Source: an uncultured Acidobacteriota bacterium (lineage in GTDB: Bacteria; Acidobacteriota; UBA6911; CAINFC01). Taken from it: a DNA stretch of 64,000 bases. Every line of letters starts with the position of its first letter. The first letter of the stretch is position 1. The position numbers and the translations under genes were made by a program. Of this stretch, positions 1 through 64,000 are shown piece after piece. The stretch spans positions 1 to 64,000 of the forward strand of contig CAINFC010000006.1 of assembly GCA_903847975.1 (NCBI GenBank). Reading direction: 5' to 3'. The notes below the pieces were generated by a model. It saw only the letters and a list, made by a program, of their open reading frames with translations, did no database searches and was not told the origin of the DNA.

Positions 1-34
1 AATGTCGATAGATAGATCGTAGTATGTATGAAGG

Positions 35-3000
35 ATGTCTGCGTTGAAAGTCCCGTTGGGCGAATCCCATAAGCTATTTCCCGCCATCCATTGCCGGCTG
101 AGAACCCTGGTCTTTTTCCTTTGCGTCTTCACCCGGTACGATTGGACGGAGGCCGGCGCACCCGTCGACGATCCCTTTCGATTGGCCCGGATTTCCATGC
201 GCGCGGCCGGTGTGGAGGAGGGCCTGCCCAATCCCCGCGTTCATGCCACTTTTCTGGACAGCAGGGGGCACCTGTGGGCTGGTACTCAGGAGGGGCCGGC
301 CGTACTGGGAGGAGACGGCTGGACGAGCTTTCCTCTACCGGAACAGGCGCTGTCGGCTTATATTCGCGCCATCGCCGAAACCCCCGATGGAGCGCTATGG
401 TTCGGAACCGACGCCGGCGGGCTCTGGCGATATCGGCAAGGAACCTGGAAGAATTATGGAGACACTCGAGGAGTGCCCGTTACCCGGATCAATGCGCTGC
501 TGGTCAGCGAAGGAATCCTTTGGGTTGGAACAGGAGGGACCGGGCTTCTGCGAATAAACCCGCAGACCGGGGAACTGGAGAAAGTGCCGGAACCCCAAGA
601 GCCATGGATCTGGTGCCTGGCTCCGGTTTTCGACCAGGAAGGCCGGCGGAGCCTGTGGGCCGGCGGAGAGAAAGAAATATGGATCGGTCGGCCGGACGGC
701 TGGACCCGATTTGCAACCCAGGAAGGTGTGTGGAGTTCGGGTGCCAACGCCATTGCCGTTCGTCGCGCCGTGTCCGGATTGCAGGAGATATGGATTTCCT
801 CCTGGAGGCAGGGTGTCGGGCTCTGTGATCCCCTGACCGGACGCTGTCAGTTCCCGTTCCCGGGATCGCCGAGCCGGAGCCCGACTTCCATGGCCGTCGT
901 TCCAGATCCCAAGGGAGAGGATGAGCTTTGGGTTGGCACCTATGATGTCGGATTGGCAAAATACACATCCCAGGGGTGGCAGAGGTTGGGAAGGGAAGAG
1001 GGCTTCCCGAGCACAGGAGTGTACAGCCTTACCGCCAATCCACAGAAGCGTCCCAGTCTCTGGGCCGGTACGCGCGGCGCGGGGCTGGTCTCTGTGGACC
1101 CTGCCGGATGGCGTTCCCTGGCAGACAGCGATCTGCTGCCCAGCAAACAGGCTAACTGCTTCCTGGAAACCAGGGATCAGCCGGATTATTCAACATTCTG
1201 GATCGGAACAGACCGGGGCCTGGTTCAGTGGGACAAGCGCGGCATCCGGGTGATGGGATCGGCACAGGGCTTGCCGGCGGACTTTATCACCGATGTACAA
1301 CGGTTCCAGGGGCCTGCCGGGCCGGAAATCTGGGTGGCTACGCTGGGCGGAGTGTCGCGTTTCAAGGCCGGGCAATGGACCACCTTCGGTCCAAATCAGG
1401 GCCTGTCCATTTATCGGGTGCAATGCCTGGCAGGCGAAAAAACTCCTTCCGGTCAAATGCGCATCTACGCGGCCGGCGACGGGGGACTTTCCTGCTTTGA
1501 AAACGGGCAATGGCAGGAAGTTGCCCTGAGCGCCGATTTTCCGCCAAACCCTTTCGTGAGCCAAGTTATGTCTCTTGCTCATTCCGATGGAACCGCCAGC
1601 CTTTGGGTAACCGTCCGGGGATCAGGAATCGCCTGCCGGCGAGGGCGGTCGTGGATTCGTTTCGGGCCATCCGACGGCCTGAAAAATCCCATGGTGAACG
1701 GCCTTGCCGATTCCGTAACCCCGGACGGACGGCACTGGGTTTGGACGATGTCCCCCGGAAAAGGCGGGCTGGCTCGCCTGGATATAGACCATCCGGAATC
1801 AGGCTTTCAATCCTGGGTTGGAGAGACCGCTTATGACCTCACAAACCAGACCGCCCAGAAGATAATCGTCAGCCGGAGTGGTCCGCTGTTCATGACCACT
1901 TCACGCGGGGTGGTGCGAGTGGAGCTGCAGGGTCCCGAAGGCAGCCCGATCCATTCTTTGACCTTTTGCCCGAGCGATGGACTGCCCAGCGGGGCTTCGG
2001 AAACCGGTGCCATTTACCAGGATCTGTCCGGACGAATCTGGGTGGGCACCGCCAAGGGCGTGGCCATCCTGGATCCGGCTTTCCATTGGGATCCGCTTCC
2101 GCCAAAGGCTCCCCTGGTGGAACGGGTGATGGTGCAAGGCCAGGCGGTGGATGCCTCCGGCCGGATCCAGCTTGGCTACAGGGACCAGCGCCTGCAGGTA
2201 TTTTACTATCTTCCTTCCTTTCTCCGATATGAATCCGTTCTCTATCGCACCCAGCTGGTCGGACTGGATTCGGAGCCGCAGGAATGGCTGCCGCGATCCA
2301 ATCGCGAATTCACCACCTTACCGCCGCACAGCTACACCCTTCGCATCTGGGGGCGGGACGGGATGGGCCGCACCTCTCCTCCGGCCGATCTGGCCATTGT
2401 GGTCACCCCTCCTCCCTGGCTGACCTGGTGGGCGATTTTTCTTGAACTCGGCGGTATCGCAGGAATTCTGGCGCTGCTGGTTTCTTACCGGCAGTCCCGT
2501 CTGAAAGCGCACAGCAAGCGGCTGGAACGGACCGTGGAGGATCGTACCCGGGAACTGGCGGCCGCCTTGCACCGGGCGGAAGATGCCACCCGGGCCAAAG
2601 GGCAATTTCTGGCCAATATGAGCCACGAAATTCGTACGCCCATGAATGGCGTTCTTGGAATGACCAGCCTGCTGTTGGATACGGACCTTTCCAGGGAGCA
2701 GAGGTTTTACGCCGAGTCGACCCGCAACAGCGCGGAATCGCTGCTGTCGGTCCTGAACGATATTCTGGATTTTTCCAAGATTGAGGCGGGCAAGTTGAAC
2801 CTGGAGGTGATCGATTTCGACCTGCCGCTTCTTTTAAGCGACCTCGCCGCCTCCATGGCAATTCGCGCCCGCGAAAAAGGGATCGAGCTGGTCTGCGGCT
2901 GGAACTCCGATGTTCCCGAGCAGCTGCGCGGGGATCCGGGCCGCCTTCGGCAGGTCTTGACCAACCTGCTGGGAAACGCGGTTAAATTTACCCATGAAGG

Positions 3001-4246
3001 AGAAGTCACCCTCCGGGTTTCCGTCCAGGAACAGACCGAGGAGGAAGTGCAGTTGCGTTTTTCGGTGAGGGATACCGGAATCGGTTTTCCCGGGGAAAAG
3101 AAATCTTTGCTCTTTGAAAAATTTTCTCAGGCAGATGCCTCCACCACCAGGAAGTATGGAGGAACCGGCCTGGGCCTGGCCATTACCAGGCAGCTTGTCC
3201 TGCTGATGGGGGGGGAGATCGATGTAGAAAGCGAGGAAGGGGTAGGCTCGGAATTCTGGTTCACCCTGGGGTTTGGAAAGCAAACCAGGCGGACGGAAGC
3301 GGATTGGCCCCTGCCCGCCGAGCTGCAGGGCATTCGCATTCTGGTTGTGGACGACAGCCAGGCAAGCCGGGAGCTGCTCACGAACCGCACGGCGGCATGG
3401 GAGATGCGCCCGGAGGCGGTTTCCAACGGCCCGGATGCGCTGCGGTCTCTCTACCGCGCTCTGGAAGAAAACGATCCGTTCCGGATTGCCCTGATCGATA
3501 TGCAAATGCCCGGCATGAGCGGGGAGACCCTGGGTGTCGTCATTCGTTCCGACAGCCGATTAGCGGAAACACGAATGGTCCTGCTGACGTCGCTGGGGGA
3601 ACGTGGGGATGCCCGGCGCATGGAAAAAGCGGGTTTTGCCGGATACGCGGCCAAGCCGATCCGTCCCCACGAGCTGAAAGCGATCCTTGCGGTGGTTCTG
3701 GCGAACTCCGGAGAAAAGGAAGCGGAGCCGCGGCCAATCACCACCCGCTATGAGATTCGTGAGTTGAAAAACCTTTTTGCCGGCACGCAGGCCAATCTGC
3801 TCCTGGTGGAGGATAATTTAACCAACCGGCAGGTTTGCCTTAGCATTCTGAAGAAAATGGGGCTTCGCGCCGATTCGGTGGATAACGGACAGGAAGCGGT
3901 CCATGCCTTCCAGTCCAAACCTTACGACCTGATTTTCATGGACGTGCAGATGCCGGTTATGGACGGGCTGGAAGCGACGAGAAAAATTCGCAGTATGGAA
4001 GGGTCCTCCGGATTGTCGGCGGTTCCGATTGTCGCCATGACCGCCAATGTAATGCTGGGCGATCGTGAGGTGTGCCTGAACGCCGGTATGAATGATTATA
4101 TCCCCAAGCCGGTTGCCGCCCAGGATCTCGCCGAATGCCTGGAAAGGTGGCTGCCTGCCGGGAAAAGCAGCGGAACCAGTATGCCCGCCTCCCCTACGGG
4201 CGGGGAAGAAAGTGGGTGCGGATATACTGATCCACGATCCGGATAA
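35..4246 (+). CDS. Hybrid sensor histidine kinase with beta-propeller sensor and two receivers
   Basis: Membrane hybrid two-component kinase of 1403 residues. Residues about 60-700 carry repeated W-x-GT-x-x-GL blades of the two-component regulator propeller, followed by a Y_Y_Y-type domain (about 733-795) and one membrane segment (about 799-820). The dimerisation domain has [11 protein letters not shown] with the phospho-acceptor at His864. The ATPase domain shows the N box near 970-990, DTGIGF near 1013 and GGTGLGLAI near 1045. Two receivers follow, with phosphorylatable Asp1155 and Asp1303. No Hpt domain is present, so the phosphorelay probably continues on a separate protein. A TGA in frame at 29-31 means translation cannot start further upstream. 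The GAAGG beside the ATG is too close to be a good ribosome site, so the start is uncertain. The N-terminal hydrophobic stretch is a weak export signal. The ligand is unknown; in gut Bacteroides relatives this architecture senses oligosaccharides. Confidence 0.93.
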
Positions 4247-5426
4247 ACGGATCCGCCAGATTGTCCCCTTCCAGGAGGCAGTGCAAGGATCCGGCGGTAT
4301 AGACGGCAGCTTTGGGATTTTCGCCGGTACCGGGAAGAGAAAGGCCGATATCGGCATGCCGGGACTCTCCGGGGCCATTGACCACGCAGCCCATGACGGC
4401 AATTTTCAGATTTTCGATCCCTTTGAAATCCCGACTCCAGCCCGGAAAGTTTTCTTCCAGGCGGGTCTTGATTTGTTGGACCATATCCTGGAAAAGATTT
4501 CGTCCGGTCCGTCCGCACCCCGGGCAGGCGATAATCTGCGGCGAGAATCGCCTCAACCCCAAGGCCTGCAGGATCTGCCGTGCCGCAACCACTTCCTGGC
4601 AGCGAGACTGGCCGGGGGAGGGGGTCAGGCTTACACGAATCGTATCGCCGATCCCCTTTTCCAGAAGGATGGCGATGGCAGCCGAGCTGGCAATCAGCCC
4701 CATCGAGCCGGGCCCCGCTTCCGTCAGACCAAGGTGCAGCGGATAGCTGCATTCTTCCGCCAGGCGCAGGTATACGCGAACCAGAGCCTGCAGGTCGGAA
4801 AGCTTGGCGCTTAAAACGATGCGATCCGGAGGCAGGCCCAGGTTTTCGGCCAGACGCGCCGAATCCAGCACGCTGGCGGCCAGTGCCTCTTCCATCACTT
4901 CGTTTTCCGAAAGAGGAATGGGAAGACCGCGGTTGTACTCCATCCTTTGAGCCAGAAGCCTCGGATCCAGAGAGCCGCCATTGGCTCCGATCCGCACGGC
5001 GCGGTCCAAACGGCAGGCGATCTCGATCATTCGGGCAAAGTTGGCGTCGTAGCTCTTTTCTCCGCCCACATTGCCCGGATTGATACGGTACTTGGAAAGA
5101 GCTCCGGCACAGTCGGGATATTCGGAAAGCAGCTGATGTCCGTTGAAGTGGAAATCTCCGATCAGCGGTACCCGGCAATCGCGAACATACAGCCTTTCCG
5201 CAATTTCCGGAACGGCCCGGGCCGCTTCCCTGGTGTTGACCGTGATCCGGACGGCTTCCGAACCGGCTTCTGCAAGATCCAGGACCTGGGCGACCGTGGC
5301 GTCGACATCCGCCGTTTCCGTATCGGTCATCGACTGGATCAGAACCGGCGCCTGTCCGCCGATTGTCATTCCGGCAACAGGCACCGGCAGGGAAGGCCGT
5401 CGTTTGCTGAAAAAGGCGGAAGTCAC
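4194..5426 (-). CDS. ispG: 4-hydroxy-3-methylbut-2-enyl diphosphate synthase (flavodoxin/ferredoxin)
   Basis: IspG (GcpE) converts methylerythritol cyclodiphosphate to HMBPP in the MEP isoprenoid pathway, using a [4Fe-4S] cluster. The 410-residue protein has the usual bacterial length: an N-terminal TIM-barrel part (QSMTDT near 31-36) and a C-terminal cluster domain. Cys301, Cys304 (CPGCGR) and Cys347 (GCVVNGPGE) are the expected cluster ligands, and Glu354 follows the last motif. The start is GTG, and it shares four bases with the stop of the upstream ferritin gene, indicating translational coupling. Its last 53 bases overlap, convergently, the end of the hybrid kinase gene. It shows the cell makes isoprenoids by the MEP route. 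Confidence 0.96.
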
Positions 5427-5908
5427 TTGTGGGCCAGGTAGGCTTCCATCATCAGCAGGTTCTTCTGCCCGGCATTGCGCACAATCCGCAGGATGTTTTC
5501 CTGGGTGGAAACTTCTTCCAGTTGCTCGGTGACAAACCAGCGCAGCATGTCCTGGGCCAGGTAATCTTTTTGTTCCACAGCCAGGTCCATCAGCCGGTTA
5601 ATGCGGCGGGTGGTGTCCCACTCGACATCCACAACCAGCTGAATGGCTTCTTCCGCGGAGCCGAATTCCGCTTTAGGTGTGGCAATTGCGGGGATGCGGA
5701 CCGAAGCTCCGGTATCGACCATATATTTGAGGAATTTCATTCCGTGCATCCTCTCTTCCTCGGATTGTTTGTAGTAAAGATCGGCGATCTTTTTCAATCC
5801 GTCCTGGTCAAAATAAACGGCAATTGCCAGGTACTGGATGGAGTTGAAGAACTCATGCCCGATTTGTTCGTTGAGGGCATCCGTCATTTCCTTGCTGATC
5901 ATTGTCAT
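5423..5908 (-). CDS. Non-haem ferritin
   Basis: Cytoplasmic iron-storage protein of 161 residues that oxidises Fe(II) and stores it as a ferric mineral core. The four-helix pattern and ferroxidase residues resemble E. coli FtnA: Glu19, Glu52 with His55 (in EEERMH), Glu96 and the Glu128-Gln129 pair. The start was set at the ATG at 5908, which follows a good GGAGGG ribosome site. Longer in-frame starts add 25 residues unlike ferritin. The stop overlaps the GTG start of ispG (GTGA), so the two are co-translated: an iron store next to an iron-sulfur enzyme. No clear promoter or Fur box could be read upstream. Confidence 0.94.
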   Translation of the reverse strand: MTMISKEMTDALNEQIGHEFFNSIQYLAIAVYFDQDGLKKIADLYYKQSEEERMHGMKFLKYMVDTGASVRIPAIATPKAEFGSAEEAIQLVVDVEWDTTRRINRLMDLAVEQKDYLAQDMLRWFVTEQLEEVSTQENILRIVRNAGQKNLLMMEAYLAHK

Positions 5909-6037
5909 ATTGCTCCCTCCGAATGTTGGTTTGGGTGAGAAGTGATGATACCACTTAACGGCGGTCTCTTCCAGGTAGTCCACACCGGAAGGCGAACGCC
6001 CGGCCGTTATACCGTTTTTACTTTTCGGGTAAAATGA

Positions 6038-7411
6038 ATGTCAGGGTATTTATCATCTATGCCATCGGCGGTATTGGAAGTTGCCATTGTCGTTCTGTTG
6101 ATCCTGGCGAACGGCCTGTTCGCCATGTCGGAAATCGCCCTGGTCAGCTCCCGAAAGGCCCGGCTTCAGAAAGCGGCCAAACACGGGGTGCGCAAAGCCC
6201 GGGCGGTGCTGCGCTTGCAGGAATCTCCAACCATCTTTCTTTCCACCGTACAGGTCGGAATTACCCTCATCGGGATCCTGGCCGGAGCCTACGGCGGCAC
6301 CGCGCTGTCGGAAACCCTGGCGGAAAGCCTGGGAACCGTCTCGTGGATTGCACCGCATCATCAGAGTGTGGCGTTTGGCATCGTGGTGGTGGGAATCACC
6401 TATGCTTCCCTGGTAATCGGGGAACTGGTCCCGAAACGTCTCGCCATGGCCAGGCCGGAAAGGACCGCCCTTTTTATGGCCCCTTTCATGGTGCTTCTGA
6501 GCAAAATGGCCAGTCCCGTCGTCCGGTGTCTGAGTATTTCCACCGAGGCGGTGCTAAAGCTTTTCCGCCTGCCGGAAGCGGGAGAGCCTTCGGTCACCGA
6601 GGAGGAGGTTCGCTTCCTGATTCACCAGGGAACGCAGACCGGGGTTTTTCAGGCGCTGGAAAAGGACATCCTTGACCGCGTGCTGCGGCTCAGTGATCAC
6701 CCGGTCAGTTTGCTGATGACCCGTCGCGCCGATATTGTCTGGCTGGACATTTGCCAGCGGGAGGAAAGCCTGCAACAGGTGGTTCTGCGGAATCCCCATA
6801 CCATTTACCCGATAGCCGCCGGTTCCATGGACCGGATCTGCGGCGTAGTACACGTCAAGGACCTGATTGAACGAAGCCTTACCGGGAAACCATGGGATCT
6901 GCAGGCCATGTGCTCTCCACCTCTGTTTGTCCTGGAGCACCAGACCGCTCTGGAGGTGCTCGAACAGTTCCGGCAGAACGGCAACAACCTTGCGTTTGTT
7001 TCAGATGAGCATGGGAGCATTGAAGGGCTGGTTACCCTTACCGATCTGATGGAGGCCATCGTGGGCGACATGCCGGACCCGGGACAGCCCCCACAGATGG
7101 AAATGGTCCAGAGGGAGGATGGCTCCTGGCTGATGGACGGATATCTGGAAATCGGCAGGGTAAAAGACCTTTTTCATCTTGCCGAACTGCCGGAGGAGGA
7201 ATCGGCGGGCTTCCAGACCCTGGCCGGTTTCATACTCGCTTACCTGGGGCGCATCCCCGACACGGGAGATACCTTCGCATGGGATGACCTTCACTTTGAA
7301 ATTGTCGACATGGACGGAAAAAGGATCGACAAGGTCCTGGTACACGACAGGCGGACAGGTAATCCGGACGGTTCGGGGGACCGCTCCTTTCCGGAGCCAA
7401 CGCACTCCTGA
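6038..7411 (+). CDS. CNNM/CorC-type membrane protein with CBS pair (hemolysin family)
   Basis: Inner-membrane protein of 457 residues with the standard order of the HlyC/CorC (TlyC-like) family. A DUF21/CNNM transmembrane domain (about 10-195) contains LANGLFAMSEIALVSSRKARL. A CBS pair (about 205-330) and a C-terminal CorC_HlyC transporter-associated domain (about 340-425) follow. Family members are linked to Mg2+ or Co2+ efflux; the hemolysin name is historical and no haemolytic role is implied. Two starts are possible, at 6038 or at the ATG at 6059; neither has a good ribosome site. It lies 36 bases before the macroglobulin gene and could share its transcript. Confidence 0.9.
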   Translation: MSGYLSSMPSAVLEVAIVVLLILANGLFAMSEIALVSSRKARLQKAAKHGVRKARAVLRLQESPTIFLSTVQVGITLIGILAGAYGGTALSETLAESLGTVSWIAPHHQSVAFGIVVVGITYASLVIGELVPKRLAMARPERTALFMAPFMVLLSKMASPVVRCLSISTEAVLKLFRLPEAGEPSVTEEEVRFLIHQGTQTGVFQALEKDILDRVLRLSDHPVSLLMTRRADIVWLDICQREESLQQVVLRNPHTIYPIAAGSMDRICGVVHVKDLIERSLTGKPWDLQAMCSPPLFVLEHQTALEVLEQFRQNGNNLAFVSDEHGSIEGLVTLTDLMEAIVGDMPDPGQPPQMEMVQREDGSWLMDGYLEIGRVKDLFHLAELPEEESAGFQTLAGFILAYLGRIPDTGDTFAWDDLHFEIVDMDGKRIDKVLVHDRRTGNPDGSGDRSFPEPTHS

Positions 7412-7447
7412 GGAATCGGGTATCCATTTCTGGAAAAAGGGACAACC

Positions 7448-10400
7448 ATGAACAATACGCGAATGATTTCCATGGGCGGAGCGATTCTTTGGCTTCTGCT
7501 GATGAGCGGATCTGCTGTTCTCCTGCGGGGTGAAAAACTCGTGCAGAATGACCTTTGGTCCAAAGTGGAGGAAGCCATGGCAAAGGGGCTGCCGAAAACA
7601 GCTGTCGATTCTCTGAGGCAGATCATTCCCGCAGCAATTCGGGAGAAAAAATTCGGGGAGGCGGCCAAAGCGATCACCCGGAAAATTGCGCTGGAAGGCA
7701 GCATCCAGGGCAACCGTCCGGAGGAAAAAATCGTCCGCCTGGAAAGTGAAATCAAAACCGTACCCGGCGACCTGAAACCCATCCTGGAGGCGGTTCTCGC
7801 GCACTGGTACTGGCAGTATTTTCAGCAGAACCGCTGGAGATTCATGGGCCGGACAGCGACGGCGGCCTCGCCCGGTAGCGATTTTACCACCTGGGATCTG
7901 CCCCGCCTTTTCCAGGAGATCGGGAGGCATTTTGACGCCGCCCTGGCTTCCCCCGGGGTGCTCGAGGCCATTCCCATTGCCGACTATGACATGTTTTTGC
8001 CGAAAGGCGACTTGCCCGATAATTACCGGCCCACCCTGTATGATTTTCTGGCTCACCAGGCCCTGGAATTTTATACGTCCGGCGAACAGGCGGCCGCACA
8101 ACCCGAAGACCAGTTCACGATTTCGGCCGACAGCGCCATTTTTGCACCGATGGAAAAATTCCTGGGCTGGAAGCCGGAATCCGGTGATTCCCAGTCCGGT
8201 GTCCTGAAAGCGCTTCGCCTTTACCAGGACCTGCTGCGGTTTCACCAGACGGATACGGACCCGGCAGCACGCCTGGATCTGGACCTGGAGCGGCTCGAAT
8301 ACGGCGTATCGACGGCGTTCGGGGAAGAAAAAAATTCCCGGTACCGGCAGGCGATGCAGGCCTTTCAAGCCCGGTGGGCCGACCACCCTCTTTCTGCCCT
8401 GGCCGGCTTTCGCCTGGCCCAGAGCCTGGCATCGGAAGGGAAGCAATCGGAAGCGCACCGCGTGGCTTCGGCGGCCGTGAAGCGGCATCCTAAAAGCGAC
8501 GGGGCCAAGATGTGTCTTGGACTGATTGCCCAGATAGAGGCAAAGGAATCCTCCATTCAAGCGGAACGGGTCTGGAATGCTCCCTGGCCGAAAATTCAGG
8601 TCGCCTACCGGAATGTTACCCATGTCTACTTTCGTCTGGTAGCCAAAGACTGGTTCCAGTTTCTGGAAAATGGGTCGCGGCGCGGCGGAGAAATGAACGA
8701 TGAGGAAAAACGGCGGATCTTACGTCTTCCCGCCGCCAAAGAGTGGGATGCCAGTCTGTCCGGGACAACGGATTTTCTCAAAAGGACGGAATCCGTGCCG
8801 GTGCCGGAGGGCCTCAGGCCCGGCTGCTATTACCTGGTTGCCGGCCACCAGCCCGGGTTTGTTGAAAAGGATAACCAGATTTCCTTTACGGAGATCTGGG
8901 TGAGCCGTCTGGCGCTGGTCGTCCGTACCCGGGACACCTCCATGGATGGCTTTGTGATGGATGCGGAATCAGGGGAGCCTTTGGGAGGAGCCAGGATCCT
9001 GAGATGGTCCTGCTCCTTTGACGGGAATTGTGCACCGGGAACCGAAACGGTCAGCGACGACCAGGGCTATTTTTTACTTCCGGGTGCCCGGCCGGGAACG
9101 ATTCTTATGGCGCAGCACAAAGGGCATGAGATCGCCTCGGAACAGCCCGGCTATCCTTCGGAACCGCCGGCCGGTTCCGAAGACCGGCGGACTATATTTT
9201 TCACGGACCGGGCCATTTATCGCCCGGGTCAGACCATTTTCTATAAGGGAATATGCCTGGTGGTCGATCCCGCAAAAGACAGCTACCAGGTTCTTGGCAG
9301 GGAAAAGGTAACGGTTGTTTTCAGCGACGTGAACGGCAAGGAAATCGGCCGGCAGACGCTGCAAAGCAACATTATGGGATCCTTCGCCGGGAGCTTCACG
9401 GCACCCGGAGGCACCTTGACCGGCTCCATGACGCTGCGGGTCATGGGCGGACCGGAGGGTTCGGCCAGCATTCGCGTGGAGGAATATAAGCGGCCCAGGT
9501 TTTTCGTCAGACTGGATAAGCCCAAAGCGCAGGCGCGGCTGAACGACAAGGTGGACATACAGGGAAAAGCGGAAAACTATACCGGTGCCGCAGTCGATAA
9601 TGCCCTGGTTCGCTACCGTGTGGTGCGGAAAGTACGTTTTCCGGACTGGTGGGGCGGGTGCTTCTGGTGGAGGCCCCGTCCCGCCGGTATCGACCAGGAG
9701 ATTCTCCACGGTACCACCCGCACTGCCAGGGACGGAACATTTCACGTCGAATTCCAGGCAAAGCCGGATCCGGCCGTTTCCGCCGCTGACGAGCCGGTAT
9801 TCACCTATTCGGTATTTGCCGATGCCACCGACAGCAGCGGGGAAACCCGGTCGGCGCAAAAGGATGTTCGCGTATCCTATGCGTCCCTGCAAATGGATTT
9901 GCAGGCCGGGTCGTGGCTGCCCGAAGATCGGGATATCCAGTTCCGGATTCGGACCAGCACCCTCGACAGCGAAGCGCTTTCCGCGGAAGGAAGCCTGAAA
10001 GTCTTCGAATTACAGAGTCCGGCACGAATCCTGCGGGCGAATTTGAGCTCCGGGCACATCGAATTTCCCGGCTTGTCCGGTCCGCCTGCAGAAGCCACAG
10101 CAGATGTGAATTCCTGGCCGCTGGGTAAGGTGGTTTTTGAAAAGGGATTCGCTACCGATGTCCAGGGGAAGGGCTCACTTTCTGTCCGGTTGCCAACGGG
10201 TGCTTATCGAGTGCTGGCGGAATGCACGGATCGCTATGGGAAGAAAGTGACGGCGCAGCTGCCGCTGGAGGTCATCCAGCCCGCTGCCCGACAGCTGAAG
10301 ATCAAAAAGCCGTTCCTGCTGGAATCGCCGTCCTGGAGCGTAAATCCGGGTCAGGAGTTCCTTGCCTTATGGGGTACCGGATATCCGTCCGGGAGAGCCA

Positions 10401-13400
10401 TTGTCGAAATTGAGCATCGCCGTAAAATCATCAAGCGCTATTGGACCGGCCGCGAAGCCACACAGGAGACCATCCGAATGCCCGTCGGGGAAGAACTGCG
10501 CGGCGGTTTTTACCTTCATGTCACGCAGATTCGGGAGAATCGAGCCTACCTGGAATCCCGCTATGTGGAAGTGCCCTGGACCAACAAGGAGCTATCCCTG
10601 CGCTGGGAGCATTTTACCAGCAAGCTTCTTCCCGGCCAGAAGGAGACCTGGACCGCAGTGGTTCGCGGCGCGGATGCGGAACGTCAGGCGGCGGAGGTGG
10701 CGGCCGTTTTGTATGACCGCTCTTTGGATGCGTTTATGTCCCACCAGTGGCTGAATAGATTTTCTTTCTTTCGCCTGGACCAGTCTGCGATGCAGGTGCA
10801 ATTTGAGAATCGGAACCGTCCCCTGCTTTACCTGACCGGAAGATGGAACGAGAGATTCGCCCTGCTTCCGACGGTCAGCCGAACCTATCGCTCCTTTCCC
10901 CCGGAAATCGTCCAGTTTTTCTGGGGGCTGGGCCTTTCCGGAGCGGGCGGCCCGAGGATGAGGATGGCGGAAGGTATGGCCCCTCCTCCGCTTCCTGCGC
11001 CAATGGCGGCGCCTATGGCCGCCACCATGAAGGATGCCGCCGTCTCCGCCCCGGCAGAGAAGGAATCGGCCCGCCCAGGGCCAGGGATCCCGGGTGGAGG
11101 CGGGGCAGGCAGTCCCAAAGCAGATCTGGATGCCGTTTCCGCCCGACGCAACCTGCAGGAAACGGCATTTTTCCTTCCCCAGCTTTTAACGGATAGCAAA
11201 GGGCAGGTGCGCATGGAATTTACCATGCCGGAAGCGCTGACATCCTGGAAGTTCATGGCTTTTGCCCACGACCGGCAGTTGCGCTCCGGTTCCATCGAGG
11301 ATACGGCGGTCACGGCCAAGGATTTAATGGTCCAGCCGAACGCTCCGCGCTTTCTGCGAGAAGGGGATATCGTGGAATTTGCAGTCAAAGTCTCCAATCA
11401 AAGCGAAAGGGCCATGCAGGGCACGGCTGCGTTGACGTTCCTGGACGGCTTCTCGGAGCGCGGCGTCGATGGTTTGCTGGCCAACTCTCCGGTGGAAAAG
11501 AGCTTTGAGATTGCTTCCAGGGAATCCCGATCTCTGTTCTGGAGGCTCAAGGTGCCGGAAGGAATCCGACTCCTGAGATACAAAGCGGTAGCCGCTGCCG
11601 GCCGACTTTCGGATGGAGAAGAAGGCTGGCTTCCGGTGTTGAGCCGAAAAGTCCTGGTCACCGAATCTCTGTCTTTTTCCATCCGCGGTCCCGCGACCCG
11701 AACCTTCGAGCTTCCGGGTCTGCTGCAGTCGGCCTCCTCTCCTACCCTGAGCCACAAGGCCCTGAGCCTGCAGGTTGTTTCCCAGCCGGCATGGTATGCC
11801 GTTCTGGCGCTTCCCTACCTGATGGAGTACCCGTTCGAGTGCAGCGAACAGATCTTTAATCGCCTTTTTGCCAATTCGCTGGCAGAGCACATCGTCCGGC
11901 AAAATCCGAAAATCGCGCCGGTATTCGAAAGGTGGCGCGGCACGCCGGCACTGAGCAGTCCGCTGGAAAAAAACCAGGAGCTCAAATCCGTGCTGCTGGA
12001 GGAAACTCCATGGGTTCGCCAGGCCCAGCAGGAAAGCCAGGCCAGACGGAATGTGGCTATTCTTTTTGAGAGCAGCCGACTGAAGCAGGAGCAGGGCAAA
12101 GCCCTGGAACGGCTGCGCCAGATGCAGCTGGCCGACGGGTCCTGGCCATGGTTTCCGGGCGGGCGCAGCAATCCTTTTATTACCCTGTACATTGCCGCCG
12201 GCACGGGACGGTTGCGCCACCTCGGGGTGGAACTGGATACGCAGCACGCCGTACCCGCCTTTGCCTTCCTGGACCGCTGGATGCTCGATCAGTACCAGCG
12301 GATACGCAAAACGGAACGCCCCGAAGAGTACGTTCCCTCCTCCCTCGATGCCCTGTATTTATATGGGCGGAGCTTTTTTCTGAAGGAAATGCCCGTTCCG
12401 CGGAACTGTCAGGAAATGGCAGCATTCTACATCCGGCAGTCGAAGCTCCACTGGCTGAAAAATAGCTGCCGCCAGTCGCAGGCTCAGATTGCCCTGGCGC
12501 TGAAGCGTTGGGGCGGAGCGGATCACCTCGCGGTGGCGGCGTCCATCATGAAATCCATCCTGGAGCGCTCCGTGGTGAGCGAGGAACTCGGCCGGTTCTG
12601 GCGAGACACGGAAAGGTCCTGGTGGTGGTACCAGGCGCCGGTTGAGACCCAGGCGCTCATGATCGAAGCCCTGGATGAGGTTTCGGGGGACCGGGCCGCC
12701 GTGGAAGAATGCCGGGTCTGGCTTCTGAAGCAGAAACAGACCCAGGAATGGAAAACGACCAAAGCCACGGCAGATGCGGTGTATGCCCTTTTAATGCGCG
12801 GTTCGGAACTGCTTTCCTCGGATTCGCTGCTGGAAGTCTCCCTGGCCGGCCAGCCGATGGCTGCGGAGCAGGCGGAGGCGGGAACCGGATTTTATGAGAA
12901 ACGATTTGCAGATCGTGCCATTACGCCCTCCATGGGAGCGGTTGCTGTTGCCAGGAAGGATTCCGGGGTATCATGGGGGAGTCTGAACTGGCAATACCTG
13001 GAGGATATCGCCCGGGTAAAGCCTTATACGGGAACGCCTTTGACGGTGAAAAAAAGCTTGTTTGTCAAGAGGAGTTCCGGGAAAGGACCCGTGCTGGAAG
13101 CCGTGCGGGGTCCGCTGGCGGTTGGAGATGAGCTGGTGGTGCGCATCGAACTGCGAGTCGACAGAGATATGGAATTCGTTCATATGAAAGACCACCGGGG
13201 CAGCGGCCTGGAACCGGTCCAGGTGCTTTCCGGGTATCGATATCAGGACGGCCTGGCCTACTATCAAAGCACCCGTGATACCGCCAGCCACTTTTTTCTG
13301 GACTATCTGCCCAAGGGCAGCTACCTTTTCGAATATCCCGTGCGGGTGCAGCTGCGTGGAGAATATCAAACCGGAATTACTTCCATCCAGTGCATGTATG

Positions 13401-13450
13401 CTCCGGAATTCAACAGCCATTCGGAGAGTACCGGACTGATGGTTCCATAA
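7448..13450 (+). CDS. Bacterial alpha-2-macroglobulin family protein with intact thioester motif
   Basis: Large exported protein of 2000 residues. An N-terminal signal (about 1-30) precedes an alpha-helical repeat-like region (about 31-380), a carboxypeptidase-regulatory-like domain (about 495-560) and an MG2 domain (about 580-680, TDRAIYRPGQ). More MG domains and the A2M core (LQETAFFLPQL near 1235) follow. The thioester domain keeps Cys1465-Ser-Glu-Gln1468, the CxEQ motif that forms the reactive thioester, and the C-terminal MG10-like segment has WYQAPVETQA near 1727. Bacterial relatives such as YfaS act in the periplasm as broad protease traps. Residues 1171-1225, just before the A2M core, are rich in Pro, Ala, Met and Gly and sit where the bait region belongs. 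The ATG follows AAAGGGACAACC. The VIT/VWA gene begins 22 bases after the stop. No PbpC gene is nearby, unlike the E. coli yfhM locus. Confidence 0.93.
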   Translation: MNNTRMISMGGAILWLLLMSGSAVLLRGEKLVQNDLWSKVEEAMAKGLPKTAVDSLRQIIPAAIREKKFGEAAKAITRKIALEGSIQGNRPEEKIVRLESEIKTVPGDLKPILEAVLAHWYWQYFQQNRWRFMGRTATAASPGSDFTTWDLPRLFQEIGRHFDAALASPGVLEAIPIADYDMFLPKGDLPDNYRPTLYDFLAHQALEFYTSGEQAAAQPEDQFTISADSAIFAPMEKFLGWKPESGDSQSGVLKALRLYQDLLRFHQTDTDPAARLDLDLERLEYGVSTAFGEEKNSRYRQAMQAFQARWADHPLSALAGFRLAQSLASEGKQSEAHRVASAAVKRHPKSDGAKMCLGLIAQIEAKESSIQAERVWNAPWPKIQVAYRNVTHVYFRLVAKDWFQFLENGSRRGGEMNDEEKRRILRLPAAKEWDASLSGTTDFLKRTESVPVPEGLRPGCYYLVAGHQPGFVEKDNQISFTEIWVSRLALVVRTRDTSMDGFVMDAESGEPLGGARILRWSCSFDGNCAPGTETVSDDQGYFLLPGARPGTILMAQHKGHEIASEQPGYPSEPPAGSEDRRTIFFTDRAIYRPGQTIFYKGICLVVDPAKDSYQVLGREKVTVVFSDVNGKEIGRQTLQSNIMGSFAGSFTAPGGTLTGSMTLRVMGGPEGSASIRVEEYKRPRFFVRLDKPKAQARLNDKVDIQGKAENYTGAAVDNALVRYRVVRKVRFPDWWGGCFWWRPRPAGIDQEILHGTTRTARDGTFHVEFQAKPDPAVSAADEPVFTYSVFADATDSSGETRSAQKDVRVSYASLQMDLQAGSWLPEDRDIQFRIRTSTLDSEALSAEGSLKVFELQSPARILRANLSSGHIEFPGLSGPPAEATADVNSWPLGKVVFEKGFATDVQGKGSLSVRLPTGAYRVLAECTDRYGKKVTAQLPLEVIQPAARQLKIKKPFLLESPSWSVNPGQEFLALWGTGYPSGRAIVEIEHRRKIIKRYWTGREATQETIRMPVGEELRGGFYLHVTQIRENRAYLESRYVEVPWTNKELSLRWEHFTSKLLPGQKETWTAVVRGADAERQAAEVAAVLYDRSLDAFMSHQWLNRFSFFRLDQSAMQVQFENRNRPLLYLTGRWNERFALLPTVSRTYRSFPPEIVQFFWGLGLSGAGGPRMRMAEGMAPPPLPAPMAAPMAATMKDAAVSAPAEKESARPGPGIPGGGGAGSPKADLDAVSARRNLQETAFFLPQLLTDSKGQVRMEFTMPEALTSWKFMAFAHDRQLRSGSIEDTAVTAKDLMVQPNAPRFLREGDIVEFAVKVSNQSERAMQGTAALTFLDGFSERGVDGLLANSPVEKSFEIASRESRSLFWRLKVPEGIRLLRYKAVAAAGRLSDGEEGWLPVLSRKVLVTESLSFSIRGPATRTFELPGLLQSASSPTLSHKALSLQVVSQPAWYAVLALPYLMEYPFECSEQIFNRLFANSLAEHIVRQNPKIAPVFERWRGTPALSSPLEKNQELKSVLLEETPWVRQAQQESQARRNVAILFESSRLKQEQGKALERLRQMQLADGSWPWFPGGRSNPFITLYIAAGTGRLRHLGVELDTQHAVPAFAFLDRWMLDQYQRIRKTERPEEYVPSSLDALYLYGRSFFLKEMPVPRNCQEMAAFYIRQSKLHWLKNSCRQSQAQIALALKRWGGADHLAVAASIMKSILERSVVSEELGRFWRDTERSWWWYQAPVETQALMIEALDEVSGDRAAVEECRVWLLKQKQTQEWKTTKATADAVYALLMRGSELLSSDSLLEVSLAGQPMAAEQAEAGTGFYEKRFADRAITPSMGAVAVARKDSGVSWGSLNWQYLEDIARVKPYTGTPLTVKKSLFVKRSSGKGPVLEAVRGPLAVGDELVVRIELRVDRDMEFVHMKDHRGSGLEPVQVLSGYRYQDGLAYYQSTRDTASHFFLDYLPKGSYLFEYPVRVQLRGEYQTGITSIQCMYAPEFNSHSESTGLMVP

Positions 13451-13472
13451 TCGGTTCAATGAGGGTGCCATT

Positions 13473-15866
13473 TTGAAGTCCATCCGGCTTGATCTTGTGC
13501 TGAGGTGCCTTGCGGCTTTCCTTTTACTTATCGGAATGCGGGTCCGGGCGGACTCCGGCGTTCTGATTCCGATCTCCGAAAAGGAAGAGCCGGATCCCGC
13601 GCTGCTTTCCTTGGACCGGTTTCAGCTGGATATTTCCATCGACCATCTTTACGCCCGCACCCGGCTCGTGCAGATTTTCCAGAGCCATGTCGGCAAGGTC
13701 CTGGAAGGAAAGTATGTATTTGCCCTGCCCCGGGAAGCCCTGATTGCCGATTTTGCCGTCTGGGACGGACTGGTGCGCATTCCCGGAGTCATTCTGGAAA
13801 GACGCAAGGCGCGAAATATCTACCAGGTTCTCCGGCAGCAGGCCATCGATCCCGGATTGCTCCAGCAGGGGGAAAGCGAGGATCCGGCGTCCGCCGGACT
13901 GTTCAGCGCCAGAATCGTCCCCATACCCGCTTTCGGAACCAAGCGGCTGGAACTCGAGTACACCGAATGGATCCCCCTCGAAAACGGCCGCGGCCGCTAT
14001 GTCTTTCCTTTGAAACCCCGGCTGTACCGGCAGCAGTCGGCCGATGAGTTCGGCTTACGGTTTTCTTTTGCAGGCAGCCGGGAAATCCGGAATCTCCATT
14101 TCGTCTCGACCTCCTACCCTATTGAGGTGAAGAGCTTCGGCGGAGGAAAAGCCGAGGCGGTTCTGGAGATGAAAAAAGCCTCCTTCCCCGAGGATTTGAT
14201 CCTGGAATTCGAAATGGCCGGAGAAGGGAATTCCGTGGACCTGCTGACCCATGGTCCGGAAATTCCCGCTCCTTATTTCGCGGATTCCGCGGACCCGAAA
14301 CCGGCCGATTCCCCCATGGACCGGCTGGGCTATTTCTTTGCGGGAGCCATCACCTCTTTCCAATCGCCACGGCAAAGCTCCGAGCCTGCCGCGGGCCGCT
14401 CCGTGGTATTCCTGCTGGACACGTCTCTTTCCATTCAGTGGGAGAAACTGGAAAGATCCTGTGAGGCGCTGTTCTTCCTGCTGCAGTCGTTGAAAGCGCC
14501 GGACCGCTTCCACCTGGCTTTGTTTAACCGCCAGGCTCACGGCTACCGGACCGGATTCAGCCCGGCCACGACCGCTACGGTTTCTGCAGCGGTGGAATTC
14601 GTCAAGTCGGCCATGATCGAGGACGGATCCGATCTGGCCGGGGCGCTGCGTTACGGCCTGCAGCTTTTTGCCGGGGAGAAAGGCGGGGAGGAAAAATACC
14701 TGGTGGTCCTGACGGACGGTTTCCCGACCCTGGGGATGATCAAAAACAAAGATATTGCCGCGGAGGTGGATCGGCTGGTATCCGAACGTCCGGCGGTAAA
14801 GCCGGTGCGGATCTGTCCGATCATTCTGGGAGCGGAAGCCAACCATAGTCTTCTGGAAAGCCTGGCCAGCGGTCATAACGGATTTACCATGGAGGTCCGG
14901 GAAACCGAGGAAGGGGATTTTCTGCTCCGATCCTTTGCGGCAAGAATGGGCTCCGTTCCCTTCGATGATCTGTCTTTGCAGATGGAAAATATGCCTTCCT
15001 TTTCCCTGATTTATCCCGTGCGCAGGGATCTGGCTTTTCCTGGCAGCTATCGGGCATGGGTGGGCCGATACACGCCTGCCTCGAACCGTTTGCAGGCAAC
15101 GGTTACTGCCAGGCAACAGGGCAGACAATATCAGTGGAGCGGTTCGAAGACGGTTTCCGCGGAGAGCCTCCATACTTTTCTGCCGAGATCCTGGGCCAAG
15201 GCCCGGGTGGATGCTCTGATCCGGCAAATAGAAATGGAAGGCGAAAGCGAACCGGCGATCGAAGAGATCATCCGGTTGTCGAAGCGCTACCGGTTCGTGA
15301 CCCCCTATACCTCGTTTCTGGCGGCCCCCCGCTCTCTGCTGCGTCCGAGGATGATTCAGCCCGGCGACCCGGTCTTGCGCATCCATACGGATCCTTCCAT
15401 TGCGGAAGTAACCGCCGTTTTCCCTTTCGGGCTGGTGAAGCCTATGAGTTACCTGTCTTCCGAAAAACTCTGGCAGACCCGCTTTCTCGCCCCGGCGGAG
15501 ATGAGCGACGGAAGGTACGACTGCAAGCTGATCCTTCGGGACCAGGAGGGGCGAAGCTATCTCGAGCGAAAAAGCTTCCTGGTTGACAGCCGCGCCCCCC
15601 GACTGCAGCCCCGCATCGACAAGGAGGTCGCGCGGGGGAAGACGCTGAGCCTGCGGGTCGGCGCCGATAGCGACACCCGGCGCATCCAGGTTTCGCTGGG
15701 CAGCATGGCTCCGGTTCGATTGCACTGGGATGAACCGCAGAAGATGAATTGCGGAGAAATTCTGATTCCGGCTGACCTCCCGCCCGGAACCTACGTTCTG
15801 CGGATAACGGCAGAGGATTTTGCTCATAACATGTCTGCCGCAGAGCAGAAGATCCGGGTGCGATAA
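13473..15866 (+). CDS. VIT and VWA domain secreted protein (inter-alpha-trypsin-inhibitor heavy-chain-like)
   Basis: Exported protein of 797 residues. The start is TTG behind a good GAGGG site, followed by a signal peptide ending near RVRAD. A VIT domain (about 45-180) precedes a VWA domain (about 308-490) with an intact MIDAS start, Asp316-x-Ser318-x-Ser320, and VVLTDG further on. The FVTPYTSFL segment near 609 is typical of VIT/VWA proteins. The C-terminal quarter looks like two Ig-like beta domains. This is the architecture of inter-alpha-trypsin inhibitor heavy chains. The gene directly follows the alpha-2-macroglobulin gene on the same strand, so both are probably made from one transcript and act together in the envelope. 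The ligand is unknown, but metal-dependent protein adhesion is the usual VWA role. Confidence 0.9.
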   Translation: MKSIRLDLVLRCLAAFLLLIGMRVRADSGVLIPISEKEEPDPALLSLDRFQLDISIDHLYARTRLVQIFQSHVGKVLEGKYVFALPREALIADFAVWDGLVRIPGVILERRKARNIYQVLRQQAIDPGLLQQGESEDPASAGLFSARIVPIPAFGTKRLELEYTEWIPLENGRGRYVFPLKPRLYRQQSADEFGLRFSFAGSREIRNLHFVSTSYPIEVKSFGGGKAEAVLEMKKASFPEDLILEFEMAGEGNSVDLLTHGPEIPAPYFADSADPKPADSPMDRLGYFFAGAITSFQSPRQSSEPAAGRSVVFLLDTSLSIQWEKLERSCEALFFLLQSLKAPDRFHLALFNRQAHGYRTGFSPATTATVSAAVEFVKSAMIEDGSDLAGALRYGLQLFAGEKGGEEKYLVVLTDGFPTLGMIKNKDIAAEVDRLVSERPAVKPVRICPIILGAEANHSLLESLASGHNGFTMEVRETEEGDFLLRSFAARMGSVPFDDLSLQMENMPSFSLIYPVRRDLAFPGSYRAWVGRYTPASNRLQATVTARQQGRQYQWSGSKTVSAESLHTFLPRSWAKARVDALIRQIEMEGESEPAIEEIIRLSKRYRFVTPYTSFLAAPRSLLRPRMIQPGDPVLRIHTDPSIAEVTAVFPFGLVKPMSYLSSEKLWQTRFLAPAEMSDGRYDCKLILRDQEGRSYLERKSFLVDSRAPRLQPRIDKEVARGKTLSLRVGADSDTRRIQVSLGSMAPVRLHWDEPQKMNCGEILIPADLPPGTYVLRITAEDFAHNMSAAEQKIRVR

Positions 15867-15895
15867 GCGCCCCCCCACCGGCTTTCCCGGAAAAT

Positions 15896-16594
15896 TCAGG
15901 AGCTCTTCGTCAGACGTTCCGCCCTTTTGCGGATCTTTTCGATCAGCAGAGGGATCGGTTCCTCGGCCAGCTTCTGGAAGGAGATGGAAGTACCGGGGCT
16001 GAAGTAAAACTCCTGCAGGGCGCCGTCGAGCTTGTCCAGATCGGAAAGGATGCTTCGCAGATCCCTGAGCCATAATCCGGGTTCCCCTTCTGACGGCGCC
16101 AGCGGTTCAAAGCGATAATTAAGGGCCAGGGCCTGACGCATGAAGTCGAGCTGGGAATCGAGACGCCCGAGCTGGCGAAGGATATTTTTCAGGTGCCTGG
16201 AGGCCTGCCCCGGCAGTTCCGCCGCGCTCGGACCCGGCATGGCAATAAGCAAAGCCGCCAGAGCCTTCCCCGCGATTTGCAGTTGATCCCGGCTGCGGTT
16301 CACCTCCGAGACGTGATGGGCAATCAGCTGATCCAGGCTCTTGTTGAAGGCCTTGGAGTCCTCGGAGAAGGAATCCAGAATGGACAGATCCTTGAATCGC
16401 TGCCGGAAATACTCGCGCACCACCGGGTTCAGACGGGCGTAGGACTTTTTTTCATCCGCTTTTTCCAAACCCTTTTCTTCCGCCTGCTGTGCGCGGATGG
16501 GCCGCGCCAGCTCGGGGGAGAGGCATCCCAGCAGCACGGCCATCGCCAGGGCTGGGAGAGGGGAGCGCTGTTTCAGGAATGATATCGGATCCAT
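15896..16594 (-). CDS. Hypothetical exported helical protein
   Basis: Protein of 232 residues that I do not recognise. It starts at the ATG at 16594, which overlaps the end of uppP by 22 bases. Residues 1-35 form a signal peptide (basic start, hydrophobic core, possible cleavage near IRAQ). The remainder is predicted by eye to be almost all helical, with many Lys, Glu and Leu residues and heptad-like spacing between about 80 and 180. It contains no cysteine beyond one in the signal region, where LLGC could be read as a weak lipobox. The same-strand overlap with uppP suggests co-expression in an envelope setting. No catalytic motif is visible. Confidence 0.72.
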   Translation of the reverse strand: MDPISFLKQRSPLPALAMAVLLGCLSPELARPIRAQQAEEKGLEKADEKKSYARLNPVVREYFRQRFKDLSILDSFSEDSKAFNKSLDQLIAHHVSEVNRSRDQLQIAGKALAALLIAMPGPSAAELPGQASRHLKNILRQLGRLDSQLDFMRQALALNYRFEPLAPSEGEPGLWLRDLRSILSDLDKLDGALQEFYFSPGTSISFQKLAEEPIPLLIEKIRKRAERLTKSS

Positions 16595-17388
16595 ATGACC
16601 GCAGCCAGGGCCAGGCGGTAAACGGCAAATGCCTCCAGTCCGCTCCATCGTAAAAATCGAAGAAACCCGTGCAGGCAGCCGATGCCTGCCAGCGCAGCCA
16701 CCGCGGTGCCGAGCAGCGTCGGGCCCATCAGCAAGGAGCTGTCGGCAGGGGCTTTCCAGTATTCCCAGGACTCCAGCAGCGCGGCGCCCAGGATGGCAGG
16801 CAGAGAAAGCAGGAAGCTGAACCGGGCCGCATCGGCCCTTTCCAGGGAGCGTATTCTTCCCACCGACAGAGTGATTCCCGACCGGCTCACGCCCGGTATC
16901 AGCGCCAGTGCCTGCGCCAGGCCGAGCCAGACGCCGTCGGAATAGTTGATCTCCGCCCACTTTCTTTTTTTCGGAGAAAGGCGGTCGGCCGCCACCAGCA
17001 CGGCGCCAAAGAACGCCAGGCAGAATGCGGCAATCCAGGGCTGCCGCAGCTGTTGTTCGATCAGCTTTTTAGCCGAAAATCCGAAAAGAACAGCCGGCAG
17101 AGTGCCAACAGCCAGGATCAAAAGAAGCTGAAGGGGCCGGGACGATTTCCAGGAGGATCGTCCCCGCAGCGATTGCCATGGAGCGATGAACATCTCCCAG
17201 CACTCTTTGCGGAAAAAAAGAATGACTGCCAACGCGGTTCCCCAGTGCAGGGCGACATCGAAAAACAGGCCCGGAGGCTGCCATTGAAATAACCACGGGA
17301 TAACCAGCAGGTGGGCGGAACTGCTCACCGGAAGGAACTCGGTCAGGGCCTGTATCAGGCCCAGGATGGCTGCATGTAAATATTCCAT
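16573..17388 (-). CDS. uppP: Undecaprenyl-diphosphatase (BacA family)
   Basis: Integral membrane enzyme that removes a phosphate from undecaprenyl diphosphate, recycling the lipid carrier for peptidoglycan, LPS and other cell-wall polymers. The 271-residue length is normal. The first conserved region, LIQALTEFLPVSSSAH (residues 11-26), contains the catalytic Glu17 and the serine cluster. The second, PGVSRSGITLSVGR, contains the essential arginine. About eight hydrophobic segments are seen. It is followed with a short overlap by a small exported protein. The gene is divergent from kdsB, with 245 bases between them. Confidence 0.96.
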   Translation of the reverse strand: MEYLHAAILGLIQALTEFLPVSSSAHLLVIPWLFQWQPPGLFFDVALHWGTALAVILFFRKECWEMFIAPWQSLRGRSSWKSSRPLQLLLILAVGTLPAVLFGFSAKKLIEQQLRQPWIAAFCLAFFGAVLVAADRLSPKKRKWAEINYSDGVWLGLAQALALIPGVSRSGITLSVGRIRSLERADAARFSFLLSLPAILGAALLESWEYWKAPADSSLLMGPTLLGTAVAALAGIGCLHGFLRFLRWSGLEAFAVYRLALAAVIWIRYHS

Positions 17389-17502
17389 AATCCGGAAAAA
17401 AGTAGTATGGGTTTCCGTTCCTGTTTCTTTTCGTTGCGGGGATTACTTTATCCCACAAATTCCCGTTAAGGCAATATGCGGGCTTCTTCCATTCGAGATT
17501 CG

Positions 17503-17531
17503 TTGACTCCCCGCTTCCTTCTCGCTATAAT
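17503..17531 (+). promoter_or_regulatory. Sigma70-type promoter for kdsB-pyrG
   Basis: TTGACT at 17503-17508 and a perfect TATAAT at 17526-17531 are separated by 17 bases. Transcription should start near 17538, giving a 5' leader of about 96 bases before kdsB. I saw no attenuator or convincing riboswitch fold in that leader. Confidence 0.75.
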
Positions 17532-17633
17532 TCGGTGTGCCCGGCGGCCCGGAAAAGGCACGCTGAGTTCGGACGACACAGAAATAGCACGGCCCACAAC
17601 GGATAAGCCAGACGAGAGAAGAGGAAAGGATTT

Positions 17634-18425
17634 ATGAAATGCATTGCCGTCATACCTGCCCGCTACGCCTCGACCCGGCTTCCGGGGAAAGCGCTGCTTC
17701 CTCTGGGGGAGAAACCCATTATCCAGCACGTCTATGAGAGAGTGCGGCAGGTTCCGGGAATTGATACTGTGCTGGTGGCGACCGATGATGAACGCATCCT
17801 GAACCGGGTGACCTCCTTTGGGGGCCAGGCCTGCATGACCGGCACCCACCACCTCAGCGGGTCCGATCGGATTGCCGAGGCGATTGCCACCCGTCCTTGC
17901 GATTGGGTTTTCAACATCCAGGGAGATGAGCCTTTCATAGACCTGACAACCGTGCAGGCCGTATTGCGCGAAGCGGTGAGCCGCAATCTGTCACCCGTTT
18001 ATACCGCTTCCGTGCCGATCCGCTCCCTGGAAGACTGGGTGAATCCTTCGGTGGTCAAGGTGATCGTCAACCAGAAGAATCAGGCCCTGTACTTCAGCCG
18101 CTGGCCCATCCCCTACCAGAGGAATGTGCTGGCAAACGATCTCATCTCCGTGTTCCGGGAGAAATGCCAGGAAAAGCTGGACCTGGGCCTGCATCAGAGG
18201 CACCTGGGGATCTACCTCTACCGGAGAGAATTTCTTCTGGAATATGTGCAGATGCCTCCCGGACCGCTGGAGCTGGCGGAGCACCTGGAACAGCTGCGCA
18301 TTCTGGAGCACGGCTACACGATTTCCGTGGTGCCGGCTTCCCAGTCGGGGATCAGCATCGATACCCCGAAGGATTATGAAGATGCAAAGCGCTATTACGA
18401 ACAGAACTTTCGGGGAAGCAAATGA
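17634..18425 (+). CDS. kdsB: 3-deoxy-manno-octulosonate cytidylyltransferase
   Basis: KdsB activates Kdo with CTP to give CMP-Kdo, which is needed for the inner core of LPS. The 263-residue protein opens with the nucleotide-binding signature IPARYASTRLPGKAL. Later family motifs are DEPFID (about 101-106), FSRWPIPYQR and the LGIYLYRREFL segment. The ATG follows a strong AGGAAAGG ribosome site. The gene is 12 bases before pyrG, which makes the CTP that KdsB consumes, so this pairing is metabolically sensible and is common in Gram-negative genomes. A strong promoter lies about 100 bases upstream. Confidence 0.96.
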   Translation: MKCIAVIPARYASTRLPGKALLPLGEKPIIQHVYERVRQVPGIDTVLVATDDERILNRVTSFGGQACMTGTHHLSGSDRIAEAIATRPCDWVFNIQGDEPFIDLTTVQAVLREAVSRNLSPVYTASVPIRSLEDWVNPSVVKVIVNQKNQALYFSRWPIPYQRNVLANDLISVFREKCQEKLDLGLHQRHLGIYLYRREFLLEYVQMPPGPLELAEHLEQLRILEHGYTISVVPASQSGISIDTPKDYEDAKRYYEQNFRGSK

Positions 18426-20081
<1,656 letters not shown>

Positions 20082-20115
20082 AGCTGCTGGCCCCGACCCA
20101 CAGGCTCCCTGTTTC

Positions 20116-22173
20116 CTACGGGAATCGGCTCCCCGGAGATTCGGCGCGGTCAAAGGGATGGCCGGTGGCAGACAGGCTGGCTTGAAGGTCCGGAAGGGAA
20201 AAACGGATCAACCCGAGATCCGTTCCCACATATACATAGTCCGAATCCGATACGAAGCTGGTGACGTTGCCGGGAAGGAGACCGGTTTTTATGCCAGCCC
20301 AGATCCTTTGCCGCGGGTCCGCCAGGTAAAAGCCCTTATCCATCGTTCCAATAAAAAGCAGTCGGTTCCAGGAATAAAGGGCACCCGGGTTTACTTTTGC
20401 GTTCGATAAGGACCCGATGGGCGTGTTCCAGGCGCCACCGGAATCCAGCGTCTGAATCCCGCCTCCGCAGGTCCCGATCCACAGCGTTTCCCCGTCCAGC
20501 AGCAGGGCATTGACCCAGCTGTGTCGCAAGGGAGAATTGGCAGGAGTGTAATTTCGGGGCGGGTCTTTCCTGTTCCAGAAGCTCAGTCCGCCGAGAGTCC
20601 CGATGTAAATCCCTTTCGGTGTGGGGGCCAGGCTGTACACCTGGTTGCCGGGAAGTCCGTGATAGGCATACAGACTGCTTACACGGAATGGCTCGTAAAG
20701 GGTAAGCCCGCCGGCGGTGGCCGCCAGCACGGTGGTCGATCCCGGGAATTCCGGCAAAGTCTGAGAAACGCTGTTGTGGATTAATCCTTCTTCCTGGCGC
20801 AGCAACCGGTAATTTTCGCGGCCGGAGAAAACCGCCAGCCCGTTAGCGGTGGACACAAAAGTCTGGTGTGAGGGGGGATCGTGGTGAAGATGGTTGATGC
20901 AGAACAGCAGATCATCCCTCCAGTGCCGGATCCTGCCGTCCGCCATGGAAACGATATCCAGCCCGGCGTCGAAATATCCCACCCACAACTGGCGATCGTC
21001 ATCCGTCGCCAAGGCATTGACAAAGCGGTCGGCCAGAACGGGCTCCCGGGAGTGGCGCAGCTGGAGAATCGGCTGCAGCGGCGCACGCCACCCGGCATCG
21101 ACGCGCCAAAGGTCACCGGAAGACGAGAGAAAGAGCTCGTTCCCTACGGCGTGAAGGCGTGGGGGGGCCGCCGGATGGCCGGCATCTTCCCTGGGTCCGG
21201 GTCCCGATCCAGTGGCCGTCAGCAGCCTGGGTCGTTCTGCCGGATTCAGAGAAAGGACCGATCCGCCCCGGGTGGAGGCAAAAAACCGCTCCCGGTGGAA
21301 AACCAGAGACTCGATAAATTCACCCTCCAGGAAACGCGACTCGGCCTTTTCTCCCTGGATCCAAAGGCCACCCATCGGCGTACCTGCTGCACATAAGCGC
21401 CGGGCGGGATCCAGGGCGAGCGTGGTGATCTGGTTGTCCGGGAGGCCATCCGCAGTGGTCCAGGCGCGCCAGGTCCCGCCGCTATAGTGCCAGAGTCCCT
21501 GGGCGAAGGTTCCCACCCAGAGGCTGGTGCTGTCTCCGGCCAGATGTGTGGCATGAAAGGAATGGGGCAATCCGGGAACGACCACTTTTTTTAATACTGC
21601 ATTGTTCCAAAGAAGAAGCCCGCATCCGCGGGTCCCTACCCACAAATCTCCCTGCGGGGTGGAAAGCAGCGCCGTCGGAAATCGACAGGCCGCATCTTCG
21701 GGGACCACGGCGGACGCTTCCTTTGCCCAAAAAACGAGGCCGGTGCCACGAACAGCCAGCACCGGATTCTGCTGGAAAAGGGCCATGTCGGGAATGTCGC
21801 ACTGCGGCCACCCCTCGGCCATCGTGAAGCGGCGAAGAAGTCTCCCGTCCCCGTCGTACTGTCGAAATCCGTCTGTGGCACCTACCAGCCATTCATCCTG
21901 GCGGGACAAAAGGCTGAGAATCGTGGAACGGTGTTCCATGATCTCGGCAACCAGGAAATCGTCGGTTTGCAGAATGCGCTTTTCGTAGGCCACCAGGGAC
22001 TCTTTTTGCATCTGCCGTTCCTGATCGGAAACCGTCCTGTCCATCCGGGAAGACAAGTCAAACCAAAACCAGACAGGGATACCGCAGCAAAGGCAAAAAG
22101 CCATCAGCAGAAGTGCGGGCCGGCCCGGCCTTCGAAAGGAACAGGAAGAAAAGAGCGGCTTGATCGGAAACAA
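20116..22173 (-). CDS. Membrane-anchored beta-propeller sensor protein without a kinase
   Basis: Protein of 685 residues. One hydrophobic segment (about 20-38) anchors it, followed by about 45 residues of probable coiled coil and then a series of propeller blades to the end, including repeated LWVGT-x-x-x-GL motifs. These are the two-component regulator propeller repeats also found in the hybrid kinase at the start of the window. Here there is no Y_Y_Y, histidine kinase or receiver part, so it is an isolated sensor or binding domain, perhaps paired with a kinase encoded elsewhere. The first possible start is TTG at 22173 without a clear ribosome site; the true start could be later. It sits 26 bases after the lytic transglycosylase gene on the same strand. 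Confidence 0.78.
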   Translation of the reverse strand: MFPIKPLFSSCSFRRPGRPALLLMAFCLCCGIPVWFWFDLSSRMDRTVSDQERQMQKESLVAYEKRILQTDDFLVAEIMEHRSTILSLLSRQDEWLVGATDGFRQYDGDGRLLRRFTMAEGWPQCDIPDMALFQQNPVLAVRGTGLVFWAKEASAVVPEDAACRFPTALLSTPQGDLWVGTRGCGLLLWNNAVLKKVVVPGLPHSFHATHLAGDSTSLWVGTFAQGLWHYSGGTWRAWTTADGLPDNQITTLALDPARRLCAAGTPMGGLWIQGEKAESRFLEGEFIESLVFHRERFFASTRGGSVLSLNPAERPRLLTATGSGPGPREDAGHPAAPPRLHAVGNELFLSSSGDLWRVDAGWRAPLQPILQLRHSREPVLADRFVNALATDDDRQLWVGYFDAGLDIVSMADGRIRHWRDDLLFCINHLHHDPPSHQTFVSTANGLAVFSGRENYRLLRQEEGLIHNSVSQTLPEFPGSTTVLAATAGGLTLYEPFRVSSLYAYHGLPGNQVYSLAPTPKGIYIGTLGGLSFWNRKDPPRNYTPANSPLRHSWVNALLLDGETLWIGTCGGGIQTLDSGGAWNTPIGSLSNAKVNPGALYSWNRLLFIGTMDKGFYLADPRQRIWAGIKTGLLPGNVTSFVSDSDYVYVGTDLGLIRFSLPDLQASLSATGHPFDRAESPGSRFP

Positions 22174-22199
22174 GGCGGGGGCCCGGGGTGCCGGCAGGA

Positions 22200-23186
22200 C
22201 TAGTTGTTGGTTCCTTCTTCGGCGGGAAAATCGATATTGGTAATTTCGATCATTCCCTGGGCATTGACGAACCGTCGCACCCGTGGCTGGGGCATGGGCT
22301 CGTTCTCCACGACCGGAGTAAACGGGGAGCGGTCGAAATTGAAAATGCGCGAAATGCGGTTGATATAGTTGCGTGTTTCGGAAATATTGGGGACGCCTCC
22401 GGAGCGGATGACGCGATTTTCGCCGGCATTATAGCCGGAAAGAGCCAGTGGCACATTTCCCTGGAACATGTCCAAAAGTTCCCTCAGATACTTGACGCCT
22501 CCGGCAATGTTCTCCTCCGGATCGTAAATGCGTCGAACACCGTATCGGCGGGCGGTGTCCGGCATCAGCTGCATCAACCCCCGGGCTCCTTTGGGAGAAA
22601 CGGCAAAAGGATTGAAGTTGCTTTCCGCCTTGATGACCGCACGAACCAGATCGGGCTCCAGGCCATGGACGTCCGCGTATTTGTTGATCAGCGATTCAAA
22701 ATGCTGGCTGTTCATAGCCGGAAAACGCTCGGAGAGGCCTGATTGATTCGAGGACCATTGGGCCGGAAGCGCAGTCGGTTCCCCCACGGCCCTGGTGGCA
22801 GCGGCAGGCGGAGCATCCGCCTGGGACGCCAGGCGATCGGCCGAGGATGCCAGATGATCAAATCGCCTGGCCTGCTGCTCGGCGCGCTCAATGGCCGTCT
22901 GCGCCGCGGCGGTACCGGCTGCTTTTTGCTTCCGGGAAAGCGCCGGGGTCTGCTGCTCTTTGCCTTTTGCGGCCGGAGTGTCCTGCGGTTGAGGCTGCGC
23001 AGCAGAGGGAGAAATGATTTCCTCGTGAGGCAGGGGCGATCGTTCCGAAGGAATATTGGTAATAATGCGGTGGCCGTTTTCGTCGATGTAGCTGTAAACC
23101 TTGGTTTGACCAAACAGATAGCCGGGGCCAAGCAGAATTGCGAAAGCCATCATGAATCGGAAGCAGTTTGACCCGGTTGCTTTCAT
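22200..23186 (-). CDS. Exported lytic transglycosylase with DUF4124 domain
   Basis: Protein of 328 residues with a signal peptide (about 1-26, ending YLFGQ). A DUF4124-like segment (YSYIDENGHRIITNIP, about 31-46) leads to a long low-complexity Ala/Gln/Pro linker (about 55-145) and an SLT (family 23-like) domain (about 160-290). The catalytic Glu188 lies in VIKAESNFNP, followed by the characteristic GLMQLMPDTA and ALSGYNAGE motifs. It should cleave the MurNAc-GlcNAc bond of peptidoglycan in the periplasm. The C-terminal end (RFVNAQGMIEITNIDFP) resembles the DUF4124 segment, so the SLT domain appears flanked by two copies. There are 123 bases between it and alaS. Confidence 0.92.
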   Translation of the reverse strand: MKATGSNCFRFMMAFAILLGPGYLFGQTKVYSYIDENGHRIITNIPSERSPLPHEEIISPSAAQPQPQDTPAAKGKEQQTPALSRKQKAAGTAAAQTAIERAEQQARRFDHLASSADRLASQADAPPAAATRAVGEPTALPAQWSSNQSGLSERFPAMNSQHFESLINKYADVHGLEPDLVRAVIKAESNFNPFAVSPKGARGLMQLMPDTARRYGVRRIYDPEENIAGGVKYLRELLDMFQGNVPLALSGYNAGENRVIRSGGVPNISETRNYINRISRIFNFDRSPFTPVVENEPMPQPRVRRFVNAQGMIEITNIDFPAEEGTNN

Positions 23187-23309
23187 GGTTACTCAGCACA
23201 TCTCAGAATATAATATGCAAATATTATACCAAATGGGAGTTGATGTTGTGCAGAACATCACAGGATCTATCTGTCGATCCGTAAATGTATTTTGTTGAAA
23301 CAACCTTTC

Positions 23310-25943
23310 TTAGTCCCCAAGATGTTTTTTGACAAGTTCCAGGCCTTTTTCAATGGCTTTGTCCAGAAATTCGGCGCTTTTCCCGCCCGCTTCGGCCATA
23401 TTTGCCTTACCGCCGCCACCGCCGGAAATGATGGGAGCTATTTCTTTTACCAGCTTTCCGGCATGAACCTTCTGAGCCTTCTCTCCACTGAGGAGAACAA
23501 CCATATTAGACTTTCCTTCAACTTCTGACCCTAAAATAACGATCCCATCAGATAATTTCCTACAAAGACGATCGGCTAATTCTCTCAATCCATCCTTTGG
23601 CATTCCGTCGACCCGCTGCGCAAGAACGGAGACTCCACGGATGTCAACGACTTTTTCGAGGATATTTCCTGCCGCGGCCTGTCCCATTTTCAACTGAAGT
23701 TCTTCTACTTTGCGACTGAGCTCTCGCACTGTCAAAAAATGACGTTCCAGTGACAGCCCGATCTCATCGCGGCCGCACTTCAGAGATGTGGAAATATTTT
23801 CCAGGATCTGCTCCGACTGACGGAAATGATCCAGGGAATGAACGCCTGTGGAGGCTTCCACGCGCCGGATGCCTGCCGAAATGCTGCTTTCCGATAACAC
23901 TTTCAGCAAGCCGACCTCGCCGGTATGGCTGACATGGGTGCCGCCGCAAAGCTCGCTGCTGAAACCGGGAATGGAAATAACACTGACGACTTCCTGGTAT
24001 TTTTCTCCAAAAAGTGCCATGGATCCGGATGCCAGGGCTTCTTCGCGCTTCATCAGCGTGCGGGAGACCGGCCTGTTTTCCAGGATGATCCGATTGGCCA
24101 GGTCCTCAATGGCTGACAGCTCCCCGGGGCTTACGGCAGCGTAGTGGGAAAAGTCAAATCGCAGCCGGGAAGAGGAAACCAGGGAACCGGCCTGCTTGAC
24201 ATGCTCACCCAGGACCTGGCGGAGGGAGGCGTGAAGAAGATGGGTGGCCGTATGATTCCTGCGCGTGGCCAGGCGCAGCCCCGCATCGACCCGCGCGTAT
24301 ACCTGGTCGCCGGTCTGCAGAGACCCCTGTTCGACCCGCACCCGGTGACCGATGGCCTTTTCTCCGAAATGACGACAATCGAGAACTTTCGCTTTTCCGG
24401 CATCCGAGCCGATCACCCCCTGATCGCCTGACTGGCCTCCCGACTCGGCATAAAAGGGGGTCCGATCCAGAAAAACGAATCCTTCCACTCCCGCTTCCAG
24501 GGAAGGAACCGCCTGGTTGTCCAGGTAGAGAGCGAGGATCCGGGCGTCCTCAACCCTCATCGACTCATGACCGGCATAAGCGCTCTCATGATGGCTGAGG
24601 TTCTGTACCTCGGCGGGGGAGGCCATCGCCTCCTGTCCCTGCCGCGACAGATCGCGCTGCTGCTCCATGCGGCTGTGAAATTCCGATTCATCCACGGTCA
24701 TACCGGTTTCTGCGCAAAGCTCCTTGATGGTTTCCAGGGGCAGGCCGTGCGTGTCGTACAGGAAAAAGGCCTCTGTCCCCGGGAAAAGGTCCGACTGCCC
24801 TTTGCGGAGCTGATCGGCACGGGATTGAAATTCCCGCAGCCCGGAGCTCAGCGTGTGGGAAAAAATCTCCTCTTCCGCGCGAACCGCTCTCGAAATGGTT
24901 TCCTGGTGAGCCAGAAGTTCGGGGTAGGCGCCGCCCATCCGTTCGGCGACCTGCAGCGCGACCTGATGGAGAAAGGGATCATGGAGGCCCAGCTTTCTCC
25001 CGTGAACAATGGCGCGACGGATGATTTTTCTAAGAACGTAGCCGCGCTTGTCGTTGCCCGGATACTGCCCGTCGGCGACCATGAAGGCCGCCGCCCTGGC
25101 GTGATCGGCAATAATCCGCATGGCGGTGTCTTTGGCTGAATTTCCCCCCAGGTACTCCTGGGAGGAGAGGCGGCAGACAAATTCGATAAGCGGCATAAAC
25201 AGGTCGGTGTCGTAATTGCTGACCTTGCCCTGCAGGACGGTGGTAATGCGCTCCAGGCCCATGCCCGTATCGATGGAGGGCGAGGGAAGAGGACTCATCT
25301 GCCCCTGTTCGTTGCGGTCAAACTGCATGAAGACCAGGTTCCAGAGCTCCACGTAGCGACCGCAGGAACAGGACAAGTCGCAGTCCGTGTGGCCCAGCGG
25401 ACTGGTTCCGTAGTCGTAATGAATTTCCGAGCAGGGCCCGCATGGGCCGGTGTCGCCCATGGCCCAGAAGTTATCCTTTTCCCCGAAGCGGAATATTCTC
25501 TCGCGGGCCACATCGGTCTCGCGGGCCCAGAGGTCGAAGGCCTCGTCATCTTTTTCAAAAACAGTCACAAACAGCCGGTCTTTGGGCAGACCGAATCTCT
25601 CGGTGATCAGTTCCCAGGCAAAGCGGATCGCATCCAGCTTGAAGTAGTCCCCGAAAGAGAAATTGCCCAGCATTTCAAAGAAAGTGTGATGCCGGAAAGA
25701 GCGTCCTACATCCTCAAAATCATTATGCTTTCCGCTGACGCGCATGCATTTCTGGCTGGTGGCCGCCCGGCGGTAGGGGCGCTTTTCCCGCCCCAGAAAA
25801 GTATCCTTGAACTGATTCATGCCGGCATTGCAAAAAAGCAGGGTCGGATCATGGTAGGGAATCAGCGGGGAACTGCTTACCAGGCGATGCCCCTTCTCTT
25901 CAAAGTAGCTCAGGAAAGTACTGCGAACCTGCGATGATTTCAT
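23310..25943 (-). CDS. alaS: Alanine-tRNA ligase
   Basis: AlaRS charges tRNA-Ala and edits mischarged Ser or Gly. The 877 residues show the class II catalytic domain at the N-terminus (FLSYFEEKGH, HNDFEDVGRSFRHHTFFEM). The editing domain carries the zinc-binding NHTATHLLHA and CGGTHVSHTGE motifs. The C-terminal DHHA1 domain has a GGGGGKANMAEAGGK glycine-rich motif. The full family length is present with no sign of damage. AGGAT lies ten bases before the ATG. It follows recX by 23 bases; the recA/recX-alaS order is conserved in many bacteria and supports the recX call. Confidence 0.97.
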   Translation of the reverse strand: MKSSQVRSTFLSYFEEKGHRLVSSSPLIPYHDPTLLFCNAGMNQFKDTFLGREKRPYRRAATSQKCMRVSGKHNDFEDVGRSFRHHTFFEMLGNFSFGDYFKLDAIRFAWELITERFGLPKDRLFVTVFEKDDEAFDLWARETDVARERIFRFGEKDNFWAMGDTGPCGPCSEIHYDYGTSPLGHTDCDLSCSCGRYVELWNLVFMQFDRNEQGQMSPLPSPSIDTGMGLERITTVLQGKVSNYDTDLFMPLIEFVCRLSSQEYLGGNSAKDTAMRIIADHARAAAFMVADGQYPGNDKRGYVLRKIIRRAIVHGRKLGLHDPFLHQVALQVAERMGGAYPELLAHQETISRAVRAEEEIFSHTLSSGLREFQSRADQLRKGQSDLFPGTEAFFLYDTHGLPLETIKELCAETGMTVDESEFHSRMEQQRDLSRQGQEAMASPAEVQNLSHHESAYAGHESMRVEDARILALYLDNQAVPSLEAGVEGFVFLDRTPFYAESGGQSGDQGVIGSDAGKAKVLDCRHFGEKAIGHRVRVEQGSLQTGDQVYARVDAGLRLATRRNHTATHLLHASLRQVLGEHVKQAGSLVSSSRLRFDFSHYAAVSPGELSAIEDLANRIILENRPVSRTLMKREEALASGSMALFGEKYQEVVSVISIPGFSSELCGGTHVSHTGEVGLLKVLSESSISAGIRRVEASTGVHSLDHFRQSEQILENISTSLKCGRDEIGLSLERHFLTVRELSRKVEELQLKMGQAAAGNILEKVVDIRGVSVLAQRVDGMPKDGLRELADRLCRKLSDGIVILGSEVEGKSNMVVLLSGEKAQKVHAGKLVKEIAPIISGGGGGKANMAEAGGKSAEFLDKAIEKGLELVKKHLGD

Positions 25944-25966
25944 TTTGCTGTTTATCCTGTTTTAAG

Positions 25967-26446
25967 TTAATTCCAGGCCTCATCGGCCGGATCGTCCATT
26001 TTCAAACCATGCTTTGCCAAAGCCCCGCGGATGGCCTCTTCGCTGAATCCTTTTCGGGCCAGAAAGCCAAGCAGCCGGCCCCACTCTTTCCGGCTCTGCG
26101 GCGTGGGGCGACTCTTCAGATAGGCTGAAAGCGCCTCGCCGGCAGCCTCCTTCTCGGGGGTGTGCCGGACCGCCACGCGGAGGGCTTTGGCTGCCGTTTC
26201 CCCGGAAACTCCGTGGCGCTCCAGGTCGGCTTCCACCCGGAGAAGTCCTTCCTTTCTTTCCTTCAGCCGATAGGATGCGCGCTGTACGGAAAAGTCGAAG
26301 TCGTTCAAAAGTTTCAGGGATTTCAAGCGCACCACTACCGAATCGATCTCCTCTTCGGAGGCGCTTTCGGCCAGCTTGCGCCGTATTTCGGCTTCCGTAT
26401 GGGCTCTCTGGGAAATCCAGCGGTAGGCTTTCTGCAGCGGGGTCAG
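25967..26446 (-). CDS. recX: Regulatory protein RecX, probable CTG start
   Basis: RecX modulates RecA filaments by inhibiting their extension. The open frame encodes three three-helix repeats: AYRWISQRAHTEAEIRRKL, then RVEADLERHGV, then GRLLGFLARKGFSEEAIRGAL near the end. From the first standard start (GTG at 26335) only 122 residues remain and the first repeat is lost. Reading back in frame restores the repeat and gives 159 residues, the normal family size, but that extension contains no ATG, GTG or TTG. A CTG at 26444-26446 overlaps the pilT stop as CTGA, so translation coupled to pilT from CTG is the best explanation. A frameshift or sequencing error near the start is the alternative. alaS follows 23 bases later. 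Confidence 0.8.
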   Translation of the reverse strand: MTPLQKAYRWISQRAHTEAEIRRKLAESASEEEIDSVVVRLKSLKLLNDFDFSVQRASYRLKERKEGLLRVEADLERHGVSGETAAKALRVAVRHTPEKEAAGEALSAYLKSRPTPQSRKEWGRLLGFLARKGFSEEAIRGALAKHGLKMDDPADEAWN

Positions 26447-27651
26447 CGCGTCTGTATTTTTTTGCGAAGTTCTTCCAGCCGTGATTCCTCCTTGGGAGCT
26501 TCCGCCTTATTGTTGCTGCCCCCCCTATGGAGCAGCATGTCCTTTTCCATGTCATCCCGGGCGCTTCCTGTCGTGGAGTACACGCCCTGCACCCGCAGCT
26601 TGAACTCATCCGGACTGGTGGCGTAGCTGAGCGCATCATTATAGCTTACCAGTCCCTTTTGATAGTGCTGAAAGATCGACTGATCGAAGCTCTGCATCCC
26701 ATACTGCGAGGTGCCGGCTTCAATCGCCGCACGAATCTGTTTGGTTTTCATGGGGTCCAGGATCAGCGACCGGATGAATTCGGTGGAGCGCAGAACTTCC
26801 ACGGCCGGCACCCGTCCGCTTTTGTCGCTGCGGCGGATCAGGCGCATCGATATGATGGCCGACAGGACCGATGCCAGCTGGATGCGGATCTGATCCTGCT
26901 GGTGGGGCGGAAAAACGGCGATCACCCGGTTGATGGTTTCGATGGCATCCGTGGTGTGCAGGGTGCTGAATACCAGATGGCCGGTCTCGGCGGCCAGCAG
27001 AGCCGTTTCGATGGTTTCCTGGTCGCGCATTTCGCCGACCAGGATGATATCCGGATCCTGCCGCAGGGCACTGCGCAGCGAATTGGCAAAGCTGAAGGTG
27101 TCGACCGTGATTTCCCTCTGGCTGATCAGCGACTTGTTGTCGCGGTGCAGGAACTCGATCGGGTCCTCGATGGTGATGATATTCATGGCTTCCGTGTTGT
27201 TGATGTGATCAATCATGGAGGCCAGGGTGGTCGACTTTCCGCTTCCGGTCGTTCCGGTCACCAGGACCAGACCGCGCTGCTCGGCGGCAATCCGGGCCAG
27301 GACGGAAGGCAGGTAAAGCTCTTCAAAAGCGGGGATGCGCAGGGGAATGGCGCGGATCGAAAGAGTGATGGTTCCTCTCTGGTGAAAGACGTTGATACGG
27401 AAGCGGCCCAGGCCGGGGATCCCGTAGCCGACGTCGATTTCCAGCTTTTCTTTGAAAATTTTCTTCTGCGCTTCATTCATCACATCGAAAGCCAGAACCT
27501 GGGTGTCGTTGGGCGTCAGGCGCTGAAATTGGGGCATGGGGATAAGCTCCCCATGAATGCGTATGTGCGGAGGGGATCCGACTTTGGCATGAACGTCGGA
27601 GGCCCCCATATCCATGGCCATGCGTAATAGTTTCGCTGCTATTTCTCCCAT
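26443..27651 (-). CDS. pilT: Type IV pilus retraction ATPase
   Basis: PilT is the hexameric cytoplasmic motor that depolymerises type IV pili for twitching. The 402-residue protein starts MGEIAAKLLRMAMDMGASDVH. Walker A is GTTGSGKST (residues 133-141), the Asp box is IITIEDPIEF, Walker B is IILVGEMRDQET and the His box is HLVFSTLHTTDA. The C-terminus carries about 40 extra residues, charged and coiled-coil-like (EAPKEESRLEELRKK), beyond the usual PilT end. GGGAG precedes the ATG. No other pilus gene is in the window. The last bases overlap the proposed recX start. Confidence 0.96.
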   Translation of the reverse strand: MGEIAAKLLRMAMDMGASDVHAKVGSPPHIRIHGELIPMPQFQRLTPNDTQVLAFDVMNEAQKKIFKEKLEIDVGYGIPGLGRFRINVFHQRGTITLSIRAIPLRIPAFEELYLPSVLARIAAEQRGLVLVTGTTGSGKSTTLASMIDHINNTEAMNIITIEDPIEFLHRDNKSLISQREITVDTFSFANSLRSALRQDPDIILVGEMRDQETIETALLAAETGHLVFSTLHTTDAIETINRVIAVFPPHQQDQIRIQLASVLSAIISMRLIRRSDKSGRVPAVEVLRSTEFIRSLILDPMKTKQIRAAIEAGTSQYGMQSFDQSIFQHYQKGLVSYNDALSYATSPDEFKLRVQGVYSTTGSARDDMEKDMLLHRGGSNNKAEAPKEESRLEELRKKIQTR

Positions 27652-27777
27652 TGCTCCCGTCCATTCTCAAGTGCCATGCGGCATCGTTTGTCCTCTTCCC
27701 GCATCCCCAGGGATGGGAAGTTCAAGCAAAGTTTCCAAGGATCAACCGTCCTTCCGTAGCCATTTGGCGCCTGGCTC

Positions 27778-27806
27778 TTGACAGAAGGCACTTAATTCCT
27801 TAGTAT
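27778..27806 (+). promoter_or_regulatory. Sigma70-type promoter, apparently leaderless
   Basis: TTGACA at 27778-27783 and TAGTAT at 27801-27806 are separated by 17 bases. Transcription should start at about 27812-27814, while the next ATG is at 27815. No ribosome site lies between, so the transcript of the following gene is probably leaderless. Confidence 0.65.
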
Positions 27807-27814
27807 TTTAACCC

Positions 27815-28207
27815 ATGCAAGAATCGCTTGTTTACGAAAATCGAACCAAAATTGCGGTTGCCTTTATCCTGGGTTGGCTTATCCCCGGCGCCGGTCACAT
27901 TTACCTGAAGAAAACCGCGAGGGGAGTGATCTTTTTCCTCTGTATCATGGCTCTCTTTTCCATGGGGATTTTTCTGCAGGGAGCACTGGTCGGGCTGGAT
28001 TTTGCAGACTTTTTCGGATTTTTGAAATGGTTTGCGGAAGTGGGATCCGGTCTGGTTTACCTGGTTGCGGTCGGAGCCGGAATCGGAGCCGGAGAAATAA
28101 CCTCCTTCACCTACGACTACGGAAATATATTCCTTTACACCGCCGGCCTTTTAAACATGCTGATCATGCTGGATACCTTCGATATTAGCGTCGGGAGGAA
28201 AAACTGA
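27815..28207 (+). CDS. Small integral membrane protein, DUF6677-like
   Basis: Membrane protein of 130 residues with three or four hydrophobic segments. The N-terminal signature ILGWLIPGAGHIYLKKTARG resembles the DUF6677/TM2-like group: a short helical hairpin with a Gly/Pro-rich turn and a GH-Y motif. No catalytic residues are evident and the function is unknown. The gene is preceded by a near-consensus promoter so close that the mRNA seems to begin at the ATG. A 57-residue membrane protein begins two bases after its stop, and a PfkB kinase follows. Confidence 0.8.
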   Translation: MQESLVYENRTKIAVAFILGWLIPGAGHIYLKKTARGVIFFLCIMALFSMGIFLQGALVGLDFADFFGFLKWFAEVGSGLVYLVAVGAGIGAGEITSFTYDYGNIFLYTAGLLNMLIMLDTFDISVGRKN

Positions 28208-28209
28208 TC

Positions 28210-28383
28210 ATGGGCCATTTTTCCTCTCTCGTTCTATACTCGGTTCTTGTCTCCATCGTATTTGCCTTGCTGACGAAGGATACTCAGAAGGAAAGGGCCC
28301 TTTACTTCCTGAAAATGTTTGCCGCTTTTGTGGGCCTGAGCATTCTGTCCGCCTGGTTCATGTATCTGTTTCCATTCTGGTAG
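28210..28383 (+). CDS. 57-residue hydrophobic membrane protein
   Basis: Small reading frame (57 residues) starting at an ATG 11 bases after a strong GGGAGGAAAAA ribosome site. It has two hydrophobic segments (about 5-21 and 35-54) separated by a charged stretch (TKDTQKERA), so it is probably a two-helix inner-membrane protein. It begins two bases after the DUF6677-like gene and must share its transcript. I do not recognise the family. The good ribosome site, tight spacing and clean hydrophobic pattern support a real gene. Confidence 0.75.
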   Translation: MGHFSSLVLYSVLVSIVFALLTKDTQKERALYFLKMFAAFVGLSILSAWFMYLFPFW

Positions 28384-28448
28384 GAAAAACGATGGCTCCT
28401 CCAGGAGCTGCCTGCGTTCTGCCTTCCACTTTCATGAGGTGAAATCTT

Positions 28449-29441
28449 TTGCTATCCGACCATCGCTTTCATTTAAACCTGCGGAAAGACCTTCCGTTTG
28501 ATGTCGTGGGCCTTGGATTGAATGCCGTGGATCTGGTCTGCCGGCTGCACGGCTACCCGCAGTACAACAGCAAGGTAAAAGTGAAAAGCTTTGAGCGCCT
28601 GCCGGGTGGCGCCACCATTACTGCGGTAGCGCAATGCGGCTTTCTGGGCATGCATAGCGCCTATGCCGGCAAGGTGGGATCGGATGATTTCGGAACCTTC
28701 TGCCTGGAAAGCATGAAACGCCTGCCGGTAGACCTCTCCGAAGTGGTCGTCGAGCCGGAGTCTACCAACCAGTTTTCCATTATTCTGGTGGACCAGAAGA
28801 ACGGGGAGCGCACCATTGTCTGGGACCGGGACCAGAAGCTGATGTACCGCTGCGGGGAACTTCGCAAGGAAACCATCCTCCGCGGTTCGCTGCTTCACCT
28901 GGACGGCTTCGACATTGCCGCTTCCATGGAAGCGGCCCGCTGGGCTCGCCTGGCGGGGATTCCCGTTTCTCTGGACATCGATTTTACCGATCCGAAACTG
29001 GCGGACCTGCTGCCGTTGATCAGCTTTCTGATCGCCTCCACCAATTTCCCCCTGGAGTACACCGGGGAAAAGGATCTGCACCACGCCATGCGGCGCGTGC
29101 AGCAGGTGAGCGGTGGATTTGTGGCCGTGACCCTCGGGGTGGAGGGCGCACTGGCGCTGGTCGACGGGGACTTTTTTCACAGCCCCGCTTTTCCCGTGGA
29201 GGCCATTGACACCACCGGCGCCGGGGATTTTTTCCGCGCTGGCTTTCTTTACGGCCTGTGGAAAAACTGGCCGCTGGGAACCATCATGATGTTCGCCAAC
29301 GCGGTGGCCGCTTACAACTGCACCCGACCCGGGGCTCAAGGCGGTTTCTGCTCCCTGGAGGATGTTCTCGGTTTCCTGAAAGGACAGTCGATTCACCTGG
29401 ATCCGGACGCCGGATCCTACCGCGAGCTCCGCAGAGGATAA
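28449..29441 (+). CDS. PfkB family carbohydrate kinase
   Basis: Ribokinase-like kinase of 330 residues that phosphorylates a sugar or nucleoside with ATP. The start is TTG, eight bases after GAGGTGA. An N-terminal VVGLGLNAVDLV and a GG-type substrate segment (RLPGGATITAVAQCGFLG) are seen. The C-terminal PfkB signature DTTGAGDFFRAGFLYG contains the catalytic base Asp260. The substrate cannot be told; the sequence is nearer to general ribokinase or fructokinase types than to phosphofructokinase. It is 65 bases after the 57-residue protein and just before the tRNA-Val promoter. Confidence 0.92.
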   Translation: MLSDHRFHLNLRKDLPFDVVGLGLNAVDLVCRLHGYPQYNSKVKVKSFERLPGGATITAVAQCGFLGMHSAYAGKVGSDDFGTFCLESMKRLPVDLSEVVVEPESTNQFSIILVDQKNGERTIVWDRDQKLMYRCGELRKETILRGSLLHLDGFDIAASMEAARWARLAGIPVSLDIDFTDPKLADLLPLISFLIASTNFPLEYTGEKDLHHAMRRVQQVSGGFVAVTLGVEGALALVDGDFFHSPAFPVEAIDTTGAGDFFRAGFLYGLWKNWPLGTIMMFANAVAAYNCTRPGAQGGFCSLEDVLGFLKGQSIHLDPDAGSYRELRRG

Positions 29442-29460
29442 AAGAAGCCCGCAATTCCAT

Positions 29461-29489
29461 TTGACACCGTCGGCCATTCCCACTATAAT
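29461..29489 (+). promoter_or_regulatory. Consensus sigma70 promoter for tRNA-Val
   Basis: Perfect TTGACA (29461-29466) and perfect TATAAT (29484-29489) with a 17-base spacer. The expected start is near 29496, about 30 bases before the mature tRNA. Confidence 0.88.
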
Positions 29490-29525
29490 TGGGTTTCCCT
29501 CAAATACAAGTTTCCTTACCAGCAA

Positions 29526-29600
29526 GGGCGGTTAGCTCAGCGGCAGAGCATCGGTCTTACACACCGGGGGTCGTAAGTTCAAATCTTACACCGCCCACCA
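29526..29600 (+). tRNA. tRNA-Val (anticodon UAC)
   Basis: A complete 75-base cloverleaf. The acceptor stem GGGCGGT pairs with ACCGCCC. The D arm is GCTC/GAGC. The anticodon stem TCGGT pairs with ACCGG (one G-U), with loop CTTACAC and anticodon TAC. The variable loop has five bases. The T arm is GTAAG/CTTAC around TTCAAAT. The discriminator is A and CCA is encoded. It reads GUA and, by wobble, other valine codons. A consensus promoter lies upstream. It stands alone: no second tRNA follows. Confidence 0.98.
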
Positions 29601-29721
29601 CTTCCCTGGCGGCGGGGCACTGCGGAAGGGAACGGACATGGGCATGACTGCGACCGGTTTCCCCCCGGCCGAATGGTTTCTGGCCTTGAACCCTGTGGAT
29701 TCCTGTGCTATCTAATTAAGC

Positions 29722-31050
29722 GTGAGAAAACAAGTCGTACCTGGGCCCCTCCTTTTCCTGGCTCTCCTGCTATTCCTCCTGCCCGGAATCAAAGCGCAGG
29801 CACAGTCCGCCGAACCCACTGCGGAAGAAGGCGCCTACGATTCCCGGTTTTTTGACCAGCTGCATCGCATTTTCGGGAGATTCCGGGATTCCGACTTGCG
29901 ACGTGTATTTCAGACGGCGGATCCCATCCAGTGTGCCGAGCTGGTCAGCCATAAGGGGGAATGGCGGACGGTCGCCTTTTTTAATGAAGACCGCAGCCTG
30001 GGCGAATGGTGCCGCGAAAACCTGGAAGAGGTGAAAACCGATTTGTCCGTTTACACCTTCCAGGGATCCTGCAGCGGGAAACAGGGGGCCATCCAGCTTA
30101 CCACCGAATTTCCGATCCAGGAAAGCATCGAAGCCTATCAAGCCGGGAAAATCGAGCTGGAAAAGATCGATATCAATGGGAACGCTCCGGTCCGGGTGGC
30201 ATTTGACATTCCGACCCAATCCTACGTCTTTGACCTCCCGTTTCTCTTTTTGGCGGGGAGGCAGAATGGCAGAAATGTTTACAGCCTGATTTCCCCCCGG
30301 CGCGGGGAGGGCTATGCGGCCGAGGTGAGCAGTCATTGGGAATGCAAGGCGGTTCGCTCCGGAGACGTCACCTACCGTTTTCTCATCTGCAGAACCGCAA
30401 CGGTGAGCCGCAAGGCTCCTTCCAGAAATCAAAGGTATGAGCCGACCTTCGGAGCCTCCGCCTATTTCATTCTCTCGGACGGGAAGGAGGCTTCCACCAG
30501 TGTCAGCATTTCATTCGGCCGCGAGCCGCAAGGTCAGGCTCCGGGCGGGGAAGCCGGGGCGGCCCAAGCCGGAAGTTCACCCTCGCCGCCCGAAGGCAGA
30601 AGGCCCCCCGGAGGACGCTGGCAGACTCCGGGAGCCAAGGAACGCCTGGCGGCCATCGGCGCCAGCGAATTCCGGCTCCGCTTCGCTGCGCAGACATGGA
30701 AAGGCAATCTGGCTTCCCCCAAGGTGCTAAGCGACCAGAAAATCCTGGGTCTGCAAACAGCGGCCGACTTTTCCCGGAGGGATTCCTGCGAGTGGCGGCC
30801 GGAACTGGGCAAAGCAGCCGAACCCCTGCTGGTCACCGAGCTGCCCTCCGACGTTCTTTTTTCTCTTCAGGCCTACGAAAGAAATGAGTTCGCTCCGGCT
30901 TCCGTGGTATTCGACATGAAGTCCTCGTCCGGGGCGCGGTTAGGAACCCTGCAGTGCGTGTTCCCCGGCGTGGAGTCCTCTGCCGGGATTTCTTTCGAAC
31001 GCTGGGTGGCGATTGTCGGCAGCCATATCGCCCTGGAGCAGCGAAAGTAG
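29722..31050 (+). CDS. Hypothetical exported protein
   Basis: Protein of 442 residues not assignable to a family. The start is GTG, and a clear signal peptide follows (residues 1-27, cleavage near AQAQS). The mature part is predominantly beta-type and has several cysteines (for example QCAEL, WCREN, SCSGK, WECKA, ICRTA, SCEW), which suggests disulphides outside the cytoplasm. Residues about 265-305 are a Gly/Pro/Ala-rich linker. The parts on either side share similar small motifs, so two related beta domains are possible. No ribosome site is evident, and a weak TTGAAC/TATCTA pair upstream could make this transcript leaderless too. It follows tRNA-Val and is convergent with the next gene. Confidence 0.75.
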   Translation: MRKQVVPGPLLFLALLLFLLPGIKAQAQSAEPTAEEGAYDSRFFDQLHRIFGRFRDSDLRRVFQTADPIQCAELVSHKGEWRTVAFFNEDRSLGEWCRENLEEVKTDLSVYTFQGSCSGKQGAIQLTTEFPIQESIEAYQAGKIELEKIDINGNAPVRVAFDIPTQSYVFDLPFLFLAGRQNGRNVYSLISPRRGEGYAAEVSSHWECKAVRSGDVTYRFLICRTATVSRKAPSRNQRYEPTFGASAYFILSDGKEASTSVSISFGREPQGQAPGGEAGAAQAGSSPSPPEGRRPPGGRWQTPGAKERLAAIGASEFRLRFAAQTWKGNLASPKVLSDQKILGLQTAADFSRRDSCEWRPELGKAAEPLLVTELPSDVLFSLQAYERNEFAPASVVFDMKSSSGARLGTLQCVFPGVESSAGISFERWVAIVGSHIALEQRK

Positions 31051-31090
31051 GGCAGCCGAAAGGAAATCCCGGTTCTCCTGCGCCGGGCGG

Positions 31091-32194
31091 CTATTTGGCG
31101 GGGGCGGCCTGCGCCGGGACGCTTTCCCCCAGATCTTTGACTTGCCGGACCTCCTGCCCTTTTTCATCGATGATCATCGCCGCCTGCCGGCCGGCTTCCT
31201 CCGTGAATTGCCAGGGTTCCTTCAACTGGCGGCGCACCGCCTCGTTCAGCATGATGCGCGCCGGCATGAAGTCGCGGATCGGGAATTTCGCCGGATCCGT
31301 TCGTCCCTCCAATATATCCGCGGCAATTCGGGCCTCCTGGGCGCCTACTTCAAAATAGTTGGCTCCCAGGTCGAAGCAGGCGCCCTTGCGCACATAGCCG
31401 GAGGTATTGGTAAAAAGGGGTATCCGGGCTCGGTTGGCCACATTGGCATAGGCCTCCACCGCGCTGCTTACGGTTACGTCGCCTCCCAGCCAGAAGGCCT
31501 GTATCCCTCGGCCGATCAGCGATTCCGCCGCTTCCCGCACGTCCCGGCTCTGCTCCACCGAGGACTCCATCAGAGTAATTCCCAGCTGCTGGCAGGTGGC
31601 CCGGGCTTTCATGACGCAGGCTTCGGAATTGGCTTCCGTGGGATTCCAGACCGTTCCCAGCACCTTCAGGCCCGGATAAAAGGATCTGGCCAGCCGTATG
31701 ACCTTTTCCACGGGCTGAAAAGTGCCGATTCCGGCCAGGTGCGGCGGTTTTTCCGTACTGTCCATCCGGCGGATTCCCACCTTGGCTCCGGAAGGATCGG
31801 TAACCGCCGCGAAAACGTGAAGTGCTTTCCCGGCCTGATTGGCGGTAGCCACCGCCTGAAGAGAGAGCGTGCTGATGGTGAGCACCATACGGTAGCTGCC
31901 GTCGGTAATCTGCTTGGCAATCATGTTGGAAGTGGACTGATCCCCTTCCGCGCAGAAGCGCTGCAGGATGGTTTTATCGCCGTTGCGGAAGCCGCGGCTT
32001 TCCAGAGTGGATAAAAGGCCGGCTTCCACTTCGTCCAGCAGGGAATTGGAAGCATGTTTCAGAATGGCGATCCGCAGCGGTCCCTGCCGGCTTCCCTGGC
32101 TCTGTCGTGATTTCATGTCCGAAACCAGAAGGATGGTCCCGGCAATCAGAATGAGCGCGATCCCAAAGAACAGCCGCTTGACCGTATTCCACAT
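31091..32194 (-). CDS. ABC_sub_bind family periplasmic substrate-binding protein
   Basis: Protein of 367 residues with an uncleaved or slowly cleaved N-terminal membrane signal (about 7-25), followed by the two-lobed ABC_sub_bind (DUF534/TrpX-like) domain (about 40-345). Typical signatures are IAILKHASNSLLDEVEAGL at the start, VLTISTLSLQAV, and VLGTVWNPTEANSEA in the hinge region. Related proteins bind tryptophan or other small amines. It is the last gene of the nine-gene signalling operon, three bases after a STAS gene. It belongs to the same family as the two binding domains fused to the permease encoded around 47-50 kb. It may feed that transporter or act as a pure sensor. Confidence 0.88.
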   Translation of the reverse strand: MWNTVKRLFFGIALILIAGTILLVSDMKSRQSQGSRQGPLRIAILKHASNSLLDEVEAGLLSTLESRGFRNGDKTILQRFCAEGDQSTSNMIAKQITDGSYRMVLTISTLSLQAVATANQAGKALHVFAAVTDPSGAKVGIRRMDSTEKPPHLAGIGTFQPVEKVIRLARSFYPGLKVLGTVWNPTEANSEACVMKARATCQQLGITLMESSVEQSRDVREAAESLIGRGIQAFWLGGDVTVSSAVEAYANVANRARIPLFTNTSGYVRKGACFDLGANYFEVGAQEARIAADILEGRTDPAKFPIRDFMPARIMLNEAVRRQLKEPWQFTEEAGRQAAMIIDEKGQEVRQVKDLGESVPAQAAPAK

Positions 32195-32197
32195 ACG

Positions 32198-32548
32198 CTA
32201 TCCGTTGGCTTTCTTCTGCAGCAGCGCCAGAGCATCCTCGCGGGAAGGACTGATGGTGAATAGCGGGGAGAAGCCGGCGATGTCCATCACTTCCATTACG
32301 TGGGGTTGAAGCGCGGCCAGAACCATAATTTTATTTTGCGCCTTGATTTTTTTCAATCCGGCCAGAAGCACCCGGAGACCGGAACTGCTGATATATTTGA
32401 GAGCGGCCATGTCGATGATGACGTTCATCGGTTCTTCGTCCATCCCCTTGAGCAGCACATCGCTAAACGCATTGCTGGTGGTGGTGTCCAGCTTCCCGTC
32501 CAGGCAGATCAGGCGTCCGTTGCTAAGGTTTTCGCTTTTGATTTCCAT
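32198..32548 (-). CDS. STAS-domain anti-sigma factor antagonist
   Basis: A single STAS domain of 116 residues, SpoIIAA/RsbV type. The phosphorylation site is in YISSSGLRVL (about 63-72), where the RsbW-like kinase would phosphorylate a serine and a PP2C enzyme remove it. All three partners are adjacent: the ATPase upstream, the PP2C phosphatase before it, and this protein. Unphosphorylated, it should bind the anti-sigma kinase and release its target. No sigma factor gene is in the window, so the final target is unknown. Confidence 0.92.
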   Translation of the reverse strand: MEIKSENLSNGRLICLDGKLDTTTSNAFSDVLLKGMDEEPMNVIIDMAALKYISSSGLRVLLAGLKKIKAQNKIMVLAALQPHVMEVMDIAGFSPLFTISPSREDALALLQKKANG

Positions 32549-32583
32549 AAGACATTATTCCTTTTTCAAATCGAAATAAACAA

Positions 32584-32997
32584 TTAGGATATTTTCTTGA
32601 CCAGAGTGAAAATATTTTTCCCGTCCTCTCGCCGGTAGTAAAGCTCATCCATATAGTTGCGTATAAAGTGAATCCCCAGGCCGCCGATCGGGCGGTCCTC
32701 GATCGGAGAAGTCAGATCGGCTTCGGGGGCCTCCAAGGGGTTGAAAGGAATCCCGTCGTCCTCGATGATCGAGGTAATGGAATCGGGTTCCCTTCGCAGG
32801 GTCAGCCGTATGCAGTGGATTCCGCCCCCCGGAAAGCCGTAATTGATGGTGTTGGTAACCGCTTCGTCCAGAGAAAGCATGACCGCGTTCAGAGCGTCAT
32901 CCGGCAGTCCGGTATCTTTGGCAAACTGTTCGACCAGATTGAGCAGCCGGGTGATTTCGCATAAGTCGTTCTTCAATTCAACGTCCAGAGCAGGCAT
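32584..32997 (-). CDS. RsbW/SpoIIAB-like serine kinase (HATPase_c_2)
   Basis: Small GHKL ATPase of 137 residues, anti-sigma regulatory type. The N box is LSLDEAVTNTINYGF (about 42-56), the G1 box IIEDDGIPFNPLE follows, and the G2 region is GGLGIHFIRNYMDEL. Such proteins phosphorylate STAS antagonists and sequester sigma factors or other partners. It sits four bases after the receiver-PP2C gene and 35 bases before the STAS gene: the standard partner-switching order. Confidence 0.92.
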   Translation of the reverse strand: MPALDVELKNDLCEITRLLNLVEQFAKDTGLPDDALNAVMLSLDEAVTNTINYGFPGGGIHCIRLTLRREPDSITSIIEDDGIPFNPLEAPEADLTSPIEDRPIGGLGIHFIRNYMDELYYRREDGKNIFTLVKKIS

Positions 32998-33001
32998 ACA
33001 A

Positions 33002-34174
33002 TTACTTTCCGCCTCCGTAAAACTGAAGGGTCAGCATGGTGATATCGTCGGAAGCCTCATGACCGTCCACGAAGGCCCGGACGCTGTCCAGAACGCTGCG
33101 AGTCAGATCCAGCGGGGCCTGGGAGGCACTTCGAATCAACACCTCTTCCAGCCTGTCCTCCGAATAACACTCCTCGCGCCTGTTCATCGCTTCCGTAACT
33201 CCGTCGGTGTATAAAACCAGCGTATCGCCTCCGCCCATCTTCAATGTCTTGCACTGGTACTGGTTATCCTCGAATAGCCCCAACGCCATATCATGCGTCA
33301 AGGCCACCGGCTGAACCGTGCCGTCCGAGGACACCAGGTAGGGAGGATTGTGCCCTCCATTGGAATAGATCATTTCCCCGGTGCTGAATGTGAGAATACC
33401 ATAAAACAGGGTAACAAACATGGAACTCAGGCTCTCGCGGCACAGCAGGTGGTTGACGTAGTTCATGCATTCGGTCGGGGGAATTCCCTTTAAGGCGGTG
33501 GCGCGCATCAAGGTACGGCTGACCGCCATGAAAATGGCAGCCGGAACTCCTTTGCCGGAAACGTCGCCGATGACCACCCCAAGCCGGTCGTTGTCGATCA
33601 GAAAGAAATCATAAAAATCTCCTCCTACCTCCTTGGCGGCGGTCATCGAGGCAAACAGGTCAAACTCCTTGCGGTTTGGAAATGCGGGGAAAGCCTGGGG
33701 CAGTATGGCCAGCTGAATATCGCGGGCCACATTGAGGTCCCGCTGGATGGAAACCAGGCGGTCATGATCCTGCTGGGCCTGCAGAAGAATCCGGGACTGC
33801 TCGATCGACTTCCGGATCGTGGTCTCCAGATCGTTAAAATCCACCGGCTTGGTGACAAAGTCGAAAGCGCCGCGGTTCATGGCGGTGCGGATGTTTTCCA
33901 TATCGCCGTAGGCGGATACGATCACCGTTTTCAAAGCCGGGTTCTTCAGCTCATTCAGCCGGGCCAGAAGGGTTAATCCGTCCATTTCCGGCATGTTGAT
34001 GTCGCTGAGAATGACGTTGGTATCCGGGTGCTCGAGCAGCGCGGAGAGAGCGGTAAGACCATTGCCGGCAAAAACGAATTCATATTCGCCGTTGCGGATT
34101 TGCTTCCGGAATCTTTGCCGGATCAGGGATTCGAGGTCCGGCTCGTCATCCACAACCATTATTTTTTCAGGCAT
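33002..34174 (-). CDS. Response regulator with SpoIIE-type PP2C phosphatase domain
   Basis: Protein of 390 residues. An N-terminal receiver (1-125) has acidic residues VVDDE, phosphorylatable Asp58 and the switch Lys in VTKPVDF. A helical linker follows (about 125-165), then a PP2C/SpoIIE phosphatase domain (about 175-388) with metal-binding motifs GGDFYDFF, IGDVSGKG, GGHNPPYLV and YTDGVTEAMN. Like RsbU or RssB-type effectors, it should dephosphorylate the STAS protein when its receiver is phosphorylated by the kinase of the same operon. It links the histidine kinase to partner switching. Confidence 0.94.
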   Translation of the reverse strand: MPEKIMVVDDEPDLESLIRQRFRKQIRNGEYEFVFAGNGLTALSALLEHPDTNVILSDINMPEMDGLTLLARLNELKNPALKTVIVSAYGDMENIRTAMNRGAFDFVTKPVDFNDLETTIRKSIEQSRILLQAQQDHDRLVSIQRDLNVARDIQLAILPQAFPAFPNRKEFDLFASMTAAKEVGGDFYDFFLIDNDRLGVVIGDVSGKGVPAAIFMAVSRTLMRATALKGIPPTECMNYVNHLLCRESLSSMFVTLFYGILTFSTGEMIYSNGGHNPPYLVSSDGTVQPVALTHDMALGLFEDNQYQCKTLKMGGGDTLVLYTDGVTEAMNRREECYSEDRLEEVLIRSASQAPLDLTRSVLDSVRAFVDGHEASDDITMLTLQFYGGGK

Positions 34175-34177
34175 AGA

Positions 34178-34576
34178 TCAAAGCACCTCTTTCCTAAGGG
34201 GGGTGTTTCTGCCGGAGAAGAGCTTGTCGCGTAAAACCAGGAAGTCGATCGGCTTGGTCAGATACTCGTTGGCTCCCAGCCGCCTGGCCTGATCCTGCTT
34301 GTCCGACTCGTCGTAGGCGGTGATCATGAAGACGGAAAGGGACGGCCGGATTTCCTTGATCCGGCGCAGCAGCTCGATGCCGTTCATGCCGGGCATATTG
34401 ATATCCGACAGGATGAGCACGACATCCGCGGCGCTGACGCTGTTCAGATAGACCAGGGCTTCTTCGGCGGAGAAGCAGAAGTGAAAGGAAAGAAGTCCTT
34501 GCTTCAACTCCTGCCTGAATTTCTGGCGGAACAAAGCGGGAATGTCGGATTCATCGTCCACGACAAGAATTTTCAT
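34178..34576 (-). CDS. Single-domain response regulator
   Basis: Stand-alone receiver of 132 residues with LVVDDESD at the N-terminus, phosphorylatable Asp58 in ILSDINMPGMNG and the conserved Lys in LTKPIDF. It is close to the receiver of the neighbouring PP2C protein (both have SDINMP at the same position), so one probably arose from the other by duplication. It has no output domain and may be an intermediate or a phosphate sink in the relay. Its start overlaps the kinase stop by four bases (ATGA), so kinase and receiver are coupled. Confidence 0.93.
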   Translation of the reverse strand: MKILVVDDESDIPALFRQKFRQELKQGLLSFHFCFSAEEALVYLNSVSAADVVLILSDINMPGMNGIELLRRIKEIRPSLSVFMITAYDESDKQDQARRLGANEYLTKPIDFLVLRDKLFSGRNTPLRKEVL

Positions 34577-37230
34577 TTTAGATCTTTCGGCAAAAGGATG
34601 GTCACTTCCGTGAATTCGTCGACCACCGAGCTGATTCTCAATTCACCCTGGTGTTGCTTGACTACGATATCGTAGCTGAGGGAAAGGCCCAGACCGGTTC
34701 CCTTGCCGGCCGGCTTGGTGGTAAAAAAGGGATGGAAGATTTTGTCCAGGTTGTCCTTGGGAATCCCGTGTCCGTTATCGCGGATGCGTATTTCCACCTG
34801 ATCGGTCCGATCGTGCGTCTGAACCAGCAGCGCGGGGGAGTAGCCGGGCCGGTTCTCCCGGGCGCGCTCATGGGTGGCGTAGCAGCTGTTGTTGATGATG
34901 TTCAGAAATACGCGGCTGATATCCTGCGGCACGACCCGAATCGGCTGCAGCGCGCTGTCGTAGGAGGTATCGATTTTCACGTTGAAGGAGGAATCCTGGG
35001 CCCGCATGCCGTGATAGGCCAGGTTGACATATTCGGCGAGCAGGGCATTGATGTCCGTCGGCTGCCGTTCTCCCGCTTTCCCCCGCGAGTGGAGGAGCAT
35101 CCCTTTGACGATGCTGTCCGCCCTCTTTCCGTGCTCGTTGATCTTTTTGGCGTTGCTCTTCAGGTCGGCAAACAGCTCGTGCAGGTATTCCATCTCCTTG
35201 GCGTCGAACCGGTCGCCATGCTCCTTCATGAGATCGACAATTTCCTCCACCAGATCCTGGGACAGTTCGGAGAAATTGTTGATGAAATTCAGCGGGTTCT
35301 TGATCTCGTGGGCAATTCCGGCGGTAAGCTGGCCGAGAGAGGCCATCTTTTCCGCCTGAACCAGCTGGGACTGCGCCTCCTGCAGATCCCGGTGGGCTTT
35401 GCGGATGGCTTCGTAGGCCGATGCGTTGTCCAGCGCGATGGCGGTGTAGGTAGCCAGGGTGCTCAGGATATCCAGGTGGAACTGGGTGTAGGCATTCTTG
35501 TGGAAGCTCTGTACGGAGATCACCCCGATCAGCCGGTCTTCCAGCAGCAAAGGGATATAGATCAGAGAGCAGACACTTTCTCCGGCCTTGGGCTTGGCCC
35601 GGGTGGGGACATAGCGGCGGTACTCCGTATCGATATCGTTCATGAAAACGATCTGCCGGGTGGAGGCGCAGACCACCGCAAAGCGGTTGGTTTCATCCAT
35701 GGATATGTGGAAGGGGGGCAGCGGCTGCGACTTTTCGATCGACAGCTTGCACTCCAGGCGCCGGTCTTTCTCGCTGTAAATCATCAACAGGAAAGCGGAG
35801 GCGTCCATCATGGAGTTGACGTGCTGGTAGACCACGTCCTGAATCAGTTCCAGGTTCAGCGAGGAGGTGATTTTTTTGCCCGCCTCGCTCAGGATGCTGA
35901 CGTTCTGGAACGCCGTATCCAGCTCCTGATTCTTCTGTACCAGTTCGGCGGTTCTTTCCATGACCCGATGCTCCAGCGAATGGCTGTATTCCTCGAGTTT
36001 CTCATGGGAGATCCGCAGCTTCTCGGATGCGTCCTGCAGGTCGCGGATGGTCCGATACAGCTCCTTCTGCATGGCGTCAAAAGAGAGGGTCAGCTTGCCG
36101 ATTTCATTCTGGGAGCGGATGGCAGGCAGTACGGTATGGAAATTGCCCGAGGAAATCTCTCCGGCGGCTCCAGCCAGGTCCCGCAGCGGACGGGTGATGG
36201 AACGGCCGATCAGCGCCACGACCAGGAAAAGGAAAACGATGCCCACAATTCCCAGCCGCAGAACGTTGAGGTTCAGCTGGTTCACATCGGACATGAATTC
36301 GTCCACGGGATATACCACACCTACCGACCAGCCATTGCTGACGATGGGGGCATACGAGATCCAGCTCATCTTGCCGGTGGACAGGTTGGAATATTGAATT
36401 TCGGCGAAGCTGCTGGCTCCGGAAATCATTTTACGCCCGATTTCCCTCAGCTGCGGGCTGTTCTGATTTTCCGCTATGCTGAAGATGGTCTCGTTGACCA
36501 TCGCGCTTTCGACCGGGTGGGAGACGATCCCGCCATTGCGGGAAAGGATGAATCCGTATCCGGTCTGAAAGATTTTCAGGGAGCGGTTGATTTCATGCAG
36601 CCAGTGCAGCGAGACGTCGGCGGTCATGACCCCCCAGAAAACCTTTTTCCCCTGGTCGATCCGGTAGAGGGGGACCGTATAGGTGGTCATCACCTCGTTT
36701 CCGCCCCCTTCGTCGTAGTATGGCTCGCTCCAGACCGGCTTGTTCAGCTCCTTGGGAATCTGGTACCAGTCCATGGTGAAGTAGTCATAATCCGCCCCGC
36801 CCAGGTGGGACACGCTAAGTCCGGCGGCTCCCCGATACACGTAAGGGGCAAAGTACTTCTGACGCGGGTCGAAGGCCTGCGGCTCGAAAGCCACGGTGGA
36901 GCCGTAAATCTGCGGATTGACTTCCAGAAATCTTTTCAGCAGCCGGATCAGCTCCTCGTCGTTCCACTGCGACTCCTCCAGGACCAGGGAGGTGTTGTCC
37001 AGGGCGGTCTGAATGGTAGCGAAAATCTTGTCGATCTGGTTGACCATGCTGACCGTCTGATTCCGGGCATTCTCATTCAGATTTCTTTCGATGATATTAC
37101 GGGAATAGTAGTAGTTGTAGGAAAAGATAATGCCGGCGATCAGCGCCACGCTGGAAAAAATGGCCATGACCAGCTCGAAGGCCAGGCCCCTGTTTTTCCA
37201 GCTCCAGCTTGGCGGTAAGGAAAACTTCAT
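34573..37230 (-). CDS. Cache-HAMP-GAF sensor histidine kinase
   Basis: Membrane kinase of 885 residues. Membrane segment 1 (about 20-40) and a Cache-type extracytoplasmic sensor (to about 315) precede membrane segment 2 (about 320-340). A HAMP ([12 protein letters not shown]) and coiled coil lead to a GAF domain (about 440-590). The HisKA domain has [12 protein letters not shown] with phospho-acceptor His641, and the HATPase_c domain has [24 protein letters not shown] and [15 protein letters not shown] chose the ATG at 37230, one base after the preceding gene, because the longer frame merely overlaps that gene. Two sensor modules imply both outside and inside signals. Likely partners are the two receivers encoded next. 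Confidence 0.94.
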
Positions 37231-37231
37231 T

Positions 37232-38227
37232 TCAATTGAAATGAACCGTTTTGTAGAACGCCTCATACGGCGGGAGCGATTGAAGCAGCCCGTATTCCTT
37301 CAGCGTTTCGGAAACGAACCGGTAATCCTTTTCCGAAAGAACCGTCTGAAACGGGCGAGTTTCTCCCGGCAGCATCAAATCCTTCATCCGGGCCAGCATC
37401 CATCGCTGGTGGGGTAGGTTCACGGGAATCTTGGCATCCCTGGAAAAAGCGGCAATCAGGCGGATGGCCTCTTCCGTATGGCGGAAAGCGTACTGCCAGC
37501 CCTCCAGGGTGGCCAGAATAAAGTCGCGGCAGACCTGCGGCTTCTCCGCCAGGGTTTTCTCCGTGCAATAAATGCCGTCTTCGGGAAAGTTCAACCCGTA
37601 ATCGGCCAGAAAGAAGGTACGCAGCTCATCGGGATTCAGACCGAAGTTCAGAATGCTGTGATATTCGTTGTACCACATGGCGGAGGTTACGTCGATGGCC
37701 TTTTCCATGAACAGGTTGATCGACAAAGGCTGACGGATCAGCCGTACCTGCAGGTTGTATTTCTTGATGAAGGCCAGCGGCTGAACCTGGAAATCGCCGC
37801 CCCAGACTCCGATCTTTTTGCCGTTCATGTCCTCCGGCTTTTCGATGCCGCTCGATTTGCGCACAACGAACATCAGGCTGGAGCGGTGGATCAGCTGGGT
37901 GATATTGATCAGGCGAACCCCCTTCTCCCGCATCTGGATCGCGCTGGTCAGCCATAGCGAGGCAAAATCGGCCGTTCCGTTTTCCAGGTGGGCGGAAGCC
38001 GGCGACTTCGGCCCGCCGTTCAGGATGGTCACCTCCAGATTCCTCTGGCTGTAAAGGCCTTCTTTCAGTGCGCAGTAATAGCCGGCGAACTGCGCCTGCG
38101 GAATCCATTGCGGGATAAAGGTTACCCGAGCAGGCTCGACGGCCATTGCCGTTCCTGTGCCTGCCGACAGAAGCAGTAAAAATAACAGCCGACCCGGAAA
38201 CCGAAGCTTGCGGACAGCGCCGGCCAT
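37232..38227 (-). CDS. NMT1/THI5-like (SsuA/NrtA type) substrate-binding protein
   Basis: Exported protein of 331 residues. The start at 38227 gives a clean signal peptide ending TGTAMAVEP; longer frames run into adhE. The mature part is an NMT1/THI5-type binding domain, with FIPQWIPQAQFAGYYCALKEGLY at its start and MNGKKIGVWGGDFQV in the middle. Relatives bind thiamine pyrimidine precursors, taurine, nitrate or sulfonates. No cognate permease or ATPase is adjacent; its neighbours are a Cache histidine kinase and AdhE. It may therefore present a ligand to the kinase rather than serve uptake. It starts five bases after adhE and ends one base before the kinase. Confidence 0.9.
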   Translation of the reverse strand: MAGAVRKLRFPGRLLFLLLLSAGTGTAMAVEPARVTFIPQWIPQAQFAGYYCALKEGLYSQRNLEVTILNGGPKSPASAHLENGTADFASLWLTSAIQMREKGVRLINITQLIHRSSLMFVVRKSSGIEKPEDMNGKKIGVWGGDFQVQPLAFIKKYNLQVRLIRQPLSINLFMEKAIDVTSAMWYNEYHSILNFGLNPDELRTFFLADYGLNFPEDGIYCTEKTLAEKPQVCRDFILATLEGWQYAFRHTEEAIRLIAAFSRDAKIPVNLPHQRWMLARMKDLMLPGETRPFQTVLSEKDYRFVSETLKEYGLLQSLPPYEAFYKTVHFN

Positions 38228-38232
38228 GGTTT

Positions 38233-40833
38233 CTATTTGACGCCCTCTCCGCCGAAGGAATCCCAGAAGATGCGGACCAGGTCTTCCACCAGAGGATAGC
38301 AGGGGTTGCCGCCGACGCACTGATCATCGAAGGCGATCAGGGCCATTTCCTGGACCCTGGCGCGGAAGGCCTCCTCGGGAACGCCCGCTTCGCGGATGGA
38401 GGCAGGAACCCTCAATTCCGCCTTCAGCTTGGAAATAGCGGCGATGAGATTTTCCACCCCTTTTTCCGCGGTAGCTCCCGGAAATCCCAGGCTGGCCGCA
38501 ATTTCCGCATACCTCTCCTTGGCTTGGTGGTAGGGGTAGTTCGGAAAGGGCACGAACTTATTGGGCGGAGCGGCATTGTAGCGGATGACCGGAATCATGA
38601 CCATGGCATTGGCGCGACCGTGCGGGATATGGAAGGTCGCTCCGAGAATGTGGGCCAGGCAGTGGTTGATTCCCAGGAAGGCGTTGGTGAAAGCCATTCC
38701 GGCGATGGTGGAAGCGTTGTGCATTTTTTCGCGGGCCTTCATGTTCCTGCCGTCTTTGTAGGCGGTCGGAAGATATCCGAAGATCAGCTGGATCGCCTTT
38801 AATGCCAGGGGATCCGTGTAGTCGGAAGCGGCCACCGAAACAAAGGCCTCTACGGCATGGGCCAAAACATCCAGGCCCGTGTCGGCGGTTACCTCTGCGG
38901 GAACGGACAGGGTAAGATTCGGATCGATGATGGCCACGTCCGGTGTCAAGGCGTAGTCCGCCAGGGCGTATTTTGCCTGCTTCCTCGGATCGGTGACCAC
39001 GGTGAAGGCAGTGACTTCCGAGCCGGTTCCGCTGGTGGTCGGAATGGCGATAAGCCTGGCCTTCTTGCCCAGAGCGGGGTAGCGAACGATCCGCTTGCGG
39101 ATGTCCATGAAGCGCAACCGCAGGTCGTCGAAACTCATTTCCGGCTGCTCATAGAAGAGCCACATGGCCTTGGCGGCATCCAGAGGAGACCCTCCGCCAA
39201 CGGCGATGAGCAGGTCCGGCTCGAATTTGCGTATGGCCTCCACCCCTTTTTCCACGGTTTCCACGGTCGGATCCGGAGTGACATCGGAAAAGACTGCCGC
39301 CAGAATTCCCGCTTCCCGAAGATACTTTTCCAGCCTTTCGACGATCCCCTGGCGCATGGACGATCCGGAGCAGACAATGAACGCGCGCCGCGCTCCCATC
39401 TCCTTTATTTCATGACGGAAGAAGGTGTCCATGCATCCGGGCTCGAAATAGATGCGGGGCGGAACTCGAAACCATTTCATATTCAGCATTCTCCTGGATA
39501 CGCGCTTGATGTTCAGCAGGTGGGAGCAGGTCACGTTGTCCGTGGTGATGTTGCGCCCCCCGGCGCCGCAGCCCAGGGTGAGCGAAGGATGGATGCGGTT
39601 GTAAACGTCTCCGATCCCGCCGAAGGTAGACGGGCAATTGACCAGCAGTCGTCCGGCATTGATGGTTTCCCCGAACTGGCGGATCACTTCCTGGTTGCTG
39701 GAATACAGGGAAGCGGTGTGCCCCAGGCCGCCAAAGTGAGTCAGGTCGGTGCAAAGATTTACCCCCTCTTCCAGGCTGCGGACCACATAGAAGCCGAGAA
39801 TGGGACTCAACTTTTCGCGGGACAGGGGGTATTGGTCGCCGACCCCCTTGAGGCGCGCCACCAGAACCCGGGTTTCCGGAGGTGCGGAAATTCCCGCCAG
39901 CTCGGCGATTCGCTTGGGGGAGCGGCCGACCACCTTGGCAGACATGCTCTGCTTGTCCATGTCGATGGCTACCGATTGGACCTTGGCGATTTCCTCCGCT
40001 TTCAGAAAATAGGCACCCATCGATTCGAACTTGCGGATCACCGCCTTTTCTATTTCCGCATCCACGACAACCGCCTGCTCCGAAGCGCAAATCATGCCGT
40101 GGTCGAACGTTTTGCTGAGCAGGATGTCATTGACGGCCATATCGATGTCCGCCGATTTTTCGATGTAGACCGGAACGTTACCCGGTCCCACGCCGATGGC
40201 GGGAATGCCGGAAGAATAGGCGGCCTGTACCAGGCTGGTTCCTCCGGTGGCCAGGATAAGGGAGATTCCCGGATGGGTCATCAGGGCGTGGGTCAGCTCC
40301 CGGGAAGAGTGCTCCGTCCAGCGGATGCAGTAGTCGGGCGCCCCGGCGGCCAGCGCGGCCTCATAAACGATGCGCGCCGCTTCATTGGTGCATTTCAGAG
40401 CGTTTCGCGAACCGCAGATGATGATGGAATTGCGGGTCTTGAGAGAAAGGAGGCACTTGAAGAGCGTGGTGGAAGTAGGATTGGTGACCGGAATGATGCC
40501 CAGTATGATCCCCAGGGGTTCGGCGAATTCCATGATCCCGGTTTCGGTGTTGTCCTGAATGAGCCCGACGGTCTTCACGTCCCGAATGTCGTTGTAGACG
40601 TATTCGGTGGCGAACAGGTTCTTGATTACCTTGTCTTCAAAAAGGCCCATCCCGGTTTCATCGACCGCCATGCGGGCCAGTTCCAGGCGCTGCGCCGCGC
40701 CCGCCCGGGCGGCGGCATAAACAATCCGGTCGACATCTTCCTGGGAATACTGCGTGAAAAGCGCCGCGGCCTCGTTGGCCTGGCGCACCATTTCGTTGGC
40801 GATTTCGGTTACATCTCGTTTGGCGTTTTCCAT
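38233..40833 (-). CDS. adhE: Bifunctional acetaldehyde-CoA/alcohol dehydrogenase
   Basis: AdhE reduces acetyl-CoA to acetaldehyde and then to ethanol, consuming two NADH. The 866 residues show both halves. The N-terminal aldehyde dehydrogenase domain (about 1-440) has catalytic Cys249 in DHGMICASEQ. The C-terminal iron-dependent alcohol dehydrogenase (about 450-866) has GGGSPLDAAKAMW, IPTTSGTGSEVT and the metal-ligand region GINHCLAHILGATFHIPHG. The start at 40833 (MENAKRD) is behind GGGATACG. Length matches E. coli AdhE. Its place inside a signalling operon, between a STAS protein and a binding protein, is unusual and ties fermentative redox balance to that pathway. Confidence 0.96.
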   Translation of the reverse strand: MENAKRDVTEIANEMVRQANEAAALFTQYSQEDVDRIVYAAARAGAAQRLELARMAVDETGMGLFEDKVIKNLFATEYVYNDIRDVKTVGLIQDNTETGIMEFAEPLGIILGIIPVTNPTSTTLFKCLLSLKTRNSIIICGSRNALKCTNEAARIVYEAALAAGAPDYCIRWTEHSSRELTHALMTHPGISLILATGGTSLVQAAYSSGIPAIGVGPGNVPVYIEKSADIDMAVNDILLSKTFDHGMICASEQAVVVDAEIEKAVIRKFESMGAYFLKAEEIAKVQSVAIDMDKQSMSAKVVGRSPKRIAELAGISAPPETRVLVARLKGVGDQYPLSREKLSPILGFYVVRSLEEGVNLCTDLTHFGGLGHTASLYSSNQEVIRQFGETINAGRLLVNCPSTFGGIGDVYNRIHPSLTLGCGAGGRNITTDNVTCSHLLNIKRVSRRMLNMKWFRVPPRIYFEPGCMDTFFRHEIKEMGARRAFIVCSGSSMRQGIVERLEKYLREAGILAAVFSDVTPDPTVETVEKGVEAIRKFEPDLLIAVGGGSPLDAAKAMWLFYEQPEMSFDDLRLRFMDIRKRIVRYPALGKKARLIAIPTTSGTGSEVTAFTVVTDPRKQAKYALADYALTPDVAIIDPNLTLSVPAEVTADTGLDVLAHAVEAFVSVAASDYTDPLALKAIQLIFGYLPTAYKDGRNMKAREKMHNASTIAGMAFTNAFLGINHCLAHILGATFHIPHGRANAMVMIPVIRYNAAPPNKFVPFPNYPYHQAKERYAEIAASLGFPGATAEKGVENLIAAISKLKAELRVPASIREAGVPEEAFRARVQEMALIAFDDQCVGGNPCYPLVEDLVRIFWDSFGGEGVK

Positions 40834-40855
40834 ATTCGTATCCCGATAGGGTTCC

Positions 40856-41227
40856 TCATGATAGCAGGACGGATGGTTGGGGCGGCGGGAAGGTTTCGAG
40901 GGCGGAAGCATCATCCTGCTGCAGGTTGAAGGCCGCCTCGAAAGCCGCCAGTTTGAAAATCTTGTAAACGGCTGGCTGGGCGCGAATCATGGCCAGTTTC
41001 TTCCCTTTGGCGGTCAGGTTTTTATAAGCCTGAACCAGAAGGCGCAGACCGGCGCTGCTGATAAAATCAACCTGCGCCAGATCGAGGATGACCCCGATTC
41101 CGCTGTGCTCGACGGCCTGCAGCATCTGGGGGGCAATTTCGGCTTCGCCGCCGGTGTCCAGGCGGCCGGCAAGGGTGATCCGGATAATTTCAGGGTGGTC
41201 GGGGTGAGGCTGGAATTCGATTTTCAT
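40856..41227 (-). CDS. STAS-domain protein, first gene of the signalling operon
   Basis: A single STAS domain of 123 residues. The phosphosite region is FISSAGLRLLVQAYKNL (about 55-71). It differs from the second STAS protein at the far end of the operon in having a longer acidic/proline C-terminal tail. The ATG at 41227 follows AAGGAAT. It stands 22 bases before adhE and about 70 bases after a plausible promoter. It probably is a second antagonist for the same RsbW-like kinase, or competes with the first. Confidence 0.9.
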   Translation of the reverse strand: MKIEFQPHPDHPEIIRITLAGRLDTGGEAEIAPQMLQAVEHSGIGVILDLAQVDFISSAGLRLLVQAYKNLTAKGKKLAMIRAQPAVYKIFKLAAFEAAFNLQQDDASALETFPPPQPSVLLS

Positions 41228-41298
41228 ATTCCTTCTTTCTAGGCCGGAAAGCACCCGGTTGTTTCGGTGCCCCGGTCATTGTCTATGGCAACCGCAAG

Positions 41299-41327
41299 AG
41301 AATATAGAAAAAAAGTGGTTTTTTCAA
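41299..41327 (-). promoter_or_regulatory. Probable promoter of the nine-gene operon
   Basis: On the minus strand TTGAAA (41322-41327) is followed 17 bases later by TATTCT (41299-41304); an overlapping TATATT two bases upstream could serve with a shorter spacer. The region is AT-rich compared with its surroundings. The leader to the STAS gene would be about 65 bases. An A/T run in the spacer may be regulatory. Confidence 0.45.
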
Positions 41328-41392
41328 GGAGCACGGATATCTTTTCTTCGCAACGGGTGAGGCCGGGCACACCCGTCGGTATGCCATGTGTT

Positions 41393-42409
41393 TCAGGGTT
41401 TTGCGGAGCGGAAAAGATGCAGTTGCCATAGGTCCCGGTCGGTCTGTTGCAGAATGGGCGCCACGGCCAGGCAGCCGGCATACCCCAGGTTCTTTTTCAG
41501 AGCGTAGAGTTCCTCAAAAAGATCGGACACCTCCGGATCCTGCGGAAGTGGAAGGCCGTTTTCCTTGAAAAAAAGCAGCCCTTTGGCTTTCAGAGAAAGC
41601 TCCGCATGTACCCGCACGTAGCACACCATGTCGGCCAGCATTTCTCCGGGAAAGTGCTCCTTGAGGGTCTGCAGGTAGTCGCCGATCCGGGAATTCCGCA
41701 CCTGGCCGCCGCAGATAATATCCAGAAGGGCCACGTCGGAATCGAAACTTTCCCGGAGCCACGACTTCAGCTTGGCTTCGCTTCTGGTAAAGGCGACCAG
41801 GATAACGGGAGGTACGACCAGGAGGAGAACCAGCGTGGCCGTCACCGGGGCTAAAACGAAATGGTTAAACAGGGAGTGGAGCAGGGCGGCCACGGCCAGC
41901 CCGGAAAGCAGGGCAGCCGGAAGACGGTACTGGCGGAGTTCCAGGAGGTCTATGGTCAGAACGGCCGCCAGGGCGGTCATACCGCTGTGCATCAGCGCGG
42001 TGCCGAAGCCGCGCACCGCCCACAGCAGAAGGTTTTTCTCCGACCAGGTCAAAAGGTAGAAAATGTTTTCCAGGAAGGCAAAACCGGCACCGATCAGGGC
42101 GCCGTAAATGGTAGCATCCACAAGGAATCCGATCTTCTTTCTGCGAAACAGCCAATAAAGAAAGGTGCCCTTGGTGAGCTCTTCGATGACCGGCGCGATA
42201 TATCGGGGGTATTGGGATTCCACACCGGGAAAAAGAAAGAACAGCGACCGGTAAATTCCCAGGCTAAGGCCGGCGGAGGCCAACCCGGCAAGGAAGCAGG
42301 CGCCCAGCATTCTCCAGGGGGTCAGCTTGTACCCATCCATCAGGACCAGGCCCAGCACAAAGCCGAGCACGGGAAACAGGCTGATGGCTGCCTTGGGCCA
42401 CTCGCTCAT
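41393..42409 (-). CDS. PrsW-type intramembrane protease
   Basis: Polytopic membrane protein of 338 residues in the PrsW (M82, glutamic-type) family. The paired glutamates are in APVIEELTKG (Glu76, Glu77), with GAGFAFLEN (Glu114) and later histidine-containing helices (ALMHSGMTAL, HSLFNHFVLAP). In Bacillus, PrsW makes the first cut in the anti-sigma factor RsiW. A soluble C-terminal part of about 100 residues follows the membrane domain. Start and upstream stop overlap as ATGA with the zinc-peptidase gene, so the two proteases are coupled. The substrate is not identifiable here. Confidence 0.9.
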   Translation of the reverse strand: MSEWPKAAISLFPVLGFVLGLVLMDGYKLTPWRMLGACFLAGLASAGLSLGIYRSLFFLFPGVESQYPRYIAPVIEELTKGTFLYWLFRRKKIGFLVDATIYGALIGAGFAFLENIFYLLTWSEKNLLLWAVRGFGTALMHSGMTALAAVLTIDLLELRQYRLPAALLSGLAVAALLHSLFNHFVLAPVTATLVLLLVVPPVILVAFTRSEAKLKSWLRESFDSDVALLDIICGGQVRNSRIGDYLQTLKEHFPGEMLADMVCYVRVHAELSLKAKGLLFFKENGLPLPQDPEVSDLFEELYALKKNLGYAGCLAVAPILQQTDRDLWQLHLFRSAKP

Positions 42410-45333
42410 TGAATCCTCATGGATACCATCCACCCGTTGGTCGGCGGCGCGCCTTTTTCATATGCGCGTGCCAGTCCGGCCGAGAAGGTGAATTGATAAT
42501 GAGAAACCGCCATGGTATGAAAATCAACCTGCCCGCCGGTGTTGAGCAGGCTGCGGCGGAAGGCCGAATCGGTAAAATCGACACACAAGGCGGTGGCAAA
42601 CAGCGATGGCTTGATCCAGTTGAGGAAAAACAGGGGAGAACCTGCGCCGTGCAGCAGAATAGGGGGGAGACTCCACTCCAGCTGAAAGCGGTCGAAATGA
42701 TTGCCGGCCACATCATCGATTTCTCTGCCCGGAAAGCGCAGGTAATCGCGATAGCGCTTTTCATCCAGGTGGTCCACCCAGTTGTTTCCGAATCCCCCAA
42801 AATAAAAATTGGCGAAGGGGTATTGCCTTTTTCCGTATGACTTGCCGACACTGTTTCGGATCCACACCGAGGAGTGAGGAATGGGCAGCTGGAAGCCGTA
42901 ATCCAGATGGGCGGTCAGCCGGGGGTAAAGGTTGCGGTCCACCATCTGGCTGCCGAAGGAAAGCCGAACCCGGTATCCTTTCTCATCCTCCACCGATCCG
43001 AGAGACCTCCGGAAAAACCGGTAGTCGAGCCTGGCCCCGAAAGAAAGCATTTTGTCGAAGCCGGCATCAATGTTCTGGTATTCCGGCAACTTGTCCAGGC
43101 CGCGATAATAATCGGCATAAAAAGTGTAGTCCAGATACCGGTTGGGTTCATCAAATATCAGGTATTTCTGGTACTCCCCGCCTACGTACAATCCTTTGCG
43201 GCTCGTTTTCCTTGGGCCGAAGAGGTCGTAGAAGTCGGAATAGTTATAGGCGCCCTTCAGCTTCCATTCCCAATGGTTAAATTCACTTTTCCAGTGGATT
43301 CGCTCCCGGGAAAGCAGCTGGCCCGCAGGCGAATAAGATAAGGTGGTATCCAGCCGGTTCAGCATCAGGGAATCCGACAGGTGAAAGTTGATTCCCGGAG
43401 CGGCTGTGTTTTTGTACCCTTCCAACGTCGGATACCCATAGTCAAATTTGAAATCCTTGATCCAGCGATATCGGGATGCATGCAGGAAAGCCGGCTCTCC
43501 GGCTTTTGCGGTGGGGGAGCCGGACCCCCATTCCTTGACGGACGGGTGTCGCTCAACGATACTCTGCCCCAGAAAGCGGATGGAGTTGATTTTATCGACC
43601 GGCTGGTCGGACAGCAGGACCGGGATAAGGCCGGTGTCCGTGTAGCGGAACGCCAGCAGGGATCCGGCCCCGATCCATATCGGGCAGAACATCCCGGTTT
43701 CCGTATTGGTTACGGGTTCGGTTTTCCCGCTGGCAAGATGATGACGGTAAATATTGGCAACGCCGGAATAGTAGGAGCTGCCGTACAGGTAAGCGCCGTC
43801 CGGGGAAAAAGTAAACGCGGAGGGCGTGCTGTCGTCGAAGTCGGAGATTACCTTGATTTTTTCCTGGCCCTGCCGCAGTGCCTCTACATCCATGACCGCC
43901 AGGGACTGCTGCCCGCTGAGCCGGTTCAGGACCAGGGCCAGTGACTTTCCGTCCGGCGACATGCTGAGGTCGAATCCGCTGGTTCCGTAGGGCCAGGTGA
44001 GGATCTGATTCCAATGCCGGTAAGGCCGCGGAATGCGAACCAGGGTGGCAAAGCCGTTGTCATGGCGGACACCCCAAAGGGCTCCATCGACCGGGTGGAC
44101 GACCAGGTCGCCTACCCGCGCATCCTTGATGAGGGTGGTTGATTTTTTTCCGTCTACGCCCACGGACCGAAGGTCCCGCCAGTCATTGTTGTCGGCAGTA
44201 TAAAACAGCGTCCTGGTTCCGGGATCGTAGGCCAGGGAAGTCACGTTATGTAAGGAAGGACCTTTGACATCGGCGATTTTTCTCAGTTGCCCGCTGGCAA
44301 TATCCATTGCTGCCAGGTGGGCAACCTGACCCGGGTAGTTGACGCCAAGGTAAAGTTCACGGGTAGAGGAATCAAAATAGGCCCGGGAAAGCCCCCCAAT
44401 GGACTGCGAAGTGATGGGGCGGAAGTCAGTCGTCGGGTTTTCCCTTATTTTTTTCAGGTTGTCCTGCTGGAACTCTTTCTCCCAGCGGCCCCAATCCTTC
44501 CAGGCCGCATCGATCGGCAGGCCGAAGACTTTCTGGAACTGGGAAACGAAATAAGCTTTGCTGCCGCTGGTTCGCTTCACCCATTGAAGCAGGCTCTCCG
44601 GTCCGTACTTCAACCCGAGATATCCAAAAAAGCGGGTACCGTAAAAATAGGGGATTGCCATACCTCGAAAATCGGTTTTGCCGCCTACGGCATCCAGGCC
44701 CAGGCGATCCAACAGGGCCTTGTTCTCGGCAATTCGGGTTCGAAACATCATTTCATCGTAGCCACCGAACAGCCGGCCGCTTCCCCCGGTGCGCCAGGTT
44801 TCCATGAAGACGGCAATCCCTTCGAGGTACCACCCGGGGGCCATGGCTCTCGGAGAGGTCAGGAATGCGTACCCGAAAGAAATTGGATTCGACTCCGTCG
44901 GCATCACCTTGCCCATGAAAATTTTTCGGAAGAGGTGGTCCCTTCCTGCCGCCTGGTCCATGGTAACGATATGTGCCAGTTCATGATTCATGATGTAATT
45001 GATGCGCTCCGTGGCCGGCAGGGTTTCAAAAACAAAACGCTGCGGCGCGACGGCGGTGGTGATGTTATTTTTGGGGATCGATCCGGCCGCTCCATTCAGA
45101 TAATCCTTGATGTCGTAAACCAGGACGGACATTTTACCGTCCGGTTCGTATTGGAACTGATCCCGGTAAAGCTTCAAGGCGTTTTCGAACGTGCGGGCGA
45201 CATGATCCACCAGGTAGGATTGAGCCTGCCCGAAATAAAGAAGCCGGAGGTTGTCGCTTTCCCGCAGATAAAACTGGGCTTGCAAAGGTGTGACGCAGAA
45301 GAGGAACAGGAGCGCCCACTTGGCGATTCTCAT
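42406..45333 (-). CDS. Exported zinc peptidase-like protein with propeller and C-terminal barrel
   Basis: Protein of 975 residues with a signal peptide (1-19, PLQAQ). A gluzincin-type metalloprotease domain (peptidase MA clan) has His117-Glu118-Leu-Ala-His121 and the third ligand Glu171 in GWYLEGIAVFMETW. From about 300 to 620 it carries TolB-like propeller repeats (for example SMSPDGKSLALVLN, TFSPDGAYLYGSSY). The last 320 residues alternate aromatic and polar positions like outer-membrane beta strands (LDYTFYADYYRG, RYLDYTFY). It resembles the peptidase-propeller-barrel proteins of Bacteroidota and Acidobacteriota. It probably sits in the outer membrane with the peptidase in the periplasm. 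It overlaps prsW by four bases. Confidence 0.85.
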   Translation of the reverse strand: MRIAKWALLFLFCVTPLQAQFYLRESDNLRLLYFGQAQSYLVDHVARTFENALKLYRDQFQYEPDGKMSVLVYDIKDYLNGAAGSIPKNNITTAVAPQRFVFETLPATERINYIMNHELAHIVTMDQAAGRDHLFRKIFMGKVMPTESNPISFGYAFLTSPRAMAPGWYLEGIAVFMETWRTGGSGRLFGGYDEMMFRTRIAENKALLDRLGLDAVGGKTDFRGMAIPYFYGTRFFGYLGLKYGPESLLQWVKRTSGSKAYFVSQFQKVFGLPIDAAWKDWGRWEKEFQQDNLKKIRENPTTDFRPITSQSIGGLSRAYFDSSTRELYLGVNYPGQVAHLAAMDIASGQLRKIADVKGPSLHNVTSLAYDPGTRTLFYTADNNDWRDLRSVGVDGKKSTTLIKDARVGDLVVHPVDGALWGVRHDNGFATLVRIPRPYRHWNQILTWPYGTSGFDLSMSPDGKSLALVLNRLSGQQSLAVMDVEALRQGQEKIKVISDFDDSTPSAFTFSPDGAYLYGSSYYSGVANIYRHHLASGKTEPVTNTETGMFCPIWIGAGSLLAFRYTDTGLIPVLLSDQPVDKINSIRFLGQSIVERHPSVKEWGSGSPTAKAGEPAFLHASRYRWIKDFKFDYGYPTLEGYKNTAAPGINFHLSDSLMLNRLDTTLSYSPAGQLLSRERIHWKSEFNHWEWKLKGAYNYSDFYDLFGPRKTSRKGLYVGGEYQKYLIFDEPNRYLDYTFYADYYRGLDKLPEYQNIDAGFDKMLSFGARLDYRFFRRSLGSVEDEKGYRVRLSFGSQMVDRNLYPRLTAHLDYGFQLPIPHSSVWIRNSVGKSYGKRQYPFANFYFGGFGNNWVDHLDEKRYRDYLRFPGREIDDVAGNHFDRFQLEWSLPPILLHGAGSPLFFLNWIKPSLFATALCVDFTDSAFRRSLLNTGGQVDFHTMAVSHYQFTFSAGLARAYEKGAPPTNGWMVSMRIQ

Positions 45334-45381
45334 GGGGAAAATCTTTCTTCCGCTCTAAGCTTCCAATCGTGGGAAACGAAT

Positions 45382-45407
45382 GGAAAGGGGGCGGATACCC
45401 CCTTCCC
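45382..45407 (-). other. Stable 10-bp hairpin between repeat-protein and peptidase genes
   Basis: On the minus strand GGGAAGGGGG and CCCCCTTTCC pair over ten base pairs (one G-U) around the loop TATCCG. No T-run follows, so it is not a standard intrinsic terminator. It lies between two co-directional genes and could pause transcription or protect the mRNA 3' end of the repeat gene. Confidence 0.5.
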
Positions 45408-45445
45408 ATCCGAAGTTCAATGGTGGCCCTGCCGGCTGGGCTTTT

Positions 45446-46321
45446 TTAAATAACGATGTTCGGATTGGCCAGAACGGACTGGAAGCCGGGATTGGCCAGA
45501 ACCGACTGGAAGTTCGGATTGGCCAGCACCGACTGGAAATTGGGGTTGGCCAGCACCGACTGGAAGTTCGGATTGGCCAGAACCGACTGGAAATTGGGAT
45601 TGGCCAGCACCGACTGAAAATTGGGGTTGGCCAGAACCGACTGGAAGTTCGGATTCGCCAGGACAGACTGGAAATTGGGATTGGCCAGAACGGACTGGAA
45701 GCCGGGATTGGCCAGAACCGACTGGAAGTTGGGATTGGCCAGCACCGACTGGAAATTGGGATTGGCTAAAACGGACTGGAAATTCGGATTGGCGGAAACC
45801 GAGTTGTTATTCGGGTTGGCCAGCACCGACTGGAAGTTGGGATTGGCCAGCACCGACTGGAAATTGGGATTGGCCAGCACCGATTGAAAGTTGGGATTGG
45901 CCAGCAGGCTTTGGAACTGCGGATTGGCCAGCACCGATTGAAATCCCGGGTTGGCAAAAGCGGACTGAAAGTTGGGATTGGCCAGCACCGACTGGAAGTT
46001 GGGATTGGCCAGCACCGATTGGAAGTTGGGATTGGAGCAGACCGACACGAAGCCGGGATTGGAAAGGACCTGACGGAACTCTTTGTTTTTCAGAGCGGTC
46101 TGCACCTGGTCATTCTGCAGCAGAGTCTGCACTTCCGGATTCTGCAGGAGCACATCTTTGTCGGTCACCTGGGTGGAACGGTAGCGTTCCGCTCTCTGTA
46201 CCCCGCCCATGGTGCCGGCGGTGCCTTCTTCCGTGGGCCCGGGAAAAAAGTAGGCCAGGCAGCCAACCACCAATAACGCAAGAACGGTAAAGAACGCAAA
46301 GTAAATTTGCTTTCGGCTCAT
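45446..46321 (-). CDS. Probable lipoprotein built of NPNFQSVLA nonapeptide repeats
   Basis: Protein of 291 residues of unknown family. The N-terminus is a hydrophobic signal (RKQIYFAFFTVLALL) that ends in VVGC, fitting a lipobox with lipidated Cys21; a simple membrane anchor is the alternative. After a 35-residue linker come three degenerate nine-residue units (NPEVQTLLQ, NDQVQTALK, NKEFRQVLS) and then 22 near-perfect units with consensus N-P-N-F-Q-S-V-L-A, ending NPNIVI. The third position is N, G or Q, and one unit (NPNNNSVSA) is aberrant. The pattern of Phe, Val and Leu every nine residues suggests short helices in a solenoid; the NP-x-F-x-x-L-L flavour recalls STI1/ubiquilin motifs. It lies between an ABC transporter ATPase and a secreted peptidase on the same strand. 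I know no described family with this repeat. Confidence 0.85.
   Translation of the reverse strand: MSRKQIYFAFFTVLALLVVGCLAYFFPGPTEEGTAGTMGGVQRAERYRSTQVTDKDVLLQNPEVQTLLQNDQVQTALKNKEFRQVLSNPGFVSVCSNPNFQSVLANPNFQSVLANPNFQSAFANPGFQSVLANPQFQSLLANPNFQSVLANPNFQSVLANPNFQSVLANPNNNSVSANPNFQSVLANPNFQSVLANPNFQSVLANPGFQSVLANPNFQSVLANPNFQSVLANPNFQSVLANPNFQSVLANPNFQSVLANPNFQSVLANPNFQSVLANPGFQSVLANPNIVI
45467..46060 (-). repeat. 22 tandem copies of a 27-bp coding repeat
   Basis: Exactly 22 units of 27 bases within the nonapeptide-repeat gene; three weaker units continue to 46141. Units differ mostly at synonymous positions. Units 1-3 (45467-45547) and 9-11 (45683-45763) match over 81 bases with two differences, which shows a past duplication of a 216-base block. 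Confidence 0.95.
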
Positions 46322-46401
46322 AAACTCCTCACCCTGAAAAAAGTTGTGAAACCTGCTCCTGAGAGTTTAGCATTTTCATTAAATTCAAACCAGCAAAATC
46401 G

Positions 46402-47214
46402 TTAAACGTATTCCTGCCGCAAGGATGAGAGCAGTTCCTCCGTCAGCTGTTCCGATTTGCGGAGCTCGTTGAACTTGTCCAGAAGATCGTGTACCGTGAG
46501 ACGCCTTTTTTCGGCCCCCGGGATGTCGTCGATTACCGAACCCTTGTGCATCATAATGGTGCGGTCGCCCAGCTCCAGAGCCTGCTGCATGCTGTGGGTC
46601 ACCATCAAAGCCGTCAGCTTGTCGCGCTCGATAAACCGCCTGGTCAGCCCGATCACCAGAGCAGCCGACTTGGGGTCCAGAGCCGCGGTGTGTTCGTCCA
46701 AAAGAAGGACTTTCGGGCGGGTCAGGACCGCCATCAGCAGCGTCAGGGCCTGGCGCTGCCCGCCTGACAGGCTCCCGATCTGGCTGGAAAGCCGATCTTC
46801 CAGCTTCATCTCCAGGAGGGACGCTTCCTGTCGGTAGACTGCCATCCTTGAAGCGGTCAGCCCCAGTCGTGGGAAGCACTTTTTATCGCGCAGGTATGCC
46901 ATATGCAGATTTTCGGCAATGGTCATCTGCGCGGCCGTTCCCGTAAACGGATTCTGAAAGACCCGCGCGATATGGTGCGCCCGTTCATGTTCCTTCCGTA
47001 AAGTCACATCATTCCCGTCGATCCGGATGAGGCCCTGGTCGGGCGAAAATGTACCGGCGACGGCGTTGAGCAGCGTGGATTTTCCGGAACCGTTGGTCCC
47101 GATAACCGTAACAAATTCACCCGGACGAATATGAAGGTTAATGCCGCACAAAGCGTAGCACTCGTTTCCTGTCCCGGCATTAAAGCGCTTGTGAAGATCC
47201 CGGATCTCAATCAT
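46402..47214 (-). CDS. ABC transporter ATP-binding protein
   Basis: ATPase subunit of 270 residues. Walker A is GTNGSGKST, the Q loop is VFQNPFTGT, the signature is SLSGGQRQALTLL, Walker B is VLLLDEHTAALDP and the switch His is in MVTHSMQQA. It resembles the ATPases (TrpZ-like) that accompany ABC_sub_bind permeases. The start at 47214 (MIEIRD) has AGGAAAC seven bases upstream; a start at 47250, overlapping the previous stop, is also possible and would add 12 residues. It directly follows the permease fused to two binding domains, with which it should form one importer. Confidence 0.94.
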   Translation of the reverse strand: MIEIRDLHKRFNAGTGNECYALCGINLHIRPGEFVTVIGTNGSGKSTLLNAVAGTFSPDQGLIRIDGNDVTLRKEHERAHHIARVFQNPFTGTAAQMTIAENLHMAYLRDKKCFPRLGLTASRMAVYRQEASLLEMKLEDRLSSQIGSLSGGQRQALTLLMAVLTRPKVLLLDEHTAALDPKSAALVIGLTRRFIERDKLTALMVTHSMQQALELGDRTIMMHKGSVIDDIPGAEKRRLTVHDLLDKFNELRKSEQLTEELLSSLRQEYV

Positions 47215-47242
47215 GACCGTTTCCTGCCTGTCCCTTGGAAGT

Positions 47243-50104
47243 TCATTCATGGATGCTCTTTCCGCCTGCTTTCCCGTACACTTTCCGGGCTTTCTTCAGA
47301 AACTCCGGACGGATCGCAAGACCGCAGGAGCGCGCGGCGTCCAGATTCAGAAGAAAAAGGGTCGCGCCGGTCTGCTGGATCGGCATGGCAGCCGGGCTTT
47401 CGCCCTGCAGTATGCGGGCCAGGTAAAGGCCGCCATCGTACCCCGTGCGGTAATAGTCCGGACCCAGTACAGCCATGGCGCCTTTTTCGATGAATTCCGA
47501 GTCCACGGAAAAAACGGGGATTTTATTCTCGGCGGCGACCTTGGCGAAACTGTCAAAACCGACGTTCAACGTGTTGTCCCCCGAATTGAGAAACACCTGA
47601 GCGCCCTTGAGCGCCAAGGAACGGGATGCCTCCAGAACTTCGGAGGGTCCGGTAACCGTGGCTTCCAGGATTTTCTGTCCGGTCTGTGCTGCGTGGGAGC
47701 GGATCTGGAGAAGCACCGATTCGGAATTGGCTTCCGAACTGTTCCACACCACGCCGATGATATTTTTATCCGGCAGCATAGTGCGGATCAGGTCCAGCAT
47801 TTCTGCAATAGGCGGAAAGCAGGACACCCCGGTCACATTGGCAGGATGATCCGTCGCTGTTCTGGCCGCTCCGGCGCGATAGGGGTCGTAGACGTAGGTA
47901 AAGACTACCTGCACATCCGGGCGCCCGCCGGCAAACCGGGCTGCGGCCTGCACGCAGGGGGTAGACAGCGGAACGATGATGTCCACCTTTCGGCGCACCA
48001 TGTCCTGGACGATCGGGCTGATGTTGGAAATTTCCGCCTGGGCATTCCGGAAAAGGAACTCCGGCGTGCGGCTCCCCGTAAAGCCTTTATCTTCCAAAGC
48101 CTTCTGAATCCCCTGCTTGCATAGTTCCACGTTGGGTTCCAGGGCAAACTGGACTATGCCGATCGAGGGAGCTTTATTCGGACTTGGACGGCTGGACACC
48201 ACTTTCCCGTTTTCAATGAAACGCGTGGCCTGGCTGCGGATATCCTCCGGCACATTCATGCCGTATCGCCTGGCGACGTCCAGATTCAATCCTATGGTTA
48301 CCCGGGAATACCTCTCGAAGGGAATTGCCCCGGGCTTTTCGCCTTTCAGAATACGGTTCACCATTTGGGCCGCCTGAATGCCGCTGCTGGTGTAATCGTA
48401 CCCGTAGGCCAGCAGCGCACCGTCCTTGAGCCGCTCCACATCGGCAATGAATATCGGGATCCGAGCTGCGGCAGCGGCTTTGACCACCGAATCAAACGCG
48501 GAATAGACCAGGTTGTCCGGGCTGAGGACAAAGGCACGAATTCCTTTCTGAACCAGGGAAACCGCGGCGGTATACACTTCAGCGGAGCTGGTGATCGTTG
48601 CTCCCTGAAAGGTTATCTCCGGGTTGGCCTGCAGCGCTTTTCGGAGCAGCTCAACATTGAAGACCGAATTGGCCTGTGCCGGATCCCAGATGGCTCCGAT
48701 GGTCATGGGCCCGGGAATAAAACTGCGGGACAGCTCCAGCATTTTTTCCATGGAAACCCAGCCATAAACCCCGGTGACATTGGACAAATGGTCGGTTTCG
48801 CTTTTTCCGGCACCGATAATAAAAGGATTGGCAATGGTCGAAAAAACGACCGGCTTGGATTTGATCTTATTTATGGCCGCCTGGGTGCACGCCGTGGAAA
48901 TGGTTACCACCAGGTCGACGTTCTGCTGCAGGAACTTGTCCAGAATCGTATTGACCGTGGCCAGATCGCCATGGGCGTTTTCCAGGTAAATGATCCCCTT
49001 TTTACCCGGCCCGTAGCCCAGGTTGCCTAACTCCTGGACCAGGGCATCGCGGGTTATGTTGAGGAGGCCGTTGTCGGTCAGCTGGACGACTCCGATCTGT
49101 ACCGTCTTGCTTTCCTGACCTCCGAGATGCATCCAAACGGCGTAGCCGGCGAGTGCGGCGGCCAGCAACAGGACAGCGGCTGCTGCAATCTTTTTCCCGA
49201 TCCGGCTGCGCCCGATGCCCACGAGGGGCGACCGGCTTTTGGCGGCGGGGCGAAAGGACTTGGAAATTACCAGGGTCAGCAGCACAAAAATCGCGGTGAG
49301 CAGTTTCAAATCAATCGGATTCATGCCGACAAACAGAGCGGCGGCTATCAGAAAGCGGAAGAGGATGGAACCCACGATCACCCCCAGGACCCGCGTGAAC
49401 ATGGAAGTTCCTTTCAGGATCGCTTCTCCGATAATGACCGCCGCGAGGCCGATCACGACGGTTCCAATGCCCATACCGATATCGGCGAATCCCTGGTACT
49501 GGGCCACCACGGCTCCAGACAGACCGACGAAGCCGTTGGCCAGGGCCACCCCGAAAAGCGTCATTCCGCTTACGCTCCGTCCGTTTGCGGCCGCCATGGC
49601 CGGATTGTTTCCGGTCACTCGCATGGCGATTCCCAGGTCGGTTTTAAAGAAAAAGGCCAGTGCCGCCCAGAAAAAACAGAGGCATCCGGAAAGAACCAGC
49701 GCATTCCAGCCTTCCGGATGAATGCCGGGATTCCAGAGCGCGATCCGGGTGAAGACCGTTTCCTGGTTGAGCAGCGGAATATTGGAACGGCCCATGACGT
49801 GAAGATTGATGGAATAAAGCGCCGTCATCACCAGGATTCCGGATAGGAGTCCATTGATTCGAAAGCGGGTGTGGATGAAGGCGGTCGTCCAACCGGAGGC
49901 CAGACCAACGGCGAATGCCGCTGCCAGAGCGGCCAACGGATGGACCCCGGCGGTAAGCAGCACCGCGCACCAGGCCGCTCCCGCCGTAAAGCTGCCGTCT
50001 ACGGTGATATCCGGGAAATCGTGAATCCGAAAGGTTAGGAACACACCCATCGTCATGAAGGCATAAAGAAGGCCAAGACTGATTGCGCCCACCCAAAGTT
50101 CCAC
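47243..50104 (-). CDS. ABC permease fused to two ABC_sub_bind substrate-binding domains
   Basis: Fusion protein of 953 residues. Residues 1-285 are a LivH/BPD_transp_2-type permease with about eight membrane segments (start SLGLLYAFMTMGVFL; RVTGNNPAMAAANG coupling region). A further membrane helix (about 305-325) would carry the chain into the periplasm. Residues about 335-625 and 648-945 are two ABC_sub_bind domains, each with the family signatures (IGAIWDPAQANSV and IGVVWNSSEANSE in the hinge). Normally permease and binding protein are separate genes. The start is GTG, eight bases after AAGGAT and four bases after the STAS-protein stop. The two domains are clearly diverged, so the duplication is not recent. 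The substrate is unknown; TrpX relatives bind tryptophan. Confidence 0.92.
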   Translation of the reverse strand: MELWVGAISLGLLYAFMTMGVFLTFRIHDFPDITVDGSFTAGAAWCAVLLTAGVHPLAALAAAFAVGLASGWTTAFIHTRFRINGLLSGILVMTALYSINLHVMGRSNIPLLNQETVFTRIALWNPGIHPEGWNALVLSGCLCFFWAALAFFFKTDLGIAMRVTGNNPAMAAANGRSVSGMTLFGVALANGFVGLSGAVVAQYQGFADIGMGIGTVVIGLAAVIIGEAILKGTSMFTRVLGVIVGSILFRFLIAAALFVGMNPIDLKLLTAIFVLLTLVISKSFRPAAKSRSPLVGIGRSRIGKKIAAAAVLLLAAALAGYAVWMHLGGQESKTVQIGVVQLTDNGLLNITRDALVQELGNLGYGPGKKGIIYLENAHGDLATVNTILDKFLQQNVDLVVTISTACTQAAINKIKSKPVVFSTIANPFIIGAGKSETDHLSNVTGVYGWVSMEKMLELSRSFIPGPMTIGAIWDPAQANSVFNVELLRKALQANPEITFQGATITSSAEVYTAAVSLVQKGIRAFVLSPDNLVYSAFDSVVKAAAAARIPIFIADVERLKDGALLAYGYDYTSSGIQAAQMVNRILKGEKPGAIPFERYSRVTIGLNLDVARRYGMNVPEDIRSQATRFIENGKVVSSRPSPNKAPSIGIVQFALEPNVELCKQGIQKALEDKGFTGSRTPEFLFRNAQAEISNISPIVQDMVRRKVDIIVPLSTPCVQAAARFAGGRPDVQVVFTYVYDPYRAGAARTATDHPANVTGVSCFPPIAEMLDLIRTMLPDKNIIGVVWNSSEANSESVLLQIRSHAAQTGQKILEATVTGPSEVLEASRSLALKGAQVFLNSGDNTLNVGFDSFAKVAAENKIPVFSVDSEFIEKGAMAVLGPDYYRTGYDGGLYLARILQGESPAAMPIQQTGATLFLLNLDAARSCGLAIRPEFLKKARKVYGKAGGKSIHE

Positions 50105-50108
50105 GGGG

Positions 50109-51329
50109 TTATCCTTTCAGTTCGATCATGCCGATTACACCGCTGCTGAATCGGCTACGTCCGAGAAGGTGCTGCACGCGGACCGGGTTCAGCTCCGTTA
50201 GCACGCGGGACAGTTCCCCCTCGAAAGCATCGGGGTTCTTGTGGATCGGTCCTTTTTGAAAAACACAGCCGTGCAGATGCGATCGGGTATCCCGGGAGAA
50301 AAGCTTCCGTACCTCCGGCCGGCAGAGACTCAGATCACGGCAGGCAATCCCAACAGCGGCCACAATGTGATTTTCGTCGGCCGGTTCCAGGGGAAAATTG
50401 ACCCAGGCGGGGAATTGTGACCCGTCAAAGATCTCCTCTCCGGTTGCGGGACGGTTTTCGCGGATGGGTGACTTTTTCAGGTTCATTCCGAAAATGCCCT
50501 TGCTCTCCGCCAGGAGGACCATGCCCGCCATCGGCCAGCCGGACGGCAAGGCGAGTACCCAGTCCGCGATTTCGTCCAGAGTAACATAGGCCCGGCCAGC
50601 TTCAAAGGAAGCAACATAGCGGCAGCTGCCGCCGAATCCGAAGCCGTGAAGAAAACGAAACTCCTCGTTTGACCCGGGGCCGGAGTAAATCATGAAATCC
50701 ACCGCCGGCCGGCTGACTGCGGGGTAGTAGAAGAAATGGTGATTCAGGAGCAGCGCTTCGCCGAAGAGCGATTTGAATTCCTCGTATCCCTCTCCGCTGG
50801 CCGCCAGCCCCGTACCGTACCGGTAACTTCCCTGGGGCACCGGAACGACGTCCTCCGGCTGGTAGTCGGCGCGGGATAGCTTCTCGGAGGACCCGATCAG
50901 GGCAAGGGTTTCCGGAACGGCATCATATTCCCGGAGCCGGAACACGGTTCCATCGGGGCGGATCTGTTCTTCGGGACCCGCAGGGAGCGGAAGGAACTCC
51001 CCATCCAGCAGCCCCTGCTCGGTATCAACGAACCGGAAAAACCGATCAAATCCGCCCACGGTGAAAACGCTTTTCAGCTTTTCCGGCACCTGGAAGAGAA
51101 TCAGCTCGCCGCCCACCTTTTTTAATTCCTTTTGAACGGCGAAAAAAAGACGAAGCCCCAGGCTTGAAAGAAAGGTGGTGGATGCAAGGTCCACCAGAAG
51201 ATACCTTTTGCCGTCGCGTATCATTTGCTCCAGATGCTGCTGCACTTCGGGTGAACTCATGCCGTCGATCCGCCCCTCCACCGACAGTTGGGCGAGACCA
51301 CGGAGCTCTTTCAGGGTACAAAAGGCCAT
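50109..51329 (-). CDS. STAS domain fused to a large unassigned C-terminal region
   Basis: Protein of 406 residues. Residues 1-100 are a STAS domain: DLASTTFLSSLGLRLFFAV holds the serine region, and GGFDRFFRF is the usual C-terminal helix. Residues about 105-406 match no family I recognise. They are cytoplasmic in character, aromatic-rich around 195-215 (NHHFFYYP), and include a GFGFGGSCRY segment, like a small-molecule or enzyme-type domain. It heads the operon containing the permease-binding-protein fusion and its ATPase. STAS domains on transporters usually regulate them, so a regulatory role toward the transporter is a reasonable inference. Confidence 0.82.
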   Translation of the reverse strand: MAFCTLKELRGLAQLSVEGRIDGMSSPEVQQHLEQMIRDGKRYLLVDLASTTFLSSLGLRLFFAVQKELKKVGGELILFQVPEKLKSVFTVGGFDRFFRFVDTEQGLLDGEFLPLPAGPEEQIRPDGTVFRLREYDAVPETLALIGSSEKLSRADYQPEDVVPVPQGSYRYGTGLAASGEGYEEFKSLFGEALLLNHHFFYYPAVSRPAVDFMIYSGPGSNEEFRFLHGFGFGGSCRYVASFEAGRAYVTLDEIADWVLALPSGWPMAGMVLLAESKGIFGMNLKKSPIRENRPATGEEIFDGSQFPAWVNFPLEPADENHIVAAVGIACRDLSLCRPEVRKLFSRDTRSHLHGCVFQKGPIHKNPDAFEGELSRVLTELNPVRVQHLLGRSRFSSGVIGMIELKG

Positions 51330-51465
51330 TTCCTACTCCCGCAGGTACCGAATTTGTTTATGATACACATGATAGTGGCGTGATGTCGTTATTCTGTGGC
51401 GCAGTTAGTTTAGGTTTGCCACAGACGGCTTGTCAAGTGGAAAACCGGTATTCCCAAAATCCAAA

Positions 51466-51495
51466 TTGACACTCCCTTCTCACACCCGGTAAAAT
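51466..51495 (+). promoter_or_regulatory. Sigma70-type promoter
   Basis: TTGACA at 51466-51471 and TAAAAT at 51490-51495 with an 18-base spacer, about 40 bases before the start codon of the duplicated binding protein. Confidence 0.65.
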
Positions 51496-51539
51496 CGAGG
51501 CCGTGCCCATAACCTCAACCTGAACAAAGATGGACTGAC

Positions 51540-52991
51540 ATGGTACGCTTTTTTTCTTTCCGCCTGATGGCATTCTTTTTCCTTTTTTCCTGGATGCCGG
51601 TATCGCTGGGGGCCGAATACACAGACATCCGAATCCTTACCGAGGAGTACTTTCCGCTCAATTATACGCAGGGCAGCCGACTTTCCGGTCTATCGGTGGA
51701 CATCGTGAGGGAGATGCTCTACCGCCAGCACCAGCGGGCCTGGGTGGAAACGATGCCCTGGGACGAAGCCTACCGGCTGCTGCTGCAGGGACCGCGCGTC
51801 GCTCTTTTTTCCACCGTGCTCACCCAGGAGCGCAAGGACCGCTTTCGCTGGGCAGGACCCTTTGCCAGCATGGAAACGCGTTTTTATGCTCCTTCCGGAT
51901 CGAGCCTGGTTTTGAACCGACTGGAGGACGCCAAAGCGCTCCGCATCGCCACGGTGAAAGATTACTACTCCGACCATTATCTGCGGTCGCAGGGCTTTAC
52001 GAACCTTGTCTCCTGCGAAAATGAGGATGCCGCCCTGCGGTTGCTGATGAGCGGCCAGGCCGATCTGTTTCCTTCCCCGAACCTGGGGATGGGCGCCCTC
52101 CTGCAGCGCAACGGACTTCCGCGGCAGAGCGTGAAAAGCCTCTACGATCTGGCCATCGACCTGGTTTATATCGCTTTCTCCAAGGACATCCGCGAGGAGG
52201 AGGTCGACCGCTGGCAGGCGGCGCTGGACGACATGAAGACCGACGGCTGGTTTTCATGGTACTACGGCGTGTGGCTTCCGGGGGAAACCCCTCCGGGCAT
52301 CCTGCAGCTGATGACCGAAGATTACCCTCCGGTCACCTACCAGCAGAACGGAAAGACAACCGGTCTGGCCACGGAAATAGTGCAGGAAATTCTCCGGCGA
52401 TGCGGCCTGCCGGATAATATCCGGATGACCTCCTGGTCCAGCGCTTACAACATGACTCTGATCAACCCCAACACGGTCCTGTTCAGCACCGAGCGGACCG
52501 CCCTCCGCGAAAAGCTTTTTCACTGGGTCGGGCCCATCGGTCAGAACACGCTGGCCTTCTATGCCAAAAAGGGCTCCGGGATTCGCATCCAGTCCCTGGA
52601 GGATGCCAAAAAGGTGAAGGCGATCGCCACGACCGCCGGCTGGTTCTCCGAACAGATTCTGAAAGATGCCGGATTTACCAACCTGGTCAGCTCCGCGCAG
52701 CCGACCAGCAACGTGGTGCAGCTGATGAACGGGGAAGTTCAGCTCTCGGTTTTTACCGATCTGACCATACCGTCCATCGCCCGGCAGGCGGGCTTTGGTG
52801 TTTCCGATCTGGAGATGCTCTTCGCTATCACGAAAACCAAATTCTATATTGCCATCTCCCTGGGAACCCCGCAGAAAACGCTGGAACAGTGGAAGCAGAC
52901 TTTGTCCTCCATGAAGCAGGATGGCACCTTTCGACTGATTTACGAACGCTATGTTCCCGGGGCGGATATCGCCGAGCTGCTCATCGAATGA
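51540..52991 (+). CDS. Exported tandem SBP_bac_3-type binding protein
   Basis: Protein of 483 residues: signal peptide 1-24 (VSLGAE), then two family-3 type solute-binding domains in tandem (about 27-255 and 258-480). Both halves have matching landmarks: ILTEEYFPLNY against LMTEDYPPVTY, ALFSTVLTQERKDRFRWAGP against LFSTERTALREKLFHWVGP, and GFTNLVS in each. The protein is therefore an internal duplication with about equal halves. Such domains bind amino acids or similar polar ligands. No permease is adjacent. The stop overlaps the ATG of the aminotransferase (ATGA), which suggests an amino acid as the ligand. Confidence 0.88.
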   Translation: MVRFFSFRLMAFFFLFSWMPVSLGAEYTDIRILTEEYFPLNYTQGSRLSGLSVDIVREMLYRQHQRAWVETMPWDEAYRLLLQGPRVALFSTVLTQERKDRFRWAGPFASMETRFYAPSGSSLVLNRLEDAKALRIATVKDYYSDHYLRSQGFTNLVSCENEDAALRLLMSGQADLFPSPNLGMGALLQRNGLPRQSVKSLYDLAIDLVYIAFSKDIREEEVDRWQAALDDMKTDGWFSWYYGVWLPGETPPGILQLMTEDYPPVTYQQNGKTTGLATEIVQEILRRCGLPDNIRMTSWSSAYNMTLINPNTVLFSTERTALREKLFHWVGPIGQNTLAFYAKKGSGIRIQSLEDAKKVKAIATTAGWFSEQILKDAGFTNLVSSAQPTSNVVQLMNGEVQLSVFTDLTIPSIARQAGFGVSDLEMLFAITKTKFYIAISLGTPQKTLEQWKQTLSSMKQDGTFRLIYERYVPGADIAELLIE

Positions 52992-54160
52992 TTGTCTCCA
53001 AGCTGCCCCAGGTGGGCACCACGATCTTTACCGTTATGTCCCGGATGGCGGCGGAGTGCGGCGCCATCAATCTCTCCCAGGGATTTCCGGAGTTCTCTCC
53101 GCCGAAGCGGATGCTGGATCTGGTGTCCCGGCACATGTCGGACGGCGCCAATCAGTATGCCCCGATGGCCGGCGACCCGGGGCTGCGCGACGCCATTTCA
53201 CGCAAAGTAAAAAGGCTATACGGGGGGAGCTATGATCCGGAAAAAGAAATTACCGTCACCGCCGGGGCCACCCAGGCCATTTTTACCGCCATTGCGGCAT
53301 GCGTGCACCCCGGCGACGAGGTCATCCTGTTCCCGCCGGTTTACGATTCTTATCTTCCCGCTGTGCTGCTGGCCGGAGGAAAACCGGTCTGCGTACCCCT
53401 CTCCTTTCCCGGATATCGGCCCGACTGGCAGAAAACAGCCGACCGGATCACTCCGCGCACGAGGATGATTCTTCTGAACACCCCGCACAATCCCACGGGA
53501 ACCGCCTGGAAAGAGTCGGACCTGCAGGCCCTGCATGCGGTGGTCCAAGGGACCTCCGTGCTGCTCCTGGCCGATGAAGTTTACGAGCATGTCCTGTATG
53601 ACAGCCGGCCGCACCAGAGCCTGGCGCGGTTTCCGGAGCTTCGGGAGAGGTCCTTCCTGGTATCCAGCTTCGGCAAGACCTACCATATGACAGGCTGGAA
53701 AATTGGATATTGCCTGGCACCGGGGGAACTGATGTCGGAATTTCGAAAAGTCCATCAGTTTAATGTGTTTGCCGTCAACCATCCCATGCAGAGGGCCATT
53801 GCCGACTTCATGGCCGAAGTCCCGGATTTTGAGACGGGGCTTTCCGCCTTTTACCAGGCCAAGCGGGACTTCTTCCGCGCGCAGCTGGAAGGTACCCCGT
53901 TCACGCTGATGCCCTGCGAAGGCACCTATTTCCAGCTGGCCGGCTACGAGAAGATCTCCGGGATGGCGGATCGCGACTTCGTTGTGGAGCTGACCCGCCG
54001 ATATGGTGTGGCCGCCATTCCCGTCTCCGCATTCCACCCCGGCGGCGAGGACCGCCGGCAAATTCGGTTCTGTTTTGCTAAAAACGAAAGCACCCTGGCG
54101 GCGGCCGCTGCCAGGCTGCGAGCGGTTTCCGCTCCTTTTCCCCTGGAGAAAACATCATGA
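52988..54160 (+). CDS. PLP-dependent aminotransferase (methionine aminotransferase/KAT type)
   Basis: Fold-type I aminotransferase of 390 residues. The start overlaps the preceding gene by four bases. INLSQGFPEFSPP near the N-terminus, NTPHNPTGTAW, LADEVYEHVLYD and the PLP lysine Lys230 in SSFGKTYHMTGWKIGY identify the YbdL/kynurenine aminotransferase group. It probably moves the amino group of methionine or aromatic amino acids to a 2-oxo acid. The next gene again overlaps by four bases, so this is a tightly coupled unit with a binding protein upstream and an oxidoreductase downstream. Confidence 0.92.
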   Translation: MIVSKLPQVGTTIFTVMSRMAAECGAINLSQGFPEFSPPKRMLDLVSRHMSDGANQYAPMAGDPGLRDAISRKVKRLYGGSYDPEKEITVTAGATQAIFTAIAACVHPGDEVILFPPVYDSYLPAVLLAGGKPVCVPLSFPGYRPDWQKTADRITPRTRMILLNTPHNPTGTAWKESDLQALHAVVQGTSVLLLADEVYEHVLYDSRPHQSLARFPELRERSFLVSSFGKTYHMTGWKIGYCLAPGELMSEFRKVHQFNVFAVNHPMQRAIADFMAEVPDFETGLSAFYQAKRDFFRAQLEGTPFTLMPCEGTYFQLAGYEKISGMADRDFVVELTRRYGVAAIPVSAFHPGGEDRRQIRFCFAKNESTLAAAAARLRAVSAPFPLEKTS

Positions 54161-55599
54161 AAAAAGTTGCCGCAGATCGAATCCCGGAAAAGCGCTCCCG
54201 TCGCAATTTCCTGAAATCCTCCGCTGGCGCCGCCGGTACTTTTCTTATTGTTCCGCGCCGGGTTCTGGGCGGGACCGGCTTTGTGGCCCCCAACGATAAA
54301 ATCAATGTGGCCATGATCGGCTGCGGGGGGCAGGGCCTGGTCGATACGGGCAACCTGATCAAATTTCCGGAGCTTCAGTATATAGCCGTGGCCGATCCGA
54401 TGGAAGAATGGGATTATCGTGAGTTCTACTTCGGGGGCACGGCGGGAAGGTTGGCCGCCAAGAGAATCATAGAAAACAAGTATGCAGACGATCGACAAAG
54501 GGCCGGCTACAGCGGGTGCCGGGCATACGAGGATTTCCGGGAAATGCTGGACAGGGAAACCGGAATCGACGCAGTCACCGTGGAAACCACCGACAGCCTG
54601 CACGCCCTCGCCTCCCTGGCGGCTTTGAAGCGTGGAAAGCATGTGTATTGCCAGAAGCCTCTTACCCACGATATTTACGAAGCCAGGGAGATGGCGCGGG
54701 TAGCCCGGGAAGCCAAAGTCGCCACCCAGATGGGCAATCAGGGGCACGCCATGGAAGGCAACAAGCTGATTACCGAATGGATACAGTCGGGAGCTATCGG
54801 AGAGGTCACTGAAGTGCAGTGCTGGACGGACCGTCCGGCCGGAATGTGGCCCCAGGGAGTGGAGGTGCCGAAGGAGACGCCTTCCGTGCCGCGTGCGCTC
54901 AATTGGAACCTGTGGGTGGGCCCGGCTGCGGACCGGCCTTATCACCCCATTTATCTGCCTTTTCGATGGCGCGGATTCTGGGATTTTGGAACCGGCTCCC
55001 TGGGCGACATGGGCTGTCACATCATGGATACGCCGGTTTCTGTTCTGGGGCTGCGTCACCCGGTCAGCATGGAGGCGGTCGCTACAACCCCCCGAACCAG
55101 GGATACCTACCCGGTCGGCAGCATGCTCCGCTACGAGTTTGCCGGTCAGAACGGCCGGCCGGGAATCGTCATGACCTGGATGGATGGCGGGCTCATGCCC
55201 TTCCGGCCACCGGAGCTGGAAGCCGGAAGGCGGCTCGGCGACAAGGACGGGGGTGTGCTGTTCCGGGGAACGCGCGGCGTGCTGATGTGCGGCTGTTTCG
55301 GCGAAAGTCCACGCCTTATCCCGGAGAGCGCCATGCAGAAATTCGTGCGGCCCCCCAAAACGCTTCCAAGAACGGAAGGGATTTACCGCGAATGGGTGGA
55401 CGCGATGAAGGGCAAGGAGCCGGCCAGCTCCAACTTCGAGGTCTCCGGACCTCTTACGGAAATCGTGCTTCTGGGAAACATCGGCTTGCGATATCCCAAT
55501 CAGAAGCTGGAATACGACAGCGCGCAAATGAAGATAACCAACCTGGATGAAGCGAACCAGTATGTCCGGCGATCCTACCAGGGAGGTTGGGGCGCCTGA
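54157..55599 (+). CDS. Tat-exported Gfo/Idh/MocA family oxidoreductase
   Basis: Protein of 480 residues with a twin-arginine signal (KRSRRNFLKSSAGAAGTFL, about 11-30), so it is folded in the cytoplasm with its cofactor and exported. A Rossmann start follows (INVAMIGCGGQG, about 49-60). The catalytic region EKP is represented by YCQKPLTHD, and MGNQGHAMEG is typical of the exported planctomycete-acidobacterial subgroup. The C-terminal beta-sheet domain is complete. It probably oxidises or isomerises a sugar or glycoside using NAD(P). It overlaps the aminotransferase by four bases. Confidence 0.92.
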   Translation: MKKVAADRIPEKRSRRNFLKSSAGAAGTFLIVPRRVLGGTGFVAPNDKINVAMIGCGGQGLVDTGNLIKFPELQYIAVADPMEEWDYREFYFGGTAGRLAAKRIIENKYADDRQRAGYSGCRAYEDFREMLDRETGIDAVTVETTDSLHALASLAALKRGKHVYCQKPLTHDIYEAREMARVAREAKVATQMGNQGHAMEGNKLITEWIQSGAIGEVTEVQCWTDRPAGMWPQGVEVPKETPSVPRALNWNLWVGPAADRPYHPIYLPFRWRGFWDFGTGSLGDMGCHIMDTPVSVLGLRHPVSMEAVATTPRTRDTYPVGSMLRYEFAGQNGRPGIVMTWMDGGLMPFRPPELEAGRRLGDKDGGVLFRGTRGVLMCGCFGESPRLIPESAMQKFVRPPKTLPRTEGIYREWVDAMKGKEPASSNFEVSGPLTEIVLLGNIGLRYPNQKLEYDSAQMKITNLDEANQYVRRSYQGGWGA

Positions 55600-55640
55600 T
55601 CCGGAAAGAGACCCGGCATTTTTTTCAGGAAATCAAAAAA

Positions 55641-58031
55641 ATGAAAAGTCTTGCGGTGCTGTTCCTGCTGCTCGTTTCGGTTTTGCCCGCTGCCGCCCAG
55701 CCTTACTTTGTGGCCCCCCCCCCGCAGGGCAACGACGCCAATCCGGGAACCATGGGAAAGCCCTTTGCCAGCCTGCCGCGCGCCCTGAATGCCTGGCGCC
55801 GCAAACCCGGGGTTATTTATCTTCGCGCCGGGACTCACTATCTGACCGAAACGCTTGTTCTGGGCGGCGAGTTTTCCGGAAGCAGGGAATCTCCGACTCG
55901 GATTCAGGCCTATGCCAGCGAGCAACCGGTTCTCAGCGGGGGACGGCGTCTTGCGAATCTGGACTGGAAGCCCAAAGGCAACGGAATTTTCATGGCCCAG
56001 GTGCCGGCGGACCTCCGCACCGAGGAGCTTTTTGTAAACGGCGAACGCCAGATCCTGGCGCGATACCCGAATCTGGATCCGGGCGCCCGCTACTTTCAAG
56101 GTTTTGCGGCCGACGCCCTGTCCCGGGAAAGAGCGTCCCGCTGGGCCGATCCCGCAGGTGGATATTTCCATGCCATGCATCCCGCGCTCTGGGGAGACTT
56201 CACCTGGAAAATTACGGGCAAGGAACCATCCGGCGAGGTGCGCCTGGAAGGTGGCTGGCAGAATAATCGCGGCGGTGCCATCCATCCGGAAATCCGTTTT
56301 GTGGAAAACATTTTCGAGGAGCTGGATTCCGAGGGAGAGTGGTACCTGGATGAAAAAAAAGCCCTCCTGTATTTTTTCCCTCCATCGGGGCTGGATCTGA
56401 AACAAGCGGTCTTCGAAGCCGTGCGGCTTCGCACCTTGGTGACCTTTCGCGGCGACCAGCAGCATCCGGTCCGATTCGTCACTCTCCGCGGACTCACCTT
56501 CCGCCATTGCGCGCGTACCGTTATGGAGACGCGGGAACCCCTGCTGCGCTCCGACTGGGCCATTTCCCGCAGCGGAGCGGTTTTCTTCCAGGGAGCCGAG
56601 GACTGCGCTCTCGAGGACTGCTTCCTGGATCAACCGGGCGGCAACGCCGTATTTGTCAATCACTACAACCGGCGGATCACCCTGCGCGGCTTGCGCATCG
56701 ACCGTGCCGGGGCCAGCGGGGTATGCTTTGTCGGAGACCCGCAGGCGGCGCGCAACCCGCTGTTTCACTACAGCCAGGTAAACCGCCTGGAGGAGATCGA
56801 CCGCACCGCAGGCCCGCGAATGGATCACTATCCGGCGGACTGTCGGCTGGAGGACAGCCTGATTACCCGTACGGGAAGAGTGGAGAAGCAGACCGCCGGA
56901 ATCCATATCAGCCTGTCCATGAGGATCACGGTGCGCCACTGTTCCGTATACGATATGCCCCGCGCCGGAATCAATATCGGGGACGGATGCTGGGGAGGCC
57001 ACCGGATCGAATTTTGCGATGTCTTCGATACAGTCAAAGAGACCGGCGATCACGGCTCGTTCAATTCCTGGGGCCGGGATCGCTACTGGCGCCCGAAGCC
57101 ATCCGAAGTGAACGAATGGATCAAGCAGGCTCCGGAGCTGCCGCGCCTGGATGCCATCGCTCCGGTGGTGCTGCACAACAACCGCTGGCGCTGCGACCAT
57201 GGATGGGATATCGATCTGGATGACGGCTCTTCCTTCTACACCATCACCGGCAATCTGTGCCTCCATGGAGGAATCAAAAACCGCGAGGGCTATGGAAGGA
57301 TTGTGGAAAACAATATCCTGATCGGGTCGGGATTTCACCCCCACGTCTGGTATGCGGAATCGGGAGATATTTTCCGCAGAAATATCGTCTCCGGGGAATA
57401 CCGCCCGGCCCTCATGCCTGCCGCACCCTGGGGGCGGGAGATGGATTACAATTTGGTTCACCGGCACGGGGCGGCCTCCCGGCCGGCTGAGGTCCTGCAG
57501 CGGCAAAGCGGGAGAGACGAGCATTCCATCCTTGCCGACGCGAATTTTGTCGACCCGGGGAGGGGAGACTTCCGGGTAAGGGAAAACTCTCCCGCCCTGG
57601 CTTTGGGCTTCGTCAATTTTCCGATGGACCGCTTCGGGGTTCAGAATCCGGCTCTCAAGGCTTTAGCCCGGACTCCCGAAATTCCGGCTTTATCATCGGA
57701 TCCGGCGGAGCGCCCTGCGGAGCAGGCCGTCTCCCGTCCGGAAACCAGGGATTGGATGGGAGCCACGGTGCGGAGTATTGCCGGGGAAGGAGAAAAATCC
57801 GCATTCGGTCTTCCCGAGGCCGCCGGGGTACTGATCCTGCAGGTTCGGCCCGGTTGCGCGCTGGACCGGGCCGGATTGAAAAAAAATGATGTGGTTTTCT
57901 GGGTCAACGGCGAACGGACCAGGGACATTTCCTCCCTGTTCCGTCGCGATGCCCCGGTGTTTGCCCGCACCGGCCTGCAGATCGTCCTCTATCGCAACCA
58001 GGAGGAAGTTACCCTGGAAGTGGCGCCGTAG
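55641..58031 (+). CDS. Secreted parallel beta-helix protein with C-terminal PDZ domain
   Basis: Protein of 796 residues with a signal peptide (1-19, LPAAAQ). Residues about 25-120 open with the polysaccharide-lyase-like YFVAPPPQGNDANPGT and GKPFASLPRAL signature. A right-handed parallel beta-helix extends to about 640 (repeating NAVFVNHYNRRITLRG-type coils). The last 90 residues form a PDZ domain (GVLILQVRPGCALDRAGLKKNDVV). The start at 55641 follows CAGGAAA; a longer frame would overlap the oxidoreductase. Beta-helix enzymes of this type cleave or modify acidic polysaccharides. The PDZ tail is rare on this fold and suggests binding of a partner's C-terminus. It follows the exported oxidoreductase directly. 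Confidence 0.9.
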   Translation: MKSLAVLFLLLVSVLPAAAQPYFVAPPPQGNDANPGTMGKPFASLPRALNAWRRKPGVIYLRAGTHYLTETLVLGGEFSGSRESPTRIQAYASEQPVLSGGRRLANLDWKPKGNGIFMAQVPADLRTEELFVNGERQILARYPNLDPGARYFQGFAADALSRERASRWADPAGGYFHAMHPALWGDFTWKITGKEPSGEVRLEGGWQNNRGGAIHPEIRFVENIFEELDSEGEWYLDEKKALLYFFPPSGLDLKQAVFEAVRLRTLVTFRGDQQHPVRFVTLRGLTFRHCARTVMETREPLLRSDWAISRSGAVFFQGAEDCALEDCFLDQPGGNAVFVNHYNRRITLRGLRIDRAGASGVCFVGDPQAARNPLFHYSQVNRLEEIDRTAGPRMDHYPADCRLEDSLITRTGRVEKQTAGIHISLSMRITVRHCSVYDMPRAGINIGDGCWGGHRIEFCDVFDTVKETGDHGSFNSWGRDRYWRPKPSEVNEWIKQAPELPRLDAIAPVVLHNNRWRCDHGWDIDLDDGSSFYTITGNLCLHGGIKNREGYGRIVENNILIGSGFHPHVWYAESGDIFRRNIVSGEYRPALMPAAPWGREMDYNLVHRHGAASRPAEVLQRQSGRDEHSILADANFVDPGRGDFRVRENSPALALGFVNFPMDRFGVQNPALKALARTPEIPALSSDPAERPAEQAVSRPETRDWMGATVRSIAGEGEKSAFGLPEAAGVLILQVRPGCALDRAGLKKNDVVFWVNGERTRDISSLFRRDAPVFARTGLQIVLYRNQEEVTLEVAP

Positions 58032-58051
58032 CGGCCGTCCGCATGAATGTC

Positions 58052-58081
58052 GGTTTCGAAAAAAACCAGTTTTTTGCTGGC
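58052..58081. terminator. Weak bidirectional terminator
   Basis: Between convergent genes. Plus strand: GGTTT/AAACC stem, loop CGAAAA, then AGTTTTTT. Minus strand: GCCAG/CTGGT stem, loop CAAAAAA, then seven T. Stems are only five base pairs, but both T-runs are correctly placed. Confidence 0.4.
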
Positions 58082-58092
58082 AGATAAAATTA

Positions 58093-60948
58093 TTATTGGG
58101 CGGGCATCGAAAATGGCGCGCCTTCCGGGCCGAAGAAGGAAAGGGTAACGGTGCTCTTCTCCGAAGGGCTCAGCAGAATGAATTCGGTCTGATACCCGCC
58201 GCCGTCGGCCATCTGGGGAAACAGGATCGGTAAAGCCGGCGTTTGGGTCAGATCGGCAACCGGTAAGGTCGTAATCAGGAAATCGTTGCGTGAGTTGGTC
58301 AGGGTTCGCAGCGTAAGGGCGGAAAAGGGAACGGCCGAGGCTATGTCGAGAACTCCCTGGAACCCGGAACTCAGGCCGCCGATCCATTGTCCCACATACG
58401 CGGAAATATGGCCGTTGCCGGGGAGAATAATGTTTTTCTCCGCTCCGCCCGCAGGAGTGACTCCATCGGCCAGAAAGGCTTTGAGGGTGATTTGCCCGGG
58501 AGTGGAAGCCGGCATGGCGATCGCCAGGCCGGAGTCATGCCCTTTGGCCATGTCCAGATAAATCCGGGCGTGGGTTGTAGGAGTCGCCGGTGGAATCCCG
58601 GCCTCGGTGATCAACAGGCCGCCGGAAGTACGACTGAAGATTCCGGCGGCCGCTGGCGTGCTGCTTCCGGAATCCGGAATCAGCTGCAGCGACCCGGTTT
58701 GAATGGCGGACGGAGAGCCGTCCGTCTGAAAAAGGTAGCCCCCTCCGGCGGGAAGAGTATAGGGAAAGCTCGAGCCGGCTTCCCCGCTGCGGCTGCGAAC
58801 CGTCCAGGGAAGGCCGTCGTCGGAGTAAAATCGCAGGGTGCCCGATTGCCTCTGGGTGGATGGATTGAGCAGACAGAAGGACGTAACGTAGCCTTCCCCG
58901 TTCGCCAGGTGAGGGAACGTCAAGGGTAAAAGGGAAGGCGGCTGGGCGAGATCCGCTGCCGGCACGGTTGTAAAAAGAGTGTTGCCGCGCTGGTTGACTG
59001 TCATCCGCAGAGCTGTCAGGGCCAGCGGCTGGTCCGAGGAAACTTCCAGCGTTCCCCATCTTCGGGTGACTGGAAAATCGGCCGGAAGAAGAAAGTCGGG
59101 AGCCAGTTCCTGCAGCTGGTGAAGAAATCGGGAACGCTGTGCAGAGGGAGCCAGGCTCCCATGCCCGACGGCCAGCGTCTGTCCCTGCAGATCGCGAAGC
59201 GTAAAAATTAGGGCCGCGGCCTTTTCTCCCCGGTTGACCAGGGCGATTCCGGTAAAAATGTCCATGGGGTCGCGGGAGGCATTGGGGAGATCGGAAACCA
59301 CTTTGCTTGCATATTCCACGAAAATCCGTGCCGCCGCTGTCGGCTTGGCGGCCGGAACCGCAGCCTCGCTGACGGTGACGCCGCCCTGGGTGACCCCGAA
59401 AACCGCCGAGCCATGGGGCACGGCCGCTGATGCCGACTGGCCGACTGCGTATCCGCTGCGCAGGCTGCCGCTCGAAGCCGGAGTCGGGTAGCTGGCGGCA
59501 CCGCCCGCGGCAACGGTCAGATTTACCTTGGATACGTCACCCACAGAGCGGATTGCGGTGGAGTACTGAATCATTCCGTTGGTTAGGGCCGGGGGTTTTT
59601 CATCCTTGGGCAGGAAGGTGCGGATATATTCCACTCCCACCTGGTCGGCGGAAACCTGGACGCGAACATAGCCGGTATTGGAAAATTTATCGCCCGAAGT
59701 GTAGGCATCGGAATTCCAAAGCGTGTAAGTCGGGTCGGCAGGCTCCGGCAACTCCAGGTAGGTTACGCCATCCAGCTGCTGTCGAACGAACAGGTGATCG
59801 TGCCCCTGGAAAAAAATAGTGACGCGGTTGGCGACCAGCAGCGCATGAATCGGCATTTCCCAACCAGGACGGTTGGCGGTAAACCCCCAGGTATCGTTCT
59901 GGTTCTTTCCGCCCCATTCGAAGTAGGGAGCCAGCTCGATGGCCCCGCGCCCGCTGCCGACGACATGATGGGCAAATACGAACTTCCATTTTGCCTTGCT
60001 GTTCTCCAGGGTGCGCTTCAGCCAGCGATATTGGGCTTCCCCGTGGGTGATGTCCCAGCGGTTGGGCGTTTTCGGCCCTCCGCCAAACACGTTATCCACC
60101 GGTACCTGGGAGGCCCAGTAGGGATCGATGGCCACAAAGAGCGCGTCACCCCATTCCCAGGCGAAATAATTGCGCAGCAGGCCGATATGCGGCACTTCTT
60201 CCGTATTGCCGGTGTAAAAGGAATCCGGGCCGGGCTGGGCGTAATACAGATTTCGGGCATTCTGGGCCCATACCGCTACGTTGTTGGGAGTGCCGTCCAG
60301 CAGATAGCGGGCGGCCTGTTCGTGATTGCCGTTCACCAGGAAGAGAGGCGCCGAGTGTGCCAGCAGGCCAAGGAAAGGAAGCTGGATCGTGTACCGTTCA
60401 GCAACCGTAGCCGCACTGACCGTGGTCAGCGTGTCCACGCTGAAGTCATCGCCAATGGTCATGAAGAAATCCGGCTGATCGGCCGCTGCGGTACGGAGCG
60501 TTCGGCGATAAAGCTCGGCATCAAATTGGCTGGCACGTTCCGGATGCGAATCCCCCTGGATGCAGAACCGGAAGGTGCTGCCCGGGGCGCGCTGGGTGTG
60601 AAAGGTGAATACCTCGCTGCTGCTGTAGGAATCCTGCGCCTGTTTTTTGTGGCGGACCCGGTAATAGTAGTGCCGGTTGGGGGCCAGGTCGGAAAGAACT
60701 TCCTGGCAGGGCTGATTGGCCCTGATCCCCTGACGGACGGCCGTCTGCCTGGATAAGGCGTCGGGCTGCTCTCCGTATTCCAGGTACTGGAATGCCAGAT
60801 CCGTCGGGTATGTGATGTTTATGGTCATCGATCGGTCTGTGGGTCGGCCCAGGTTGATAAAACCCGGAAAGGTCTCCGCTGTTTGTGAGCGGATTACCCC
60901 GACTGCAGTCAGAAGAAGCAGAAAGCCGGCAAAATACTTTGGATTCAT
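58093..60948 (-). CDS. Secreted calcineurin-like phosphoesterase with duplicated C-terminal surface modules
   Basis: Protein of 951 residues: signal peptide 1-21, an FN3/purple-acid-phosphatase N domain (about 30-115), and a metallophosphoesterase domain (about 125-400). The five metal-binding blocks are present: QGDSHPE, TIGDDFS, NGNHEQA, HHVVGSG and QGHDHLF. The remaining 550 residues carry two copies of a beta-rich module (starting near 540 and 780), each opening with a variant of ITEAGIPPATPTTHARIY. The enzyme should hydrolyse phosphomonoesters or diesters outside the cell. The downstream gene on its 5' side is a paralogue 20 bases away, so the pair arose by tandem duplication and is co-transcribed. 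Confidence 0.9.
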   Translation of the reverse strand: MNPKYFAGFLLLLTAVGVIRSQTAETFPGFINLGRPTDRSMTINITYPTDLAFQYLEYGEQPDALSRQTAVRQGIRANQPCQEVLSDLAPNRHYYYRVRHKKQAQDSYSSSEVFTFHTQRAPGSTFRFCIQGDSHPERASQFDAELYRRTLRTAAADQPDFFMTIGDDFSVDTLTTVSAATVAERYTIQLPFLGLLAHSAPLFLVNGNHEQAARYLLDGTPNNVAVWAQNARNLYYAQPGPDSFYTGNTEEVPHIGLLRNYFAWEWGDALFVAIDPYWASQVPVDNVFGGGPKTPNRWDITHGEAQYRWLKRTLENSKAKWKFVFAHHVVGSGRGAIELAPYFEWGGKNQNDTWGFTANRPGWEMPIHALLVANRVTIFFQGHDHLFVRQQLDGVTYLELPEPADPTYTLWNSDAYTSGDKFSNTGYVRVQVSADQVGVEYIRTFLPKDEKPPALTNGMIQYSTAIRSVGDVSKVNLTVAAGGAASYPTPASSGSLRSGYAVGQSASAAVPHGSAVFGVTQGGVTVSEAAVPAAKPTAAARIFVEYASKVVSDLPNASRDPMDIFTGIALVNRGEKAAALIFTLRDLQGQTLAVGHGSLAPSAQRSRFLHQLQELAPDFLLPADFPVTRRWGTLEVSSDQPLALTALRMTVNQRGNTLFTTVPAADLAQPPSLLPLTFPHLANGEGYVTSFCLLNPSTQRQSGTLRFYSDDGLPWTVRSRSGEAGSSFPYTLPAGGGYLFQTDGSPSAIQTGSLQLIPDSGSSTPAAAGIFSRTSGGLLITEAGIPPATPTTHARIYLDMAKGHDSGLAIAMPASTPGQITLKAFLADGVTPAGGAEKNIILPGNGHISAYVGQWIGGLSSGFQGVLDIASAVPFSALTLRTLTNSRNDFLITTLPVADLTQTPALPILFPQMADGGGYQTEFILLSPSEKSTVTLSFFGPEGAPFSMPAQ

Positions 60949-60968
60949 AAAGGTGTTGCGTAGGGAAA

Positions 60969-63782
60969 TTAATTGTCCGCCGGTATGGCGGCCAGTACGT
61001 CGCCTGCATGGGTGCCGAAAAGGGCAAAGCAGATCACCGGCGAAGCAGAGGTGGCCCGCACGTACCCCTTATCCATGGAAGGCAGCGTTCCGACCAGCTG
61101 GGGAAGCAGCCGGGAAAAACGTCCGCCTGCCGGCACAATCTGCGATCCCGCGGCAGCCAGAGCCCCGTTACTGTGGAATACTTCCACGGTAATGGTAACC
61201 GGCTGAAGGTTCGGATTGACGGCCGCCAGCCCGGTGAAGAAATCCTTGTTCTGCGCCAGATGCGGGAAATAGGAGGTGGTGCTCCCGGCAGCGGAAAGCA
61301 CCATCGCGCTGCCGAACTGCCGGCTCTCGGAATCGTTGAAAGTCACCGATCCCGTGAAGCGGCCCAGATCGCTTTCGACGCGTAAATAGCCCTGGACGAG
61401 CGATGTTCCGGGTGTCGATCCCAGGAGATCCATCACCGAGAGCCGTCTGGATCCGGAGGGAGAAAGAAGAACCGATGCCGTCGAACCCAGAACCGTTCCA
61501 TTTTCGCTGATCAGTTTCAGGGTGAGACTTTGCGGAGCGTTTTCCAGATTGATCAGATCCAGGCGGGTCGTAAAGCCGCCACCCAAGGCAACCTGCGGGG
61601 CATACTGCAACTTCGGAGAGTCGGCATCGGTGTCCACCCCCGGAAGCGCCGCCAGCCATCGGGTATCGCCGAACGTAACCAGCGCGGCTACCCCTGCGGA
61701 GCTCTGCCCGCGAACGTAGCCGCCGCTGCCCGAAGGGGAACGAAGGCTGGAAATGGAGGTGAGGGTTCGGCCGCTGGCGCTGATAACCCCTTCCCGGGTC
61801 CCCTGAACCGCCCCGTTTTCCCCCACCATGTCGAGGCGAAAGGAATTGGGAGTTGCCGACGGGTTGATCATTACGATTTCCCCGTTTTCCGGTGCCGGCA
61901 GCACGAAGTGAAGCAAGGTCTTTTGCGGAGCGGCGGCGCCATCCATCCAGGTCAAACCGTCATCGAAAAAGAGAAACATGCTGCCCGGCCCCGTGCTGCT
62001 GCTTTCCATGGCGCACCAGGCTGCCGCCTGGGTCAGATCGGGGAACAGCTGCCGGAACAAAAAGGCCACCTGGCCCCGCGGATCCAGGCTGCGCTGCGCC
62101 GTACCCAGCAGCAGCCCCTTGTCGGAGTATGCCTTGAAGATCAAGCTGGTGGCGCTGGAGAGCGGATTCATCACCGCGATGCCCGTGGATTGTCCCGTTT
62201 CGGTCAATACTTTCGGAATAAAGCGGCGCTGCCCTATGAGGAGGGTGGTGGTGGTCGTCATCCCAGTGGTGGTGGTGGACGGCCGCTGGGTGGTAGTGGT
62301 CGTGGCCTGAGTGGTCGTTGTCTGGATCGCCGTGGTGGTTGGCAGAGAAGTGCTGGACTGGAAAGGCAGGAGGATGTAGGAGTCCCCGATGCTTCCGTTT
62401 TTTCGACCCTGGGTTTCCTTGGCGGGAACCCAGGTTTGCACGTACTCCACGTTCACATCGTCGGGCGAAACGGTGCAGCGCAGGTAACCGATCCCTCCCA
62501 GAAGCCTTCCGGTCGTGTAGCCGTAAGAAGCGGCCCGGGTGCCCAGGTCCGTATTGACCGCGCTGGGCTGAGGTGACTCCTGGTAGACAATGCCATCCAG
62601 GTCCTGCTTGCCGTAAAAATGGTCATGCCCATGGAAGAAGACGTGAACCCGGTTGGCAACCAGCAGGTTATGAATCGGCATTGGCCAGCCGGGGCGCGCC
62701 TGGCTGAATCCCGGGGTGTCGTCCAGGTTATAGCCTCCCCATTCCAGGTACTTGGCCGCTTCCACCCCGCCGCGCATCTGCCCCCCTTTGTTCCATCCGC
62801 CGACCAGGTTGTGGCTGAAAACGAATTTGAATCGGGCGGAGCTGCCCTCCAGGATTCGCTTCAGCCAGTCGTACTGCTCCCGGCCCAGGGTCAAAGACCA
62901 GTCGCCGCTCTGTTCCGGAGCTTGGGGTGTGTGCCAGTAAGGATCCAGCACGACAAAGAGAGCATGGCCCCATTCCCAGGCATAGTAGCTTTCCCGCAGG
63001 CCGACAAACTTTTCTTCCTTGGTGCCTCCGGTATAAAAGGCGTCCGGGAACGGATTGGGAATATAAAGCTTGCGGATCAGGGTATCCCACACCGGGAGGC
63101 TATCGGCGGAATTGTTTACCCGGTTGCCCCATTCCGCTTCATGGTTGCCCAGTACAAAAAAAAGGGGCAGGGAATGACAGGCAATATCGTAATAGCTGCG
63201 GAGCTGGAAAACACGGTCTACGACAGCCTGATAGGCGATGGGCGGCTGAATTTTATCCGTCATCCAGGTGTCCCCCAGGTCGATCAGGAAGTCCGATTTG
63301 CCGGCCAGCATGTTCTTCAAGGTAAGACGATAGGCTTCCGGGTCGGAATTTTCATCCAAATGCGGATCCGCCTGCACCGCAAAAGAAAATGTACTTCCCC
63401 GCTTTCGCTGGGTGTGGAAGCTGTGTTCGTCCCGGGACAGGAATTCGGTGGAGCCCGTTTCCCGGTAACGCATTCGGTAATAATAAAGAGTATCCGGTTG
63501 CAGGCCCTGGATGGCGACCTCGATGGGGGTTCCCGCAGAGAAGCTGGCAACCTGGGTTTTTCCGGAATAGGACGAAGAATCGGGACCGTATTCGAAGTAC
63601 ACATCCAGGTTGCGGTCGGCAACCGCATGGACAGTGATCGAACTGTCCGTCGGGCGCCCAAGCAGTTCACCCATAGTGAACGTGGGCGCGGCCTGGCCCG
63701 TCGGCTGCAGGACCAGCCAGACCAGCCACCCCATGAACAATGAAAGGCGGTTGTATATCGCATCCTTATCTCGTAATTTCAT
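60969..63782 (-). CDS. Secreted calcineurin-like phosphoesterase with threonine-rich linker
   Basis: Protein of 937 residues, paralogue of the next gene. The signal peptide (about 12-31), FN3-like domain and metallophosphoesterase domain (about 130-400) are conserved, with QADPHLDE, LGDTWMTD, LGNHEAEWG, SHNLVGGW and HGHDHFYGK. Residues about 477-514 form a Thr-rich linker (runs of TTTT with Pro, Ala, Gln). After the linker a different repeated beta module begins (IPKVLTETGQSTGIAVMNP), found again near 730 and 830. The linker is absent from the paralogue, whose C-terminal modules are also different. The ATG follows AGGAGACAGAGG. Confidence 0.9.
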   Translation of the reverse strand: MKLRDKDAIYNRLSLFMGWLVWLVLQPTGQAAPTFTMGELLGRPTDSSITVHAVADRNLDVYFEYGPDSSSYSGKTQVASFSAGTPIEVAIQGLQPDTLYYYRMRYRETGSTEFLSRDEHSFHTQRKRGSTFSFAVQADPHLDENSDPEAYRLTLKNMLAGKSDFLIDLGDTWMTDKIQPPIAYQAVVDRVFQLRSYYDIACHSLPLFFVLGNHEAEWGNRVNNSADSLPVWDTLIRKLYIPNPFPDAFYTGGTKEEKFVGLRESYYAWEWGHALFVVLDPYWHTPQAPEQSGDWSLTLGREQYDWLKRILEGSSARFKFVFSHNLVGGWNKGGQMRGGVEAAKYLEWGGYNLDDTPGFSQARPGWPMPIHNLLVANRVHVFFHGHDHFYGKQDLDGIVYQESPQPSAVNTDLGTRAASYGYTTGRLLGGIGYLRCTVSPDDVNVEYVQTWVPAKETQGRKNGSIGDSYILLPFQSSTSLPTTTAIQTTTTQATTTTTQRPSTTTTGMTTTTTLLIGQRRFIPKVLTETGQSTGIAVMNPLSSATSLIFKAYSDKGLLLGTAQRSLDPRGQVAFLFRQLFPDLTQAAAWCAMESSSTGPGSMFLFFDDGLTWMDGAAAPQKTLLHFVLPAPENGEIVMINPSATPNSFRLDMVGENGAVQGTREGVISASGRTLTSISSLRSPSGSGGYVRGQSSAGVAALVTFGDTRWLAALPGVDTDADSPKLQYAPQVALGGGFTTRLDLINLENAPQSLTLKLISENGTVLGSTASVLLSPSGSRRLSVMDLLGSTPGTSLVQGYLRVESDLGRFTGSVTFNDSESRQFGSAMVLSAAGSTTSYFPHLAQNKDFFTGLAAVNPNLQPVTITVEVFHSNGALAAAGSQIVPAGGRFSRLLPQLVGTLPSMDKGYVRATSASPVICFALFGTHAGDVLAAIPADN

Positions 63783-64000
63783 TCCTCTGTCTCCTGTCCG
63801 GTTCGTCGACTCATCGCATATCAGACCATTGACGTACGATGGACCCAGGTGGTTGACAGCACGTGCAAAAAGTAACGCCTCTTCCGTCTCCGGGATTTTA
63901 CAATCCTTACCTTTTGGGTAGAGGGCTTATGGCGAGCAAATCAAGTGTGATATTCTCTTATTAAATCATCTTCGAACGAAATTAAGGATAAGACCCATTA
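63783..64000. other. Intergenic end of window, no gene seen
   Basis: The 218 bases before the phosphoesterase pair carry its promoter region, but I could not identify convincing -35/-10 boxes. No reading frame with a ribosome site, RNA gene or hairpin terminator was seen. Confidence 0.5.

Follow-up and report, generated by a model that had tools for sequence, protein, structure and literature searches.

Our analysis showed that the nonapeptide-repeat protein encoded on the reverse strand of the window (the whole 64,000-nucleotide stretch of DNA that was analysed) is not a single odd protein but part of a conserved, apparently unnamed gene set present in at least two bacterial phyla. In this set, the gene of an array protein is followed by those of PEP, a protease joined to a beta-propeller and a predicted beta-barrel, and of a PrsW-type intramembrane protease. 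Judged from sequence, the array protein belongs to a family of membrane-anchored proteins, found in Acidobacteriota, Ignavibacteriales and relatives, in which a G(T)IGG..AxRYRxxQ motif is combined with an array that differs from lineage to lineage, and this family is one of anti-sigma factors, whose members would inhibit sigma factors. We give an even chance to the reading that the protein forms a rod of short helices in the periplasm, anchored in the inner membrane, which works with outer-membrane PEP and with PrsW and whose ancestor served as the sensor arm of an anti-sigma factor. The features of the locus are listed in Table 1.

Table 1. Positions of the array gene, its neighbours and their parts in the window.
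Feature	Position	Strand	Remarks
STAS-domain protein, 132 aa	40856..41254	-	
PrsW-type intramembrane protease, 346 aa	41393..42433	-	
PEP: secreted gluzincin metalloprotease, TolB-like beta-propeller and predicted C-terminal beta-barrel, 975 aa	42406..45333	-	
Predicted beta-barrel of PEP	42409..43482	-	residues 618-975, about 17 strands
TolB-like beta-propeller of PEP	43594..44439	-	residues 299-580
HELAH zinc-binding motif of PEP	44971..44985	-	third ligand E171 at 44821-44823
Terminator-like hairpin	45382..45406	-	separates array gene from PEP; stem of 9 bp and weak T tail
Array protein gene, 291 aa	45446..46321	-	short N-terminus, one TM segment, AERYR motif, nine-residue array
22 nine-residue units	45467..46060	-	residues 88-285; modelled as one short helix per unit
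Three degenerate starter units, NPEVQTLLQ, NDQVQTALK and NKEFRQVLS	46061..46141	-	residues 61-87, before the 22 regular units
Conserved family motif GTMGGVQRAERYRSTQ	46169..46216	-	residues 36-51
Predicted TM anchor	46247..46309	-	residues 5-25, contains VVGC; N-in/C-out by positive-inside rule
ABC importer ATPase	46402..47250	-	
ABC permease fused to two ABC_sub_bind (TrpX-like) binding domains	47243..50104	-	
STAS-domain protein, 406 aa, with a long extension at the C-terminus	50109..51329	-	same neighbour in L016

An open reading frame with a nonapeptide array had been reported at this position in a preliminary description, and our analysis confirmed both. Its ATG is directly preceded by GAGGAG, a ribosome-binding-like sequence. 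The 27-bp array (45458-46062; 22.4 copies, 80% matches, 0% indels) was the sole tandem array reported by TRF in the 64 kb. By sequence, the 22 regular units consist of 15 NPNFQSVLA, 3 NPGFQSVLA, and one copy each of NPGFVSVCS, NPNFQSAFA, NPQFQSLLA, and NPNNNSVSA; 20 of the 22 fit the pattern NPxFQS[VLA][LF]A. The earlier statement of 22 units of NPxFQSVLA was right as to the regular units but a slight overcount of the strict pattern, which only 18 of them follow. The three degenerate units described alongside the array are present and precede the regular ones, and the protein ends in NPNIVI.

Ahead of the array, the window protein carries the TM segment and then the family motif, G(T/A)(I/M)G..AxRYRxxQ..DV. 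The protein had been described as a lipoprotein on account of VVGC. These letters are present and fit a lipobox formally, with hydrophobic residues coming after the Cys, but the Cys is missing in every aligned relative and is unique to the window copy. By this comparison the window protein is probably not a lipoprotein. With the predicted N-in topology, the array would be periplasmic, as would normally be the protease and propeller of an outer-membrane barrel protein. The periplasmic location guessed at earlier is in line with this prediction.

A search of 60 related genomes found a single clear relative, in G028, a genome of the same class as that of the window. A scan of the contigs of close relatives with the full protein gave no match; alignment of the N-terminus was needed. 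The G028 protein and two G057 loci share the window N-terminus (TM segment, P-rich stretch, and GT(I/M)GG.Q(K/R)xxR(Y/F)R..Q). A profile of this N-terminus detected relatives in named Acidobacteria, Ignavibacteriales and one Balneolales bacterium record, and was positive in 18 of 396 Acidobacteriota genomes. No model specific to the array protein exists in Pfam or NCBIfam. Several of the first matches, at L003, L005-L008, and L010, were rejected as unrelated repeats in wrong frames or collagen-like or RTX-like repeat proteins. A tblastn search against phages gave repeat-type matches of 24-29% identity in Pseudomonas phages.

The units of the family differ from lineage to lineage (SDAFREALK, DAAFQELLK, VEDFRNLIA, NKDVLAALS, SAAFAGLLK, NADFTALLG, SPDFSRLMA, DARFAELAK, and others), and the arrays are mostly of period nine, with about 10 to 95 copies between lineages. 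Across 23 nine-residue arrays, a large hydrophobic residue occupies position 4 in 90%, position 7 in 67%, and position 8 in 82% of the units, and the other positions in less than 20%, percentages that lean upward since the array phase was picked to favour the 4/7/8 pattern; the period of nine is visible in the sequences regardless. A degenerate or non-nine-residue region fills the array slot in L022, L023, L092, L093, L098, and L099, indicating that a regular rod is not always needed. L058 contains a 1064-aa open frame (4493-7684, -) with about 95 nine-residue units after an anti-sigma-like N-terminus. L063 has two array-family proteins (3860-5044 and 6270-7160, +) ahead of one PEP, and their units differ, 18-residue KLITGEAGAKYMVPVDSG in one and 8-residue QKMVVGDA in the other.

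PEP begins with a signal-peptide-like sequence. Its HExxH motif (HELxH) and downstream Glu are invariant in all 42 PEP sequences compared, as expected of a gluzincin. The propeller aligned to TolB with Z of 22-23 over about 240 residues (rmsd 2.6-3.0). The approximately 17 C-terminal strands, together with a weak Omp85_2 match in the L018 orthologue, suggest an outer-membrane barrel. The window PrsW matched PF13367 above the cut-off (E 3.3e-21) and the equivalog model NF033739 below it. The hairpin between the array gene and PEP may be a chance occurrence; as a terminator, it might make the array protein more abundant than PEP.

Counterparts of PEP at the other array loci are typically about 1000 aa long and nearly always the next gene after the array, followed by PrsW; the window PEP is 43-47% identical to them, and the window PrsW 41% to its own counterparts. 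The array-PEP-PrsW order is common to loci of two phyla. PEP was found in 22 of 396 Acidobacteriota genomes, which include all 18 array-positive ones (Fisher p=1.2e-27), and in the four genomes with PEP only the gene stands at, or close to, the end of a contig. Of 395 genomes from the L018 phylum, 30 possess PEP. Where the contig continues, the fetched loci nearly always have an array protein or the family N-terminus directly upstream of PEP. Many contigs (G624, G451, G455, G726, G519, and others) stop just upstream of PEP, and we attribute these breaks at the array to repeats in short-read assemblies. The unit types group by clade in the PEP tree, which fits vertical inheritance in which the units are slowly rewritten. 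The conserved system with PrsW and a protease that had been anticipated is thus borne out by gene order across two phyla and by the co-occurrence of array and PEP. The ABC genes, which had been named as part of it, are occasional neighbours only, although the same importer adjoins the array in L016 and L093.

A divergent branch (L101-L110) has a more distant PEP (E about 1e-204 to 1e-236). The upstream protein, a secreted one, possesses a signal peptide, an AxRYRVxQ-like motif, and units of 15-16 residues, e.g. SNSQLEELGSRYGFLR; no PrsW or sigma gene is nearby. The motif HMM was significant for just one of these loci, L110 (E 9e-4), so that the homology of this branch with the nine-residue family would rest mainly on position and a short motif. 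Its array proteins are mutually related and stand among other conserved genes. In L108 (3220-4200, +), 16 identical SGSQLDELGSKYGWVR units have only three DNA forms, and this array has been homogenised recently, unlike the old nine-residue arrays.

An ECF sigma gene was found directly upstream of the array gene in 30 fetched loci. In 24 of these 30, our home-made HMM detected an anti-sigma-like domain, either within the array protein or encoded by its own gene, nine of the 24 being rows on which it was trained; of the six without a match, two show HxxxCxxC at the N-terminus. The same HMM had no match in the window, L023, L054, L055, L060, L061, or L096, all of them sigma-less, the L060 contig extending only 1 kb upstream of the array. 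The best matches of the small domain were anti-sigma models (NF052375 in 7 of 10 queries, best 5.9e-7; PRK13920; RseA_N at 0.021), all below curated cut-offs but recurrent. In L018 (4632-5762) and L019 (4620-5762), both on the forward strand, a conserved internal Met (EASMEQTP) lies between the anti-sigma domain and the TM segment; with separate genes in other loci, this makes an internal start possible there.

No ECF sigma gene was found near 45 kb of the window, and the best ECF matches of its genome to the L016 sigma (33-38% identity) are on other contigs. The cytoplasmic part of the window protein comprises only about 5 residues before the TM segment, with no anti-sigma HMM match in 36-56 kb. 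The simplest reading of these sequences is that the window lineage lost both the sigma gene and the anti-sigma domain. Genes for an RsbW-like ATPase, STAS and Ser/Thr kinase-TPR proteins are often upstream in the relatives' loci. The order in G028 (L016), i.e. binding protein, STAS, permease, ATPase, sigma, and array protein, nearly matches that of the window, with sigma kept, and L093 has both importer and sigma. Permease and binding domains form one chain in the window and are encoded by separate genes in L016.

Elsewhere in the window, 7448-15866 (+) encodes a 2000-aa bacterial alpha-2-macroglobulin (MG2, A2M, bMG10) and, immediately after it, a VIT/VWA protein which resembles inter-alpha-trypsin inhibitor heavy chain. 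A hybrid two-component sensor with Reg_prop propellers is encoded at 35-4246 (+) and a second Reg_prop protein at 20116-22173 (-). A dCache/GAF sensor kinase adjoins a separate solute-binding-like protein at 34573-38320 (-), possibly as a sensor pair.

Each unit was predicted as a seven-residue helix and a two-residue turn in an AlphaFold2 model built with 12 family members. The pLDDT of the array model was about 70-82 in the C-terminal half and below 50 in residues 1-59 (mean 64.6), a moderate confidence which idealised repeats can flatter. The model agrees with the earlier proposal of a helical array grown from short units. No Foldseek match to it was found below E 0.1, and the best VIA-align Z, 5.8, was with designed helical repeat proteins and is too low for a same-fold claim. 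Neither program returned a natural solved relative, which is not proof of a new fold; the best match in a PDB sequence search had only E 0.058.

When all 22 window units were compared, pS was 0.50 and pN 0.11 (pN/pS 0.22), with 18 distinct DNA units; a pN/pS of 0.13 from just the 20 units picked by regular expression is biased low. Variation is seen at the wobble bases but not in the protein, which indicates that reading frame and unit sequence are under selection. The ratio was 0.17-0.34 in the arrays of the window, L017, L018, L020, L088, and L090, and about 0.7, i.e. under weaker constraint, in those of L054 and L056. In L018 and L019, two Ignavibacteriales, the arrays are 97.8% identical over 186 aligned residues with 0 gaps, at a pS of 0.84 (saturated) and a pN of 0.015, while the PEP proteins are 86.5% identical (pN 0.079). 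L090 and L091 differ by 1 gap column in 348, and L054 and L055 are gap-free over 441, the array there evolving faster than PEP. Only L057 and L058 differ in unit number, with 90 gap columns. Unit order and number are therefore frozen in three of four related pairs, which speaks against both neutral slippage and a peptide precursor that fluctuates freely.

In Bacillus subtilis, PrsW is the site-1 protease of the anti-sigma factor RsiW (PMC3498285). We infer physical contact, cleavage and signal flow among rod, PEP and PrsW in the array family as well. When a signal arrives at the outer membrane, or the membrane comes under strain, PEP would hold or cut the rod differently; once the rod is cut or released, PrsW would clip the membrane part, and in the relatives this step would free the ECF sigma factor by regulated intramembrane proteolysis. 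The window copy, which has kept rod, PEP, PrsW, STAS and ABC importer, may have an output that is structural or runs via the STAS or importer proteins; with neither sigma gene nor anti-sigma domain, a signalling output is not readable from the window locus. If the coupling is true, the family would show how a repeat rod can measure, across the periplasm, a signal at the outer membrane, and the role of PrsW in these Gram-negative lineages would have a ready explanation.

The main rival to this signalling reading is a purely structural rod, a tether or ruler spanning the envelope from the inner membrane to the PEP barrel or peptidoglycan, for which the anti-sigma fusion would provide feedback only. 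The unit-by-unit retention of array length in L018/L019 and L090/L091 at saturated synonymous sites, the gap-free L054/L055 pair, the helix-per-unit model, the Tol-Pal parallel of the propeller, and the persistence of array and PEP where sigma and PrsW are lost all fit such a rod. However, the unit number varies from about 10 to 95 between lineages, whereas the width of the periplasm should not vary; the invariant protease site of PEP argues for cleavage; and degenerate arrays exist. We consider the purely structural rod unlikely, if still worth serious attention.

It is improbable that the array is a multi-copy peptide precursor from which PEP and PrsW release a lineage-specific nonapeptide signal for import by the ABC importer. 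Near-identical units within a genome that are private between lineages would suit this, as would the adjoining proteases (and importer, in the window, L016 and L093) and the Arg/Lys ends of the 16-residue units in the divergent branch. But the shared hydrophobic positions 4/7/8, with the others free, point to a fold rather than to an identical released peptide; the units reach just 43-64% consensus in L054, L055, L057, L058, and L087; related species keep the same order and number of units; and the importer is present at few loci.

A kinship with STI1/ubiquilin had also been suggested. The window array does match STI1-HOP_DP (Pfam PF17830) at 7.7e-21, and that of L090 at 5.4e-19, and in STI1 domains short helices, which turn by about 90 degrees where prolines are conserved, surround a hydrophobic groove (PMC13083928). 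On this reading, the array helices would form a hydrophobic groove holding unfolded clients or transmembrane segments. However, the best stretch spans 25 of 55 profile positions, and the orthologous arrays without NP (L018, L020, L054) score below the cut-off or not at all. Same-family arrays match unrelated repeats above the cut-off equally well (Plasmodium HRP at 5e-26, FG nucleoporin), which indicates that the STI1-type matches are compositional; a chaperone scaffold of this kind is accordingly very improbable. A TPR_END_plus match likewise covered 23 residues only and was rejected.

Neutral slippage, for which the tandem 27-bp repeats, the likeness of units and recently homogenised 16-residue arrays such as L108 (3 distinct DNA units among 16) might speak, has next to no chance and is refuted as a full account of the tested nine-residue arrays by the window pN/pS at its pS, by indel-free arrays despite saturated synonymous change, and by the hydrophobic pattern of the nine-residue units, which recurs across many lineages.

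The literature covered, from which most subscription papers are excluded, describes no system in which PrsW or an anti-sigma factor is combined with repeats or with a TolB-like protein, nor does it describe the array family. The array-PEP-PrsW set is thus apparently undescribed as a combination, while its parts (ECF/anti-sigma with PrsW, TolB-like propeller, gluzincin) are of known kinds. Tentatively, and with more doubt than belief, we propose a nine-residue one-helix solenoid, rewritten between lineages yet frozen within them, which would be cut or read by PEP, coupled to PrsW and ECF sigma, and act as a trans-envelope ruler or strain gauge. The arrays also amount to a natural experiment in protein design, with many sequences for seemingly one nine-residue helical unit and orthologues conserved unit by unit.

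Compared with known systems, the array shares short N-P-capped amphipathic helices and tight turns with the STI1/HOP DP and ubiquilin STI1 domains, but there is no family-wide homology, and the array is bacterial, predicted periplasmic and made of one-helix units. Designed helical repeats (DHR) and designed fibres are the best-scoring structures for the array model, whose helices are only seven residues long. In Tol-Pal, an inner-membrane rod (TolA) reaches a propeller on the outer-membrane side (TolB). The PEP propeller aligns to TolB and the array would be an inner-membrane-anchored helical arm, but this propeller is in one chain with protease and barrel, and the helices of the array are short, unlike the long one of TolA; having the propeller fold in common says nothing about function.

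As in the ECF sigma and membrane anti-sigma systems that regulated intramembrane proteolysis activates, such as SigW-RsiW-PrsW-RasP of B. subtilis and RpoE-RseA of Escherichia coli, an ECF sigma gene overlaps or precedes that of a predicted N-in single-pass protein in most relatives, with an anti-sigma-like cytoplasmic domain in or beside the array protein and a PrsW gene close by. Unlike in these systems, a tandem array makes up the periplasmic part, a conserved protein of protease, propeller and putative outer-membrane barrel is added, and the window copy is without sigma and anti-sigma domain. No FecR or TonB-receptor domain was found. In systems of the FecI-FecR-FecA type, a sigma factor, an inner-membrane anti-sigma factor with a periplasmic arm, and an outer-membrane barrel are encoded together. 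By analogy, the array family may be likened to these in its set of sigma factor, anti-sigma arm and predicted barrel, but its barrel protein carries a metalloprotease and a TolB-like propeller.
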